Below, piece by piece: positions 1-64,000 of a stretch of DNA of 64,000 nucleotides (its first letter is position 1; the number at the start of each line of letters is the position of its first letter). Location: contig CP021225.1 in the NCBI GenBank assembly GCA_003999685.1, forward strand, positions 620,001-684,000. Direction: 5' to 3'. The translations under genes were made by a program, and so were the position numbers. Source of the DNA: Taiwanofungus camphoratus (Eukaryota > Basidiomycota > Agaricomycetes > Polyporales > Taiwanofungaceae). The notes under the pieces were generated by a model that saw only the letters and a program-made list of their open reading frames with translations, had not been told where the DNA came from and did no database searches.

Positions 1-1016
1 AGACGGTTAGAGTTGTCGAGTGCCATTCGCCAGTGTATACTTCTCGGCGCCAGCAACAAGTCATCGGAGTCTGCTGTCTTTCAAGTCTGGATGATGTGAC
101 CAGTCTTGGGAGCGTCATCGTAGATAATCATGAGCAAGAATACCGGTGAAAAAGACGAACAATATGTTCTGTTACCAATAATCAGAACGCATGGGCACAA
201 TGAAGCGTATTCGTACTCAATTTGATCTGAAACAAAAAAGGGGAGAAATAGGCAAACGACGGTCTCTGGTTAGTGTGGGCCCATCTTGAACAATATATCC
301 TAACTCCTTTGCAGTGTTCTCGTGGGGATCTATCCCGCACCTTCACAAAGTCACGAAGGCTCCCTTCGGGGACCTGCGGTTGCCAGAACCGTTAACATTT
401 GTGCGCTTTTGACGCTGTTATCTCGTTCGCCGAGGATTTGAAGCGTTATGAGGTGCTTCTCTGTCATCCGAACCACGTTCTTGCGGATGGTGCGGCATCC
501 ACATACGTCATTGCAATACATTTCTTTGCTTCCCGATCCACGGGATATGTGCATGGCGAGAGAAGGGCGGTGGTGATTGTGTCTGCATGGGTCCTAGTCC
601 GTGCCAGTCCGATGGAGGGGCCGCCAAGGGAGGGTCCAGGCACATTCATGCCATCATATTCCCAGCAGGAGATTCTTGTTATCTGATATTCCTATGAGTT
701 GCTATGATGGCATGCTATGAGAAACTACCGGAGCATATAGGTGAAACGCGATATGCCGGTGGTTCGAAGCTTCTCGGTGTGTATTTGAAGGAAGGTAGTC
801 CTTGACCCTGGATGACGGCACCGGCATCATGCTGTCCTTCCAGTCCTCCATCATCCGCCGATATAGTCTTCGAATAGAACAAGACAAGTTGGGGGGGATA
901 AGATCAAGCCACACTAAATAATTCTTCGTTGCTCGAAAAATGGGAACTTGTACAATAGACAGCCAAAAATTTGATAGTGCTATATGGGTGAGGCATGAGG
1001 GGCGGGGGAAACAATC
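1..1016. other. unassigned stretch left of the first gene model
   Basis: No gene is recognised. Short open frames exist on both strands around 350-690 and 700-914, but none shows a known motif or a convincing chain of exons. The 3' parts of a gene from outside the window cannot be excluded. Confidence 0.4.
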
Positions 1017-1585
1017 CTAAATGCAGTCTGCGCGGACTCGTGGATCAGGGAAACGATTAGACGCGCGCACAGCCTCAGGCCCGAAACGGCTCGTCCGCAG
1101 CTGTCCCTCAACCATGTACTGCACCTCGTACTTCACGTCCGTGAACTGCTCTACAAGAATTAGCCGAAGCTAATATCTGCCGAATATCACGTACACGACG
1201 AGCGAGATCCAAGATCCCCACGATGATGCCGACGACCCAGATGTTTGACTGCAGCCGGACTGATACGACTTGATTCTGTTCCATAGCTTAGGGCAAGGAC
1301 TTTGTCCAGTACATCGACACAGAGAGCAAACACACCTGGACCTGACAGGAGGAGAGGTTTGGTGAATAGGTGATTCAATACAATAACCCCTTACCAATTC
1401 TGGGCTGGACCTGCGACTCGAATATCTCCCAGCGTTGCTGAGACTAGACCCATCTGTGTCATCACATCTCTGGGGAATTCGGGATCAGTTAGAATCGTAT
1501 GGGAGGAAGCTCGCAAGAAACTTTCTTGAGTGTTGCGAAATGCAGGGAGGCAGCTGGAGGCAACAGGACGGACCTGAGGAGCCAT
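1017..1585 (-). CDS. small spliced hypothetical protein, paralogue of the gene near 3.3-3.8 kb
   Basis: I do not recognise the family. The clearest part is the 3' end. One exon reads NIWVVGIIVGILDLAR, a likely membrane or hydrophobic strand segment. A donor at GTGTACGTG and an acceptor TTGTAG join it to an exon with VKYEVQYMVEGQLRTS that ends PRVRADCI and TAG at 1017. An upstream open frame beginning at 1585 (MAPQVRPVASS, ending AGPAQNW before GTAAGG) is a plausible first exon, but the exon between 1,280 and 1,390 is unclear. The gene at 3,317-3,778 has the same order: a GNTWVRGVVTGIL strand, an intron, then YEVEYTAADG. Start and inner joins are uncertain; it may be decayed. Confidence 0.4.
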
Positions 1586-3316
1586 CGTGAATTAACAATC
1601 TCCGATGAAATGTTTGGAAGATTGCAAAGCCTTCCGAATATGATTAAGGAAGAGGGGAATCGGGAAATGACAGACTGACAGTAACACTTTTAAAGGGGCC
1701 CGGGGCACTGCCAAAGGGAAATATCAGGATGAAATGGACAAAAGGGCGGAAACATCGTGAGAACAGAGAAAGCCTATCTACAGTCCGGTTAGACTGGGTA
1801 TGTTGTTGAAGCGAAAAGGAGACAAGATCCCGCCAGGCGTTCTACTGTGTCTACACTGACCGCTGTTATCGGAAATGAGGAAGCCCTCAATTAGACCAAC
1901 AGCATGACTTGAATCATTCTACGCCCACTTTTTACCTTGAAATGAAATCCAAGCCGAAGACATCGATACTAGTGGTAATTCCGACAATGTAGCGACCCAC
2001 GACTCTCCCGGGAGAAGTGAAGATTGTACCACTGAGGTTTTCTGAGATCAAAATTCGTGCGGAGGAGCCATTTCGATCAGATACACAAGTTCCGCGACGC
2101 AGGAACTTGGCGCGAACCATTAGACAGGATATCTCGAAATTCACTTGTTTGCGCCACAATACAGCTCACGAGATTAGGAAGGTATCGCCTGTTCCGCCTC
2201 TGCCAAACCACATTCGCAGACCACAAACCAGGCGCTAAAGGTCATAGCCACCGTTGTTTAACCTGCGTGCCAGAGACACTGCCAACCTGCCAGAACAAGA
2301 TGATGGACCTGCCAGCTTAGGAAAGTGCGTGAGACTGTCGAGCAAACTACAGATACTTAGGCAAAGCTGGGCGCATGGGACTGCGCGTATTCGCGCCGGC
2401 AATATACGAGTCACCGCTAAGTCGCGACCTTCCGAGTCTGTAAGTATTGTATTCAAGTGATGCCTCAATCCGCATTCTGTGCAGTCCATAGTGAGAGCCA
2501 AACGGATTTGCGGTTCCTGCTTTTTCGCGCATGTTTCGCGCACGGCACAGGTAAAGATGGCCTGGCATGAAGTCCAATGGACCCACTGTTTGGCGACGAC
2601 TGAATACGGTATGTATACCTCACATTATTGCCGTGAGCTGGCCAACATGAATGAATCAGACATCTGGTCGCTGAGTGAACCTATCCAAGGTGCGTACACG
2701 TACATTTTGACTCCCAGAAGTCGCAAGCATCTTACCACGACCACATTGGAAGTTTGGAGAACGTCGTGAGGACATGATGGAAAATCTCTGAAGCTCCATT
2801 CCGCGCATACAGAGGTAACCTGTCAAGCTGGAGTACTTATCAAGCGCCCATAGCAGCAAATGATCCTGACAGAGCAATGTTCCTGAAGGAACCTGTGATC
2901 AGCAGATCAAAGTTCGAGGGTCTCTATCATACATGTGCCATGCCCTTATATCGGACTCTGTAGACCACCATATCGCAATGCAAGTTGTCTGGGAAGGATA
3001 CGGCCATATAATACCAAGACTCCAGAAACTTTGACATTCTAGGAGCTATTTTGAGTTGTGCCATTAAAAAGACATGGATCAACCTCACGAACAAAGGCAT
3101 ACTTAACACCTTCGACAACAATAAGGTTTCCTGCCTATGATTGCCACTCCGTGGCGAACGTTTTCGCACTCCACACAGCAGTATCGTTTGAGTACTGATT
3201 TTTGCGCTTAGTACATGATTGTCGTATAGGAACAGGCAATGAATCATATCAAGATAGCACGACAAGGACATATACGTCCCACCGTCTGTGGTTTATACTT
3301 GTGATGGTTTAGCTTC
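1586..3316. other. unassigned stretch between two paralogous small genes
   Basis: Only short overlapping frames on both strands (for example 2,235-2,543 - and 2,479-2,769 +). A minus-strand segment near 2,930-2,970 reads MVVYRVRYKGMAHV, which faintly resembles the YEVxY block of the two flanking genes and could be a third, decayed copy. Nothing else is seen. Confidence 0.3.
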
Positions 3317-3778
3317 TCATTCGGTGCGGCGGATACCTTGGGAGTTAAAATGGCCTTTGTGTACTATCCCATCTGCTGCTGTATACTCCACCTCATACTG
3401 AGATCCACAGGGATAGTGTGAGTTGCGATAGTCAGAGCTGGAGGACTTCAAAGAACTCACCTCCTGAGAGCCGTTCAGGATACCCGTCACAACACCACGC
3501 ACCCATGTATTGCCGCTGAAGACTGATACATTCCGGTTCTAGTGTGCAATAAGGCATTCATTCCTGTTTGTACGACATGCGTTCCAAACACGTACAACAA
3601 CCTGGAAACAAATATCAACGACAATAAGGTCAGCCGATATTAATACGCGTACAAAGGTAGGGTAGCTTCTTGCGACGGGTGTATTGGATCGAGCCATAGT
3701 TAACCTGGGGATGACGAAGTTTGCAAGCGGATTTATATGGCTCAGTATTTGTTCGCTGTCTTTACTCGTGGGAGGCAT
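3317..3778 (-). CDS. small spliced hypothetical protein, second paralogue
   Basis: Family unknown. On the minus strand a frame starting at 3778 contains a hydrophobic run (FVRVLISADLIVVDICFQ), with a possible TTTCCAG acceptor inside it. After an acceptor ACACTAG comes an exon with NVSVFSGNTWVRGVVTGILN. A donor GTGAGT and acceptor CTCAG lead to YEVEYTAADGIVHKGHFNSQ. The last two blocks match the gene at 1,017-1,585 in order, spacing and intron position, so the two form a diverged pair of tandem copies. The 3' end is uncertain: the frame stops at 3317, but a GTATCC donor just before it may lead to a further exon. Confidence 0.35.
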
Positions 3779-5396
3779 TCGCGCACCCGCAGAATGCTAC
3801 CGCCACCCATAAGCAGTTAAGATGAAACTAAAAAGTGAACCTGGCTATCAGGCGCTTCACGGTCCATACATGCTGAACGAAGCTGTGAAAGGAAATTGAA
3901 AGTCAAGATGCCGTGCATCACGCAATTGACAGTACAGGAAGGTTAACAATGTAATGTGGGAATGTGTCTTGGGACAAATATAAATTAGAGTTCGCTCCGG
4001 TGTGAGTATATCTGAGCCTCACCGAAATTATGAGGTTGTCGCGGATCAGCTCTTACTGTGAATTGCGAATTACACCTTTACAAAGGAAAACGGAGGTCAA
4101 CTAATCTGGTCAGATAAAAAAGATGATTCGTTCAAGAGCCATAACAAAACAAGAGTTTGATTTGCGATGCCAGTCAACTAATTCCAGAATTATCAAGATG
4201 GGACCGCATCGGCGGCAAGATAGCTTCCCTACTTAAGCTTCAGATGCACGAGATGTGGAGGCAGGTAGGCACCTTAAAGCATCAAATGTATCAGCACTGA
4301 GTTTACCATCGTTATGGCCCGAACAATGGCGCCGACTCATGAATGTCACAGTGAATGCCTTTGCAGCGCCACTGGCACGTAAACATAAATGCCATCCCGG
4401 TATCGTGACTGTGAGAGCTCATATCGAGACATGATCTATATAGACTAGGACCAGCATACATAAGACATGCTGTGACTGACAAGGCGATAATAGACGGTCC
4501 TTACCATTGAGCAAGTTTAACAAAAGACTTCATAATCGGTCACCAGAAGGCGCCAGATCATGGCGATAGGCAGTTGCATTGTCGGGAAGAAGTTCAGGTG
4601 AGCACTGTGCTCATTGCAAGTTACAAAGATCTGTAGCCGCACCTTTAGTCAATGGGAAGAATCCTACTCAGGAGCTTTGTCGTTAGCAAGACGTGGGGGC
4701 ACATCTGACGCTCGTCAGAGATAGAAATTCGAACGGGTCACCCCGGTGTGAGATCGATTCACCGTTCAAAGATGAAGGCTCTGTTCTCTAGACGAACCTT
4801 AGTACGAATTTTGTGTTTGGAGGTGTATGTTTTAATATGTAGAACCTTAACGCACTAGCCTTCGCCAGCGATGGCTCGTGAACCGTCCCGATAAAAGCGG
4901 CTATCCGGTTCTTCAAGCATCACGGACGCGAGAGTGTAATTCTTCCGTTATTCATTCGGTTGTCTCGCATAAAATTGAAATCCAACCTTTGCCCAAGGCG
5001 ACTAGCATTTGAGGCAACCCCCATGTTGCATAGAAATGGGTGTCTCTACTTTCTAACGCAGGTCTCTCATTTATTTCGGAGCCTGTATTACAGTAGGAGG
5101 CATCCGCAGAAGCTTTTAGCGGAGACTCAAGGAGCATTAACCTTTACACGCTTGCGACCTTCCCGGTACTATATATATTGGCACTCCGAATATTAGCTGC
5201 GCTCTAAGCTGTGCGACAGACCCAGTCCGCACTGATCAAGCCCTTCGAGTTCGCGAAAGTCAGAGCAAGTACTAAGTACAGGTTAATAACACTGCCACTC
5301 TGTTTGCTTTCGTCGATATTATCTGTCAGGAGCCAGTGATCCGTGGGACCAACTCGATGTCCCATTATCGGCTTGCTATCTTCTAGGGGGACACTA
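3779..5396. other. long intergenic stretch
   Basis: No coding exon, RNA gene or repeat with clear ends is recognised. Open frames are short and occur equally on both strands. The last few hundred bases must contain the promoter of the BRO1-domain gene. Confidence 0.5.
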
Positions 5397-8300
5397 ATGC
5401 CGAATCAACTATCAATACCGTTCAAGAAGACCTATGTCGTTCAGTTACGACAAGCAGTGCGGAATTACATTTTGGAAAAGCACCCTAATGCGCATCCCGA
5501 CGCATTCAGATGGGACATCAACTGTTGGGAGGCTTTGCGTAAGGACGGAGTAGGGGGTGTTGTTCACGTTGACCGAGTACAAACCTCCCTTAGGTACGTC
5601 TCCTGTGAGGGGCTATTTGTCCAAAGCCTGATAATATCTAAGATACCACGCTCAGCTCGTGTTTATTCTTACGAAACTGCCTGCTGACGTTGGTACTACA
5701 AATATTATCGTCTTTATCTTTCCTAAGGGTGCGTTGTGTAGATCGGCCTAGAAATTCCATATGCTCCGGCGTTCGAACCGTCCGCTATTCCAATCACACT
5801 TTCGAACTTGGTATATGAACGTACAGCAGTACTCTTCAATTTGGCCGCATTATTCTCCCAACTTGGCTCTTGCGAGGATCGCTCGAACCCAAACGGACTC
5901 AAACAAGCTATTGTGTTTTACCAGGCAAGCCGGCTATACTTCTCGTGTGCTGTGTAGAGTTATTCAACACTCAAGGACAGAATGCAGCGGGCACTCTGAA
6001 GTTTTTGATTTCCTCAGCAATTCCACAGTTGAAAGGGACACTCGTCCAAGAGGACATGCCGCTAGAGCTGACGGAATCCGTCGTCGGAAGCCTAGAATTT
6101 CTGATGCTTGCGCAAGCACAGGAATGTGTGTGGCAGAGAGCCGTCATGGGTGAGGACAACATGTTCGAACTCAAATTGCAGTGCTTAAAGTGATTCAGAT
6201 AATTATAAAAATGGCCTTATTGCGAAGCTTGCCGTAAAGGTGGTTTTCATTTCCGCCTTCATCGCGTTAAACCAACGGACTTACATGTCCAGGTATCGTC
6301 GCTTTACGGGTCGTCTTTGTCCAAAATTCGGGAGGCATCGCCGTCTATCCGACATTTATTCCCATCGGTAAATGTCTCTGCTTGCATGGGCTTTGACGAA
6401 CGCGTGTCGAATAGTTGCTCCAGCACTGGTTACCACATCTCGAAACCAAACAGCTCCACTTTGATGCAGCTGCCCAGTACAGGAAGAGTGTTGACGACCT
6501 GGAAGCCAATAGGTTCCGATATTTGTTTTGTTCTGTTATAGCATCTGACATACAGCCTCATAGATATGGCCATGAACTAGCACGTCTGATGCAAGCACAT
6601 GCGACAGCTAAGAAGGGCTATGACATGGCCCGCCGTGCAGGCGTGGCGCCTCCAGTGCTCCAGGATATCAAGGTAATGCGAAGCTCGATCACTACCGCAT
6701 TTTGTTTGATCCTTTAAACTGCCGATAGTCCCTATTCGATAATGTGCAAAAGAGCATAGCGCGTGCCGAGCGCGACAACGATCTCATCTATCACCAAGAC
6801 GTACCACCAGCGTCTGCCCTGCCTCCGATACAGGAAGTACCAATGGCACAATCTATTGTCCCGCCAGGACTTGTGGACCCAAAGGCTGCAGTTGGTGACG
6901 ACGGGGTGATATTCGGCGAGTTGCTAGGATGGGGGGCGAGTGTTGCAATTGGTGAGGATCATTGTAACAGCAGAGATGGCGTTGTCCAACAAAGAGCTGA
7001 CCCGGAATTTGTGCCCCCTTTGAGACATTTACAATGATCGGCGACAGAACTGGTTGAAGGAGACAGTGATTGATCGGGCACAGCAGCTGGACGACATGGC
7101 ACAAAAGTCAGCAACAAACTTCATTCTTCTCTTCAGCACGCGTACGAAATTTGACGCTAACAAGATCACCGGATGATATAGGACACTTGAGTCGCTCAAC
7201 CTTCCCTCCGCTCTGGATGCTCTGGAAAGGCCAATCGGGCTTCCTCCTAGTCTGCTGCGCAAGGCAGAGGAAGTCAGGCTCGATGATGGACCTGCAAGGG
7301 TCCAGACGTCCATCGAGAATGTCCGGAAGCTTGCTAAGCGTGACATGGAAGTTCTTGATGAGGTGCTTCTACTGACCGCAACTCAGGAACTTGCCTATTC
7401 ATTAGATGTACTTTTCTGACATAGGTCATGGACGTCCTTGATCAAGAAGCAGAGGAAGATGAAACATTTCGGGCGGAGCATCCGGTCGATCGGCCGCCTT
7501 CTCACGAGGCTAATAGAGAAATTACGACAAAAGCCAACCGATATCGTACTATTCTGGAACAAGCATCGGCAAGCGACGAACTGGTCAGAAGAAAATGGGA
7601 CGAATGGGAAAACAATATCGTAGAGTTGACTTGGGATGAAGTGAGTAGCCCAGGCTGACCACGTGGACTTGTCTGGACCTTCCGAAGGTGCTCACTGCTT
7701 TTGTAGTCTCGATTGGAGGCGTCTGTCCCTTCCTCCACTGTCGCTCTTCCTCAACGCTCGTCGGGCTCAAGGGTGACTGCCACACAAACACATGCTCGTG
7801 CTCTCCGTGTACTTCTCGAATCGCTTGACGATATCATTCGGAGTCGCGCCGACTATGTCAAGAGAGCAAACGCTCTGGCAGCGTCCGAAGATATCTCCCC
7901 TCGTATCCAGAAAGCAGCTTCAGGGATCGAGCGATGGGTTGAAGTGCAGCCGGCTATGTTTGAAGATGTGCTCGACCAGGAGCTTTCGAAGTATGACAAA
8001 TTTCGGACCTATATCGAAGAGGGTGAACAGAAACAAGAAGTGCTTTTGGAATCTATCAAGGTGGGCTCGACCTTGGTTGGGAACCCATAGACGCATTGAC
8101 ACAATTGTCAGGAACGAAATGTTCTATTTCTGCAATCGCGGAAGGATGATGCCTCGGTGAAGGAGCGAGAGCTCGCATTACAGTCCTTGGATCTGGCTTA
8201 TTTCAAGTATAAGGAGATTATGCGTAATCTAGACGAGGGCTTGAAGGTACGCCACCGCTAACTCTTGCACCTATGCACATTTGTATCTAACCAACGTGTT

Positions 8301-8686
8301 CACTAGTTTTACAATGACTTTGCGGTTGTGCTTGCTCAATTCAGGAATTCTTGTAAGGACTGGGTCAATATGCGGAGACTTGAGGTCCAGTGAGCATCGT
8401 GTTGTACTCTCTCGTGTCTCCATTTTACTAATCGTACAGCCGTAGTTCCTTAACGCAGTCCGTGGCTTCAATGACACTGCAGTCATCACCGCCGACCATC
8501 CCTTCAGAGATTTCCTCCCCACCTCACGTAGAACTCGATAAGGACCGGTCAGCGCGGCAGAAGCAAGAGCGACAGGTTACTCTGGATTTGCCGCCTCCGG
8601 ATTCTGATGAATGGGAGACTATGGAATTACCCCCCGGCCCTTCTATGAAGTCACAGTTACCGCGAAATGGAGGGAGAACAAGATAG
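5397..8686 (+). CDS. RIM20: BRO1-domain protein of the ALIX / PalA-Rim20 type
   Basis: An ESCRT-associated scaffold. Fungal members act in endosomal sorting or, as PalA/Rim20, in the ambient-pH pathway by binding YPxL motifs. The start is the ATG at 5397 (MPNQLSIPFKKTY), the usual BRO1 N-terminus. The BRO1 domain follows over many short exons: YHAQLVFILTKLPADIGLEI, FNLAALFSQL, MLAQAQECVWQRAVM, then AAAQYRKSVDDLE and RYGHELARL. After GVIFGELLGWGA comes the ALIX-type V domain (LPSALDALERPIGLPPSLLR; RPPSHEANREI; ASDELVRRKWDEWE). The protein ends in a short acidic/proline tail (LPPPDSDEWETMELPPGP) without a long proline-rich region, which favours PalA/Rim20 over Bro1. First introns are 5594-5642, 5689-5741 and 5925-5980. 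The last of these has a GC donor (GCAAGC) before AATGCAGCG. The frame seems intact throughout. The Rim20 assignment rather than another ALIX paralogue is inference. Confidence 0.88.
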
Positions 8687-9193
8687 ACCAAGAATATGGA
8701 TACAAACTTGTCGTAATACCAAGTCACACTCAATGTATTGTAAGATCCTGAACTTTGTGACTTAACCCGCATGGCCTCACCGTGCAACGCCCGTCTATTT
8801 CTTCACACTCCATTCACGGGCAGTGTAACATTGAAATAGTCTGGGTACAGTGAGGGGATATGGTATTGATTCAGACCCTGCGTTATTATGTTGCCTGCTC
8901 CCAGTTATGTAGCGGATCTAATAAGGCCAATATATGACGCACCTAAAAGGCTCACGCGAGAACGTTCCACTGTAATTCAGATATCAGACTCGGAATCGAT
9001 ATTGCCCAGACGGCCGGCCTGACTCCATAAAGCAATTCCTGCACAGCTTCATAAAGATTATCACGATGTGCCATCTACTACATCTTTGTGGAAATCCTTC
9101 TGGATACACGCCACACACAAGTCATAGACAAGTCTCTGAACTTGTCCGTATACTAGGCCCTGCACTATCCGGACACTATTTCCATCGGCAGGA
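8687..9193. other. intergenic region between the BRO1 and DM9 genes
   Basis: Nothing but the presumed 3' end of the BRO1 gene and the promoter of the DM9-domain gene. No motif strong enough to name. Confidence 0.5.
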
Positions 9194-9802
9194 ATGGCGT
9201 CCCCCCCTCCGTACCAAGCGCCACCGCCATCTGGCTTTCGTATTCCCCTGAGCACGGATACGCCTCTATCTGCCGCCAATCAGCAGTTTGGCCCTCCAGT
9301 TTGCTACGATGCAGATGGACGGTCGCCTATCTTTCTGGGCTCTGCCCTCTTCCCCAACGCGGTGCATCCGTGTAAGATCGGGCCCCATCTATCCCCGCCT
9401 TGTCGTGTTCCATACGGCGGCGGAGAACGCGAGCATCACGGCCGCTACGATTTGCTGCCCTTCGATCCGAACACAATGGAGTGGGTGCCCACCTCGCACG
9501 GCAGGATCCCTCCTGGCAGACGCCCCGTTGAAGGTGGATATGAAGAGGGCGGAGGCAAGTTATATCATGCCCTCGCCGTTGTCCAAGGTGTCAGGGTGCC
9601 GGGCAAGACCGGAGAGCACCTGGTATGTGGTCATGGCAGGCGTGTCAATTCGGTGCATTCATTCCACATTCGTCAGGGTGGTTGCAACTTCGCCTTTGGC
9701 AGTGCTGAGCACTCCGTGCATGAGAACTACGAAATTTTGTATGTATTGCTTTCAACGTGCAAGAACAAACGGTGCTCATGATATGACAGGTGCTGGAAGT
9801 GA
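9194..9802 (+). CDS. DM9-repeat (DUF3421) protein, 167 residues
   Basis: Three exons, 9194-9622, 9677-9738 and 9790-9802, give 168 codons including the stop. The N-terminal 25 residues are proline-rich (MASPPPYQAPPPSGF). The body carries DM9 hallmarks: GRYDLLPFDPNTMEWVPTSH, then HALAVVQGVRVPGKTGEHL, and after the intron GGCNFAFGSAEHSVHENYEI followed by LCWK-stop. The HENYEVL-type ending is characteristic of the domain. DM9 proteins in animals are mannose-binding or vesicle-associated lectin-like proteins; the fungal role is unknown. There is no signal peptide or membrane segment, so a cytosolic protein is expected. The two small 3' exons are joined by clean GTATGT..CAG introns. Confidence 0.85.
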
Positions 9803-10248
9803 AAATTGTCACTCTAACATCTGAAGAGCAAGCTTATGCCCTTTCTTTTTTTGTGGAAGCAAATGCTAAAGCGCAACAAGCACACCGAACAGCCACATTG
9901 TACAGTACCTAATGGAAAAGAATAAGCGACACTAAGGCAGTGAAATTGATGGTCGCAATCACTTCGCACTAGTCTGGCATTCTTACGCTATTTTGAAATT
10001 CATCGAAACTAACAGTCATGGCCCATAAAATCAGTGGTCGTGAACACTGAACACTAGTCCCGTACTTTGCCCGTTCACGCATATGATCAACAAGGTGAAA
10101 AAGGCACACTGTTAGCCTGCATCACCAGTCCACACGGACTCGCCTCGAGGCGTTGTGCAGGCAGAACATGCGAGGTGTCTTGGACTGTTGGATCTGAAAC
10201 GGGGTCGTCAGGATGAGCGCGACGGAGGCCTGCACACGATGTCGATGC
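9803..10248. other. convergent intergenic region
   Basis: Lies between the 3' ends of the DM9 gene (+) and the WLM protease gene (-). Part of it, about 10,090-10,248 read on the minus strand, continues the WLM gene frame after its stop and includes cysteines that could be the decayed second half of a RanBP2-type zinc finger. No other feature. Confidence 0.45.
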
Positions 10249-12169
10249 CTACAATGTGCACACGAGACAGGTCCACTCTCCTTCCTCATTATGCCTCTGA
10301 GTGTGCAGAGGATCGCTCCTTGCGACTATATCGGAATCGCCTGCTTGGCGTTTCCCCCCAAGTCGCTGTCCTCCGCCGGCCATTCCCAGTGACTCTTTCT
10401 TTCTCATTTTGACCTCGTTTTGCACGAGCGCACCATAAGAAAGCTGTTGCCTCCTGCGCGGACCGGAAGCATCGGCTTCGGGTCGCAGCCAATCCTCCAA
10501 TTCCATTTGTCTATGTGCCTTCTCAGGCGATAATTTCTTCCTGCTGTTGCCTTGAATAGAAGGAGACGATGCTGCAGTCCCGCGGTGTCTACTTGTAGAG
10601 ACGGAGCCGGACTCAGATAAGATTTGTATGTCATCAGGGTCATCCTGTCGGATGGGAAGATTGTCAAAATCGTTGTGTGATGATACCTCGAGATGTGTTT
10701 GTGACGACAAGAGTCCAGCGTTGGAAGAAGGGAACACGAAGTCCGAAGAGAAGTCTGTCCGTGAGGCTTTGAGGCCCTCGAGGTCCGATTGTTCCATCGT
10801 ATCCAGCATCGTCTGCCGACGGTCTTGATCTGTCTCGCGGACCTCTTCGTCGTCCGAGGACTCGGCTTCGTCCTCATCCTGTGTCGGTTGGGGCGATGAC
10901 ACTGTTGATGGACCAGCTTGAACCATCCATTATTGAATATTGCTCAAGGAAGAACAACCAAAGCCTTACCTTGCCTTTGTAGGGCTCTGATACGCCGTTC
11001 TGCTGCCATGGCCCTCTCTTCTCTGGCACGTTTGCTAGAACAGCGTCCGCGGTTAATCTTAAAAATTCACGACCACATCAAATTTTCCAACCTTCCGGCC
11101 TTCTTCCTGAAACCTGACCCCGCCTTCTTTTGGTCCTTGTCACTGGCATCGTCGTTCAACGCTCGACCTTCGCCCTTGAATGTCCCCTGCGCCGTGACGC
11201 GGGAGCCCGCCTTGCGCCGCTTCGATGTCTGAGCACCGGTGTGATTTGAAGGGCCCGCAGGTTGGCGGTTCCGTCGTCGGCGGAGAGAAGTGGGACGGGC
11301 GCGGGTGTGCGCGCCGCCGCACTGTCCATTGGAAAAGGCGAATGAGATACATCACAAAGTGGAAGAAGGATAAATAGACATACCATGTACTCGGGGAGGT
11401 CACCCGCGCTAGATATTTGGCCGCTGACCCTTGTTGAGTCGACCAGGCGGGTGCCAGAGGACCAGTAGCCTGAAAGCCGTGTTCGTTTAAAAAACATCAA
11501 CGTAAAGATAAAGTAAGACTCATGCTGACCATCTCCGTAATATCCTTTGCTCTGCAACTCCCTCACTTCAGTTCGGAGCTTGGTCCAAAGCGCTTGAAAG
11601 GCAGGGCCATGGTTCATGTGCTGGAAACGAACATGACATGACATGGACATCAACATATCCGAGGAATCCACTTACTTTAATGTGCGCTAGCTTTCAGATT
11701 ACAGACATAGCAGTCGGTATATGCAGGCACTAGCAGTAGCTCATTGACAGACCTCATGACACAAAGTACTCATCAGCCAAGAAATGGGGAGGAACGCTCC
11801 GGTGCCACCTCGGAGAACTAATTCTGTAATGTGATAATACATAAGAACTAGTAAACTTATACATCAACTAGTCTACCCACCAACAACTTCTCCAGCATTC
11901 CAATTCCGCCCTGCGAACACCTTGTTGTATTCGTACTACGCAACGATTGGAATCCGATCTCACATGGTCGTCACTACCTCACTCACCTCTTCAAAACTGT
12001 TTACTGAGAATCCATGGGCTTTCATGACTGGTCTGACCTGCGCGGCGAGCGCTCGGAGGAGTTGTCGCGCATTCTCCTGGGATATAGCGTCCGCCATTGG
12101 CAAAGCGGCGATGAAGTTAATATGGGGATTTGGATTTGTCTCCCTCTCGTTCAGCCGAACGTGAACCAT
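10249..12169 (-). CDS. WSS1: WLM-domain metalloprotease, Wss1/SPRTN type
   Basis: A DNA-dependent protease family that clears DNA-protein crosslinks. Nine exons (12169-11987, 11935-11881, 11823-11753, 11690-11676, 11620-11530, 11469-11384, 11321-11077, 11034-10970, 10916-10249) give 492 residues in one frame. It begins MVHVRLNERETNPNPHINFI, a normal WLM start. The zinc site HELAHIKHMNH (about residues 102-112) has the HExxH plus third-histidine pattern, and its LAHIK part is a 15-nt exon of its own. EYMCGGA follows after an intron. The C-terminal half is basic, then acidic and serine-rich; DDIQILSESGS (about 365) resembles a SUMO-interacting motif. The last residues EGEWTCLVCTL are the first half of a RanBP2 zinc finger, cut by TAG. 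It shares its promoter with PFK. The donor of intron 7 is uncertain. Confidence 0.88.
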
Positions 12170-12413
12170 GTTTGACGTTTCTCTACAATGAGAAGGCTCA
12201 GAGAACCAAGCAAAGATAGCTTCAATGAGCTGCAATAGGACCAATATGGTGGGCTCTGGGGAGACGCGTCGAGGCGCGTCTAGCTAAATTAGGCGCGTGG
12301 CACGGCCGCCCAAGCCTCCTCGTCCAGCCAAATCCCGGCCGCAGGCTACATAAACCAGACGAGAGCAATCGATCTACTTTAACGCCGGCTTTCTTCTACT
12401 TAGCCTCGCTTTC
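12170..12413. promoter_or_regulatory. divergent promoter of WSS1 (-) and PFK (+) with an ACGCGT box
   Basis: Only 244 bp separate the two start codons, so both promoters must lie here or in the genes. The stretch 12,262-12,280 contains the palindrome GACGCGTC followed closely by GGCGCGTCT. ACGCGT (12,264-12,269) is the core of the fungal MluI cell-cycle box bound by MBF-type APSES factors. An ACATAAA stretch near 12,350 is a possible TATA-like element on the PFK side. Function is inferred from motif identity only. Confidence 0.45.
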
Positions 12414-15400
12414 ATGGCTGCCAGTATCAGTGGACAGACATCATTCACACCCAAGAAAAAAATGAAGCTCGCAGTGCTCACGTCAGGAGGCGACAGTGCC
12501 GGCATGAACGCTGTTGTCCGAGCAGTTGTGAAAACTGCCATCATCAAGTGCGAGCGCGCCGTCAGTCTTCACCGTCTTTGCCATTTAACCTTGATCGCCC
12601 TGTGATCTTAGGGGCTGTGAGGCGTGGATCGTCCGTGAGGGATATGAGGGACTTGTCCGAGGAAACAACGGGCAGGAGCATCGTGCCGGCGCTGCAGAAA
12701 GGAGTGGTACGTCGTCACCGAAGGCAGGCGCAGCCGCTGCGAAGGATCCCAAGACCGCTGAGGATGGCGACACAAGCTTTGTACACAATTTACGCTTCGG
12801 TGATGGGGAACTCTTGAAGGACGGCACGGGAGATCACGCAGGAGGAAGAACATTGCGGGGTCGTTATATCGTTCGTGTAGGTTGGGACGATGTAAAGGGG
12901 TGGTTTACACAAGTAAGCAAACTGGTATGCAGTGTCTACAGAGTTTCAGACTAAATGGGAGGGTTAGGGAGGAACGTTGATCGGAACTGCACGGTCTACT
13001 ACCTTCCGAACGACAGAGGGCCGACAGACAGCGGCGTTCAATCTCATCAAGGAGGGGATTGATGCTCTCGTTGTGTGCGGTGGAGACGGCTCGTTGACAG
13101 GCGCCGATGTATTCAGGTCGGAGTGGCCAAACCATGTCGCGGACCTGCGTGCTCAAGGTAATCGTCGAACATCCCTCTCATACGTGTTGACCGTATCGAT
13201 TGATGTGTACCAGGGAAGATCACGGAAGAGCAAGCAAGCAACCATGCTCATCTTAGGATCGTTGGTCTTGTTGGGTCGATAGACAATGACATGTCAATGA
13301 CGGACTTGACTATCGGCGCTCCGACAGCATTACACAGGATCTGCGAATCGGTCGACAATATCAATTCTACGGCTGTTTCTCACTCTCGCGCATTCGTCGT
13401 TGAAGTCATGGGCAGACATTGCGGATGGCTTGCGCTCATGGCTGGTGTCAGGTCAGCAGCAAACTTTACTATGACCTTTCTGAACCCTGATCAAGTTTGA
13501 TAGTTGTGGTGCAGACTTCATCTTCATCCCGGAACATCCTCCGACAGAAGATAAATGGGAGGATGCGATGTGTTCAATGATCCAAAATGTGATCCGTGCC
13601 AAATGATTCTCTCACAAGCAGACAGTCGCTCACATCAACCGTATCTGCTAGCACCGTGATATGGGCAAGCGCAAAACCATTGTCATCGTTGCAGAGGGTG
13701 CCCATGATAAGAACCTCAATCCTATCCGAGCAGACTACGTCAAGGATGTCCTCACTGAGCGTTTAGGACTTGACACCAGAGTGACCACCTTAGGGCACAC
13801 ACAGCGAGGTGGCGCGCCATGTGCCTTTGATCGTATCTTGGTATGTACTATCCTATTTCCATTCTATATAGGTGATTTGAACCCTGACGATCGCTGTCAA
13901 CTATAGCCAACGCTGCAAGGAGTGGAAGCTGTCGACGCTCTGTTGGAATCTACCCCAGATACTCCCTCTTACATGATTGGCATCAGCGAGAACAAAATCA
14001 CCCGCATTCCTCTGATGGAAGCCGTGGCAATGGTATGGCGTTCATTGATATTATTATATTGGGCGATGCCAATGATGTTCTTGGTGCCCATCAGACGCGC
14101 TCGGTGTCACAGGCGATCGCGGAGAAGAACTTCACCAAGGCGATGTCACTCCGCGATCCGGAGTTCAGTGAAAGCTTGGAAGGCTTCTTCGCAACTTCCG
14201 CACTGGACAAGGAACCGAAGTTGCCTCACCATCTTGTAAGTTGCGCGTCGCTATCCTCATCACCTTCTAGCATGTTTTGTGTAATGATTTCGACTGTCTA
14301 TTAGAGAATGCGCGTTGCAATCATGCAGTAAGCTTCTTGACTGGACCTGTCTGTTCTATGCTGATTAGACCGTGACCGCCTATATCAGTATCGGCGCTCC
14401 TGCAGGTGGCATGAACGCCGCTACACGCGCTGCTGTCCGTTACTGTCTGCGGCAAGGGCATAAGCCATACGCGATTCACAATGGATTCCCCGGACTGCTC
14501 GACGACAACATCCACCAGTTGTCCTGGCTTGGTGTCGATAATTGGATGACGCGCGGCGGTTCGGAGCTCGGCACTAACCGCAAGCTGCCTGACATTGACC
14601 TTGGCGCGGTCGCAGCCAAGTTCCAGCAGTACAACTTCCATGCCCTTATAATGATTGGTGGTTTTGAGGCGTTCAGCGCACTGTTGCAGCTGGATAACGC
14701 GCGGAAGTTTTATCCGGCGTTCCATATCCCGATGGTGCATCTGCCCGCGACTATATCAAATAACGTGCCATTGACGGAGTTCAGCTTGGGGAGCGATACG
14801 AGTCTGAATGCGCTGGTGAATGCTTGTGATGCTATCAAGCAGAGTGCATCTGCGAGTAGGAACAGGGTCTTTGTGGTCGAGACGCAAGGCGGAAAGTGTG
14901 GATATATAGCCACTATGGGCGCCCTTGCGGTGAGTAAAGCTGCCCTCATACTTTGTAGGTGCAAGATCTGATGGAATAACAAGACGGGAGCCTGCATCGT
15001 CTATACCCCGGAGCGTGGCATCGATCTTGATATGCTTCGTCGTGACGTAAAATACCTGAAGCGGCGATACAGTTTAGACGTCAAGGGTAAGGCTGAAGGC
15101 CGGCTAGTCTTAAGGTTTGTCTTTCATTGTCTGTGTTCCGCGAACCGAATTTGATTGTCATCAACAGGAACGAGGCGGCGTCTGATGTCTACAGCACAGA
15201 GTTTATCACGAAAATGCTCAAAGAAGAAGGCGGATCGCTGTTCGATTCACGATCAGCGTCGCTGGGTCATACCCTGCAAGGTGGCATTCCCTCGCCGTTG
15301 GACCGTGCGCGCGCTGTGCGCCTCTCGCTCAAGTGCATGGCGTTTATCGAGCATCACCATAACTTGCTACTGAAGCAACCTGCGCGGTCGAGACAGGCGT

Positions 15401-15609
15401 CGGGCGATTCTGCTGCAGTCATCACTATACAGAGCTCATCAGTCAAATGGGTGCCTGTGCAGGAAATGGTCGAGTACGCCGATATGAAGAACAGAAGGGG
15501 GAAGGAGGAATGGTGGAAGGCCCACACAGAGCTCGTAGAAGCGCTGGTCGCTCGTCCACAGTTGCTTGACAAGATCTTGCCGGAAGGTAAGCAAGGTAAC
15601 AAGACATAA
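12414..15609 (+). CDS. PFK1: 6-phosphofructokinase, fungal two-domain form
   Basis: Cytosolic glycolytic enzyme converting fructose 6-phosphate and ATP to fructose 1,6-bisphosphate. Twelve exons (introns 12548-12611, 12913-12967, 13158-13213, 13452-13503, 13589-13651, 13841-13906, 14033-14094, 14236-14304, 14328-14388, 14930-14983, 15115-15167) give 846 residues in frame. The N-terminal catalytic half shows [20 protein letters not shown] (ATP), [13 protein letters not shown], the active-site [24 protein letters not shown] and [19 protein letters not shown]. The C-terminal half is the duplicated allosteric domain ([59 protein letters not shown]). One exon, 14305-14327, is only 23 nt. The start at 12414 gives a short [16 protein letters not shown] leader; the length is normal for fungal PFK. 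No breaks are seen. Confidence 0.95.
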
Positions 15610-15839
15610 CGAGGGTTGTATCGTTTGTAAAGGGTTTAGACAATAGATTGTAGAATCAACACAGCAGTTTCCTAAAACGGTAAATTCGGCCGCAGCCGGC
15701 GGAGAATGAAAGAGGCCCGTGCATTGTGGCCTGACCGAAACACGCCTCGTTGACAATCTGCTGCCACCAACGCGCTCTAGAGATCGTGACTTGGGGCACG
15801 CTTCTGTTCTCTGCTTGATTTTGTCGCGCTGCTTTGACA

Positions 15840-17275
15840 ATGCCTGCCAGTGCAAAACAGCCTACTACCTTAAAGGCAACAATACAACGTCCACAGCTTC
15901 CTGTGGAACACGCAAACCCCCATATCAGACAGAGTACGTTGTCCAACCTGTCGAGGGATAGTGAACGATCTACTCATCGTTGTGTCCTCTAGTCGACCCA
16001 ACCAATCCCCCTCCTGTGAAGTTTCAGGAAATTGTCCGTGACGGACAAGCAACTGTCGTCAGTATCGTTCTATATGCTTTAGGGGTTCGCGCTCACGCTC
16101 CAGACAGGTGGGTAGGATCAAAATACCGACGGTACGCGCTCCTCCTCCATCATCTAGATCTTCTCTTATCTCTCCACCTGCTACAGCCAAATGGACATGC
16201 CTTCATCCTTCGCCGTTTAGACACTGGAGCTGTCAGTCTCACCACAATGTTTCGTGCAGCATTCCCAACCGCGAGCGAGGAGTCAGAGAGGGCCGAGGCC
16301 GCGTGGGTGAGGTCGAGCTACGATACGATTGGTGCAAATAAGACGGGTAGGGCTCGGTTCGCGGGCACATGGGTCAGCCCAGAGGTTGCATTGGCACTCG
16401 CAGACGCGTACTCGCTGAGTTCCGTCATTCATTCGTTGGCAGAGGCCGCGCCGGATCCGAATATCGTATATCGCCGGTCCAGCAGAGCTCAGCAACCAAC
16501 TCCCAACGCATCACCTGTATCCAACACTCTACCATCTCCTCCGCCCAAAGAACTTGGCCCGAACCCGCCGAAGCGTCGCAGAGAAGCATCGCCTGCACCC
16601 GCCTCTATCACTTCTACGACTGCCGTGTCTACAAGCCTCGTGGCAGAAGCCACAGTCCTGTCCACACCTCCAGCATCTGCCTCTCGAACAGCCACATCTC
16701 CCACTCCTCGACGATCAGCTCGGCTTAAGAGCCCTGCCGCTGCTCCTGTCCCTGTAACCCCTGTATCCCCTAAGGCTCATAAAAACACTAGAGCTAACAA
16801 GAAAGTGTTGACTCCGGCGGGCTCGGACGAGACCGTTGTCGATAACGATTCCGTCGAAGTTACGAAGGCCGCTGAGGTCAATATGCATGAGGATATTCAA
16901 GAGCAGCAGGACCTGATTGCACGACTCAAGGCGGAACGAGGGGCGGAACGAAGGCAGAAGGAGGAGGTCCAGGGTGCAGCTGCGGGATCAGAGGCTAAGG
17001 AAACAGCACAGAAACGGGCACGAGAAGATGACGATACGCCTTACAAATTTAATTTTACACGACCAGAGGAGCAAGTCGAAGAGCGTGTCATTGCTACCAA
17101 CCGGAGGGTCAAGCCTTTGTCGCAACTGCCACCCCAGCGTAAGTCGCTCGCGTGGGGTGCACTGGCTTTTGCCGCTGGCTGGGGTGCTATGTAAGTCTCA
17201 CAACCTGAGGTTTAAATGGTTCGCTGAGTGTCTTCCAGGTCCCTTCTCCCGAACTTGCAGAATTATCTCTCTTGA
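15840..17275 (+). CDS. bqt4: Bqt4-like protein: KilA-N/APSES-type domain with C-terminal membrane anchor
   Basis: Bqt4 of fission yeast is an inner-nuclear-membrane protein that tethers telomeres to the envelope. Five exons (15840-15933, 15993-16057, 16108-16131, 16187-17190, 17239-17275) give 407 residues. The start is MPASAKQPTTLK. The domain (about residues 32-130) reads NPPPVKFQEIVRDGQ, then VGRIKIPT (a 24-nt exon of its own), PNGHAFILRRLDTGAVSLTT, MFRAAFPTASEESE and ARFAGTWVSPEVALALADAY. A long low-complexity S/T/P/A linker and a charged, coiled-coil-like stretch follow. The tail SLAWGALAFAAGWGAM-SLLP is a single membrane segment close to the C-terminus. There are no ankyrin repeats, which argues against an MBF/SBF factor. 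The start lies 230 bp after the PFK stop, same strand. DNA or telomere binding here is inferred from the family. Confidence 0.85.
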
Positions 17276-18130
17276 AGCTGCCTCTGGGGTCTCTTGCATC
17301 GAACCGTTACAATACGTTTGCTACTGTTACATGGCCTTTTACTTTATGCATTACCCCAAGCTTCACGCTTAGACGGCTTGCTGTTGCGGTGAGCTATTGT
17401 ATTATCGTTCATTTCCCTCCCTGTCTCGGCGATGCGTACACTCGTTCTTTCTTTCTAGTTCCCCTGTCAGTGTTTGTGCCTCCCTCTATATCGCTATTCT
17501 CGTTTTCTTCCTGTTGATTAGTAAGTTTTACGCCTGTAATTTGTGTCGTAGTAAGTAAGCTCTATACCGGCAATGGTGCATGAAATATATGATGTACATC
17601 GGAATTCACGTTGACCGATGAGGATGGCCAAATTGATCATCATGCAAATCAGGCATCTGGAGATCAGGGATCTAGGGATTGTTGCGAACGTGAAGACCTG
17701 TGAAGACTTGAAAGTTGAACGTTGAATGTTGACTAGCGATCACTGCCCTGCTATTAAAATCATGTGGTCCAACGCCCAAGAAGATAATTTTTCTGCAAAA
17801 TAGATGATAACTTTTGTTTTCAGGGACCCAACCTTTGTGGTGCGTACTCGGTGCGTACAAGAATGAATTCCTACCAGCTGGAAGAGCATAGCAGTACTGG
17901 ACAATCTGCTGTGCCAATGTTGGCTTTAATGCAGCATCTGTTGCTTATCAGCAGTCGCCGGGGAGCTATTTTCGCGTTCTATTGAGCTGTCCGCCGGGTA
18001 ATTCAGTGTTTCAGGAGGTACGCGACAATGAACGCCGTGGATCTCGCTAAGGTTGATTGACGATTCTCCAGGTGTGGGCAGTCCAAGGTGTATTTTGTTC
18101 ATATGATCCACAGCGCGACCTCACAACTGG
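17276..18130. other. intergenic region upstream of the DUF6533 gene
   Basis: No gene recognised. T- and C-rich sequence at 17,300-17,520 reads like a 3' untranslated region. The first exon of the next gene may lie in the last 100 bases, since its known part has no in-frame start. Confidence 0.4.
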
Positions 18131-19450
18131 TCAGATGCATTTAATTTGACGTTGTCTATTGAGGAAGCTCTTTTCTTCTACGAATACTTAAACACATTCC
18201 CTCAAGAAGTGCGGGTAGCATGGGTCCGAAAGCCAACAGGAGCGAATGTGCTCTTTATGCTCAACCGATATGCATGTCTGTCATACTGCCTCCTGACTAT
18301 ACTGCCGATATGGAAATGCGACGGTCACAAAGTGCGACCTTCACAAATTCACTATTCGATTACTAAGTTATGTGCATTTCTAGCAGTCCGTACTTTGACT
18401 CTGTTAGCGCAGCCCCGAAGGGCTCATTTCATCTTCGACCTCGGCTATGAGATCCTGCATGTTGTTATGAGTGTCTTGAAGTCCATTATGTACACTCTTT
18501 GGGCAGGTAGGCCATACCGTGACCTTGATAGCTTCCGACCTTTTCCCTCTCGGTTTTTTCAACACTCTGTGTATACGCCCTCAGCTGTGGTGACTGGCGA
18601 ACATTAACGATCGTTTTGGTATTAGGTCCGGTCCCTGCGGCTACAAGTCTGGTAAGCTCTTCATTAAATATGGTTTTACCTAGGGGCCACGACACGGATT
18701 CCACTACGATGATACTCAAGTAGCGTTTCACACGTTGCCTCCCTATTCATGTACAATTTCAAGCACGTGTCTCCTGATGTATGAAAAATGCTTTCAATTT
18801 CTCTGAAAACCTTTATCCTTACCCCTCATTTCTTCATATCATGCATGCCACAGTTGTCATTGCTACACATATATGCGTGATTGTCTCTGACAGCCTCGCA
18901 TTGCTTGTTACCTGGTGTTCAACGTATGGAAGTATACGAGCCGCCCATAATCTGAATATCAGGACTTATCTACCACGGCTACTTTTGATAGACGGTAAGT
19001 CTTTACAACCATAACTATGTATATGGATTGATTGTCGCAACAGATACCATCTACTTTGTGTATGCCAGACCATTCAGACACGAGTTGACCTTATTTCCTT
19101 CATCGACAGAGTACTCTGCTGGCTCAACATTACTCAGATGGTTCTGTGGACCACTGGTGTTTGTCTCATACGTTTTGGGTGACGGTGCTAATTCCCGAAC
19201 TGCAGGCATTCCTGAATGCGGCATATGTTACTGAAATGTTCGCTTCTGTTGTCATTCGTCACGCCGCGACGGCTCATGCCCGTGCTGACTGCTATATTGA
19301 TTTACGCGCTTTTTCCTGAATCCCCGTCAAGCGGATTTGTCTCGCGGCGATGGAGTTGAGCTCCTGTCAAGAACAACAGCAATGAGCTTCGCATCAGACG
19401 TGATTGGGAATATAGACGCGCCATTGGATTACAGGTCATTTTTACTCTAG
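18131..19450 (+). CDS. DUF6533-family multi-pass membrane protein, 5' end incomplete
   Basis: An integral membrane family that is greatly expanded in Agaricomycetes; function unknown. The first clear exon reads SIEEALFFYEYLNTF then PQEVRVAWVRKPTGANVLFM and LNRYACLSYCLLTILPIW, the diagnostic DUF6533 start (a helix, EVRxxW, LFxLNRY). Later exons carry DSLALLVTWCSTYGSIRAAH, LNIRTYLPRLLLIDG, an exon after CGACAG with TIYFV, then VLCWLNITQMVLWTTGV. The last exon ends LSRGDGVELLSRTTAMSFAS and IGNIDAPLDYRSFLL before TAG at 19448-19450. Exons in 18,300-18,900 were not resolved. No in-frame ATG was found before 18,131, so a short first exon must lie upstream or the gene is damaged. Confidence 0.7.
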
Positions 19451-20091
19451 AGTGAAGATCGCAAATCAGCGCCTGACGATGCAGAACATGATGGATCTGT
19501 ATTGGCGCATTGCGAGAAGCTACAATGCCACAACTTGGACGAGCAACCCATTCATGTATAGAAATGGCTGACGGAGAGCTCAAACTCAGGGCTCAAAGCT
19601 CATGGCGTGTGCTTGAACACAGACGTGTGTCGCCGTCGCACGTTATTCTGTTAGCGCCCGTCCAGTAGAACTGCCAAGCAGATGCAATTATAACTTTACA
19701 CAAATGTACTACTCATTGCCCTCAACCTTAGATAAAAATCTTCCGAGAATGCAGAGGAATTGTGAAAACGCGCCTCATTTCCACGGGTATACTGTGTCTT
19801 CGTGATTTGAGGTAGATGTACTGCGATATGAGTATCTAATTGACCAGGAATGTCTTGAGCATGACATAACTAGTTCATTTTGGAGCCCTCGCCCTATCGT
19901 ATCTTCCATGAAATATAGTGAAGCTGCTTACGTCTGATACAAAGTTATTCGTCTCGCCGTATCACAATGTCGGTAAAGTTATAAGGTCCAAAAGGGCTGT
20001 TAGCCCGGGGAGGTCTTCATATCCGGGAAGGGTAGCGAGACTGTTGATCTATTAGCCGGTCCACATATGTATGAACAGATCTGCGGCGTGC
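19451..20091. other. convergent intergenic region
   Basis: Lies between the 3' ends of the DUF6533 gene (+) and the phosphotransferase gene (-). No feature recognised. Confidence 0.5.
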
Positions 20092-21507
20092 TCACATATT
20101 TTCTAGAGCAAGCAAGAGCAAGAATCCATCCTTGAAAGCATCGTAGTCGGCCAACTCATCGAGGATACATCGGGTGTCCTCGCAGCCCATAGCACGAAGA
20201 AAAGTGGAACCTGATCCGTCTACACGAGCAATCTCCGCACGAAATATTGTTGATAATCTGTTCACCTCTTGATCGTGTCCGGACAATGACACATGCAGCC
20301 ACGGAGGTAAACGTGCGCAGCACCAGAGAGGACGTGTGCTGACAAATTGCCAGTCGACGACAGAGGTCTGGGTGGTATTGAATTAAACAAATCTAGAAGA
20401 GATAGCCATAGTACGTACAATTTGAGAAGGATTCTCTGGGGACACATACATATTCTTTAGCCCAAGTTGATGAATATCGAGCGAGAACGGCGCCAGTACA
20501 GGATCGTCCGTGTCCAAGCCCTCACATCGACTAATCAAATCACAAAGAAGACCTACAATTCGCTCAACCTGTAAGCAACCGTCCTCAAGATTACGCCGGT
20601 AGTCAGGGGATGCATCCTGAACAAAAAGGACGCGGGAGCAGTCGAGCTCTCTTTGGCCACATGCAAGGTAATAAGCCTTGGCAGTCTTGAATGGACCGCG
20701 GTTGAGCACTAGTCGGGCTCGGCCGTCCGTGTAGAACGGCCGTCGTACAATGGGCCCAACATGATATTCAACGTGATCGCCGTCCATGGTCAGACTCCCG
20801 ATAGCATCAAAACGGTGTGAAAAGATCTCAAGCATCCAGTTTGCCACTTGCGCGACTATGAGATTTTGCTCAAAGGACGAAAGAGTCGTGAAGAGCGTGT
20901 CAAGGCTGACACCTGATGGCTATGGTTTGGTCACTCGGCGCCCTCGACAAAGCGTGACGTAGTACACACCTTCTCTAACAGCACGAAAGCACCTAATGGG
21001 CGACACGCACTCTCGTTGAGGTTAAATCCAACAACTAATGGGACCGGTATAGACGTCCGATCAGCAATATACTTGATCGTAGCCACCTGGAAAGAGGTAA
21101 GTTGACCTATCCTGTAGTCAGGACATTCTTATTACCTCAGATCCAATAACAGATGGGCTCGTGTTAGGACAAGGCGTGCGGCAAAAGATATGCCTTCCGT
21201 TCCCAAGAGTTACCTCAAAGGTCTGGAATGTCCCAGAAGGGGGTCCTCAGAGATTGCGCCGAAGACAGTGGCATGGCAATCGAGCGGACATACCAGAGTA
21301 AAATCATCTGCTCGTATATTGTTAAGAAAATAGCCACTTGCTATAAGTTGGAGACATACCTCTTCTAATATATTCGACAGCTTTGACCACGGATCCTGTG
21401 CTCTCGACAGCCACCTGTTGTATGGCTATAATAATGTCACTGGAGGTGTATGAGTTCGCCATTTGCACCAATCGATCAGTGAAGATAGGCTGGGTTGATC
21501 TCCGCAC
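20092..21507 (-). CDS. APH-fold phosphotransferase family protein
   Basis: A fungal member of the aminoglycoside-phosphotransferase/choline-kinase-like superfamily; the substrate is unknown and antibiotic modification is not implied. Exons on the minus strand include FEVTLGNGRHIFCRTPCPN, VATIKYIADRTSIPVPLVVG (the loop where this family reads IPVP), GAFVLLEK, GVSLDTLFTTL and VANWMLEIFSHRFDAIGSL. The catalytic-loop equivalent FSLDIHQLGLKNMYVS is followed across an intron by VVDWQFVSTRPLW, the DFG-equivalent. It ends LLALENM-TGA at 20092. This fungal subfamily replaces the HxDxxxxN loop of classic APH with LDIHxLGLKN. The first exon may start at 21507 (MRRSTQ) or at 21462 (MANSYTSS). The join near 21,230-21,330 is not settled. 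Confidence 0.75.
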
Positions 21508-22219
21508 GGCTTAAATAGAGACGTCATGGGTGTGAGGAGGATAGATGGATATCTACACGCGTTTTAGGGTCCAAAACACGGACACAATACCTCATGAAGA
21601 ATGAAGGCGATCCTCTTGCTGCCTGGGTACTAGTGAACAGGCTCTAGACCGCAATCGGTCCCACTCACGAGGTCCACAATTTCTCGAGGTCAATTTGGGC
21701 CAGGCCAAAATGACAAAGTTACAAAATTGAGGCGAGAAGGTAGTATTATAATCTGTCACGAACGAGTTGCCGCTCAAGGTCCTCACTGAAAATATCCTCA
21801 CAGACCAGAAGTGTGATATGCAGGGTCAGTGATGTGGATATCCGCCAGTCAAAGAATCCGGATATCCATCCTGGAGCTGTCAAACGTGATTCTTTAGCGG
21901 TCCTCGAGTCTAAAGAATTGATATGTAGGATCACTCACTCCAAGGACACATCGTAAGGGTTATACAGATATCTGAAGGATACTTATCGGACGGAAAAGAC
22001 GAGTTCTGAAATGCGATATAGGTCGACAGATAACAGGCTCTGATCCACGCCAGCACTATGAACGTTTTCAGTTATCCGAGGATATAACACTAGATAATGT
22101 AGACGGTCCGGATTTCAGTCACGGTTCTGAATCTGAACAAACAACCCTGAAGCGCTCGTTCCCTGCGCCATGTCGCCGCGTCCTTGAAGTGACTCCGTTT
22201 GCCACTCAAGACTGTGACG
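21508..22219. other. intergenic region with an open frame of unclear meaning
   Basis: A plus-strand frame is open from about 22,004 to 22,262 (for example DFSHGSESEQTTLKRSFPAP). It overlaps the first exon of PCC1 in another frame. It may be chance, or an upstream exon. The rest holds no recognised feature. Confidence 0.35.
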
Positions 22220-22622
22220 ATGACCACCAGCGACGGCGACCATTGGCATACTACGTGAGGGTTTGACTGTTGTGAATCCTATGCCTTATTTCCAATGTGC
22301 TCAACCACCGCAAGTACCGTTCGCATACCCTTTGCATCAGAGAAGCATGCAACTATCGCGAAACAAGTGATTGAAGTAGACAAGGAGCTCCAACCACGAG
22401 CAGTGAAGAGAACACTGATGGTGGAAGATAACGTGTTGATTGGGTGCGTATTGGACTGATGCCACTTTAGACATTGCATTTATTCTTCGGCATAGCACTT
22501 TCGCGACTTTGACAGTGAGGCTCACTCGGCTTACGGTGAATGCGTTCCTCGAGAACGTCGATCTCGTTGCTCGTACCATAGGTGAATTCGGAGAAGATGC
22601 AGAACGTGGTCCGTGCAAATAA
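22220..22622 (+). CDS. PCC1: Pcc1 subunit of the EKC/KEOPS complex, 96 residues
   Basis: Pcc1 is the small dimerising subunit of KEOPS, which makes the t6A base of ANN-decoding tRNAs and in yeast also affects telomeres and transcription. Three exons (22220-22254, 22315-22443, 22496-22622) give 97 codons including the stop. The protein begins MTTSDGDHWHTTTVRIPFAS. It then shows the family pattern: EKHATIAKQVIEVDKELQP, a VKRTLMVEDNVLIGTF strand, and the conserved LTVRLTRLTVNAFLENVDLV helix, ending EFGEDAERGPCK. The introns are 60 and 52 bp with GT..AG ends. Each exon is short, so no single long open frame reveals the gene. It is convergent with the PA2G4-like gene, 70 bp away. Confidence 0.9.
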
Positions 22623-22692
22623 ATCATGCATTGGATGTGTTTGACAGCGTAGGCATCAATATCAATACATTCGTCAGAAGACTAATCTTCGT

Positions 22693-24211
22693 TCACTTCT
22701 CCTCTGCCGCCTCTTCTCCCTCAGCCTTCGCCTTCTTTTTCTTGCTCTTCTTGTCCTCCCGCAGAGGCTTTGTGAGAAGCTCTTTGAACTCAACGTCCTC
22801 CAGCTCCCTCTCAGTCTTGACCAGCTCGGGCTTGTACCAGACGGGAGGATGAGTGATCATCACCGGACCGGCTGGTAGCAGCGCAATCGTGAAGTGGAAG
22901 CCAGCGACAAAGGTATTCGACGGTGTGTAACTGAGGGTAGACTACATGAGAAAAAGCCAATGTATCGATACTCTTCATCAATACTCACATCACTTCGTAT
23001 GGCTTGACCAACGTATGTTGTTGTGCCTCCTGAAGTCCCAGACGCGCTCGCTTCTCATCCTCCAAACAACGGATGTTGAAGGGGAAGGCCCCGGCCTTCT
23101 TTTGCACCTCCGAGAATACAGCACGCGACGTCTTCATCTTCAGCTGGTATGTGACGTTTGAGTCCTTTTGGTATATTGTCGTCCGCGATTCTTCAAGTCG
23201 CGCCTGCTCGTGGTCTGAAAGTGAGTGACGGTACACAAAAGGCTGAATGAGTCATCACCTTGCCATCCTCGCCGGAAGAAACCAGAATATCGATCCCATA
23301 CACCTCGTTCTCCGCAAAGACGACCGTCTCAAATTCCTTCTTCTGAATTTCCGACTGCACCGACGTCAGGATGTTTTCAAGGAGAGTTCCATTTCACATA
23401 CTGGATTGAGAATGATTCGTTTCTTGCCATCAATGATATTCTGCGTCTGCTGGCACGACAACATCCCTAGATGTACATCGATCGAAAACACCGATTCATT
23501 GCAGATGACGGTACTCACCCTCGACCGGCTTGCAATCCCATGATGCAGTAACCTTGCTGACAGCATCTGTGATTGCCCAGTTCTTGTTTCCAACCTTCAC
23601 CAACCGCATTACAATTTCAGCCGCGCTCCAGGCGGCTTTGAGCACGTCTGCACGTCTTCCAGTGACAGGATCCGACTCCGTCGCGCCCACAACTAGCGTC
23701 TCCGCGCTGACAGCAGCGAAGCCATCTATGTGTGCTCCGATGTGCAATTTGACGACATCGTTTTTGGCGAGTGTTTGTGAAGACAGAGGGTCGGATGCGA
23801 GCGGGGAGAAGTGAGCAACGGCGTTGTTTACTGATACACAAGTCGGGAATGCAATTCCTATGCTCGTGGAGACGAACACTCTGTCAATGCAAATACGGAT
23901 CCGGTGCTGAAAAAGATGAACGCACCCTTGCCAACTTTCACACCCTTGATTGGCTTGTTGTACACTGCTCCGGTGCCTTCCTCGATGAGCTTATCGCCTT
24001 CGACGCAGATATCCAACACTTTCGCCCCTTCCACACATAGGTCTACAAGTTTTTTCATCACATTGTTCACAATATCTGCCGCGGTCTACATAAAATTCAA
24101 GTGAGATTCCGATCGCCATGTCAAACACGGAAGGGAAATCCTGTTCACCTTGTATTTCGTGACATCAACCTGGACGGTTGTATCCACTGCGGGTTTGGTG
24201 GCTTCAGACAT
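22693..24211 (-). CDS. PA2G4: PA2G4/EBP1-like protein (M24 metallopeptidase fold)
   Basis: Relatives (human PA2G4/EBP1, fission yeast Cdb4) have the methionine-aminopeptidase fold but no known peptidase activity; they bind ribosomes, RNA or curved DNA. The start at 24211 gives MSEATKPAVDTTVQVDVTKY; intron 24088-24148. Then TAADIVNNVMKKLVDLCVEG, CVEGDKLIEEGTGAVY, and after an intron GIAFPTCVSVNNAVAHFSPL, NDVVKLHIGAHIDGFAA, AWSAAEIVMRLVKVGNKNW and VTASWDCKPVEG. Later exons hold MLSCQQTQNIIDGKKRIILN, GIEFETVVFAENEVYGIDIL, YQLKMKTSRAVFSEVQKKAG and FPFNIRCLEDEKRARLGLQE. The protein ends with a lysine-rich tail KKSKKKKAKAEGEEAAEEK, as in EBP1, where it mediates RNA binding. The M24 metal ligands are mostly absent, fitting a non-catalytic role. 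Confidence 0.88.
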
Positions 24212-24625
24212 GCTAAAATACAGTTATGAACAGGTCTCAAGATTTGGCTGCGATGCCGCAGATGAAGAGGTTAGAAGAAATCGGGATTAAGTCTACATCA
24301 CGTGAATACAACTGCAATCAAATTGTCACACGAACGCTCGCCAGGAGGGGTCGAAGACCGACTAATCTCAACTCGGACTCGGCGTCAGAGTACTTGATCA
24401 TAGCTCATTGATAAAGAGGAGACAAGATGAAAGCATACAATTATTGAAACCAGTATCAATCTACGAAAGCAGTGTGTTCAGTGTACGATAGTCTGGTAGG
24501 AAAAGAAATGCGAGGTAATATTACAGATAGTGTACGTATAAAGACACGTATGTCCTTGACCTCGAGGCGGCGAATGGAAAGAGATAGAGACTGGTAATGC
24601 GCCGCGGTGCATACCATGATCTGCA

Positions 24626-26457
24626 CTAATTGGATCCGTTCGTGGCGTTTTTGGGTTTCCAGCCCACAAAACCCCGCAGCGACCTGCAGAGATTGTCTGG
24701 TCCGAAATGTGAATCTGTTTCCGGAAGTACTTCCTCACCCACGCGCTCTCGCCAAACTTTCCAACCGGGGCGCTCGCTGGCAAACGGCTTCGACCATGAG
24801 AGGCACTCCTGTAATTTTCCGCGCACGTTCACGCGGTCCTTCATGTCGCTGTAAGACATCGAGTTGAGCAAAGAGGAAAAAACACGATGGATGATACAGC
24901 TCACTTTTCCCAATTTGTCCACGCCGCCTCAAACTCCTCACGCTGGTTCATGACAACTCCATTCGCATCGAGGCAACCCTCAACGCCAGCAAGCTCTTTA
25001 TACTCTGCCCATATCGCTTCTTTGCATCCTCGAATGGTCTGCACGCTTCTCGCTAGATGAAGCGATGCCCAGGACGAGATGGTAGCGCTTGACTGTCGTG
25101 AGCGTGTTGAGGACCTGTCCGCTCGTGAATCCGACGACCACCGAGACCCGTGCACTTTCAAGTCAAGATACAAGGCAGAGAGATCCGAAGGGACATCACC
25201 ATCGTGGAAGAAGTGGCTGCTGCCGTAGTTGTTGTCCTCTAGATAAGAATTCGGAGGGAGCACAATATGAAGGGTGGGCATCATTTGAATATCCCGGAAT
25301 GAGGAAGAGAGGTAGAACGGAAGGACCGACAGCAGACTAGGGGTAAGAAACCTATGGTGGAGCATGGCCTCCCAAGCTGTTTTGAGTTTTGAGTGATCTT
25401 GAGGGTCAAGCAGTTGATCCATGTCCCGAGGCATCATTAGATGGTTGCCCGAATCCAAGCTGTTTGGTGCTTTGAAAGATACTCGGGAAGTAGTATTCCT
25501 ACGGTCAGAGGAGTGAGTAGAAGGGGTTGATGCGTAGCTGAGTGTCGAGGAGCTCCCTCCATACCCGTAAGAAGGGCGTGCCGAGGGTGGATTGGACTCA
25601 TTGGAGAGTCCTGCGAAGAGCTTAGTTCGACCGGAAGGAAATATCAAATCCTCCTCTATCAACTTCACTGTCTCTTTGAGCTGCTTACTCCGCGGAAGAA
25701 ACATCCATGCATACCTCAAGAATTCCACCAGGTAACAATACTCGCGCGACCTCCTGGGGACGGGTTACGTTATATTCAATTTGCGAGGTCTGTAACACGC
25801 AAGGAGTACCTCTAGTAAAAATTGCCACTCATCCTCTGGTACTCCGAGCCCTATTTCGCAGATCCTGACGAAGTCAAAGCGTTCCGACGGGAAGGGCAGG
25901 GGATCCAATCTTCCCGATTCTTCAGCGAATAATCCAACATTAGCACAAAGCGGAATTCTACGTACAAATTTCCGTGTACCCAAGTCACACGTGGAGCAAC
26001 ATCTGCCAGCTCGAGTTCTGGACGAGTGAAATCTGGTTGATTGGCAAGGATATCAAATCCCACAAGCTGGCTTTTCTGCGATATACAAGTTTCATGATCA
26101 CTTGAACAAGCACACGACACCCATGACCACTACTCACCGGCCATTTTCTTGCAGCTTCAATCACCCACAAGCCATCACCACAGCCCAAGTCCAAGATCCT
26201 GGAGGGTGGCGTCTCAAATTGGTGCATCGTGATGTTGCGCACTAGACTAGACAAGAACACATGGTTCCAATTGTCACTGTTACACAGCACTTCAGTTCTG
26301 GGAATGATTCGTGGCACAGGAAGCTTGTTCACTAGACCAAGAGATCTTTCGAGTACTGTACGGGGTAAGGTATCGTGCCAGGCTTGCGCTTGCGCCTTCT
26401 TTCCTTTGTTAAGAGCTCATCTTGCACGTCTCTGCTGACTTGCGCGCTTTGAGACAT
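24626..26457 (-). CDS. SAM-dependent methyltransferase, class I
   Basis: Start at 26457 (MSQSAQVSRDVQDELLTKER). Motif I is ILDLGCGDGLWVIEAARKWP, after NSDNWNHVFLSSLVRN and MHQFETPPS. Next come QLVGFDILANQPDF, VTWVHGNL, RLDPLPFPSERFDFVRICEI and GLGVPEDEWQFLLE, then an exon opening with LEFLRYAWMFLPRSKQL. This is the pattern of the large fungal Methyltransf_25/LaeA-like group with post-motif FDFVR. A serine-rich insert (about 60 residues, YGYGGSSSTLSYASTP) precedes a helical C-terminal part that ends GFVGWKPKNATNGSN-TAG. The first intron is uncertain: a GTACTC donor joined to CCCAG keeps the frame. The substrate cannot be told. It is divergent from NDUFB8, 379 bp apart. Confidence 0.78.
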
Positions 26458-26836
26458 TAGATATTCCGGAAGCTAGCGCGTTGCAACGTCTAAGAGTACT
26501 CAGGTAGCTGCGGTCTCACAGTATGAAGGAAACACCATAAATGATTCCACGGTCAAGTCGGTCCTCGAGATTGGGCGCCGTTGGGGACAATCATACATGA
26601 ACTTGAGCTGACGGCACCATCGAAATTAGCCATCGCCACTTTCCTGTCCGCTGAGCGTTTTATTGGCCTTTCTGGTCTGTTGGTCGCCGCGGCGCGGAGG
26701 CCGGCCATTATTTTATCTAAACGCCGGTTGCCTAGAAACCTTACTTTTCCGAGGATAAGGGTCAGATAAGTACATAACCGACCGGCGCCCAACAAATAAC
26801 GTACAGAACATCTCGCGCTCACTGACGGGTCTGTCA
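26458..26836. promoter_or_regulatory. divergent intergenic region of the methyltransferase and NDUFB8 genes
   Basis: 379 bp between opposite starts. It contains a GC-rich stretch at 26,685-26,705 and inverted GATTGGGCG/TTATTGGCC segments that could be CCAAT boxes (ATTGG at 26,569 and 26,663), expected for a nuclear-encoded mitochondrial gene under HAP control. Regulation is inferred. Confidence 0.3.
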
Positions 26837-27407
26837 ATGCAAACCACCATCGTTACTGGCCGCGCAGTAGGCTTGCGCACGGCCCTCCGGGCCAAGCACG
26901 TTTCTCCAGCTTTGCGATCTTACGCTACTCCAGCGACTTTCAAGGAGGATGAGGACCCACAACTCGATGGCTATCCTCAGCTGCCGTACGTTTCGCGACA
27001 GCGTCTCCCTGCACGAGGATGGGATGATTGGCAAATGAGACGCAACTTTGGTGACACAGTACGTGCACGTCTATTCGTTTTTAGAACATAATTCGAATTT
27101 GCGACAGTTGCACGAGCGGGACGAAATCCTGTCGATGTGGGGTCCTGATGCACCTGTGGTGCCCCAGTCAACAGCCCTTCGTCACCTCATCATCGCGACG
27201 CTTGGATTTGTCTCCTTCGGCTTTTTTGCAAAGTTCTTCTTGATACCAGATAGACCTGCAGTACCGCGCGACTACCCTTTCTCTGGTCTGGTTGCCGAGT
27301 TGGGCGGGTTAGAGGACAACAAGGTTTGTTACCCAACTTCAATGGACAAGCAGCCTTGCTGACATCAATGAAAGGCGAGGTCGGAGGCCGAATCAGAGGA
27401 GGAATAA
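26837..27407 (+). CDS. NDUFB8: mitochondrial complex I subunit NDUFB8 (ASHI family)
   Basis: An accessory subunit of the membrane arm of NADH:ubiquinone oxidoreductase, in the inner mitochondrial membrane. Three exons (26837-27058, 27108-27323, 27375-27407) give 156 residues. A mitochondrial presequence is evident: MQTTIVTGRAVGLRTALRAK, arginine-rich and without acids, followed by LRSYAT. The mature part reads DPQLDGYPQLPYVSRQRLPA and RGWDDWQMRRNFGDT, then LHERDEILSMWGPDAPVVPQ. A single membrane segment LIIATLGFVSFGFFAKFFLI comes next, and the family ending AVPRDYPFSGLVAELGG. The last exon encodes only ARSEAESEEE. Length and order match fungal NDUFB8. Confidence 0.93.
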
Positions 27408-27584
27408 GAATGCGTACTTGTTTGTAAACATCAGACCAGGACTGCACGCATTATTAGACTCGTTGAAACTTGGCAATCTGAAGCCGGTATCTCTGCAACT
27501 ATCTCAGTCTTTGCCTATCACCAAATTATAAGCTAAGGTAGGGAATAATACAACACTAGGTCTTGATATTCTACGTATTAGCAA

Positions 27585-30500
27585 TTACATATTGTTATCT
27601 TCATCGGGCATTGTCGTTGTTGCTTTTGCACCTCGATAGGCTGGTTTGGGTCGAGGACGAAGGTTCACAGACAAGGCCGAAGGAGGATCAGCTAGATCGG
27701 CTTGATCTGACTGGTCATGATTCTCATCTTCTTCACTTGTCAGATTGGCCTGCTTCCGCGAAGTTCTCCTTGCCTTCCTACCACGACCGGTTTTGCGGCC
27801 TCTAGACGCGTTTTTTGTGCTGACAGCACCAGCTCCCCTCTCTTTACCTTTTCTTCCGCTCGTCTTTCTCTTCTTTGCCGGCTTCTCTGTAATCTCCTTG
27901 TCAGAGCCGGAGACATCTTGATCGGGTGTCGATGTCGAGGACTCCGCAGATTGCTGCCTTGCGCGCTCTTTCCTGAAGTCGGATACAACTTGCTGGAGAC
28001 GCTTGCTGGCATAGGCCTGTCGTTTCCGGGGCGCATGAGTGCCTCCAACTGGCAGATCGAAGAAGCCTGTCAAATTGCCCTGCTTGTTGAGGGCGGAACT
28101 CTGAGAAACAAAGTTGGTCATGTCAGTTCAGGAGTGAGAACAGGAACAAAAATCTCGAATCTACTTGTCCGCGCTTGCCCATTTTCCGAATGATAGGCAG
28201 TAGGAGATCATCTACTTTGGTCTGATGCCACCCGAGTTCGGAGTTGAAGAAACTAACAGGAAACTCGTTATCTATCATTGGCGCACCAACTAAAGTCAAA
28301 CATACTCGCGTAGTGCATCCAAGTCTGGCAGACCCCACTTGAATGGTTCCTCAGACTCATCGACGGTTGGATGATAGTATGCATCCCTCTATTTAAATCA
28401 AAAAAAAATGCAGAGAGTTCAACGGATTGAACTCACAACTGCGGGGTTGGGCCAGTCATCAGGTATATAAAGATCCTTGAATCTCTTCTTCTGTGAGAAA
28501 GAGTTAATTACTGAGGCAGTATCACTAATAATACGGCCTACGAAACGCGTGCGGAATTTGCTGTTCGTATCCTCGCTTGTATCCTTTCCATTTTGCACCT
28601 TCTGCCACCAATGTTTGAACTTGTGCAATCCATCTTGTCCAGGGAACTCGGTCAACAATTCCATGGCGACGACCGGCCCCACTCCTGGGAGACCGTCTGT
28701 ATAATCACTGCCCAAGAGATATGCTAACCTGATCAATTTATCGCGATCTAGACCGAGCTCACGCTCGAGATCAGAGAGAAAGAAGCATTCGACTGTCTTG
28801 GACTGGTTGAACATGTCCTTCAGGACTCGCATACCGCCAAAAAGGAACACATCCGAGTCATCTGTGATGATGCCATCTACCAGTCCGAGCCCCAGCAGTT
28901 CAGCGCATTGCGCCTCAGCTTCCATGGGCGCCGTGATGTAAGGTATGCCGAAGAGGCGCAACATGATCTAATGCCGAGTGAGAATGGCCGCTATGGCCGA
29001 ATTGAATGAAACTTACCATAATCTGCGATATCATTTGTTGTGTGACATCTTCGGAATCTCGCATTGCCACCTTTTTCTGCTGGTTGAGAGCGCGGATTTC
29101 CTCATCGATCTCACTTCGGATGGTAGCGATGTCCTTTCCCTTGACCTGTGACAGGAAGCGGGCAAATTCTCCCTCTTCTGCCTGGGGATCCATTTCCTCA
29201 GCAGCGTCCCAACCATCTACTGTGGGTTCTTGGGGAACTGCGCCATTTTGAGACGGGCCGACAGGAGAAGGACTAATCCATGGGTCTGAAGCCTCATTTT
29301 CAGAGTCCGAAAAATCGTCTAGCTTAAGTGTTGCATCGGCAACATCGCGATTGCTGTCGTGATTAGTGTGTAAGTCCGGAACAGATTGAAAGGAGGCTTC
29401 ATCGAGTAACATGATTGCTTCCGTAGCCGTCGCTGAAGATTCGGACACATTCAGAGTAGAACCTGGTAAAGATGGTCCACTTGCAAGAGATTGGTCTTCA
29501 TCTACATATACGGGTGCAATATTGGGCGAGCGTGACCGGGCAGGTTTCTCGCTCGGCGTAAAAGACCTTGGCACTGTCAAGGTGATTGAGGATACCACTT
29601 CCTCCATATCCCCATCGGAGTCCGAACTCATAGCTACATGAGGTACTCCAAGAGGAGACTGTTGTGTGGGACCTGCAGTATACTTGGGGGATGCTTTGGA
29701 AGGGACTTCGTTGACATGGGTGAAGGGTATTTCCGGAGCATGAACAAGGGGCACTTCTTCCATGTCACCATCCGAACTAGACACTGTCTCATCGATTGCC
29801 GCAATTGCCGGAGCTGAAGACGGCAATAGCTTCTGCGGAACTAACAAAGTGGGCAGGCCGAACATAGAGGATCTTGGAGATGACTTGTCGAAAAGGCGCC
29901 GACTCTGTGAAAGCGGTCTTCTTGAAGGACCAGCATTGGCAATAGAAAGCGCCGTTTCCAGTCTCGTCGGAGACGCATACAAATCTTCGTCGTCCGATTC
30001 ACGCTCTGCATCAAGCCTTCCAGCATGACCGGACCCTAACTCTGTCCTACCGATAGTAGATCGAGATGTCGAAGCTCCGATATTGGACAGAGGTGAGGTA
30101 TCGACTACTTCTGACCTTGAAGCTTGCAGAGCCTTTTGAAGATTAGACTCTTCCTCATGTTCAAGTGACTCCTGTATTGCTAGGGCAAGTTCTGGATCCT
30201 CCTCTGAGCCGAAAGTGTGGGAAGCGATAAGTTCGTCTTCCTCGGGGACAAAAAGTGGCCTGGACTTTTGCCTTTTGGGTACTTTGGTTTTGAGAGGTGT
30301 CAACTGCTTCGGTGTATATCTCTCGGCCAATGCAGACAGCGCTCGAGCCCTTCGGAACTCCCGCAAGTCTGGGTCGAACGGAACATTATCCGAACTTCAA
30401 TGACATCCGACATCAGATGTAGTCCCCGTTAATGACTTGATACTGTAGAAACGTACATCTCCACTTCCTCCATGTCCTCTTGATCACTACTAGCGTTGCC

Positions 30501-31738
30501 CTTCTCCTTATCGTTTGTGACATCAATTTCGATAGGTTTCGATCGCGTGCCTTCGTCTCGTATACCCAAGACCCATCCTCCAGCTTCACCTTCATTCTTG
30601 ACCAATATATACTCCTTGTTTCGCTCGCTAGCGATCCTAATAGGGATGGTTACATTCGCTTTCCCGATACTATCAGTCGTGAATAGGAGTTGTTGTGTCA
30701 AATTATTACGATTTTTCAGGTTTTTGATCTGTTCTTTCGAGAAGTCAAGCGGCGTCTTCGCATTTCTGAGCATGTTCTGCAAGCGTTTGTACGATGTTTG
30801 TCGGGACTTGAGCCGAAGGTCGCCAATTATTTCATACTGGACTTCCGTTGGTAACTCGCGGAAGGCTGGAGAAGAGACGTCGAAGTCCTCGGGGCGCATC
30901 TCTTCAATGAACGTACGCAATTCTTCTTCAGTAGCCAAACGCGGGTCTGGTGCACTTGAGCGCGTCGCTTTGGCAACCACCTCATCCAGATCGACCTCTG
31001 GAAGCTTGTATGGGTCATGATCATGCCACCTTGACTTTTTCTTTGAGGATGGAGGTGAAGGTTCCGCGGCCTCCTTTTGCCCTTTCTTGGCTGGTGTGTT
31101 AGGGATAGAGTTGTCCAAGTCCTCCAAGTAGACGGTATTCTCGTCAAGAACGACGGGTCCTGTGGGCGCTTTTCCCTTGCCTTTCGACCTCTCAGAACTG
31201 CATTGCCCAACGTCAGTCGAGACATGTTTGGAGATGTATCTCGGTCACTTACGAATTCGACTGAACGTTGTTCAATGCTTCACGCCTCATTTGCGCAGCT
31301 AGCAATCTCTCCGCCACCTTGGCATGACTAAGGGCCGCACCGCTTTTCTTCTTCTTTCGCTCCGCCTGACCACCAAGGTCATATATCTGCAGCTGCATAC
31401 ATAACATTGACTCACAATAGTCGCCCTCTTCAATGCAGGAGCACCTCCATCGAACACGAAGACTGGCTTTATACCATAGAATAAAAGTTTGCATATTCGA
31501 CGCAAGAAACCGAGCACATGCGCATTGACCAATCCCCGTCCCTCTTTGTCGCGCATAGTGGCCTGGAACTGATATATCCAGATGCTTGAATCAATAGCCA
31601 TTGCCTTCCCTTCCATCGTCTCCAACCTGAAATGCCAAAGCCAATAAGCGGGTCTGCTGGACTGGATCAAGTCTGGTGTGCTTACAAAACCGGCCGGCCG
31701 ACGGGGTCCAAAAGTGACCAAAGTGACTTTACACCCAT
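27585..31738 (-). CDS. RAD2: Rad2/XPG structure-specific endonuclease
   Basis: Cuts 3' of the lesion in nucleotide excision repair. The start at 31738 reads MGVKSLWSLLDPVGRPV. The N-nuclease domain continues MAIDSSIWIYQFQATMRD, LGFLRRICKLLFYGIKPVFV and FDGGAPALKRATI. The long spacer, about 31,200-29,050, holds PEDFDVSSPAFRELPTEVQY (standard in Rad2), a ubiquitin-interacting motif DPELALAIQESLEHEEE near 30,180, and three acidic DMEEV repeats. The I domain has LRLFGIPYITAPMEAEAQCA, DGIITDDSDVFLFGG and LAYLLGSDYTDGLPGVGPVV, all catalytic carboxylates present. The C-terminus carries a PIP-box-like QGNLTGFFDL and a basic, nuclear-targeting tail KRKTSGRKGKE. It is convergent with NDUFB8, 177 bp apart. 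Exon joins in the spacer were not all checked. Confidence 0.93.
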
Positions 31739-32555
31739 CCTGATTAGATAGAGATGCGCATAGAGAGGTCTTCATGCTGCAATGGCAGGCTCGCTCAAGA
31801 CTGCGCAAGCCGCAGATCTGCCTTGTTTTTCCGGTCAGAGGAGGCTGTACAATCTTGAGGGATACACACGTGACCGTACTCGACGCGTTAAAATTGGAAG
31901 TCATAATTACTTAGGCTCGGAAGTCACATACTTATTGACAGTACCCTAACGTGCAATCTTAAATACTTTGGATCAGACTCACTTTGAACTCACTTTGAGT
32001 TTATCTGTACAATATAGGCCAATGGCGACCTCTGTAGGAGCACAAGGACAGGGGTAATGTTATCTGAGGCCCTTTTCAGGCTGGCATGTCTTGCCCATTC
32101 AGTACCTCTCCACACTTGGGAAACTTTCAATGTTATAAGCATACTGGACTCCGTTCTAGGCGTAATTCGAAATAAGAACTTCTCGTCTACTCAATAAATC
32201 TATCATTCGCCGATGGCCAAGAGTAGCATCTTTTTGCGATTGAACAACTCTCGACGTACGTACGCTTGCTTTCAACTTCGTGGAGCGCTCCTTCCGTCTT
32301 TGCCTTGATTCCCCTTCGTCAGCTTCTGCTACGAACAAGCCCTTTACACCCTGCTCTGGCATGCTGGGGGGGTCAACTCCAGGCTGCCAGCTCCTCTGGT
32401 GGATACAATGTACTCATCATTTCCCCTGTGCAAATGGGAATTCGAGGGCCCAATTTCTGATAAACTTTGAAGACTTCAAGAGACTTAGCCTGCCTTGGCT
32501 TGTCTGTCTCACTCTGACCATACATCTAGATGACATCATCCTTCACGTCGTGGTA
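31739..32555. other. intergenic region upstream of RAD2
   Basis: Holds the RAD2 promoter. A minus-strand frame at 32,156-32,362 (MPEQGVKGLFVAEADEGESR) is open but shows no motif and may be chance. No other feature. Confidence 0.4.
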
Positions 32556-32734
32556 CAGTCAACTCCCTCTTAACCCATACCTCCCAAAACCCATACTCCC
32601 TTTAAACCCATAGGTTTTTCGATCCATCAAGCTGGTTTGCAGGGTGTGGTAGTCCTCCCCACAACCCATACTCTCTGATAATCCATAGCCCGCGACGTCC
32701 ATCAAGGGGGTATGGGTTAAGAAGGAGTTGACTG
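32556..32734. mobile_element. 179-bp MITE with TA target duplication, pogo/Tc1-mariner-like
   Basis: The ends form terminal inverted repeats of about 25 bp: CAGTCAACTCCCTCTTAACC on the left and its complement with one mismatch (GGTTAAGAAGGAGTTGACTG) on the right. Both ends are flanked by TA (32,554-32,555 and 32,735-32,736), the duplication made by Tc1/mariner/pogo transposases. The inside repeats the AACCCATA word several times and has no coding capacity. A CAGT start with TA flanks suggests a pogo-like parent. Confidence 0.85.
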
Positions 32735-33266
32735 TAACGGACTTGAAGCCATATTTCCATGAGCTGTGGATTTGTTCACTGTTTCTAAACAACCGTTGTC
32801 TCCTATAATAACATGGTTACGAGAATCGTTGGCATATCACCCAAGAACGTCTAGACCTGGAATGTACACGGTCGGAAGCGGTTGGCAGTTCAGACTTCGC
32901 ATACTAAAACATGTTCCGGGAACTTCCATTGTGAATATGGCAGCGAGTCCTGCATAGAATAGCCTATCAAAAAACTCCGGGATGCATTTCATGCGGTATG
33001 TAAGTACGACATTCTCTTCCAACCGCTTGAATGGTTTTAGGCTTTTCACCGCATTTCGTCACCCAATGCGGGAGCTTGAGTCTGTGGAGGGATGCTGTAC
33101 ATCCTGTTACTGATAAGAATGCACAATGCCATATTTGTGGCAGGAGCGTACAAATCGACAACAAACGAGCAAGCCAAAAAAAATACAAGACTTGATACGA
33201 TCGCATCACGAAGCCACGACTATTCCACAGGCCCTAAACAAATAGCTATTAGACGCATAGCTTCTT
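32735..33266. other. intergenic region downstream of the DUF6534 gene
   Basis: A minus-strand frame at 32,837-33,049 contains FFDRLFYAGLAAIFTM, which could be a remnant of a membrane protein, but it stands alone. Nothing else is seen. Confidence 0.35.
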
Positions 33267-35368
33267 TTATATGACAGCGGCATTTTTGTCACTGTTCCCC
33301 GAGTGGACATCTGAACTATTCCACTCAACATCGGTCTTCAAGTCCGTTCCTATGACGTCTACCATCTCATGAGTCTCGACGTTGACTACGACCTAGGACG
33401 CAAACACTCGTATTAGCACGATATCTTGATGCAGACAAGGCAACGCACCTGTGTTGCCCGTTGTCCCGTTGTTAGGATGTTGCCAATCTCTCCGTTCTAG
33501 AGGCAGATTCAGTCCCGTTGCGATATATATTGAGATATTGTACACACCCTCCCCAAGGCTTCCCTGTGGCCTGAGGAAGTCGCAGACTTTGACTTTGAGG
33601 TAGACAAAATAACACGCGAGTTCAAACTTGACATGACAGAATTCCCATATCTGAGGTTAGCCGATTATGAGCACCTGGGGATACCTCAGAGGGAGACTAG
33701 ACATACAGCTTCACCAACGTGTAGTTGAATGCTATTGATGAATGGATTGTCAACGGTAATCAATCGTGAGACAAATTGTTCAGTGGTCACCAATATGGAT
33801 GCCCCGTGGCTTCAAGGCGGTCATACCCGATTATCATAGTGAGAAATATGTGCGATTTTAGTGAGAATAACAACCATACCGTAGCTAGGAAAGCAATAAT
33901 GTCAGCCAAGGCAAAGCTTGCAGTCAACAACCCATTCGACATCGTTACTACGATATTTGATCCCTAGTTAGTCGACCATTGAATCTCGCAGAGCATCAAT
34001 GACATACGATGAATAAGCCTGCTAATGATGTGATCCGTTCGGGAGAACCCAGTGCGTTTTTGACGCTGCCATCATTGGCTCCATAAGATGAGACCATACT
34101 TGTAATGATGCACGCACCAGGTGCCAAATCATTGCCGCTGCGATTATGACATCACATACAGCAGCGCCCACCAGCCACAAAGTGACAATAACCTAAGCAA
34201 GGTCGGAAACCCGTGATCAGCTCCAAGACGAGGTACAGCAAACCCCACCTGTAAAAGCATAGAAAGCGAACCTTGAGCCGCTGCAGGCCAGCGAATTGAG
34301 GTCGCATTGCCACTGCGATCGCGGTACCAATGCCAGATACTACACAAGGGAAGTTGGCGTGCGATCACATTAGGGCCCCGATCCGCAGGAGACCAGATAT
34401 CGATAGTCAGGTATGCATAGTCAAGACGAAGCTTCACACGTCAATCATAACGGTCATTGCAACAAGAACACCAGAACTTTACTTACGGCCTCCAATAAGA
34501 GAAGTCAGGACTACAGCTCCCACAAGCCAGATATTCCCGGTCAGTACACGTATCCGCCAGGCGTAGAAAAGCTGGGCTTGCATTCCTATGATGCCCTAAT
34601 GTGTCATAGCGGTCGACATGAGCCTTCCCAGCAGTAGACACTTCTAATAAGAAGATTTACTCACTGCTAAAGCCTCTTCTATAAGTCATGCATTGGCAAA
34701 TTAATAAAAACAACGTTCAGCTGGAGACCGACTTGAGTTTACCTGTTTCGAACACTGGCAGACGGCAGTTGAATGGATTAGCAAACGAGAGGCACATTGG
34801 ACCAGCGGAACGAGCAATTACACCAATCTGCCGTTTCAAGTGCAGTCACATTTCCTGTATCAAGGCATAACCAACAATATTGGTACTATCACACCTCGAA
34901 TATTAGCACTGGCGCACCGAAGTTGTTAATGAGCACATTATAGATCCACCACATGTTGAAGATAGTGTTCAGTGTGTCAGCCAAGAACAACACCGCGACC
35001 TTTGACTATGTTAATCGAAAGCGCTACAAGGGCATTTGATTGCTCACGTAAATTTTGATCCATTTCGGATCCCTGGGACACAGTCTATCAACTCAAAGAA
35101 AATCTGAAAGTAGCGAAAAATGGAACCCTCTGTAGGTGGAAAAATAAAAAAAGGTCTGGGTAATCATGACACCATATAACCTGTCATTACGTTCTATAAG
35201 TTTCTGGAGCATTGTGCAAAGAACATCCACAAACATGATATTCATAAAGATGCCAGCCAAGCTGGGGCCATGTCTGACAGTTCAAACGGTTCGTGATAAG
35301 TTTTAATGGGATGACTATAACTGGACCACATACGCGATTTGAGCCACCTGACCGCCTGGGGATACCAT
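33267..35368 (-). CDS. DUF6534-family multi-pass membrane protein
   Basis: An agaricomycete-expanded membrane family of unknown function, about seven transmembrane helices. The start at 35368 gives MVSPGGQVAQIA. Later exons read GPSLAGIFMNIMFVDVLCTM, LYGVMITQTFFYFSTYR, DPKWIKIY and VAVLFLADTLNTIFNMWWIY followed by NVLINNFGAP; this LYG...YFxxY, DTL, NFG chain is diagnostic. Then FYAWRIRVLTGNIWLVGAVV, SGIGTAIAVAMRPQFAGL, VIVTLWLVGAAVCDVIIAAA and MVSSYGANDGSVKNALGSPE. A cytosolic tail follows: NGEIGNILTTGQRATQ and VVVNVETHEMVDVIGTD, ending NSDKNAAVI-TAA at 33267. Many introns are short; internal joins are approximate. All expected helices are present, so it is probably intact. Confidence 0.8.
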
Positions 35369-36724
35369 TATAGTGACGAACTAGAGTCCTGTGGCAGAAA
35401 GGGGCAGCTGAAAAGGAACCTTCATTGTTAGATCGTCTGCTGAAATCCTCATATATTGTCAGTTGCGCCTAAAGTCTGATGAGTCAGTCGGCATTAAACA
35501 TTCTGGGACAGAAGCGGCTCGTATGCGAAGCTCAATTTTTTCCATTGCAGTCACAGGAAACTACCTAAGCGCGGTTGTTAGGCCAGGTCATAATCCGTGT
35601 CTGGACCATGGCTGAGGGTTGAGAAATTACGGTCACCCGGTTTAATGCCGTGATAGAAGAGAATGTGAGTGCACGGCTACTAAGTACTACCTCTCCAGGT
35701 CTGCATTCCGCGACGTCAAGTCTATGTGCCTCCAGATGCTTGATATCAATGTGCATTGAGCTTGAGGCCTCGAGCTGCAATGTCCAGATGCAGCGGTTGG
35801 CATATGGATACCCCGCAACATCTTCCGCAACTTCTGATCTGATGCGCCGGCACGTCGCATTCTTCCAGTGATTGACATGACTCAAATTTGATCAGTCAAA
35901 TCTCGTACCTCGAAACAACTCCAGAATCCGCAGCTGTTCAGAACAAGTGAGCTGAGCAGGCTGCCCGATATGGAAAGGTTCCAAGGCGCGATCTTGAGTC
36001 GCATGTCGGGAAACGGTTTCTGGTAAGAACCGCACGATCGGACGTTGCGATCCTCAATAGCCGAGTGGCCACTGGCACTGGAAACAATACAACGTAAGTA
36101 TGATTGCCCGTCGCTCGTCACATCCGAGGACGGAGGTATCCCAGTCTGCGCGATTTCATACATGTCAACGTTGCGTTCTGGCTGTATTCTGCACGCTTGA
36201 TGTCATTAGTCCAGTCAACGTTACATGCGGTACAATAGAATTTCGATAGATTGGCCCTGCTAGCGAAATGTGAATCAATAAGCCAGCATTGGCTTACTTG
36301 CAATAGAAACTGCGTGAAATCAGCGCTGGAGATCGGGAACAGGTGCCGAGTCCACCAAACGTTGGTGACGAATATCCTATGCGAACTGACCATCCGTGTT
36401 GTTTGGGTCTGCCACTCGTGGCCGCAACCTTATCCAATCGAACTGTCTGAGGACAAGTAGGTGGCCCAATGTCAATTACGGGAACAGAAGCACACATGGA
36501 CACTCAACGTCGGATACTTTAGAACCATCAAACATCGCCTCGCAACGTTCAGTGCGGTTCAAGATGCCTCCGCGCAAATCAACTACTGCACATGAAGCGA
36601 CCTTACGCGAGACATTTCCATATGTAGCAATCGGAAACCCAACAAAAGTAAAACATCAACGCATCGCCAATAGATAAGCGAACACCCGCCGGGAGCGTTC
36701 AAGCAAGTGGGTCCTACTTTCTGC
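35369..36724. other. long stretch without a recognised gene
   Basis: Several open frames occur on the minus strand (35,565-35,885; 35,882-36,163; 36,118-36,393; 36,294-36,503), some with protein-like stretches such as NHWKNATCRRIRSEVAEDV, but no family is recognised and no consistent exon chain was built. It could hold a decayed or lineage-specific gene. Confidence 0.3.
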
Positions 36725-36960
36725 TAGTGTTGCGAGTCGAGTTTGAGTCGAGTCGAGTCACAAACTCGACAAAACTCGGAAATCCAAGTTTCTTCGAGGC
36801 GAATTGCGAGCTGACTCGCGAGTTAGGGTGAAACTGGGCCGTGCCAGGCAGCCGATAGAATCCAAATACCAGAGGGTACCTTCGATGTCCCAGCTCACGT
36901 GAAGTCTAGATTGATGATGCTTATGTAAGAGGCAGCTGGAAATCACATGCTTATGTTATC
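36725..36960. mobile_element. possible truncated hAT-type terminus
   Basis: The stretch begins TAGTGTTGCGAGTCGAG, the same first nine bases as the complete hAT element at 42,379-46,786. It is followed by repeated GAGTCGAG/CTCGAC/ACTCGCGAGT words like subterminal transposase sites. No matching right end (CAACACTA) or 8-bp duplication was found, so the right boundary is arbitrary. Confidence 0.4.
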
Positions 36961-37010
36961 AGAAACAACTCGACCCAAGGGGCACGCACCGGCAGATGCC
37001 GAGACACAGG

Positions 37011-37036
37011 ATATTTTTTTTATTTTTATTTTATTC
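37011..37036 (-). repeat. A-rich tract, possible 3' tail of a retroposed sequence
   Basis: On the minus strand this reads AATAAAATAAAAATAAAAAA at the end of a roughly 250-bp segment (37,037-37,288) of unrelated character. An imperfect poly(A)-like tail is what a LINE or retroposed copy would leave, but neither a target duplication nor a reverse transcriptase is visible. Confidence 0.25.
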
Positions 37037-37288
37037 ACCGGGTTTATACTCCATACGGCGTAGATACATGTAGAGTAATAATGATAGTAAGTGGGCATCC
37101 ATGCCCACATGAGCACACCTACAGGTTTCGGTGGCCTCGTTATATGGCGTGGGCAGGCAATCCAGCAAGGCCTGCCAAAGGAAAGGTACAGTCATCCTGA
37201 GGAAGCCATACCCAACCCCTGCCCGACCCGCTTTTCACGGTCTATGTGGTTATCCAACCCGGTGATTCCGTTCCATCAATAATCCACC

Positions 37289-37842
37289 TGATACAAGCTG
37301 GTATCAATGACTGGAAAGCCTCGAATGTGAGGACCTGACTATTAGAGATGGTAGCGAGGCTTTATGGACACTGCGTATGTCCTCCTGGGCGAAGTCGATA
37401 GGGTCAAGCGAGTACTCAGGTACGAGGCGAGAGGTCGCAAGATACGAGTATAAGATTGCTAGTGGTAACTAGCTACTTGGTAACCAGATTGAACTTAAGG
37501 TCCGACCTACAAAGTACAGGGCCTTATATACGTATTCTACTCTGCGCACGGACCATGGCACGTGGTCTAGGAATCAGCATGAGTAAGCGTAAGTAAGGTG
37601 ATATGAGTCATCGGGCTGTATTAGCAATCAGTAAACGTAAGACAGAGTGTGTAAGTGGGGCCCGATATGAGTCAGTGTCTATGAGTAACCGGGGCCTGTC
37701 TGGGGCCCGTACCGTAAGCAGCGGTGAGTCAAGACGCTGCGCGAAGAAGCTGGGCCTATCTGAGGCCCGTCCTAGAAGCGAAAGGTCATGGGACCGATCC
37801 GAGGTCCGACCAATAAGATATGCGATGAAAGAAATTGTATCA
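37289..37842 (-). repeat. 3' LTR of copy A1 (554 bp)
   Basis: Begins TGATACAA and ends TTGTATCA in element orientation, an 8-bp inverted terminus. It has the same length as and closely matches the 5' LTR of copy A2 (59,232-59,785) in opposite orientation. The flank on the outer side is CCACC; the partner flank is lost, so the target duplication cannot be checked. Confidence 0.9.
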
Positions 37843-37856
37843 TTACCCCCCTACTT
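37843..37856 (-). other. polypurine tract of copy A1
   Basis: On the minus strand AAGTAGGGGGGTAA lies immediately before the 3' LTR. A purine run touching the 3' LTR is the plus-strand primer of LTR retroelements. Confidence 0.7.
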
Positions 37857-37993
37857 ATGATTGAACGCCTGGTCAATCAACTAAACTCCAATGGGGGAGC
37901 GCGTCAAGTCTTGAACTGAACTCTTGTGACCGATGACAAACATTGACGAACTTCCGAGGACGAACTTGAAAAATTCCTGGAAGTAACGAGCGG

Positions 37994-39600
37994 TGATGAG
38001 TCCCGTAGCCTCCTGGGCCCCGAATCGCGATTTTAGGAGCTTTCTGATCCCCCAACCGACCACTCTAAGACTCTCCTACAGCCTACGACAGGAGGGATAG
38101 GTTCCTATAATATTCCTAACGCCCCCTCTCCTTCCTAAACCCTCCTAACACCCTACGAAGTCTTGTGAAGTCACACGAGGTGCTACGAGATTTCGAATGC
38201 TAGACGCGAAGTCCCTAACTCCTGCTAAGTCCACTATCGGACACTGCCGGCCCTCCCATACTGTTCCATTGGATCTAGGTCCTATCTACTACGTCACTCA
38301 TCCCGGGCTTAGCTAAGAAGTCTTAGCTAAGTCTCTCCTAGCTCTTGTGATTGCAGCTACCTCTGATAGGCTCCGAAACGGTCCGAAGTTCCGGAAGTTG
38401 GACTTAGGAAGCCTTGTGCACCCCCATGGGTCTCGATCCTATGCCATAAGGTCATCCTAGGGCGTACCCATATGGCCCTCCACCCAGTTAGGACACCTCC
38501 TGCCCCGATTAGGCCAAGTCCCGCTGCTAAGAACTTTGTGCGCTCTTAGCCCGCTAAGATAGGTGATCACGGCGCATGGCTGCTCTCAGATAGTCATCCC
38601 GCCCTCGTGAATGAAGTTGGTCACCTTTCTACCATTCGTAGTTCCCCTGTTTCAGTTCCTAATTAGTTCCTATCCCCCTCGTGTTCACTTCGGAGTCCAT
38701 GCGTTTTAGTACACATTTCGGACTCGTAAGGATCACTTCGTGCAAGATTAGTTCACCTCACGCTCCCCTATTTAGTCAGAGGTAGTTTACTATGTACAAC
38801 AGAGACCCCTCAGTGCACGCTTCTCTCTTTGGAATACCAGTTCCCCTGTAGCTCCGATCTCAGGAAAGCGCCGCGAGTACAACCTTAGGAACGGTCCTAA
38901 GGTCCCTAAGTCTCCACCCCAGCTTCGTTTCAGTACCTTTGAACTACGTCTACGCTCGCGATATATCTACGAACCACGTCTACGCTTCCCGAACTACGCA
39001 CTATGATCTACGAAAGTCGCCGTGACTTCGCACCCTTCCGCACCTCTTATAGCACCTATCCGGTGGGCCTCCGCCTTAGTTATACCCTTAGGCTCATGTT
39101 GCGTCATCCCTACGTCCTACGAATAGCCCTACGACTCTCCCATAGCCTTAGTTTCAGGCTATAGTACATCTCCCTACGCCCTCGAACTCTTCGACCTCTC
39201 CTACAGGTCTCCTACGCTAGCCAAACCTCGCCCACCTCGCTCTAACAAACCTCTAAACCTTACGCCCTTTAGCTAACTCTAGCTAAAAGGACTTTGCAGC
39301 ATCTACGAAGTCAGCTCGTGCGATTTAGCTAAAACTTCGAAGGACTTCGCAGAATCTTGAAGAACTTTGCGTACTTTGGAGGGCCTCGCAAGGCCTTAGG
39401 GATAGTATAGCACTTAGGAACAAGATCCTGTTGTGCAGGACCCTTGACCCCTTACTCCCCTACTTACAAAAACAAGACATACAGGTTTCCCGGTATCATA
39501 CAGGTTGTAGCTCCTACCCTCACACCCTCACAGTTATCACACTACCCCCAGCCACGTTACGGAGCGCTCCCTAGGTACCAGGGTCCCCTAGGTCGTATCA
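37994..39600 (+). mobile_element. solo LTR of Gypsy family B (B1, 1,607 bp)
   Basis: Runs from TGATGAGTCCCGTAGCC to CTAGGTCGTATCA and is flanked on both sides by GCGG (37,990-37,993 and 39,601-39,604), a clean 4-bp target duplication, inside the 3' untranslated part of copy A1. No internal retroelement sequence remains. It lacks the roughly 90-bp segment that LTRs B3 and B4 share, so it belongs to the shorter LTR subfamily with B2. Confidence 0.9.
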
Positions 39601-39637
39601 GCGGATGTTTCACCGCGACCTGTAAGGGATGATCCTT

Positions 39638-39730
39638 GAACCCATAGGGGATGACCCCTCCAACCGTGAGGATGTTTCACCTCGAACCCATAGGGGATGA
39701 CCCCTCCAACCGTGAGGATCCTTTCACCTC
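39638..39730. repeat. two tandem copies of a 46-47 bp unit
   Basis: 39,638-39,683 and 39,684-39,730 both read GAACCCATAGGGGATGACCC and continue through TCCAACCGTGAGGAT to TTTCACCTC. A third, partial relative precedes them (39,601-39,637). They lie after the third ORF of copy A1, between it and the 3' LTR. Confidence 0.85.
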
Positions 39731-39795
39731 AAACTTTACAGTTTTACGACATGTCGGTCGTATGGTGTAGTTTAATGACGTGCACGGTCGTTCCC

Positions 39796-40074
39796 TCACA
39801 GTTTAGCGACATGCAGGAACCACTCTGGATGATACGGCGGTTCCGGGTCGTTGGCGAATGCGTAATGTACGGTGGTGCATTCACGCGTGAGATGCCCGGG
39901 CGATGGGCGACTACAGCGGAGACATTTGTAGTTGGGGCACGTCCGGTGCGAGTGACGAGTGCTACCACAGAGGTAGCATGGACCGTAGCGAGTGAACGAT
40001 GACAAGGAACCATTTGTCTGAGACATGCGAGCGATGAGTGGGGTGAAAATGTGACTTTTTCTTTTCTTTCTCAT
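39796..40074 (-). CDS. third ORF of Gypsy A1: small double zinc-knuckle protein
   Basis: 92 residues, start ATG at 40,074-40,072, overlapping the pol stop codon by four bases (ATGA). It opens with a basic MRKKRKSHIF. The core CYLCGSTRHSHRTC and CLRCSRPSPGHLTREC are two CCHC-like knuckles (CX2CX4HX4C type), different in sequence from the single knuckle in gag. No other domain is seen. Its position after the chromodomain end of pol is unusual for Gypsy elements. It could be expressed by termination-reinitiation or from a spliced message; it could also be a chance frame, but the paired C/H spacing argues for selection. Confidence 0.6.
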   Translation of the reverse strand: MRKKRKSHIFTPLIARMSQTNGSLSSFTRYGPCYLCGSTRHSHRTCPNYKCLRCSRPSPGHLTRECTTVHYAFANDPEPPYHPEWFLHVAKL

Positions 40075-41603
40075 CGTAAGTCCTTGCGCTGCTTATATGC
40101 GCTTAGCAGCTCGTCCGCAGTACCGGCTAAGTTCTCTTCCAGTTCCCGTGAGTCATCGGCGGATGAGTAACCTTTCCACCTGACTCGGTATTCATGGCGG
40201 TTTCTTTGGCGATTCTCACGATGTCCGACCAGAGCTTTGACTTCGTAGTTATCTTCGCCGCTGATAAGCTCGGGTGGTGGTTCCATGTAGTTGGGACCAT
40301 GCATGTCTGTCTCGGTGTACGGCGAGAGGAGGGCGGCGTGGAAAACGGGGTGTACTCGCCAAGTCGTCGGGAGTTTCAGTTTGTAAGACACCAGTCCTAG
40401 AACATCCGTGATTTTGAAGGGTCCCTCGTGCTTGGGAGCCAACTTCCTTGTCGGGTATGGCAGCTTTAAATTCTGTGAGTCTAGCCATACCTTCTGTCCT
40501 TTGCGGAAACCCGTTCCTTTGGGTTTCACACGTTTTGCTAACACCGCCTGTGCTAGCTCCATTGCAGAGTGTGCGTCTTCCCAAATCTTCTGCAAGTTCC
40601 GCAGTCGATAAGCGGCACCCGGTGTGTCCGATCCGGGGTGTACGACAGGAATCCCTCGAGGTTCATAGCCCATCATGACCTTGAAGGGTGATGCCTTGAT
40701 TGTAGAATGCTCACGCGAGTTGTGAGCGAACTGTGCTGAGCCCAGCAGCGATGACCAGTTGTCCAGGTTGTTGCTCGTGAAGCATCACAGGTAGATTTCC
40801 AGTTCCTGGTTGACTTGTTCTGTCTCTCCATTCGTCTGAGGGTGGAACGCTGTGCTCATGGCCGACTTGACTCCAGTCATACGGCAGAGCTCCTGGAATA
40901 CCTTTGATGCGAATTGTGGTCCTCGATCGCTAATGATCTTGTCCGGAAGACCAAACCACTTGTAAACCTCGCGATATAATGCCTCGGCTGTTCCTGATGC
41001 GTCAATCGTTTTGTTGCATGGAATGAAAATTACCCCCTTCATAAGGTCGTGGTCCACAACAACCAAAATTGAATTGTAGCCCTCTGAAGTCGGCAAATCC
41101 GTAATGAAATTGCAGCAGAATGTACTGAACGGAGTGGCGTGCTGCGCGGATTTGATCGGGAGTAGGGCCGGTCGGGTGGGGTGTGTGTTGACTTTCATTT
41201 GCTGGCATGTGCCGCAACCTTTGATGTATTGTGTGACGAAGTCAGCCATTCCGGGCCACCAGTAGTCTCGTCGGATAGACAAGAGGGTTTTCTGAATTCC
41301 GGGATGGCCGGCGGAGGGGAGGTCGTGATAATTCGAGACCGTTTGTCGTTGTAGGTCCTCGTCTAGGGGAATATACACCCAATTATCGTAGAGGAGGTCA
41401 CTGTCTCAAATCGTCCAGTGGTCATTTGAGCCATTTTGTGCGTTGCGCATCCCTTCTGCGTACAGCGAGTCACTTACGCATGCTTCCGTGATGGAAGCCC
41501 TGAGACTCGTGTCGATTGCTGCTGTCCAAACCTTGTCTGGTAGGATGGTTACATCCTGGTTGTCTGATGAACCGTCGTCGTGGTCGGGGCGTTGGGAGAG
41601 CGC
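40071..41603 (-). pseudogene. pol of copy A1, 3' part: integrase and chromodomain
   Basis: Resumes in the tether after RNase H and reads the integrase zinc finger (HDLPSAGHPGIQKT ... CGTCQQMK), the catalytic core (FITDLPTSEGYNSILVVVDH; FGLPDKIISDRGPQFAS; MSTAFHPQTNGETEQVNQEL), then VWLDSQNLKLPYPTRKLAPK and a C-terminal chromodomain (YEVKALVGHR ... YRVRWKGYSSADDS). The chromodomain has SRELEENL where W-EP-ENL is usual. Nonsense codons stand at 41,406-41,408 (CGA in A2, TGA here) and 40,785-40,787 (TGA in EIYL-stop-CFTS, beyond the part of A2 that can be compared). The left end touches LTR B2. Confidence 0.88.
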
Positions 41604-42584
41604 TGATACGACCTAGGGGACCCTGGTACCTAGGGAGTGCTCCACAACGTGGCTGTGGGGTAGTGTGATAACTGTGAGGATATGAGGGTAGGAGCTACAA
41701 CCTGTACGATACCGGGAAACCTGTATGTCTTGTTTTTGTAAGTAGGGGAGTAAGGGGTCAAGGGTCCTGCACAACAGGATCTTGTTCCTAAGTGCTATAC
41801 TATCCCTAAGGCCTTGTGAGGCCCTCCAAAGTACGTGAAGTTCTTCGAGATTCTGCGAAGTCCTTCGAAGTTTTAGCTAAATCGCACAAGCTGACTTCGT
41901 AGGTGCTGTGAAGTCCTTTTAGCTAGGGTTAGCTAAAGGGCGTAAGGCTTAGAGGTTTGTTAGAGCGAGGTGGGCGAGGTTTGGCTAGCGTAGGAGACCT
42001 GTAGGAGAGGTCAGAGAGTTCGAGGGCGTAGGGAGATGTACTATAGCCTGAAACTAAGGCTATGGGAGAGTCGTAGGGTTATTCGTAGGACGTAGGGATG
42101 ACACAACGTGAGCCTAAGGGTATAACTAAGGCGGAGGCCCACCGGGTAGATGCTATATGAGGTGCCGAAAGGTGCAAAGTCACGGCGACTTCGTGGATCG
42201 TAGTGCGTAGTTTGGGAAGTGTAGATGTGGTTCGTAGATATATCGCGAGCGTAGACGTAGTTCAAAGGTACTGAAACGGAGCTGGGGTGGAGACTTAGGG
42301 ACCTTAGGACCGTTCCTAAGGTTGTACTCGCGGCGCTTTCCTGAGATCGGAGCTACAGGGGAACTTTGTATTCTGAAGTAGTGTTGCCGCGGCTTCAGCT
42401 TGAAGCCGGCTGATAGCCGGAAGCTGAGCCGCGACTTTCAGCGACTCGGCTTGTTTCGGCTATGCCAATAACCGGCTCTGCCTGCATCGACTAAAGTCGT
42501 AGCCGTGACTTTGCAGTCGGCTGTAGCCGGTAGGGTCGAGATCACGTGATGCTCTCTACGGGCTGGTACTGTCACACGGTACTG

Positions 42585-42985
42585 CTGTGGTTACACATCT
42601 TTGGTGGTCAAAACACAAGGCCATCCACAACTCGGTCTACAGCGGCAGCTCTACTGCTGCAGCTGCCTCCTCCAGCAAGCTCCTGCTCACCTTTTGCCCC
42701 AAAAAGCCCTCCCCACCCTCCGATGGTGACCTGGTGTTCCTCCATGTGCCCCACGCTGCAACAGACCCCCCCGTGCTACCCCAGCAGCGCCCGCTTCGAC
42801 TTGGGCCATGACTTGCTTGGCCCCTCACCGTCCAAGGCGCACCTGTTTGCCGCCTACACTGACCCTGCGGCCCGCTCCACTGCAAGAAGAGCAAGCCGTC
42901 GCCCCCACTCCCGCCTATGCCTGTGCTGGCTCCCCTGCCCAATGGGGCATTCAACCTGCGTGCCTTCCGCCACGTCCGTCCCGCC
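42585..42985 (+). pseudogene. captured gene fragment 1 in the hAT
   Basis: GC-rich, gene-like sequence in which plausible protein text changes frame more than once: LLLTFCPKKPSPPSDGDLVF, LHVPHAATDPP, then SKAHLFAAYTDPAARSTA. The parent gene is not recognised. The frame changes suggest introns or decay. An opposite-strand frame is also long, but GC-rich sequence produces this by chance. Confidence 0.4.
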
Positions 42986-43560
42986 TCCCCTGAGCCCTCT
43001 GAGCTGCCGCTGCTCCACCCACCCTCGGTGCTGTCCGGTGTCTCGGCGAGCAGCCTCGCCCCGCCTGGTGCTCGCCCCTGTGCAGGCAGCTTTGCGTCCA
43101 CGTCCACGTCGCCACCAGACTCGCCGCAGCGGATCTCGGTGGCTGCGTTCTGGGAGATGGCGGCGCGATGCAGCGCTGTGAACTCGCCGTCGCCGTCCTC
43201 GGCGGACCTGGCGCGCGAGGGCGCATCCTCCTTCGGCCGGCCCACGTGCACGTCCCCGCCTGCACCTCGCCTGCCCACCAGGGTCGTCGACGCTGGGCCT
43301 GAGGCGCAACGGCATGATCACGCCGCGGTCTGCTGCAAAGGCGCGCTCGGAGCTCGGGCACCGCGCACGCCCGTTGCCCGTGCAGGCCCCGGTGCGCACG
43401 ACGCCGTCGAGCTCGGCGCAGTCGAACGGAGCGCGACAGCGTATACAGCCACGCGTGGGCGTCGGTGTCGACGTCTGCGCTGATGCCGAGCACCGCGGCC
43501 AAGCGCGCGTCGATGCTGGCTGCTGCGAACAAGGGCACGTCAGGTGAGCCTCCGGTCTTG
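42986..43560 (+). pseudogene. captured gene fragment 2, first copy of a duplicated segment
   Basis: Encodes EPSELPLLHPPSVLSG, SPQRISVAAFWEMAARCSAV and NSPSPSSADLAREGASSFGR, then, in another frame, text matching GVRRNxxITPRSAAKARSEL and SALMPSTAAKRASMLAAANK. The RISVAAFxEM and serine-rich style is common in large basidiomycete regulatory proteins. The same order recurs at 44,975-45,660 at clearly lower than perfect identity, so the duplication is old or two related gene regions were taken up. Confidence 0.5.
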
Positions 43561-44974
43561 TGCTTCTTTCCCCCTTGCCTTGCCTGTTCGCGTCCTTGCC
43601 GAGCATGCACTCACACCCTCCCACAGGCTCCACCACAGACCTGCAACGCCCACCGCCCACCAAACGTGAACGCGCTCCTCCCGGCTCGCCCCCGACGCCT
43701 AAAGCGCACATCCCGCATCCAGCGCATCCCCCACTTGGGGTGTGCATGCGCAGCCGCTGCTGTCAGCCTGCGGCGTGCATGCTAGCTCGCTTCCCCGCTG
43801 CTCGTCTCGCTTCGACCCTGGCATCGTGCGAGAGGGCTACGCCACATCCGCCGCACGCCCGTCCCTCCCACGTCCCAGGCCTGCAGCCAGTCCTACCGAC
43901 CACGCATCTGGCCAACTGCTGTCTCGCGCGACCTGGCTTTCGTGCTCCCCGCATTCGCGCGCTGGCCACGGCACACCTGCTCAATACAGAGAAGAGCCAG
44001 GGTCTGTGGATAGGCGAGGTGGCTCCGTCTCCGGAACGTGCAGGCAGCAGTCAAACTTGCTGTACGACAGGCAGGGTGAGACTTTGTCGTTGCCCGCCCA
44101 CTGCGCTCGCCGCGCGGGCCGGCGCGCAAGTGGCGCGCAAGTGCACCATGTCGCAACTCGCTCAGACAGGAGCGCTACCCTCTCGCCCTCTCGCTCCCCC
44201 GCCCACTGATGGCTGTCACAGGTCGTGGGCGGCGGGTCCGTCCCGGCCTAATTCTGATGGGTGGTGCGTATCGCTGTGCTCGGGCATCTGACGGATCCGA
44301 CAACGAGCGCTCTTGCCTGCATCGCGGGACCGGTGTGCGGAGGCGCACAAGCGCTTCGAGGCCTGGTGTGCTCCGCGCCATGTGCGCTGCCCGTGCAGAC
44401 CATCCGAGCAGGCGCACCACTCTGTTGCGCTCGAGTCTCAGCTAGCTACCGGCCCAGCCCAGACCAAGCCGCGTCCCACCGCGCCCGGTGGTGCGTGTGC
44501 AGCGATCGGTCTCAGATGTTTCCCTCGTCTGGTGTCGCTCGTGTGTGGGCCGCTTTCCACGCGCGGTTCTGCAGCATGCTGTGGCGGTTGCCCTAGGGAC
44601 AACAGTCACCGTTCTTCGACGCGATCAGGCAGAACCTCGAGGTCGTGCGTGGGGCGTGCGCCAGAGGGCGGGCGACCTGCCGTCCGAGCGGCCGCACGAG
44701 AATCACGCGGAGGAGCAGCCGTGCAGCGGAGAGCGCGACAAGGGAGACGAGGAATCAAGGAGCTATCGACTTTGGAGGAGAGCGCGTGCACGCTCAGAAG
44801 GGAGAGAGCACAGCGGAGGCACTCTGCTCCGTGCTCGGTCATGCCATACCCAGCACCTCCGTGCACATCCGGGAGGCCTGGGGCACTGGCACGGGCTGGC
44901 GTCGTGCGTACAGAAAAAGACTATCTACCGGTAAGTTGACGCTATATACTATTTTTCAGGCCTCCTCGCACGGA
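43561..44974. other. interior hAT cargo of unknown origin
   Basis: GC-rich sequence between the two copies of the duplicated segment. Long overlapping frames exist on both strands without recognisable domains. CACGCTCAGAAG and related words recur. It may consist of several gene pieces, and its parents are not recognised. Confidence 0.35.
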
Positions 44975-45660
44975 CGGCTCGGGTCCGCCAGAGCTGCCAC
45001 TGCTGCGCCCACCCTCGGCGCTGTCTGGGATCTCCGCGAGCAGCCTGGCGGTGGGCGGCGCCCATCCGCGTGCGGGCAGCTTGGCGTCGGCGTCGGCGTC
45101 TCCGTCGCCGACAGCAGACTCGCCGCAGCGGATCTCGGTGGCTGCGTTCCGGGAGATGGCTGCACGTCGGAGCGCAGGGAACTCGCCGTCGCCGTCGTCT
45201 GGGGACCTGGGGCGCGAGGGGGCGTCACCCTTTGGCCGGCCACCATCTGCACTGGGGCGCACGTCGCCGGCTGGGCGCAGGACACGGCACCGTTGGGCGG
45301 CAGCATCAACGCACTCGACGTCATCCGAGCCAGATTCGGACTCGGACTCGGACGCGGACGCGGATGCGGACTCCGGGGAAGACTCGGCAGGGTCGTTGAC
45401 GGTGGGCGTGAGGCGCAACCGCACGATCACACCGCGGTCGGCTGCAAAGGCGCGCTCGGAGCTTGGGCACCACGCGCGCCTGTCGCCCGTGCATGCCCCG
45501 GTGCGCATGACGCCGTCAAGCTCGGTGCAGTCGAACGCAAGCGGGGGCCGCCACAGCGTGTACAGCCGGGCCCGACGTCCGCCCTGATGCCCAGCGCCGC
45601 GGCCAAGCACGCGTCGATGCTCGCTGCGGCGAACAAGGGCGTGGCTGCCCACGCGCAGCC
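44975..45660 (+). pseudogene. captured gene fragment 3, second copy of the duplicated segment
   Basis: Reads PELPLLRPPSALSGISASSL, SPQRISVAAFREMAARRSAG, NSPSPSSGDLGREGASPFGR, an acidic DSDSDSDADADADSGEDS run (45,333-45,385), GVRRNRTITPRSAAKARSEL and SALMPSAAAKHASMLAAANK. It is longer than the first copy because it keeps the aspartate-rich stretch. The better reading frame suggests that it is nearer to the parent gene. Confidence 0.5.
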
Positions 45661-45677
45661 AGACCGCGCCCGCAGAC

Positions 45678-46475
45678 ATGCCCCTCCCGCTGTCCACATC
45701 ACCCGCGTCGCTCGCGTCCGTACCTTCGCTCGCATCGCCCACCCCGCCCGCGTCCCCCGCTTCGGTATCGGCCCCTGCGCCGCCATCACCAACAACTGCG
45801 CGGAAACCGAACGGCCGCTCGCTCTCGACTCTGGACGCCGGCGCACTCGTAGGTGAGGGCGTCAAGGACCTCTCGGGCCCGGCGCCGATCGTGCCCACGC
45901 CGATTCGCGAGCGCTCGCCCCCGCCAGCGTTCAGCGTCACTTCGCGCCCCACGTTGCAGACGCAGTTCGCCGGCGTGCAGGGGCAGACGCCGTACTCACT
46001 GCAACAGCAACAGCACCAGCTGCAGGCACAACAACAGCAGCAACAGCAGCATCAACAAGCGCAACAGCTGACTGTACGCATGATCAGCTCCCCGCCCCAG
46101 CTCCCGCCCTCGCCACCAGCTCTGCCCGCCGGCAGGCAGCCGCTCATCCCCAACGGCGGCATGCCCCCTTCGAAGGGCTTTACGGGCGGGGGGCTCCTTG
46201 CGAGCGCCACGGCGAACCCTACGGTACCAAGCAACCCGCCTGCGCCCGCACTGCGCGCCACCGCGCCGCGACGGCGAGCCAGGCGTCAGACGCCCCGCGG
46301 TAGGACCAGCCACAGACGCTCTGCCCGTTCGCCCGTTCGCGCGGCCGCTCGGGCGCACGGGCAGCCCTGCGCGCCAGGCCAACTCGGGATCTGGATCGGG
46401 CGTGACGTCGTCCTCCGCGTCGTCGCTCTCGCTTGCGGCGCCTGCGCAACTGGCACCGAAGGCACTGGGATGTAG
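45678..46475 (+). pseudogene. captured gene fragment 4 with a polyglutamine tract
   Basis: A 265-residue open frame that seems to continue fragment 3 after a frame change: proline/serine-rich LASPTPPASPASVSAPAP, then RKPNGRSLSTLDAGALVGEG, then a glutamine/histidine tract QQQQHQLQAQQQQQQQHQQA at about 46,005-46,060, LPPSPPALPAGRQPLIPNGG and a basic, arginine-rich end. Such composition is typical of fungal transcriptional regulators. It stops about 300 bp before the right end of the hAT. No parent gene is recognised. Confidence 0.5.
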
Positions 46476-47626
46476 TACATCCAGCTACATAGTTACCTGC
46501 ATTTTTCCTGATGTTTTGGTTATGTTTGTATTAGAGACGTCACATTGCATCCTAGGTGAAGTAATTGTTATCCATTGTAGATTCTTATATGTAGTATATA
46601 TAGCAATATAACTGAATATATCAGAGATGGTTTAGTCCCACACATCGACTAGAGTCGACTTTGAGTCGCGGCTTGTAGTCGAGCCGATCACAAGCCGCGA
46701 CTTGCCAAGTCATAGTCAAGCCGTGATATGAGAAAGTCGCGGCTTGTGGTAGTCGGTTTGCGACTAGCCGAGCCGCGGCAACACTATTCTGAAGAGAGAA
46801 GCGTGCACTGAGGGGTCTCTCCCGTACATAGTAAACTACCTCTGACTAAATAGGGGAGCGTGAGGTGAACTATTCTTGCACGAAGTGATCCTTACGAGTC
46901 CGAAATGTGTACTAAAGCGCATGGACTCCGAAGTGAACACGAGGAGGATAGGAACTAATTAGGAACTGAAACAGGGGAACTACATACGGTAGAAAGGTGA
47001 CCAACTTCATTCACGAGGGCGGGATGACTATCTGAGAGCAGCCATGTGCCGTGATCACCTATCTTAGTGGGCTAAGAGCGCACAAAGTTCTTAGCAGCGG
47101 GACTTGGCCTAATTGAGGTAGGAGGTGTCCTAACTGGGTGGAGGGCCATATGGATACACCCTAGGATGACCTTATGGCATAGGATCGAGACCCATGGGGT
47201 GCGCAAGGCTTCCTAAGTCCAACTTCCGGAACTTCGGACCGTTTCGGAGCCTATTGGAGGTAGCTGCAATCACAAGAGCTAGGAGAGACTTAGCTAAGAC
47301 TTCTTAGCTAAGCCCGGGATGAGTGACGTAGTAGATAGGACCTAGATCCAATGGAACAGTATGGGAGGACCGGCAGTGTCCGATAGTGGACTTAGCAGGA
47401 GTTAGGGGCTTTGCGTCTAGCATTCGAAACCTCATAGCACCTCGTGTGACTTCGCAAGACTTCGTAGGGTGTTAGGAGGGTTTAGGAAGGAAAGGGGGCG
47501 TTAGGAATATTATAGGGACCTATCCCTCCTGTCGTAGGCTGTAGAAGAGTCTTAGAGTGGTCGGTTGGGGGATTAGAAAGCTCCTAAAATCGTGATTCGG
47601 GGCCCAGGAGGCTACGGGACTCATCA

Positions 47627-49209
47627 CCGGTGAGTTACACATCCCAAAGAATATTACCAGGGGTTCGTAGAACGAGGGAGGTCCCTCTCCTGCTGCTGGA
47701 ACACCGAAGGCTGCTTTCCATTCGTCTCCTTCCTTGATGCGAAGGTTGTTGTATCCCTGATGAAGGTCCATCTTTGTGAAGATCATGGCGTTATTGAGGC
47801 GTTCCAGAAGCTCCGTTACAAGGGGAAGGGGGTATCTGTCCTTGATTGTTCCCTCGTTGAGTTCCCTATAGTCTTGGCATGGTTGGTATCCGCCGTCCTT
47901 CTTATCCACAAAGAAGAACGGGCTTGCGAGTGGTGATTTGGACGGTCGGATGTACCCTTTTTCTATATTCTCTTCGAGGAACTTGTCCAGTTCCGCTCGT
48001 TGATCCTGGTTGAGAGAGTACGTCATCTGCTTGAAGTCCTTAAAATCCGGCTTGAGATTTATCTCGTGGTCGAACTCTGAATGCTGGGGAAGCCTCGCTG
48101 CTTTGGCTTTGTTGAACACCGGGAGGAGGTCGTGGAGGTACTCGGGGACGAGTTCCGTGACCGGTTTCTCCTCTTTCTTGGCATGTTCCTTGATCACGAG
48201 TTCCGTGGACATGGTGAGTCGACCAATGTTGTGCGTGACCTGCCAGATGAGACTGTTTCCGAGACGACGATATGCTTCATCAAGAGGGTACTTCTTTTCC
48301 GTAAGAGGTGCGTCTCGATACGCCGGGTACAAGTTCCGTCCATATGTCATGATTCGATTGTCTCCTTCGATGAACGCTATGACCAGTTCATCGTCGTCGA
48401 TCGTTTCCATCGCCTGATCCAATGTGATACCGTTGACCGATTCTTCTACTAGGGGTGCGACTGGGGTGTTGTGGTGTGCTGTCTGCCTAGACATGTCTGT
48501 CGTCGGTAAGACAGGAGACATGGTGTCGATCACCTCGAAGTCTTCTTCGTCTTCTACCTCCTCAATGGTGGGCTGCCATTGTTGCTTGAGGTGTTTGTCT
48601 CGTTCGGCGAGGAATGCCGCTACCTGTGGACAAGGGGGTGCTGACCAGTCTACCTCACAGTCTAGCACGAGATCCAGGGCTTCTTCCTGTTCTCGTTCGG
48701 CTAGTTTCTTCAGCTCCAGTCGCGCTACTTATTGCACAATGATCCCTTTCTTCCACTCTCGAGACTCTTGTAGGGTCATGCGGTGCTTCAGTTCCACACG
48801 ACCCCCCTTCCAGTCAATACTGGGGTTCTTGAGTTTGAGCCATGTATGTCCGAAGATGATGTCCTCATTCCCTATACTGGCCACGTATGCTTTGACAAAT
48901 CGGGGCTCGTTCCCAATTTTGTACGACAGCAAGGCTCGCTTGTGGATGAGCACTTGCTTGTTGGCAGTGCCGTCCACGTTGAACACCGGTATAGGACGTG
49001 GTAGCACCTCTGTCCATAACTTGTGTTCCTTAACAAATCGTGGATGCACGAATATTCCTGATGCGCCACTATCGATGAAGGCGCGGGCTTCGACGGCTTT
49101 TCGTCCCACAGTAATCGGAATGTGAAGAGCTCTGTCATTCCGGACTACAAGTACAACATGGGACAGTGAAATGGATACGGGCAGTGGTTGCATCGGCTCA
49201 CCCTGCCCC
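47627..49209 (-). pseudogene. pol of copy A1, 5' part: protease and reverse transcriptase
   Basis: Follows gag by a -1 shift at the same GATTTTTAAAGGGG site as copy A2. The aspartic protease shows ARAFIDSGASGIFVHPRFV. A stop at 48,729-48,731 (KKGIIVQ-TAA; CGA in A2, changed at both CpG bases) cuts the frame. The RT part reads TELVPEYLHDLLPVFNKAKA, SPLASPFFFVDKKDGGYQPC, QDYRELNEGTIKDRYPLPLV, IFTKMDLHQGYNNLRI and FFGMCNSPV, where it meets LTR B2. The YxDD box and RNase H are absent, in the deleted piece. Confidence 0.88.
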
Positions 49210-49210
49210 T

Positions 49211-50572
49211 TTAAAAATCCTCCATTCCTAACTCCTCGAACATCGCCCTCTTCTCGTCTGATGAGAGTGTTTTGATGTATGAGTGGAAATCCATGGGGGA
49301 TCGCGCCTCAGGTTCCTTCGAGGTATTCCTTTGGCCTAACTTGGCCATCTTCTTCGGACACTTGCGCACCGCGTGTCCCCCCCTGTGGCAGTAGAAACAG
49401 AGACGGTTGTCCATGTGGTATTTCCTTTCTTTCTCGCTAAGACTGCATCCGTCCTCCCATTTCTTGATGAACGGTGTGGGACGTGGGGTAACGAGTGCGT
49501 CCACCTCCATGGGTTCGCCATAGTCAATGTCGGGGGTGGCGGAGAGGGTTTGGTCGATCTCTCTGTAGATGGCATCGAGGTGAAGAACATCGGCGTACCA
49601 TTTCTCCATGGAGTTGGGTCGTTCCGTATTGGTGCGGCCCGCGAGTGTCGTGTAGATCTGGCGGTCCAGACCTTTGATGAAGATCACCCTCAGCGTGGGG
49701 TAATCATTCTCGGTGTGTTGGCCTTGGAGGCTCGTGAAGGCATCCTTTAACTTGGCCTTCTCTGCCAGGAGTCGGAACCTTTCCACGTACATCTTTATAC
49801 TGACCCTGGTCTTCTTGTTTAGTTGCTTGACCGGCAACTCCATTAGCACCTGATGAGCCCTTTGGACTCCTTCGTGCTCGGGGAACACGAGTCGCAAGCT
49901 CGCCTTGAATACGTCCCAGCTAGCGTAGGGAGCGTGCCCTCCTGTGGCCCGTTCGTAAAACATATCGCGCCAGATACGTGTGTCCTGCCCTCCTTTCATG
50001 AGAGCGACTGTGTAAGCGATCTTTGCATCATCGCTTAGCCCCTGGTTGTTGGTGGCAGTGAGGTAGTGCTCCACCCGCTGGAGGAAACGCTCCAGATCTT
50101 CTCCTTGCCCGGTGAACGGCTCCGGTGCAGGAATGTCGAGCTTGAGGGGTCAACTCCCCTGTTGCTGTTGCGCCAAAAGGTGCGTTATGAGCGCTTCGAG
50201 CTCCGCCCTGGTCATTGTTGCGATAGTAGCCATCGTGGTGGGGGTGGTAGGTGTTACGGGGGTGGAAGGAAGTGATGGGAAGGTGGGAGTAGTCGGGGTG
50301 GCTATCAACGGTGTTGACGGTATCAACACGGGAAAGAAACCAGCTGGATCCCTTCCGTCTGGCAGAGGGTTGCGTCTGAAATAGGAGGCTAATTTCTCCT
50401 GTGCTCATCGATCTGAAATTGTCCTTGCCCACACGAGTGGGGAGTTCGGGTAGATCAGATCAAGGTTCTGGTCAATGAAAGTCCAACGAAGACGATCGTA
50501 CAGAAGCGGCGTGTCGTTTGGTTGAGTCGGCAATCTCCAAGCGGTGGGGTTGACTGTCTTGATGGTAGACAT
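49211..50572 (-). pseudogene. gag of copy A1
   Basis: 454 codons including the stop, exactly the length of gag in copy A2, from an intact ATG at 50,572 (MSTIKTVNPTAWRLPTQPND). A single nonsense codon at 50,152-50,150 (AGT-TGA-CCC; A2 has CGA) breaks it at about codon 141. The capsid region is RFLQRVEHYLTATNNQGLSD-like, and one zinc knuckle CFYCHRGGHAVRKC lies near the end. The reading frame is otherwise uninterrupted. Confidence 0.9.
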
Positions 50573-50641
50573 GGTGTCTAACGGTTAGCCCTACTAGATA
50601 AGACTAGGGGCGACTTAGCGTAAGCTGGTATCAACGACCGG

Positions 50642-52408
50642 TGATACGACCTAGGGGACCCTGGTACCTAGGGAGTGCTCCGCAACGTGGCTGTGGGGTA
50701 GTGTGATAACTGTGAGGATATGAGGGTAGGAGCTACAACCTGTACGATACCGGGAAACCTGTATGTCTTGTTTTTGTAAGTGGGGGAGTAAGGGGTCAAG
50801 GGTCCTGCACAACAGGATCTTGTTCCTAAGTGCTATACAATCCCTAAGGCCTTGCGAGGCCCTCCGAAGTACACGAAGTCCTTCAAGATTCTGCGAAGTC
50901 CTTCGAAGTTTTAGCTAAATCGCGCGAGCTGACTTTGTAGGCTGTATAGAGTTAGGGAGCAATAAGCCAATGGACTATAATTTCTACTAAGCGGCAGAGG
51001 GTACAAGACTGCTGCGAAGTCCTTTTAGCTAGAGTTAGCTAAAGGGTGTAAGGCTTAGAGGTTTGTTAGAGCGAGGTGGGCGAGGTTTGGCTAGCGTAGG
51101 AGACTTGTAGGAGAGGTCGGATGGTTCGGAGAGCTAATACTTGGAATAGGGATGAGGGAACGAGGTTGCTGGAAGCTCTGAAGTGTCTGGTGACGTCGAG
51201 GTGTGGGTCGGAGAGTTCGAGGGCGTAGAGAGATGTACTATAGCCTGTAATGAAGGCTATGGGGGAGTCGTAGGGTTATTCGTAGGACATAGGGATGACG
51301 CAACGTGAGCCTAAGGGTATAACTAAGGCGGAGGCCCACCGGATAGGTGCTATAAGAGGTGCTGAAGGGCATGAAGTCACGGCGACTTCGTAGATCGTAG
51401 TGCGTAGTTCGGGAAGTGTAGACGTGGTTCGTAGATATATCGCGAGCGTAGACGTAGTTCAAAGGTACTGAAACGGAACTGGGGTGGAGACTTAGGGACC
51501 TTAGGACCGTTCCTAAGGTTGTACTCGCGGCGCTTTCCTGAGATCGGAGCTACAGGGGAACTAGTATTCCAACGAGAGAAGCGTGCACTGAGGGGTCTCT
51601 GTCGTACATAGTAAACTACCTCTGACTAAATAGGGGAGCGTGAGGTGAACTATTCTTGCGCAAAGTGATCCTTACGAGTCCGAAATGTGTACTAAAGCGC
51701 ATGGACTCCGAAGTGAACACGAGGAGGATAGGAACTAATTAGGAACTGAAACAGGGGAACTACATATGGTAGAAAGGTGACCAAGTTCATTCACGAGGGC
51801 GGGATGACTATCCGAGAGCAGCCATGCGCCGTGATCACCTATCTTAGTGGGCTAAGAGCGCACAAAGTTCTTAGCAGCGGGACTTGGCCTAATCGGGGCA
51901 GGAGGTGTCCTAACTGGGTGGAGGGTCATATGGGTACGCCCTAGGATGACCTTATGGCATAGGATCGAGACCCATGGGGGTGCACAAGGCTTCCTAAGTC
52001 CAACTTCCGGAACTTCGGACCGTTTCGGAGCCTATCAGAGGTAGCTGCAATCACAAGAGCTAGGAGAGACTTAGCTAAGACTTCTTAGCTAAGCCCGGGA
52101 TGAGTGACGTAGTAGATAGGACCTAGATCCAATGGAACAGCATGGGAGGGCCGGCAGTGTCCAATAGTGGACTTAGCAGGAGTTAGGGACTTCGCGTCTA
52201 GCATTCGAAATCTCGTAGCACCTCGTGTGACTTCGCAAGACTTCGTAGGGTGTTAGGAGGGTTTAGGAAGGAGAGGGGGCGTTAGGAATATTATAGGAAC
52301 CTATCCCTCCTGTCGTAGGCTGTAGGAGAGTCTTAGAGTGGTCGGTTGGGGGATCAGAAAGCTCCTAATAATCGCGATTCGGGGCCCAGGAGGCTATGGG
52401 ACTCATCA
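50642..52408 (-). mobile_element. LTR of Gypsy family B (B3, 1,767 bp)
   Basis: Element orientation minus. It carries the roughly 90-bp segment shared with B4 (51,125-51,215) and a further 66-bp segment near 50,945-51,010 found in no other copy here. The left flank CCGG lies in the 5' LTR of copy A1; the right flank CCGC lies in a different sequence (the spliced fragment at 52,409-52,809), so the two flanks do not come from one insertion. Confidence 0.88.
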
Positions 52409-52809
52409 CCGCCTCCACACGAAGTCGTTCGGTCGCGCGGGCGAGTTTGTGCTGTGCGTCTCGCTCTTGAAGCATAGCAGCGAACTGAGGAAAGCCGGTG
52501 CGGGCCCACGAGATCCACGACGAGTCCGCGAGAGGGAGGATCGCCGTCAAACCTTCGACGATGGCGGCCTCTAAGGTAGGATCGGCGGGAGCATTCGAAG
52601 CCTGGGACAGGACCCACCAGTTACCCTATAACGCAGTGAAGACGATGTAACGAGCGATCGAGGAGGGTACGTACCACACAACGTCCTAAGTTCCTCGCCC
52701 ACCGCAGATAATCTTCGGCCTCCGCTACGCCCTCCGGACGAGAATCGAGGAGCGCCAGGACATCGCTGTGAGCTAGGCCAACACCATCAGAGTCCATATC
52801 GTCGAACAT
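52409..52809 (-). pseudogene. 5' end of an unrecognised spliced gene, cut by LTR B3
   Basis: Starts MFDDMDSDGVGLAHSDVLAL at 52,809. An intron (52,674-52,626, GTACGT..ATAG) keeps the frame into GNWWVLSQASNAPADPTLEA, then GLTAILPLADSSWISWAR and ERDAQHKLARATERLRVEA, where the LTR begins. Clean splicing and codon use say gene rather than noise. No family is recognised; the last part looks helical. It may be a host gene or an extra gene of a retroelement. Its 3' part is missing from the window. Confidence 0.5.
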
Positions 52810-52976
52810 GATGGGGAAGGGAAAGGCAAAAGGGGAGGAGGAGAAAAAGATAAGAGGCACCCACGATTAGCTTCTATCAGGATATCGCCCGCTTCGCAGA
52901 TCGGATGCGATAGGCTACAAGTTCCCACGGTCGCGCACACTGACTGAGGACAGTCAGGATTTCAATAGGGAGGAGG
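52810..52976. other. upstream region of the cut gene, next to LTR B4
   Basis: 167 bp with a pyrimidine-rich stretch just before the ATG at 52,809 (minus strand CTTTTTCTCCTCCTCCCC), as in fungal promoters. No further feature. Confidence 0.4.
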
Positions 52977-54675
52977 TGATGAGTCCCGTAGCCTCCTGGG
53001 CCCCGAATCGCAATTTTAGGAGCTTTCTGATCCCCCAACCGACCACTCTAAGACTCTCCTACAGCCTACGACAGGAGGGATAGGTTCCTATAATATTCCT
53101 AACGCCCCCTCTCCTTCCTAAACCCTCCTAACACCCTACGAAGTCTTGCGAAGTCACACGAGGTGCTACGAGATTTCGAATGCTAGACGCGAAGTCCCTA
53201 ACTCCTGCTAAGTCCACTATTGGACACTGCCGGCCCTCCCATGCTGTTCCATTGGATCTAGGTCCTATCTACTACGTCACTCATCCCGGGCTTAGCTAAG
53301 AAGTCTTAGCTAAGTCTCTCCTAGCTCTTGTGATTGCAGCTACCTCTGATAGGCTCCGAAACGGTCCGAAGTTCCGGAAGTTGGACTTAGGAAGCCTTGT
53401 GCACCCCCATGGGTCTCGATCCTATGCCATAAGGTCATCCTAGGGCGTACCCATATGACCCTCCACCCAGTTAGGACACCTCCTGCCCCGATTAGGCCAA
53501 GTCCCGCTGCTAAGAACTTCGTGCGCTCTTAGCCCACTAAGATAGGTGATCACGGCACATGGCTGCTCTCAGATAGTCATCCCGCCCTCGTGAATGAACT
53601 TGGTCACCTTTCTACCGTTCGTAGTTCCCCTGTTTCAGTTTCTAATTAGTTCCTATCCTCCTCGTGTTCACTTCGGAGTCCATGCGCTTTAGTACACATT
53701 TCGGACTTGTAAGGATCGCTTCACGCAAGATTAGTTCACCTCACGTTCCCCTATTTAGTCAGAGGTAGTTTACTATGTAAGAGAGAGACCCCTCAGTGCA
53801 CGCTTCTCTCTTTGGAATACCAGTTCCCCTGTAGCTCCGATCTCAGGAAAGCACCGCGAGTACAACCTTAGGAACGGTCCTAAGGTCCCTAAGTCTCCAC
53901 CCCAGCTTCGTTTCAGTACCTTTGAACTACGTCTACGCTCGCGATATATCTACGAACCACATCTACACTTCCCGAACTACGCACTACGATCCACGAAGTC
54001 GCCGTGACTTTGCACCTTTCGGCACCTCATATAGCATCTACCCGGTGGGCCTCCGCCTTAGTTATACCCTTAGGCTCACGTTGTGTCATCCCTACGTCCT
54101 ACGAATAGCCCCTACGACTCTCCCATAGCCTTAGTTTCAGGCTATAGTACATCTCTCTACGCCCTCGAACTCTCCGACCCACACCTCGAAGTCACCAGAC
54201 ACTTCAGAGCTTCCAGCAACCTCGTTCCCTCATCCCTATTCCAAGTATTAGCTCTCCGAACCATCCGACCTCTCCTACAAGTCTCCTACGCTAGCCAAAC
54301 CTCGCCCACCTCGCTCTAACAAACCTCTAAGCCTTACGCCCTTTAGCTAACTCTCGCTAAAAGGACTTCGCAGCACCTACGGAGTCAGCTCGTGCGATTT
54401 AGCTAAAACTTCGAAGGACTTCGCAGAATCTCGAAGAACTTCGCGTACTTCGGAGGGCCTCGCAAGGCCTTAGGGATAGTATAGCACTTAGGAACAAGAT
54501 CCTGTTGTGCAGGACCCTTGACCCCTTACTCCCCTACTTACAAAAACAAGACATACAGGTTTCCCGGTATCACACAGGTTGTAGCTCCTACCCTCACACC
54601 CTCACAGTTATCACACTACCCCACAGCCACGTTATGGAGCACTCCCTAGGTACCAGGGTCCCCTAGGTCGTATCA
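52977..54675 (+). repeat. 5' LTR of the family B element (B4, 1,699 bp)
   Basis: TGATGAGTCCCG to GTCGTATCA. It contains the extra 90-bp segment (54,165-54,255) also present in B3. It is in inverted orientation to B3, 568 bp away. The left flank is GAGG, unlike the GC-only flanks of the other copies. Confidence 0.9.
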
Positions 54676-54679
54676 TTTC

Positions 54680-54697
54680 TGGAGCCCACCGCGAGGG
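54680..54697 (+). other. candidate primer-binding site of family B
   Basis: TGGAGCCCACCGCGAGGG begins four bases after the 5' LTR. TGG at its start would pair with a tRNA CCA end. The matching tRNA was not identified. Confidence 0.5.
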
Positions 54698-54715
54698 GGA
54701 GCAGTCAAGATTTCA

Positions 54716-55033
54716 TTGCCTTCAGATCATCCTACGTCTAACCAGTCCTCTCCGAGAAACAGCGATCAGTTACTATCCGAGTTCTTTCAGGTCGGCTATC
54801 GTTACTACACTCAAGCAGGCCTTCCACGAAGCACCTCTTCGCGAACACCTACGACTATCCCCTCCGATATCATTTCTACACTCGAATCTTCCGAATCGAC
54901 CCCCGACTTCGAGGCTCTTTTCGAAGTGTCTCTAGACACGCTTACCACGTCCAAAGACTCACCAATTGAGGACTTCGAACCTCAGTCCATGTCCCCTGAG
55001 CTTCCTAACACCTCCGAAGAAAGCGGTCCTTCT
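54716..55033 (+). pseudogene. gag remnant of family B, N-terminal part
   Basis: Open frame rich in S, T, P and E (NSDQLLSEFFQVGYRYYTQA; STLESSESTPDFEALFEVSL; MSPELPNTSEESGPS). The frame is cut by the family C LTR and resumes after it at 55,604 (LGQDFLQTLSQDSELEREQV) until TAG at 55,694. There is no ATG at the start and no capsid domain. Confidence 0.55.
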
Positions 55034-55603
55034 TGTTACAAGGCGGTAATGGTGTGAACTTACATTTTATTTCTCTTCACTATACCGGACTAGCGGGTCG
55101 TGTACACTTACAATTATCACCATTATTCCTGACGGGCTGACCGTCACCCGCTTAGTTATGGACTGTTCCTCAGAAGGGACCACTTGGGCCTCTGACTTAT
55201 GGACGCTTAGATACTGGAACCCGTGGGAGTGAGGGCTGGCTTGCCCTAAACCCACCATAGTACTTAAGGGGTTGGCTCACTGCGGAGCACCCCAATCTTG
55301 TCCTCCTTAGTTACACTGTGTACTTTGGTGCCGTCGTTACCATTTGTACTTTACGACTGGGCTTAGGCCCCTATACCTTTGTCTATTCAACGGGTCGCCT
55401 TAGACCATCTATATCCTTGTGACTACACTAGGACTTAGGCTGTGACTTAGCCCGCAACTCTCTCGAGACCGTTGGGCTAGCGGTTGAAGACTTAGACGTG
55501 TACTCGTCGTCAGCCAGGCTGACTCCTCGTTTACACTTTACGCCTGACTACTCAACGACCCCCCGTCACGGTAGTCACCTACGGGCGTAGACCCCCTGTA
55601 ACA
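55034..55603 (+). mobile_element. solo LTR of a third family (C, 570 bp)
   Basis: Starts TGTTACA and ends TGTAACA, a perfect 7-bp inverted terminus of the TG..CA type, and resembles neither A nor B. It interrupts a gag-like frame that continues directly on the other side (GPS ... LGQ). No target duplication is seen (CTTCT left, TTAGG right). Orientation is not certain. Confidence 0.65.
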
Positions 55604-55806
55604 TTAGGACAAGATTTCCTACAAACTCTATCTCAGGATAGCGAATTAGAACGCGAACAAGTGGAAGAAACCGGACCCTCACCAACGTCCCCATAGGAAG
55701 GATTGGGTAAGACCAGTGTCCCCATTGGAAGGGACTGGCAGGAGGATCACTTGACTACAAGTGCGTACCATCAGTGTTGAGTTGAAGGATAAGAAACACC
55801 GGAAAG

Positions 55807-58800
55807 ATGGAGAAGTTCCTGGTGATAGTCCGGAGAGCTATCACCTGGCGAAGAAAATTGAAGGAAGGAAGGGAGGAAGACCACATACCCCGACCAGAAA
55901 CAACAGAAAAAGCAGCCCTAGGGATCCCCTGGGATGGACCGCTTACCCCAAGCGACAACGACCTCAGACTTTCTCAGCCCTCCACTGAAGCCCTCGAACA
56001 GGGGCAGAGAGGCCCAGGCTCCAGGCAAGGACACCGACACAACCACCCCAATACAGCTCTGACACCTCATCACTGGAAGAAGAGGAGCTGCTACCGATGC
56101 AGGAAGCCAGGACACTTGGTCAAGGCGTGCCCGGAGCCCAGGAAAATCAGAAAGGAAGGACACAGAGACATGGCCCTAGGGGAAGCTGACAACGAACACG
56201 ATAGTCCACACAAAAGCGAACCCAGACTTCCACAACCTTCCAATGATGCCAGGAGAGACAGGGAACTGGAACTGCACCACTCGTCAAACTCAGATGACTT
56301 CACCTTGGAGGAAACCCAGCCATATCCAGTCCCACCAGCAGACTACTGGAGCAGTGAAGAAATGGAGGAATCCTTAGGAACGTCCACCATAGAGTCCATT
56401 GAACAGAAACGGTTCCCTCATTTTGAACACTTCACTGATGCCCCAGAAGGGGAATCAATGGCCGAAGGCACAGGGAAACCTGCGCAAAGAAACTTGGACA
56501 AGCCAAAGACCAGTAAGGACCTGACCATCTCAATGGGGGCCACAATCACAGGATATCGGAAAGGAACCACTCTGTATGTAGAAGGTTATGTCATCGCCGG
56601 GAAAAAGGCCATTGCTGTGAGACCACTAATTGATAGTGGGGCCGATGCCAACCTCATACACCCTGATCTTGTGGAACGGTGGGGACTGTCCACACGACCG
56701 CTACCTCGGAAGGTACGAAGTATGACCATTGATGGGACCCCCAACAGGGGTGGACCAATTACCCATCGAGTTGAAGGGAGCATACGACTTGAAGGGTATG
56801 ACATACCCACAAACTTCTATGTATCGGACATTGGGGACCTCAAAGTAGTGCTGGGCAACCCTTGGTTGATTCAAGTCAACCCGCAGATCGATTGGCCGAA
56901 AGGGACCCTCACGGTTGACCTGGACAGGATTAAGGAATGGCAGGGGTACTATGCTTGGATCATGGACCAGCCTACCACAGACGGCATCCCATTGTGCCGA
57001 GCCTCTGCACACGAGGATGATGACGAGCTAGAAACCATCCTATGTGCTTATACAAGGGGAGAAGGGGTTTTAGGCATGTTCAACGATCAACCGAAACCCC
57101 TATTCGATGAAATGGGCCTGCTGCAGCCACCCAAGAAGCCTCAACCATTGTTAGATCGGAACAGCCATGTAAAGGGCTCAAGACGGTTCATAGCCACCGC
57201 CAGGCAGACAAGCGCACCACTGACACCCCCTGAGGAGGGGCCACAGATTGAAGACCTGGTGCCTGAGTACTTACTCGACTACCGGGACCGCTTTGAAAAG
57301 GCGGCCGCTGCTCGATTCCCTGATTCAAGACCATGGGACCACGCTGTGGAGACAAAGCCTAACTTTGTACCTAGGAAGTGCGGGGTAATTGCATTATCCC
57401 TGGCTGAACAAGCGGAGATGGATAAGTTCCTTGATGAGAACCTGGCGAAAGGATATCTACGGGACTCGAAGTCACCCATGGCCTCCCCAGCATTCTTTGT
57501 GGCAAAAAAGGATGGTACACTCAGGCCCTGTCAGGATTACCGATACCTCAACAACAGCATGGTAAAAGATGCGTACCCACTTCCACTCATTGGAGAGCTC
57601 ATCGACAACCTGCAAAAGGCAACCATATTCATGAAGCTGGACCTCCGGAATGGCTACAACAATGTACGCATCAGGGAGGGCGACCAGTGGAAGGGAGCGT
57701 TCATGGTGAATCACCATGAAACCAAGAAGCTAGTTGAACCAACAGTAATGTTCTTCGGCATGTGCAATGCCCCGGCCACCTTCCAGCGGCTTATGAATGA
57801 TGGGTTTCAAGACATGCTCACGGAAGGATGGTTAGCCATTTACATGGACGACATCCTGATCTACTCCAATGATGCTACCATCCACCGAGAACGGACACGC
57901 CGGGTACTGCAACACTTGCAGGAGATGGACCTTTTTGTAAAACCGGAAAAGTGTGCCTTCGATGTACAAGAAGTTGAGTTTCTGGGAATGACCATCACAC
58001 CGGGCCACATCCATATGGACACTGGCAAGCTGCGGGGCATCGATGAATGGCCCATACCGACCAAAGTCAAGGACGTGGAACGATTCCTGGGCCTCGCCAA
58101 TTACTATCGACGGTTTATACGCGGATTCTCGGACATCGCCCACCCCCTGAATGCACTTAAGAAGAAGGGGGTAGCTTGGAACTGGTCGAACAAGTGCCAG
58201 GCAGCCTTCGAGGCACTTAAACGCCGTTTTTGTGAGGCCCCAGTACTCACCATGCCCGACCCTGAGAAACCGTTTGTAATCGAGGCCGATGCCTCACTGG
58301 TTGCAACAGGTGCAGTACTGCAACAGGAGGGCCCTGATGGGAAACTTCACCCGGTGGCATTCCTTTCAAAATCGCTGAAGGAAGCAGAACGGAACTATCA
58401 GATCTATGATAGAGAACTACTGGCAATCGTACGAGCACTTGAGGAATGGCGTCACCACCTAGAGGGCGCAAAGCACCCGGTCACGGTTATAACAGACCAC
58501 AAGAACCTGACATACTTCAGAGAAGCCCAACGGCTAACATGACGCCAGGCACGATGGCAACTGCTGCTATCGCAGTTCGACTTACTACTGGAGAATCGAA
58601 AGGGTAAACGACTCGTAGTGGCGGACGCCCTATCACGTAGACCAGGACATCCAGGGGGTGAGAGGGACAATGAGGACATTGTCCTCTTACCAGAAACACT
58701 GTTTGCAAAGGCAGTTAATGTCGACCTCATCGAGCACATCCGGCAACACCAGAGTCGTGACAGCATGGTCATCGAGACGATTGACGCTTTAAAATGGGGG

Positions 58801-59231
58801 AAAGTACCACCATTCAAGGGCACTGGATTTGCGCACACAACATTGGCAGATTGGGATGTGCAGGATGGATTGATTCTGTACAAAAATTGAATCTACGTAC
58901 CCCCTAGTGACGACTTACGCAGAGAAGTTATTCGACTTTGCCATGACACCCCAGCTATGGCCCATCCAGGAGCGCAGGGAACGTTTGCCATTGCCAGAAG
59001 GGACTGGTTCTGGGATGGCATGACCACGTTTATCGAAAACTACATGAAAGGCTGCGCCAAATGCCAGGAGAATAAGGTCAACACGCATCCAACACGACCA
59101 CCAATGCAACCCATCCCAACGGAACTGAACTCCAGGCCGTTCTCACACATCTCAGTCGACTTCATCACAGACCTACCTGAGTCGCGTGGATCTGACGCAC
59201 TAATGGTAGTGGTGGACCGAGAACTGTCCAA
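55807..59231 (+). pseudogene. gag-pol of family B: zinc knuckle, protease, RT, RNase H, partial integrase
   Basis: One frame over 911 codons to 58,542, then continuing past stops. CYRCRKPGHLVKACPEPRK is the gag zinc knuckle (56,088). Protease VRPLIDSGADANLIHPDLVE. RT: SPMASPAFFVAKKDGTLRPC, IFMKLDLRNGYNNVRIREGD, FFGMCNAPATFQRLM, YMDDILIYSNDA (57,841). RNase H: FVIEADASLVATGAVLQQEG and YDRELLAIVRALEEW. Integrase: zinc finger HDTPAMAHPGAQGT ... CAKCQENK, then VDFITDLPESRGSDALMVVV. TGA at 58,540-58,542 replaces an arginine of LTRRQARW, and TGA at 58,888-58,890 an arginine before IYVPPSDD. Gag and pol are fused in one frame here, unlike family A. Part of gag is lost. Confidence 0.9.
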
Positions 59232-59785
59232 TGATACAATTTCTTTCATCGCATATCTTATCGGTCGGACCTCGGATCGGTCCCGTGACCTTTCGCTTCT
59301 AGGACGGGCCTCGGGTAGGCCCAACTTCTTCGCGCAGCATCTTGACTCATCGCTGCTTACGGTACGGGCCCCGGACGGGCCCCGGTTACTCATGGACTCT
59401 GACTCATATCGGGCCCCGCTTACACATTCCGTCTTACGCTTACTGATTGCTAATACGGCCCGATGACTCATATCGCCTTACTTACGCTTACTCATGCTGG
59501 TTCTTAGACCACGTGCCATGGTCCGTGCGCAGAGTAGAATACGTATATAAGGCCCTGTACTTTGTAGGTCGGACCTTAAGTTCGATCTGGTTACCAAGTA
59601 GCTAGTTACCACTAGCAATCTTATACTCGTATCTTGCGACCTCTCGCTTCGTACCTGAGTACTCGCTCGACTCTATCGACTTCGCCCAGGAGGACATACG
59701 CAGTGTCCATAAAGCCTCACTACTATCCCTAGTAGCCAGGTCCTCACGTTCGAGGCTTTCCGGTCGTTGATACCAGCTTGTATCA
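59232..59785 (+). repeat. 5' LTR of copy A2 (554 bp)
   Basis: TGATACAATTTC to CAGCTTGTATCA, with the same length as and few differences from the LTR at 37,289-37,842 in inverse orientation. TATATAAGG at 59,551 is a good TATA box, so transcription should start near 59,580. The left flank is TCCAA. Confidence 0.92.
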
Positions 59786-59847
59786 AAAGATCGAACTTAC
59801 GCTAAGTCGCCCCTAGTCTTATCTAGTAGGGCTAACCGTTAGACACC

Positions 59848-61209
59848 ACGTCTACCATCGAGACAATCGACCCCACCGCTTGGGGATTGCCGACTCAAGT
59901 AAACGACGCGCCGCTTCTGTACGATCGTCTTCGTTGGACTTTCGTTGACCAGAACCTCGACCCGATCTACCCGAACTCTCCACTTGCGTGGGCAGGGACA
60001 ATTTCGGATCGCCGAGCACAGGAGAAATTAGCCTCCTATTTCAGACGTAACCCTCCGCCAGACGGAAGAGACCCAGCTGGTTTCTTTCCCGCGTCGATAC
60101 CATCGACACCGTTGATAGCCACCCCGACCACTCCCACGTTCCCATCACTCCCTTCCACACCCGTAACACCTACCACCCCTACCACGATGGCTACTATCGC
60201 AACAATGACCAGGGCGGAGCTTGAAGCGCTCATAGCGCATCTCGCGGCGCAACAGCATCAGGGGAGTCGACCCCTTAAGCTCGACATTCCTGCACCGGAG
60301 CCGTTCACCGGGCAAGGAGAAGATTTGGAGCGTTTCCTCCAACGGGTGGAGCATTACCTCACTGCCACCAACAACCAAGGGTTAAGCGATAATGCAAAGA
60401 TCGCTTACACAGTCGCTCTCATGAAAGGAGGGCAGGACGCACGTATCTGGCGCGATACGTTTTACGAACGGGCCGCGGGAGGGCATGCTCCCTACGCTAG
60501 CTGGGACGTATTCAAGGCGAGCTTGCGACTCGCGTTCCCCGAGCACGAAGGAGTCCAGAGGGCTCACCAGGTGCTAATGGAGTTGCCGGCCAAGCAACTA
60601 AACAAGAAGACCAGGGTCAGTACAAAGATGTACGTGGAGAGGTTCCGACTCCTGGCAGAGAAGGCCAAGTTAAAGGACGCTTTCACGAGCCTCCAAGGCC
60701 AACGCACCGAGAACGATTACCCCACGTTGAGGGCGATCTTCATCAAAGGTCTGGACCGCCAGATCTACACGACACTCGCAGGTCGCACCAGTACGGAACG
60801 ACCCAACTCCATGGAGAAATGGTACGCCGATGTTCTTCACCTCGACGCCGTCTATAGGGGGATCGACCAGACCCTCTCCAACACCACCGACGTCGACTAC
60901 GGCGAACCCATGGAGGTGGACGCACTCGCTATTCCGCGCCCCACACCGTTCACCAAGAAGTGGGAGGACGGATGCAACCTCAGTGAGAAAGAAAGGAAGT
61001 ACCACATGGATAATCGTCTATGTTTCTACTGCCACAAGGGAGGGCACGCGGTGCGCAAGTGTCCGAAGAAGACGGCCAAAGCTGGCCAAAGGAGTACCTC
61101 GAAGGAACCTGAGGCGCGATCCCCCATGGACTTCCGCTCGTACATCAAGACGCTCTCCGCAGACGAGAAAAGGGCGATGTTCGAGGAGTTAGGAACGGAG
61201 GATTTTTAA
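59848..61209 (+). CDS. gag of copy A2, start codon ATG changed to ACG
   Basis: 454 codons including the stop when counted from the position of the ATG in copy A1; here that codon is ACG (59,848-59,850). The next in-frame ATG is at 60,187 (MATIATMTRAELEALIAHLA), which would skip about 113 residues. Domains in order: LLYDRLRWTFVDQNLDPIYP, a proline/threonine-rich linker, capsid (ERFLQRVEHYLTATNN; IFIKGLDRQIYTTLAG), zinc knuckle CFYCHKGGHAVRKC and a short tail ending FEELGTEDF-TAA. ACG can serve as a weak start in eukaryotes, so loss of function is not certain. Confidence 0.85.
   Translation, partial: TSTIETIDPTAWGLPTQVNDAPLLYDRLRWTFVDQNLDPIYPNSPLAWAGTISDRRAQEKLASYFRRNPPPDGRDPAGFFPASIPSTPLIATPTTPTFPSLPSTPVTPTTPTTMATIATMTRAELEALIAHLAAQQHQGSRPLKLDIPAPEPFTGQGEDLERFLQRVEHYLTATNNQGLSDNAKIAYTVALMKGGQDARIWRDTFYERAAGGHAPYASWDVFKASLRLAFPEHEGVQRAHQVLMELPAKQLNKKTRVSTKMYVERFRLLAEKAKLKDAFTSLQGQRTENDYPTLRAIFIKGLDRQIYTTLAGRTSTERPNSMEKWYADVLHLDAVYRGIDQTLSNTTDVDYGEPMEVDALAIPRPTPFTKKWEDGCNLSEKERKYHMDNRLCFYCHKGGHAVRKCPKKTAKAGQRSTSKEPEARSPMDFRSYIKTLSADEKRAMFEELGTEDF
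61203..61209 (+). promoter_or_regulatory. candidate -1 frameshift site between gag and pol of family A
   Basis: TTTTTAA, read T-TTT-TAA in the gag frame, covers the gag stop. The pol frame is one base back and is open through this point (GFLKGQGEPTQ). The block GATTTTTAAAGGGGCAGGG is identical in the diverged copy A1. A slip of the TTT-reading tRNA would join gag to pol. Confidence 0.55.
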
Positions 61210-64000
61210 AGGGGCAGGGTGAGCCGACGCAACCACTGCCCGTATCCATTTCACTGTCCCGTGTTGTACTTGTAGTCAGGAATGACAGAGCTTTGCACAT
61301 TCCGATTACTGTGGGACGAAAAGCCGTCGAAGCCCGCGCCTTTATCGATAGTGGCGCATCGGGAATATTCGTGCATCCACGATTTGTCAAAGAACACAAG
61401 TTACGGACTGAGGCGCTACCACGCCCTATACCGGTGTTCAACGTGGACGGCACTGCCAACAAGCAAGCGCTCATTAACCGACGAGCCTTGCTATCGTACA
61501 AAATCGGGAACGAGCCCCGGTTTGTCAAAGCGTACGTGGCCAGTATAGGGAACGAAGACATCATCTTCGGACATACCTGGCTCAAACTCGAGAACCCCAG
61601 TATCGACTGGAAGGGGGGTCGTGTGGAACTGAAGCACCGCATGACTCTACAGGAATCTCGAGAGTGGAAGAAGGGGATCATCGCGCAACGAGTAGCGCGA
61701 TTGGAGCTGAAGAAACTAGCCGAACGAGAACAGGAAGAAGCCCTGGATCCCGTGCTAGACTATGAGGTAGATTGGTCAGCACCCCCTTGCCCACAGGTAG
61801 CGGCTTTCCTCGCCGAACGAAACAAACGCCTCAAGCAACAATGGCAGCCCACCATTGAGGAGGTAGAGGACGAAGGAGACTTCGAGGTGATCGACACCAT
61901 GTCTCCTGTCTTGCCGACGACAGACATGCCTAGGCAGACAGCACGCCGCGACATCCCAGTCGCACCCCTGGTAGAAGAATCGGTCAACGGTATCACACTG
62001 GATCAGGCGATGGAAACGATCGACGACGATGAACTAGTCATAGCGTTCATCGAAGGAGACGATCGGATCGCGACATATGGACGAGATTCGCACCCCGCAT
62101 ATCGAGACGCACCTCTTACGGAAGAGAGGTACCCCCTCGACGGATCCTATCGTCGTCTCGAAAACGGTCTTATCTGGCAGGTCAAGCACGACATTGGCCG
62201 ACTCACCACGTCTACGGAACTCGCTATCAAGGAACACGCGCTGAAAGAGGAGAAACCGGTCACGGAACTCGTTCCTGAGTACCTCCACGACTTCCTCCCG
62301 GTGTTCGACAAAGCCAAAGCAGCGAGACTCCCGCGACACTCGGAGTTCGACCATGAGATAAACCTCAAGCCAGATTTCAAGGACTTCAAGCAGTCGACGT
62401 ATTCTCTCAACCGGGATCAACGAGCGGAACTGGACAAGTTCCTCGAGGAGAATATAGAAAAGGGATACATCCGACCGTCCAAATCGCCACTCGCAAGTCC
62501 GTTCTTCTTCGTGGATAAGAAGGACGGCGGATACCGACCTTGCCAGGATTATAGGGAACTTAACGAGGGAACAATCAAAGACAGATACCCTCTTCCCCTC
62601 GTAACGGAGCTTCTGGAACGCCTCAATAACGCCACGATCTTCACGAAGATGGACCTTCGTCAGGGATACAACAACCTTCGCATCAAGGAAGGGGACGAAT
62701 GGAAAGCGGCTTTCGGTGTTCCAGCAGCAGGGGAAGGACCTCCCTCGTTCTACGAACCCCGGGTAATGTTCTTCGGGATGTGCAACTCACCGGCAACGTT
62801 CCAGCGGATGATGAACACGGTCTTCGCAGACATGCTCAAGGAAGGATGGTTGGCAATCTACATGGACGACATCCTTATCTACTCGACGGACCCCGAGGAG
62901 CATAAGAAGCGAACACGGCGAGTTATCGAAAGGCTTCGAGATAACGACCTGTATCTCAAACCGGAAAAGTGCAAATTCGACGTGCAAGAAGTCGAATTCT
63001 TAGGCATGATCATCAGACCCGGACAACTCGCCATGGACCCAGTCAAGGTAGCCGGCATCAGGGACTGGCCGATACCTAAGAACCTCAGGGAGGTCCGGTC
63101 GTTCATTGGATTTGGGAACTTCTACCGCCGGTTTATACATAGCTTCTCGCATCTGGCCCAGCCTCTGGTCTCGCTTACGCGAAAGGACGTCAAATGGCAT
63201 TGGGACGATGAACAACAAGAAGCTTTCGAAGCACTGAAGAAAGCTTTCCTGGAACAACCGGTTCTACAGATGCCCGACCCGGAGAAGCCGTTCGCGTTGG
63301 AAACGGATGCATCGAAGTTCGCTACGGGCGCCGTCCTCAGGCAAAAGGACGACAACGGCGATTGGCATCCGTGTGGTTATATTTCCCAGAGTATGACACC
63401 AGCGGAACGAAACTACGACGTCTATGACCGGGAACTCATGGGCGTCATGAGAGGCCTCAACGAATGGAGTCACCTTCTCATCGGAAGCCCGTATCCAGTC
63501 ACGATCTATAGCGACCACAAGAATCTGACGTACTGGAAAACGGCACGGAATCTGAATCGAAGGCAAGCGCGATGGGCTCTCCGCTTGTCCGAATTCGATT
63601 ACAGGTTAATTCATGTCCCGGGCACGCAAATGGTGCAAAGCGACGCGCTCTCCCGACGCCCCGACCACGACGATGGTTCATCAGACAACCAGGATGTGAC
63701 CGTCTTACCGGACAAGGTGTGGGCAGCAGCAATCGACACGAGTCTAAGGGCTTCCATCGCGGAAGCATGCGTAAATGACTCGGTATATACGGAAGGGATG
63801 TGCAACGCACGAAACGGCTCAAACGACCACTGGACAATTCGAGACGGAGACCTCCTCTACGATAATCGGGTGTATATTCCCCTAGACGAGGATCTACGAC
63901 GACACACGGTCTCGAATTATCACGACCTCCCCTCCGCCGGCCACCCTGGAATTCAGAAGACCCTCTCGTCTATTCGACGGGACTACTGGTGGCCTGGAAT
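61206..64000 (+). CDS. pol of copy A2: protease, RT, RNase H and start of integrase; incomplete at the window end
   Basis: No stop from the gag overlap to base 64,000, so more than 930 codons are open. Protease: ARAFIDSGASGIFVHPRFV (61,340) and IIFGHTWLKLENPSIDWKGG. RT: SPLASPFFFVDKKDGGYRPC, IFTKMDLRQGYNNLRI, FFGMCNSPATFQRMMN, YMDDILIYST (62,859). RNase H: FALETDASKFATGAVLRQKD and YDRELMGVMRGLNEWSHLLI. Tether: YRLIHVPGTQMVQSDALSRR. Integrase zinc finger: HDLPSAGHPGIQKT at the very end. Domain order is Gypsy. The chromodomain known from copy A1 makes it a chromovirus. All catalytic residues seen are intact. Confidence 0.92.

Follow-up and report, generated by a model that had tools for sequence, protein, structure and literature searches.

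Gene capture by a hAT element and its 23.5-kb transposase-bearing relatives in the mushroom Taiwanofungus camphoratus

Introduction

Gene-carrying hAT transposons are already known from ascomycetes, rusts, plants and animals. In plants, Pack-TYPE elements such as Pack-hAT are described as having the terminal inverted repeats (TIRs) and target-site duplication (TSD) of their superfamily, captured coding fragments and no transposase (PMC8903248). Among animal Pack-TIRs, 208 of 370 are reported to be hAT elements, with multicopy elements in four reference-genome cases and one fly-population family (PMC8277862). Fungal examples include histone-H3-carrying hATs of Pyrenophora tritici-repentis (~5.6 kb; PMC3538342) and Pseudocercospora fijiensis (9.5–9.9 kb, 8-bp TSD; PMC6710886), hAT7 elements with a TET/JBP gene and a 7-bp TSD in Puccinia rusts (PMC12730594), and ToxhAT (~14 kb) of wheat-infecting ascomycetes, whose cargo is an effector gene region (PMC12506042, PMC6737239). 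The initial annotation of the locus studied here held that such elements were known mainly from plants, a view made out of date by the animal (PMC8277862) and ascomycete (PMC3538342, PMC6710886) reports. Gene-capturing Helitrons are described from Pleurotus ostreatus (PMC4289320), and no gene-capturing hAT in a mushroom was found among the open-licence PMC matches listed.

The element analysed here lies in a 64-kb stretch of the T. camphoratus genome (contig CP021225.1, positions 620,001–684,000; hereafter the window). Like plant Pack-TYPE elements it has TIRs, a TSD and captured coding fragments, and a transposase was not found in it; it differs in its fungal host, in having captured one host gene twice, and in its transposase-bearing relatives rich in host DNA. 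As in animal Pack-TIRs, hAT ends enclose copied host DNA and models of gap filling or fork switching apply, but here kilobase segments from several loci were amplified together with an open transposase. The relatives resemble the histone-H3 hATs in being fungal, transposase-bearing and amplified with housekeeping-gene cargo; those are ascomycete elements with one small gene, whereas pieces of four large genes fill ~78% of 23.5 kb in this basidiomycete, and the mutation bias concerns CpG rather than CpA. Both hAT7 and the present family are gene-carrying hATs in basidiomycetes, but hAT7 has a 7-bp TSD and a TET/JBP dioxygenase gene where we find an 8-bp TSD and pieces of several housekeeping genes resident in the host. 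ToxhAT is likewise a large hAT-like element with cargo, but the cargo here consists of resident host-gene fragments whose donors are still in place. The P. ostreatus Helitrons are also DNA transposons that capture genes in an agaricomycete, unlike in kind to the hAT described here. What is new is the extent of capture, in transposase-bearing copies.

Results

The initial annotation had proposed a Pack-type hAT element with gene-like cargo, a proposal that our analysis supports, and its coordinates proved exact:

42379..46786, no strand: probable non-autonomous Pack-hAT element, 4,408 bp, with exact TIRs, 8-bp TSD and three empty sites
42371..42378, no strand: left TSD, TTCTGAAG
46787..46794, no strand: right TSD, TTCTGAAG
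42379..42394, plus strand: left 16-bp TIR, TAGTGTTGCCGCGGCT, the same as both TIRs of the 23.5-kb elements (giants) C2, C3, C4 and C11
46771..46786, minus strand: right 16-bp TIR, exact complement of TAGTGTTGCCGCGGCT (16/16)

The exact terminal repeats and perfect duplication claimed for the locus were both recovered, and short TIRs with an 8-bp TSD are those of the hAT superfamily. The empty site reported in sibling copies was found at three places in the window (54107–53510, 51276–51874 and 39125–38527), which match the script-joined flanks over ~600 bp at 96.7, 95.5 and 95.0% identity, respectively, and lack the element; these stretches, first labelled LTRs, are here called LTR-like. Subterminal repeats were also borne out, 8-mers such as AAGCCGCG and AGTCGCGG each occurring four times within 260 bp of the ends (both strands counted). 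Helitrons are rolling-circle elements that lack TIRs and make no target-site duplication; with both present, a Helitron identity was rejected.

In keeping with the original reading, no transposase was recognised inside: a Pfam scan of 10 of the 32 listed ORFs gave no match at the curated cut-off (best score TFIIA, E 0.0095, on a glutamine-rich stretch), and the transposase of the giants had no match within the element among the 49 listed from 24 scored candidates. The ORF list, the transposase comparison and the Pfam scan lend no support to an interior that is itself a frame-shifted transposase. A transposase-free interior (in the 10 of 32 ORFs scanned) and a captured host coding fragment with its donor present are Pack-TYPE features. 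GC content is 66.5%, versus 49–51% in five copies of the giant family.

An ordinary gene elsewhere in the genome corresponds to the cargo, a point that the initial annotation had wanted checked: the donor lies on the minus strand of contig C1, within 3955659–3964658, and its three-exon model encodes 1373 aa with 124 homologues (E ≤ 0.001), of which 120 are listed. The interior is arranged as follows:

42379..42620, plus strand: left terminal and subterminal family DNA, first 171 bp 82–84% identical to the giants; the right limit is the start of the host match
42621..43644, plus strand: first capture of the C1 gene; matches to the host reach 43580, and sequence common with the C13 element reaches 43644
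43544..43626, plus strand: intron 1 of the host gene, GTGAGC...CACAG, present at least in its first part (far end read by eye)
43645..44981, no strand: filler
44609..44822, plus strand: fragment similar to C1:545055–545257, 70–80%
44982..46466, plus strand: second capture of the C1 host gene, 82% and 90% identical to the host
46467..46516, no strand: right part of an unrelated ~130-bp MITE with many genomic copies (94–98%)
46513..46556, plus strand: 44-bp remnant of host 3' flank (C1 gene), 86%
46557..46786, minus strand: right subterminal and terminal family DNA, last 138 bp 81–83% identical to the giants

The first capture matches the host gene in three blocks at 77.8–79.6% and the C13 element at 86–90%. 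The second lacks host stretch 3492–4168 (join at 45641–45643) and ends inside the MITE, which is whole in the C13 element. Trees of both segments place copy 1 with the C13 and C9 elements and copy 2 beside the host gene, at a split support of 100; from this 42621..43644 reads as the older capture and 44982..46466 as a younger, separately acquired one; the remnant at 46513..46556 is left over from the first. The window element thus combines hAT-type ends and a duplication with DNA from one host gene copied twice. For 33 bp the alignment of the first capture continues into intron 1 of the host gene (locus 3498–3589), an intron that falls within the matched stretch in the C13 element. Since part of this intron is retained, the captured C1 gene was copied from DNA.

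No source was found in this genome for ~1.1 kb of the filler, and protein P0045 as a query added nothing. The locus C1:545055–545257 adjoins an ORF bearing HCSAGVGRTGG, which we take to be a phosphatase motif. On this similarity ~200 bp of the filler probably comes from a second gene, itself a probable phosphatase gene.

The same chimera is annotated in T. camphoratus as AcW2_005835 (954 aa), whose four main blocks match the window at 91–95% (three) and 69% (one). Such an annotation is what a working chimeric gene under selection might leave, but annotation is not expression, the blocks that match it are spread over different frames in the window, several with stops, and the host frame is broken in the second copy; we regard a working gene as very unlikely.

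Further copies sharing these ends, which the initial annotation had suggested seeking, are present. Across the 33.2-Mb genome a TIR consensus (≤1 mismatch) gives 67 matches, versus 12 for a reversed control pattern, and the 67 form 21 pairs with 25 left unpaired. Two ~14-kb pairs on C9 (1158035–1171616 and 1233404–1247461) were rejected as elements, their TIR types being different. TSDs were checked for nine of the 21 pairs (window, C2, C3, C4, C5, C11, C13:264331 and both large C9 elements) and for a nested C9 MITE. Perfect 8-bp TSDs flank all five giant-family copies (C2, C3, C4, C5 and C11), the C13 element and both C9 elements.

Four family members (C2, C3, C4 and C11) are giants of 23.5 kb that are 99.25–99.57% identical and share the TIR of the window element; the C5 copy is internally deleted, at 11.3 kb. 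The 4.4-kb element is the lesser part of the family, its transposase-bearing relatives holding far more captured DNA. Three giants (C2, C4 and C11) contain an open ten-exon hAT transposase model of 831–834 aa (Dimer_Tnp_hAT, E 9.7e-17; Hermes, E 5e-8), not found in the window element, so that the hAT transposase with matching ends sought by the initial annotation does exist. Its 20 relatives reach a best identity of 52% (Grifola 49%, Amanita 48%). In nine aligned transposase sequences D279, D350, C382-x2-H385 and R488-W489 are invariant, and we take these to play the usual roles of hAT motifs (catalytic residues, CxxH ... RW). The third acidic residue, within the SERxFS motif, is not invariant, since P0011 diverges there. 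Pfam scans of one giant (10 ORF pieces plus the transposase) showed only hAT; PF11917 (DUF3435, the Starship captain) had no match in this genome, but since the control genomes gave none either this is not evidence of absence. No transposase-bearing partner closer to the ends of the window element was found than the giants, at 82–84% identity in left subterminal DNA.

Discussion

Gene capture reaches its greatest extent in the giants. In one measured giant ~18.2 kb, or ~78%, matches four host loci, all still in place on four other contigs: glucan synthase (FKS), BRR2, fatty-acid synthase (FAS) and an unknown conserved gene, with donor identities of 95.5–98% for the main captured segments. Nested within the FAS segment, the BRR2 segment matches its donor over 3,629 bp ungapped; since the coding frame changes along this stretch, the BRR2 introns were copied too. 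Capture through mRNA, by retroposition into the element, would suit the common reading direction of the transposase and the recognised captured genes in the giant, but the ungapped BRR2 match and the host intron 1, partly retained in the first C1-gene capture and within the matched stretch in C13, exclude it for the segments checked, and as an explanation in general it is hardly credible.

We consider it very probable that 42379..46786 is a non-autonomous Pack-hAT transposon that gained its cargo by DNA-templated repair. The giants' transposase may move the window element in trans: the two share the 16-bp TIR, but their left subterminal DNA is only 82–84% identical. An element would be cut or excised and the gap filled, with the repair polymerase switching to host genes and copying them in; failed repair would yield internally deleted copies such as C5. 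With a gene piece already inside, homology would favour re-copying of the same gene, in keeping with the two captures of the C1 gene in the window element and with the allele tract of one giant (below).

Compared base by base, the internal FKS join has an exact 4-bp microhomology and the C5 deletion 5 bp; the overlap at the 15061–15066 join is imperfect, and neither BRR2 join (15673/15674, 19302/19303) has any. For the captures, BLAST overlaps of 4, 6 and 8 bp (the last at the second BRR2 join) overstate microhomology. Microhomology at capture joins is not general. This mixture, together with donors on other contigs and multicopy amplification, is also compatible with the FoSTeST model put forward for multicopy animal Pack-TIRs (PMC8277862), in which the replication fork stalls, the template switches and transposition follows, in place of excision-gap repair. 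FoSTeST alone does not predict repeated exchange with an already captured gene, but this argument is weak because both models leave similar footprints; we hold FoSTeST to be possible, if doubtful. Composite mobilisation, in which two neighbouring family insertions move as a unit with the host DNA between them, is a published proposal for Pack-TYPE elements of plants, Pack-hAT among them (PMC8903248), and would account for the long contiguous captures of 6.4 and 3.6 kb. We disfavour it as distinctly improbable: no internal TIR remnant (14-bp core, ≤2 mismatches) occurs in C4, C5, C13 or the window element, one captured segment is nested in another, and the donors sit in place on four other contigs.

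Exchange after capture is suggested by copy C2, in which 36 clustered sites (5419–6321), private alleles included, agree with the resident gene, unlike the other three copies; the ~1-kb tract comes from another allele of the captured gene. Over 6331–8500 all four giants differ from the resident gene by 0.5–0.8% with no transversions, versus 3.7–6.5% on either side, a near-identical tract that may have passed from host to element or the other way. For captured versus resident copies, dN/dS was 0.12 and 0.25 (BRR2), 0.16 and 0.10 (FAS), 0.31 (unknown gene), and 0.44 and 0.09 (FKS) in seven of the longer frames, taken from 25 rows that cover every donor frame with ≥110 open codons, spurious frames among them; other possibly real frames gave 0.30–0.75 and spurious ones up to 1.8. 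These low ratios suggest allelic variation older than the capture as the source of much of the difference, and they leave room for selection on the captured copies. C4 carries three stops in a 1594-codon frame, two in a 302-codon FKS frame, one in a 383-codon FAS frame and none in either quoted BRR2 frame. CpG transitions are in excess between giant copies, which suggests that the elements have been methylated.

A broader reading is accretion, in which homology of the captured pieces makes repeated re-copying from the alleles of the dikaryon likely, with silencing made costly and the element camouflaged; we offer it as speculative and rather improbable. If true, accreting hATs would keep a fresh sample of glucan synthase, fatty-acid synthase and BRR2, genes that are essential in yeast, and such cargo could make homology-based silencing costly to the host, although the CpG excess suggests methylation all the same. 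Whatever the route, multi-gene capture by hATs is now seen in a mushroom, at a larger scale and in transposase-bearing copies. The donors are identifiable and the captures young enough for their joins to be read; with the near-identical giants, the C5 deletion product, the two captures of the C1 gene and the C2 allele tract, gene pick-up by TIR transposons becomes directly testable in a single tractable genome.

Captured copies also enter gene catalogues. Protein P0141 of T. camphoratus was rejected as a resident orthologue because its last 41 residues are encoded by giant DNA at and past the capture boundary, in a stretch that the donor locus has ceased to match; 29 of the 41 lie at C4 10522–10608 and are 100% identical. 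P0141 is itself the captured gene of a giant, and capture from a T. camphoratus-like lineage was withdrawn on that ground. Of the shared residues, 10 unite element and P0141, five donor and element (four at the extreme C-terminus) and one donor and P0141, with 19 unpolarised. AcV5_000019 of T. camphoratus matches a giant's captured gene and, with AcW2_005835, warns that captured copies are already carried as host genes.

The window element and its transposase-bearing relatives

The boundaries proposed in the initial annotation (42379-46786) proved exact: the terminal inverted bases match at 16 of 16 positions, TTCTGAAG flanks the element on both sides as the reported duplication, and the reported empty site recurs as element-free matches to the joined flanks at three further LTR-like stretches in the window (95.0-96.7% identity). 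Its statement that no transposase is recognizable also held in a Pfam scan of 10 of the 32 listed ORFs, none of which scored over the cut-off. The surroundings (37990-54675) form a repeat cluster: several LTR-like stretches, each about 0.3-1.4 kb long and 94-98% identical, occur in both orientations.

The terminal inverted repeat (TIR) pattern occurs 67 times genome-wide at no more than one mismatch, versus 12 times for a reversed control. At five places, the first five listed below, end pairs that match the window element are separated by 11 to 31 kb. All five have 16-bp TIRs and a perfect 8-bp duplication (TSD); the right TIR has a single mismatch in the C5 copy. Together, TSDs and empty sites show that these elements transposed in the past.

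Members of the hAT family (C numbers are contigs of the searched genome)
C4:2064149-2087603, giant, 23,455 bp, TSD TCCCTACG
C3:2081299-2112503, giant core plus nested element, TSD TACCAGGG
C2:3102789-3126248, giant, 23,460 bp, TSD GACCACAG
C11:1198912-1228471, giant core plus nested element, TSD GAGTGATC
C5:1693045-1704386, deletion copy, 11,342 bp, without 2,629-14,733, TSD GTCAGAGA
C13, smaller member, 3,736 bp
C9:1195474 (L025) and C9:1279284 (L026), a pair of smaller members (one 3,507 bp, the other 4,301 bp), TSD GCTGGAGT on both

The giant cores are 99.25-99.57% identical to one another. The elements nested in the C3 and C11 giants (L012-L015, L019-L022) are young insertions, flanked by direct repeats (503 and 573 bp) that are 99.8% identical. 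The two C9 elements lie about 84 kb apart with identical 12-bp flanks; because they share these and their TSD, they probably arose by segmental duplication and not by two insertions. Short TIR pairs span 286-742 bp, and six of these measure 380-387 bp. Among the MITE-sized pairs of about 386 bp with the family TIR, the one in C9 (L025:2806-3191, C9:1197279-1197664) sits within a larger member and has a TSD of its own, CCATGTAC.

The transposase with matching ends that the initial annotation suggested seeking was found in the giants, as a hAT transposase model of ten exons in C4 (11498 to 14549). Stop-free models were obtained from C4 and C2 (831 aa each) and C11 (834 aa); in C3 the nested insertion lies inside a transposase exon. 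The protein is approximate, since splice sites came from a simple script and the models differ in their first intron. The model matched Dimer_Tnp_hAT (E 9.7e-17) and Hermes (E 5e-8). It also matched 20 proteins with identities reaching 52%; those named are from Agaricomycetes. Among 24 scored candidates in this genome, near-identical matches were confined to the giants, with more distant ones at C9:250188-252385, C3:1198279, C7:719704 and C14:968076-969227.

Host genes captured by the giants

Captured segments were defined in the C4 giant by alignment to donor loci, and those of the other copies follow through their identity to C4.

Captured segments (C4 element coordinates)
588-3790, FKS1-type glucan synthase, 96-98%, donor C13:969617-973339
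3923-3975, additional FKS1-type glucan synthase piece, 53 bp
3977-10386, unknown conserved gene, 96.0%, donor C9:917707-924113
14650-15673 and 19295-23193, fatty-acid synthase (FAS) alpha, main pieces 95.5-98%, small pieces 80-91%, donor C6:213404-222823
15674-19302, BRR2 helicase, 97.2%, 3,629 bp, gap-free, donor C10:1612176-1615804

In C4, host-matching sequence totals about 18.2 of 23.5 kb, with the BRR2 segment sitting inside the FAS segment. Read base by base, the internal FKS join shares 4 bp, the C5 deletion 5 bp and the join at 15061-15066 an imperfect overlap, and neither BRR2 join has shared bases. One candidate donor, C2:1417391-1418205, was rejected as another family fragment carrying a right TIR. 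Within the glucan-synthase capture, 3141-3790 (L009:4141-4790) stands far from the donor, with 31 and 28 differences per 300 bp, against 1-8 in the other eight windows; the excess is mostly synonymous, and this stretch is perhaps a different allele.

At 36 clustered sites of the unknown conserved gene (5419-6321) C2 agrees with the resident gene and C4, C3 and C11 differ. The C2 tract also has private differences, with 40 mismatches against the resident gene over 929 bp, so its source was another allele; the annotated T. camphoratus protein P0141 (AcV5_000019) has the same tract, one residue apart from C2 at comparable positions of 5403-6450. Across 6331-8500 the divergence of all four copies from the resident gene is 0.5-0.8%, with zero transversions, compared with 3.7-6.5% in adjacent stretches. 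No clustered tract between copies was seen in the FKS, BRR2 or FAS captures, where sites at which a single copy, unlike the others, agrees with the donor number 0, 0 and 4 (scattered). Of 255 variable sites among the four cores, 242 are transitions, including 164 CpG transitions, an excess that fits methylated-cytosine decay.

Cargo of the window element

Much of the gene-like cargo does have an ordinary gene as its source, on C1 (L028; host coordinates here follow the minus strand). A simple model gives three exons (2180-3497, 3590-5553, 5616-6455) and 1373 aa, with 124 homologues at E<=0.001; the best among the 120 listed is from Taiwanofungus camphoratus (84%).

Copies of the C1 gene in the window element (host coordinates)
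2304-2550, 2694-3003 and 3201-3530, left copy, 77.8-79.6%
2795-3491 and 4169-5000, right copy, 82% and 90%

The element lacks roughly the first 41 codons, and its left copy extends into host intron 1, indicating that DNA was the source. Trees of both segments place the left copy among the C13 and C9 elements and pair the right copy with the host gene, at a split support of 100. This implies either at least two captures of the C1 gene or overwriting of the right part by the host gene. About 1.3 kb of filler separates the copies; some 200 bp of it resembles C1:545055-545257, adjoining an ORF that we take to carry a phosphatase motif, and a genome search found no source for the remainder.

On its right side the second capture ends within an unrelated MITE, which is intact at the corresponding place of the C13 element (94.4% over 126 bp). 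This MITE family (about 130 bp; L040, L041, L042) has ends like ACATCAGGAAAAA and left a partial copy in the window element (46467-46516); its right half has many genomic copies at 94-98%.

Mechanism and annotation

Transposition mobilized in trans, combined with DNA-templated gap repair and template switching, is the best-supported account of these elements; we infer both the mobilization and the repair pathway. Elements would be moved in trans and the gap filled by DNA-templated repair, template switching bringing in host DNA; a gene piece already inside would bias later repair through homology. Fork switching ahead of transposition is a close rival to this gap-repair account.

Pack-hAT elements and transposase-bearing, gene-carrying hATs are both already known (PMC8903248, PMC8277862, PMC3538342, PMC6710886, PMC12730594). 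Within open-licence literature we found no report of a mushroom hAT family of comparable extent, and it is this extent that appears new relative to known gene-carrying hATs. The published paper on the T. camphoratus genome covers elements of class I and class II, with emphasis on retrotransposons, and the words hAT and DNA transposon are absent from the main text as consulted (PMC8865532).

The 20 transposase matches include no T. camphoratus protein; the transposase of the giants may therefore lack an annotation in that species. A second annotated protein, P0045 (AcW2_005835), matches the greater part of the window chimera, with three of the main blocks at 91-95% and a fourth at 69%, and the terminal residues of P0141, which belongs to a 12-member cluster, are encoded by giant DNA beyond the capture boundary, where the donor match has ended. 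At the protein level, the two thus appear to be transposon cargo that was given gene annotations.
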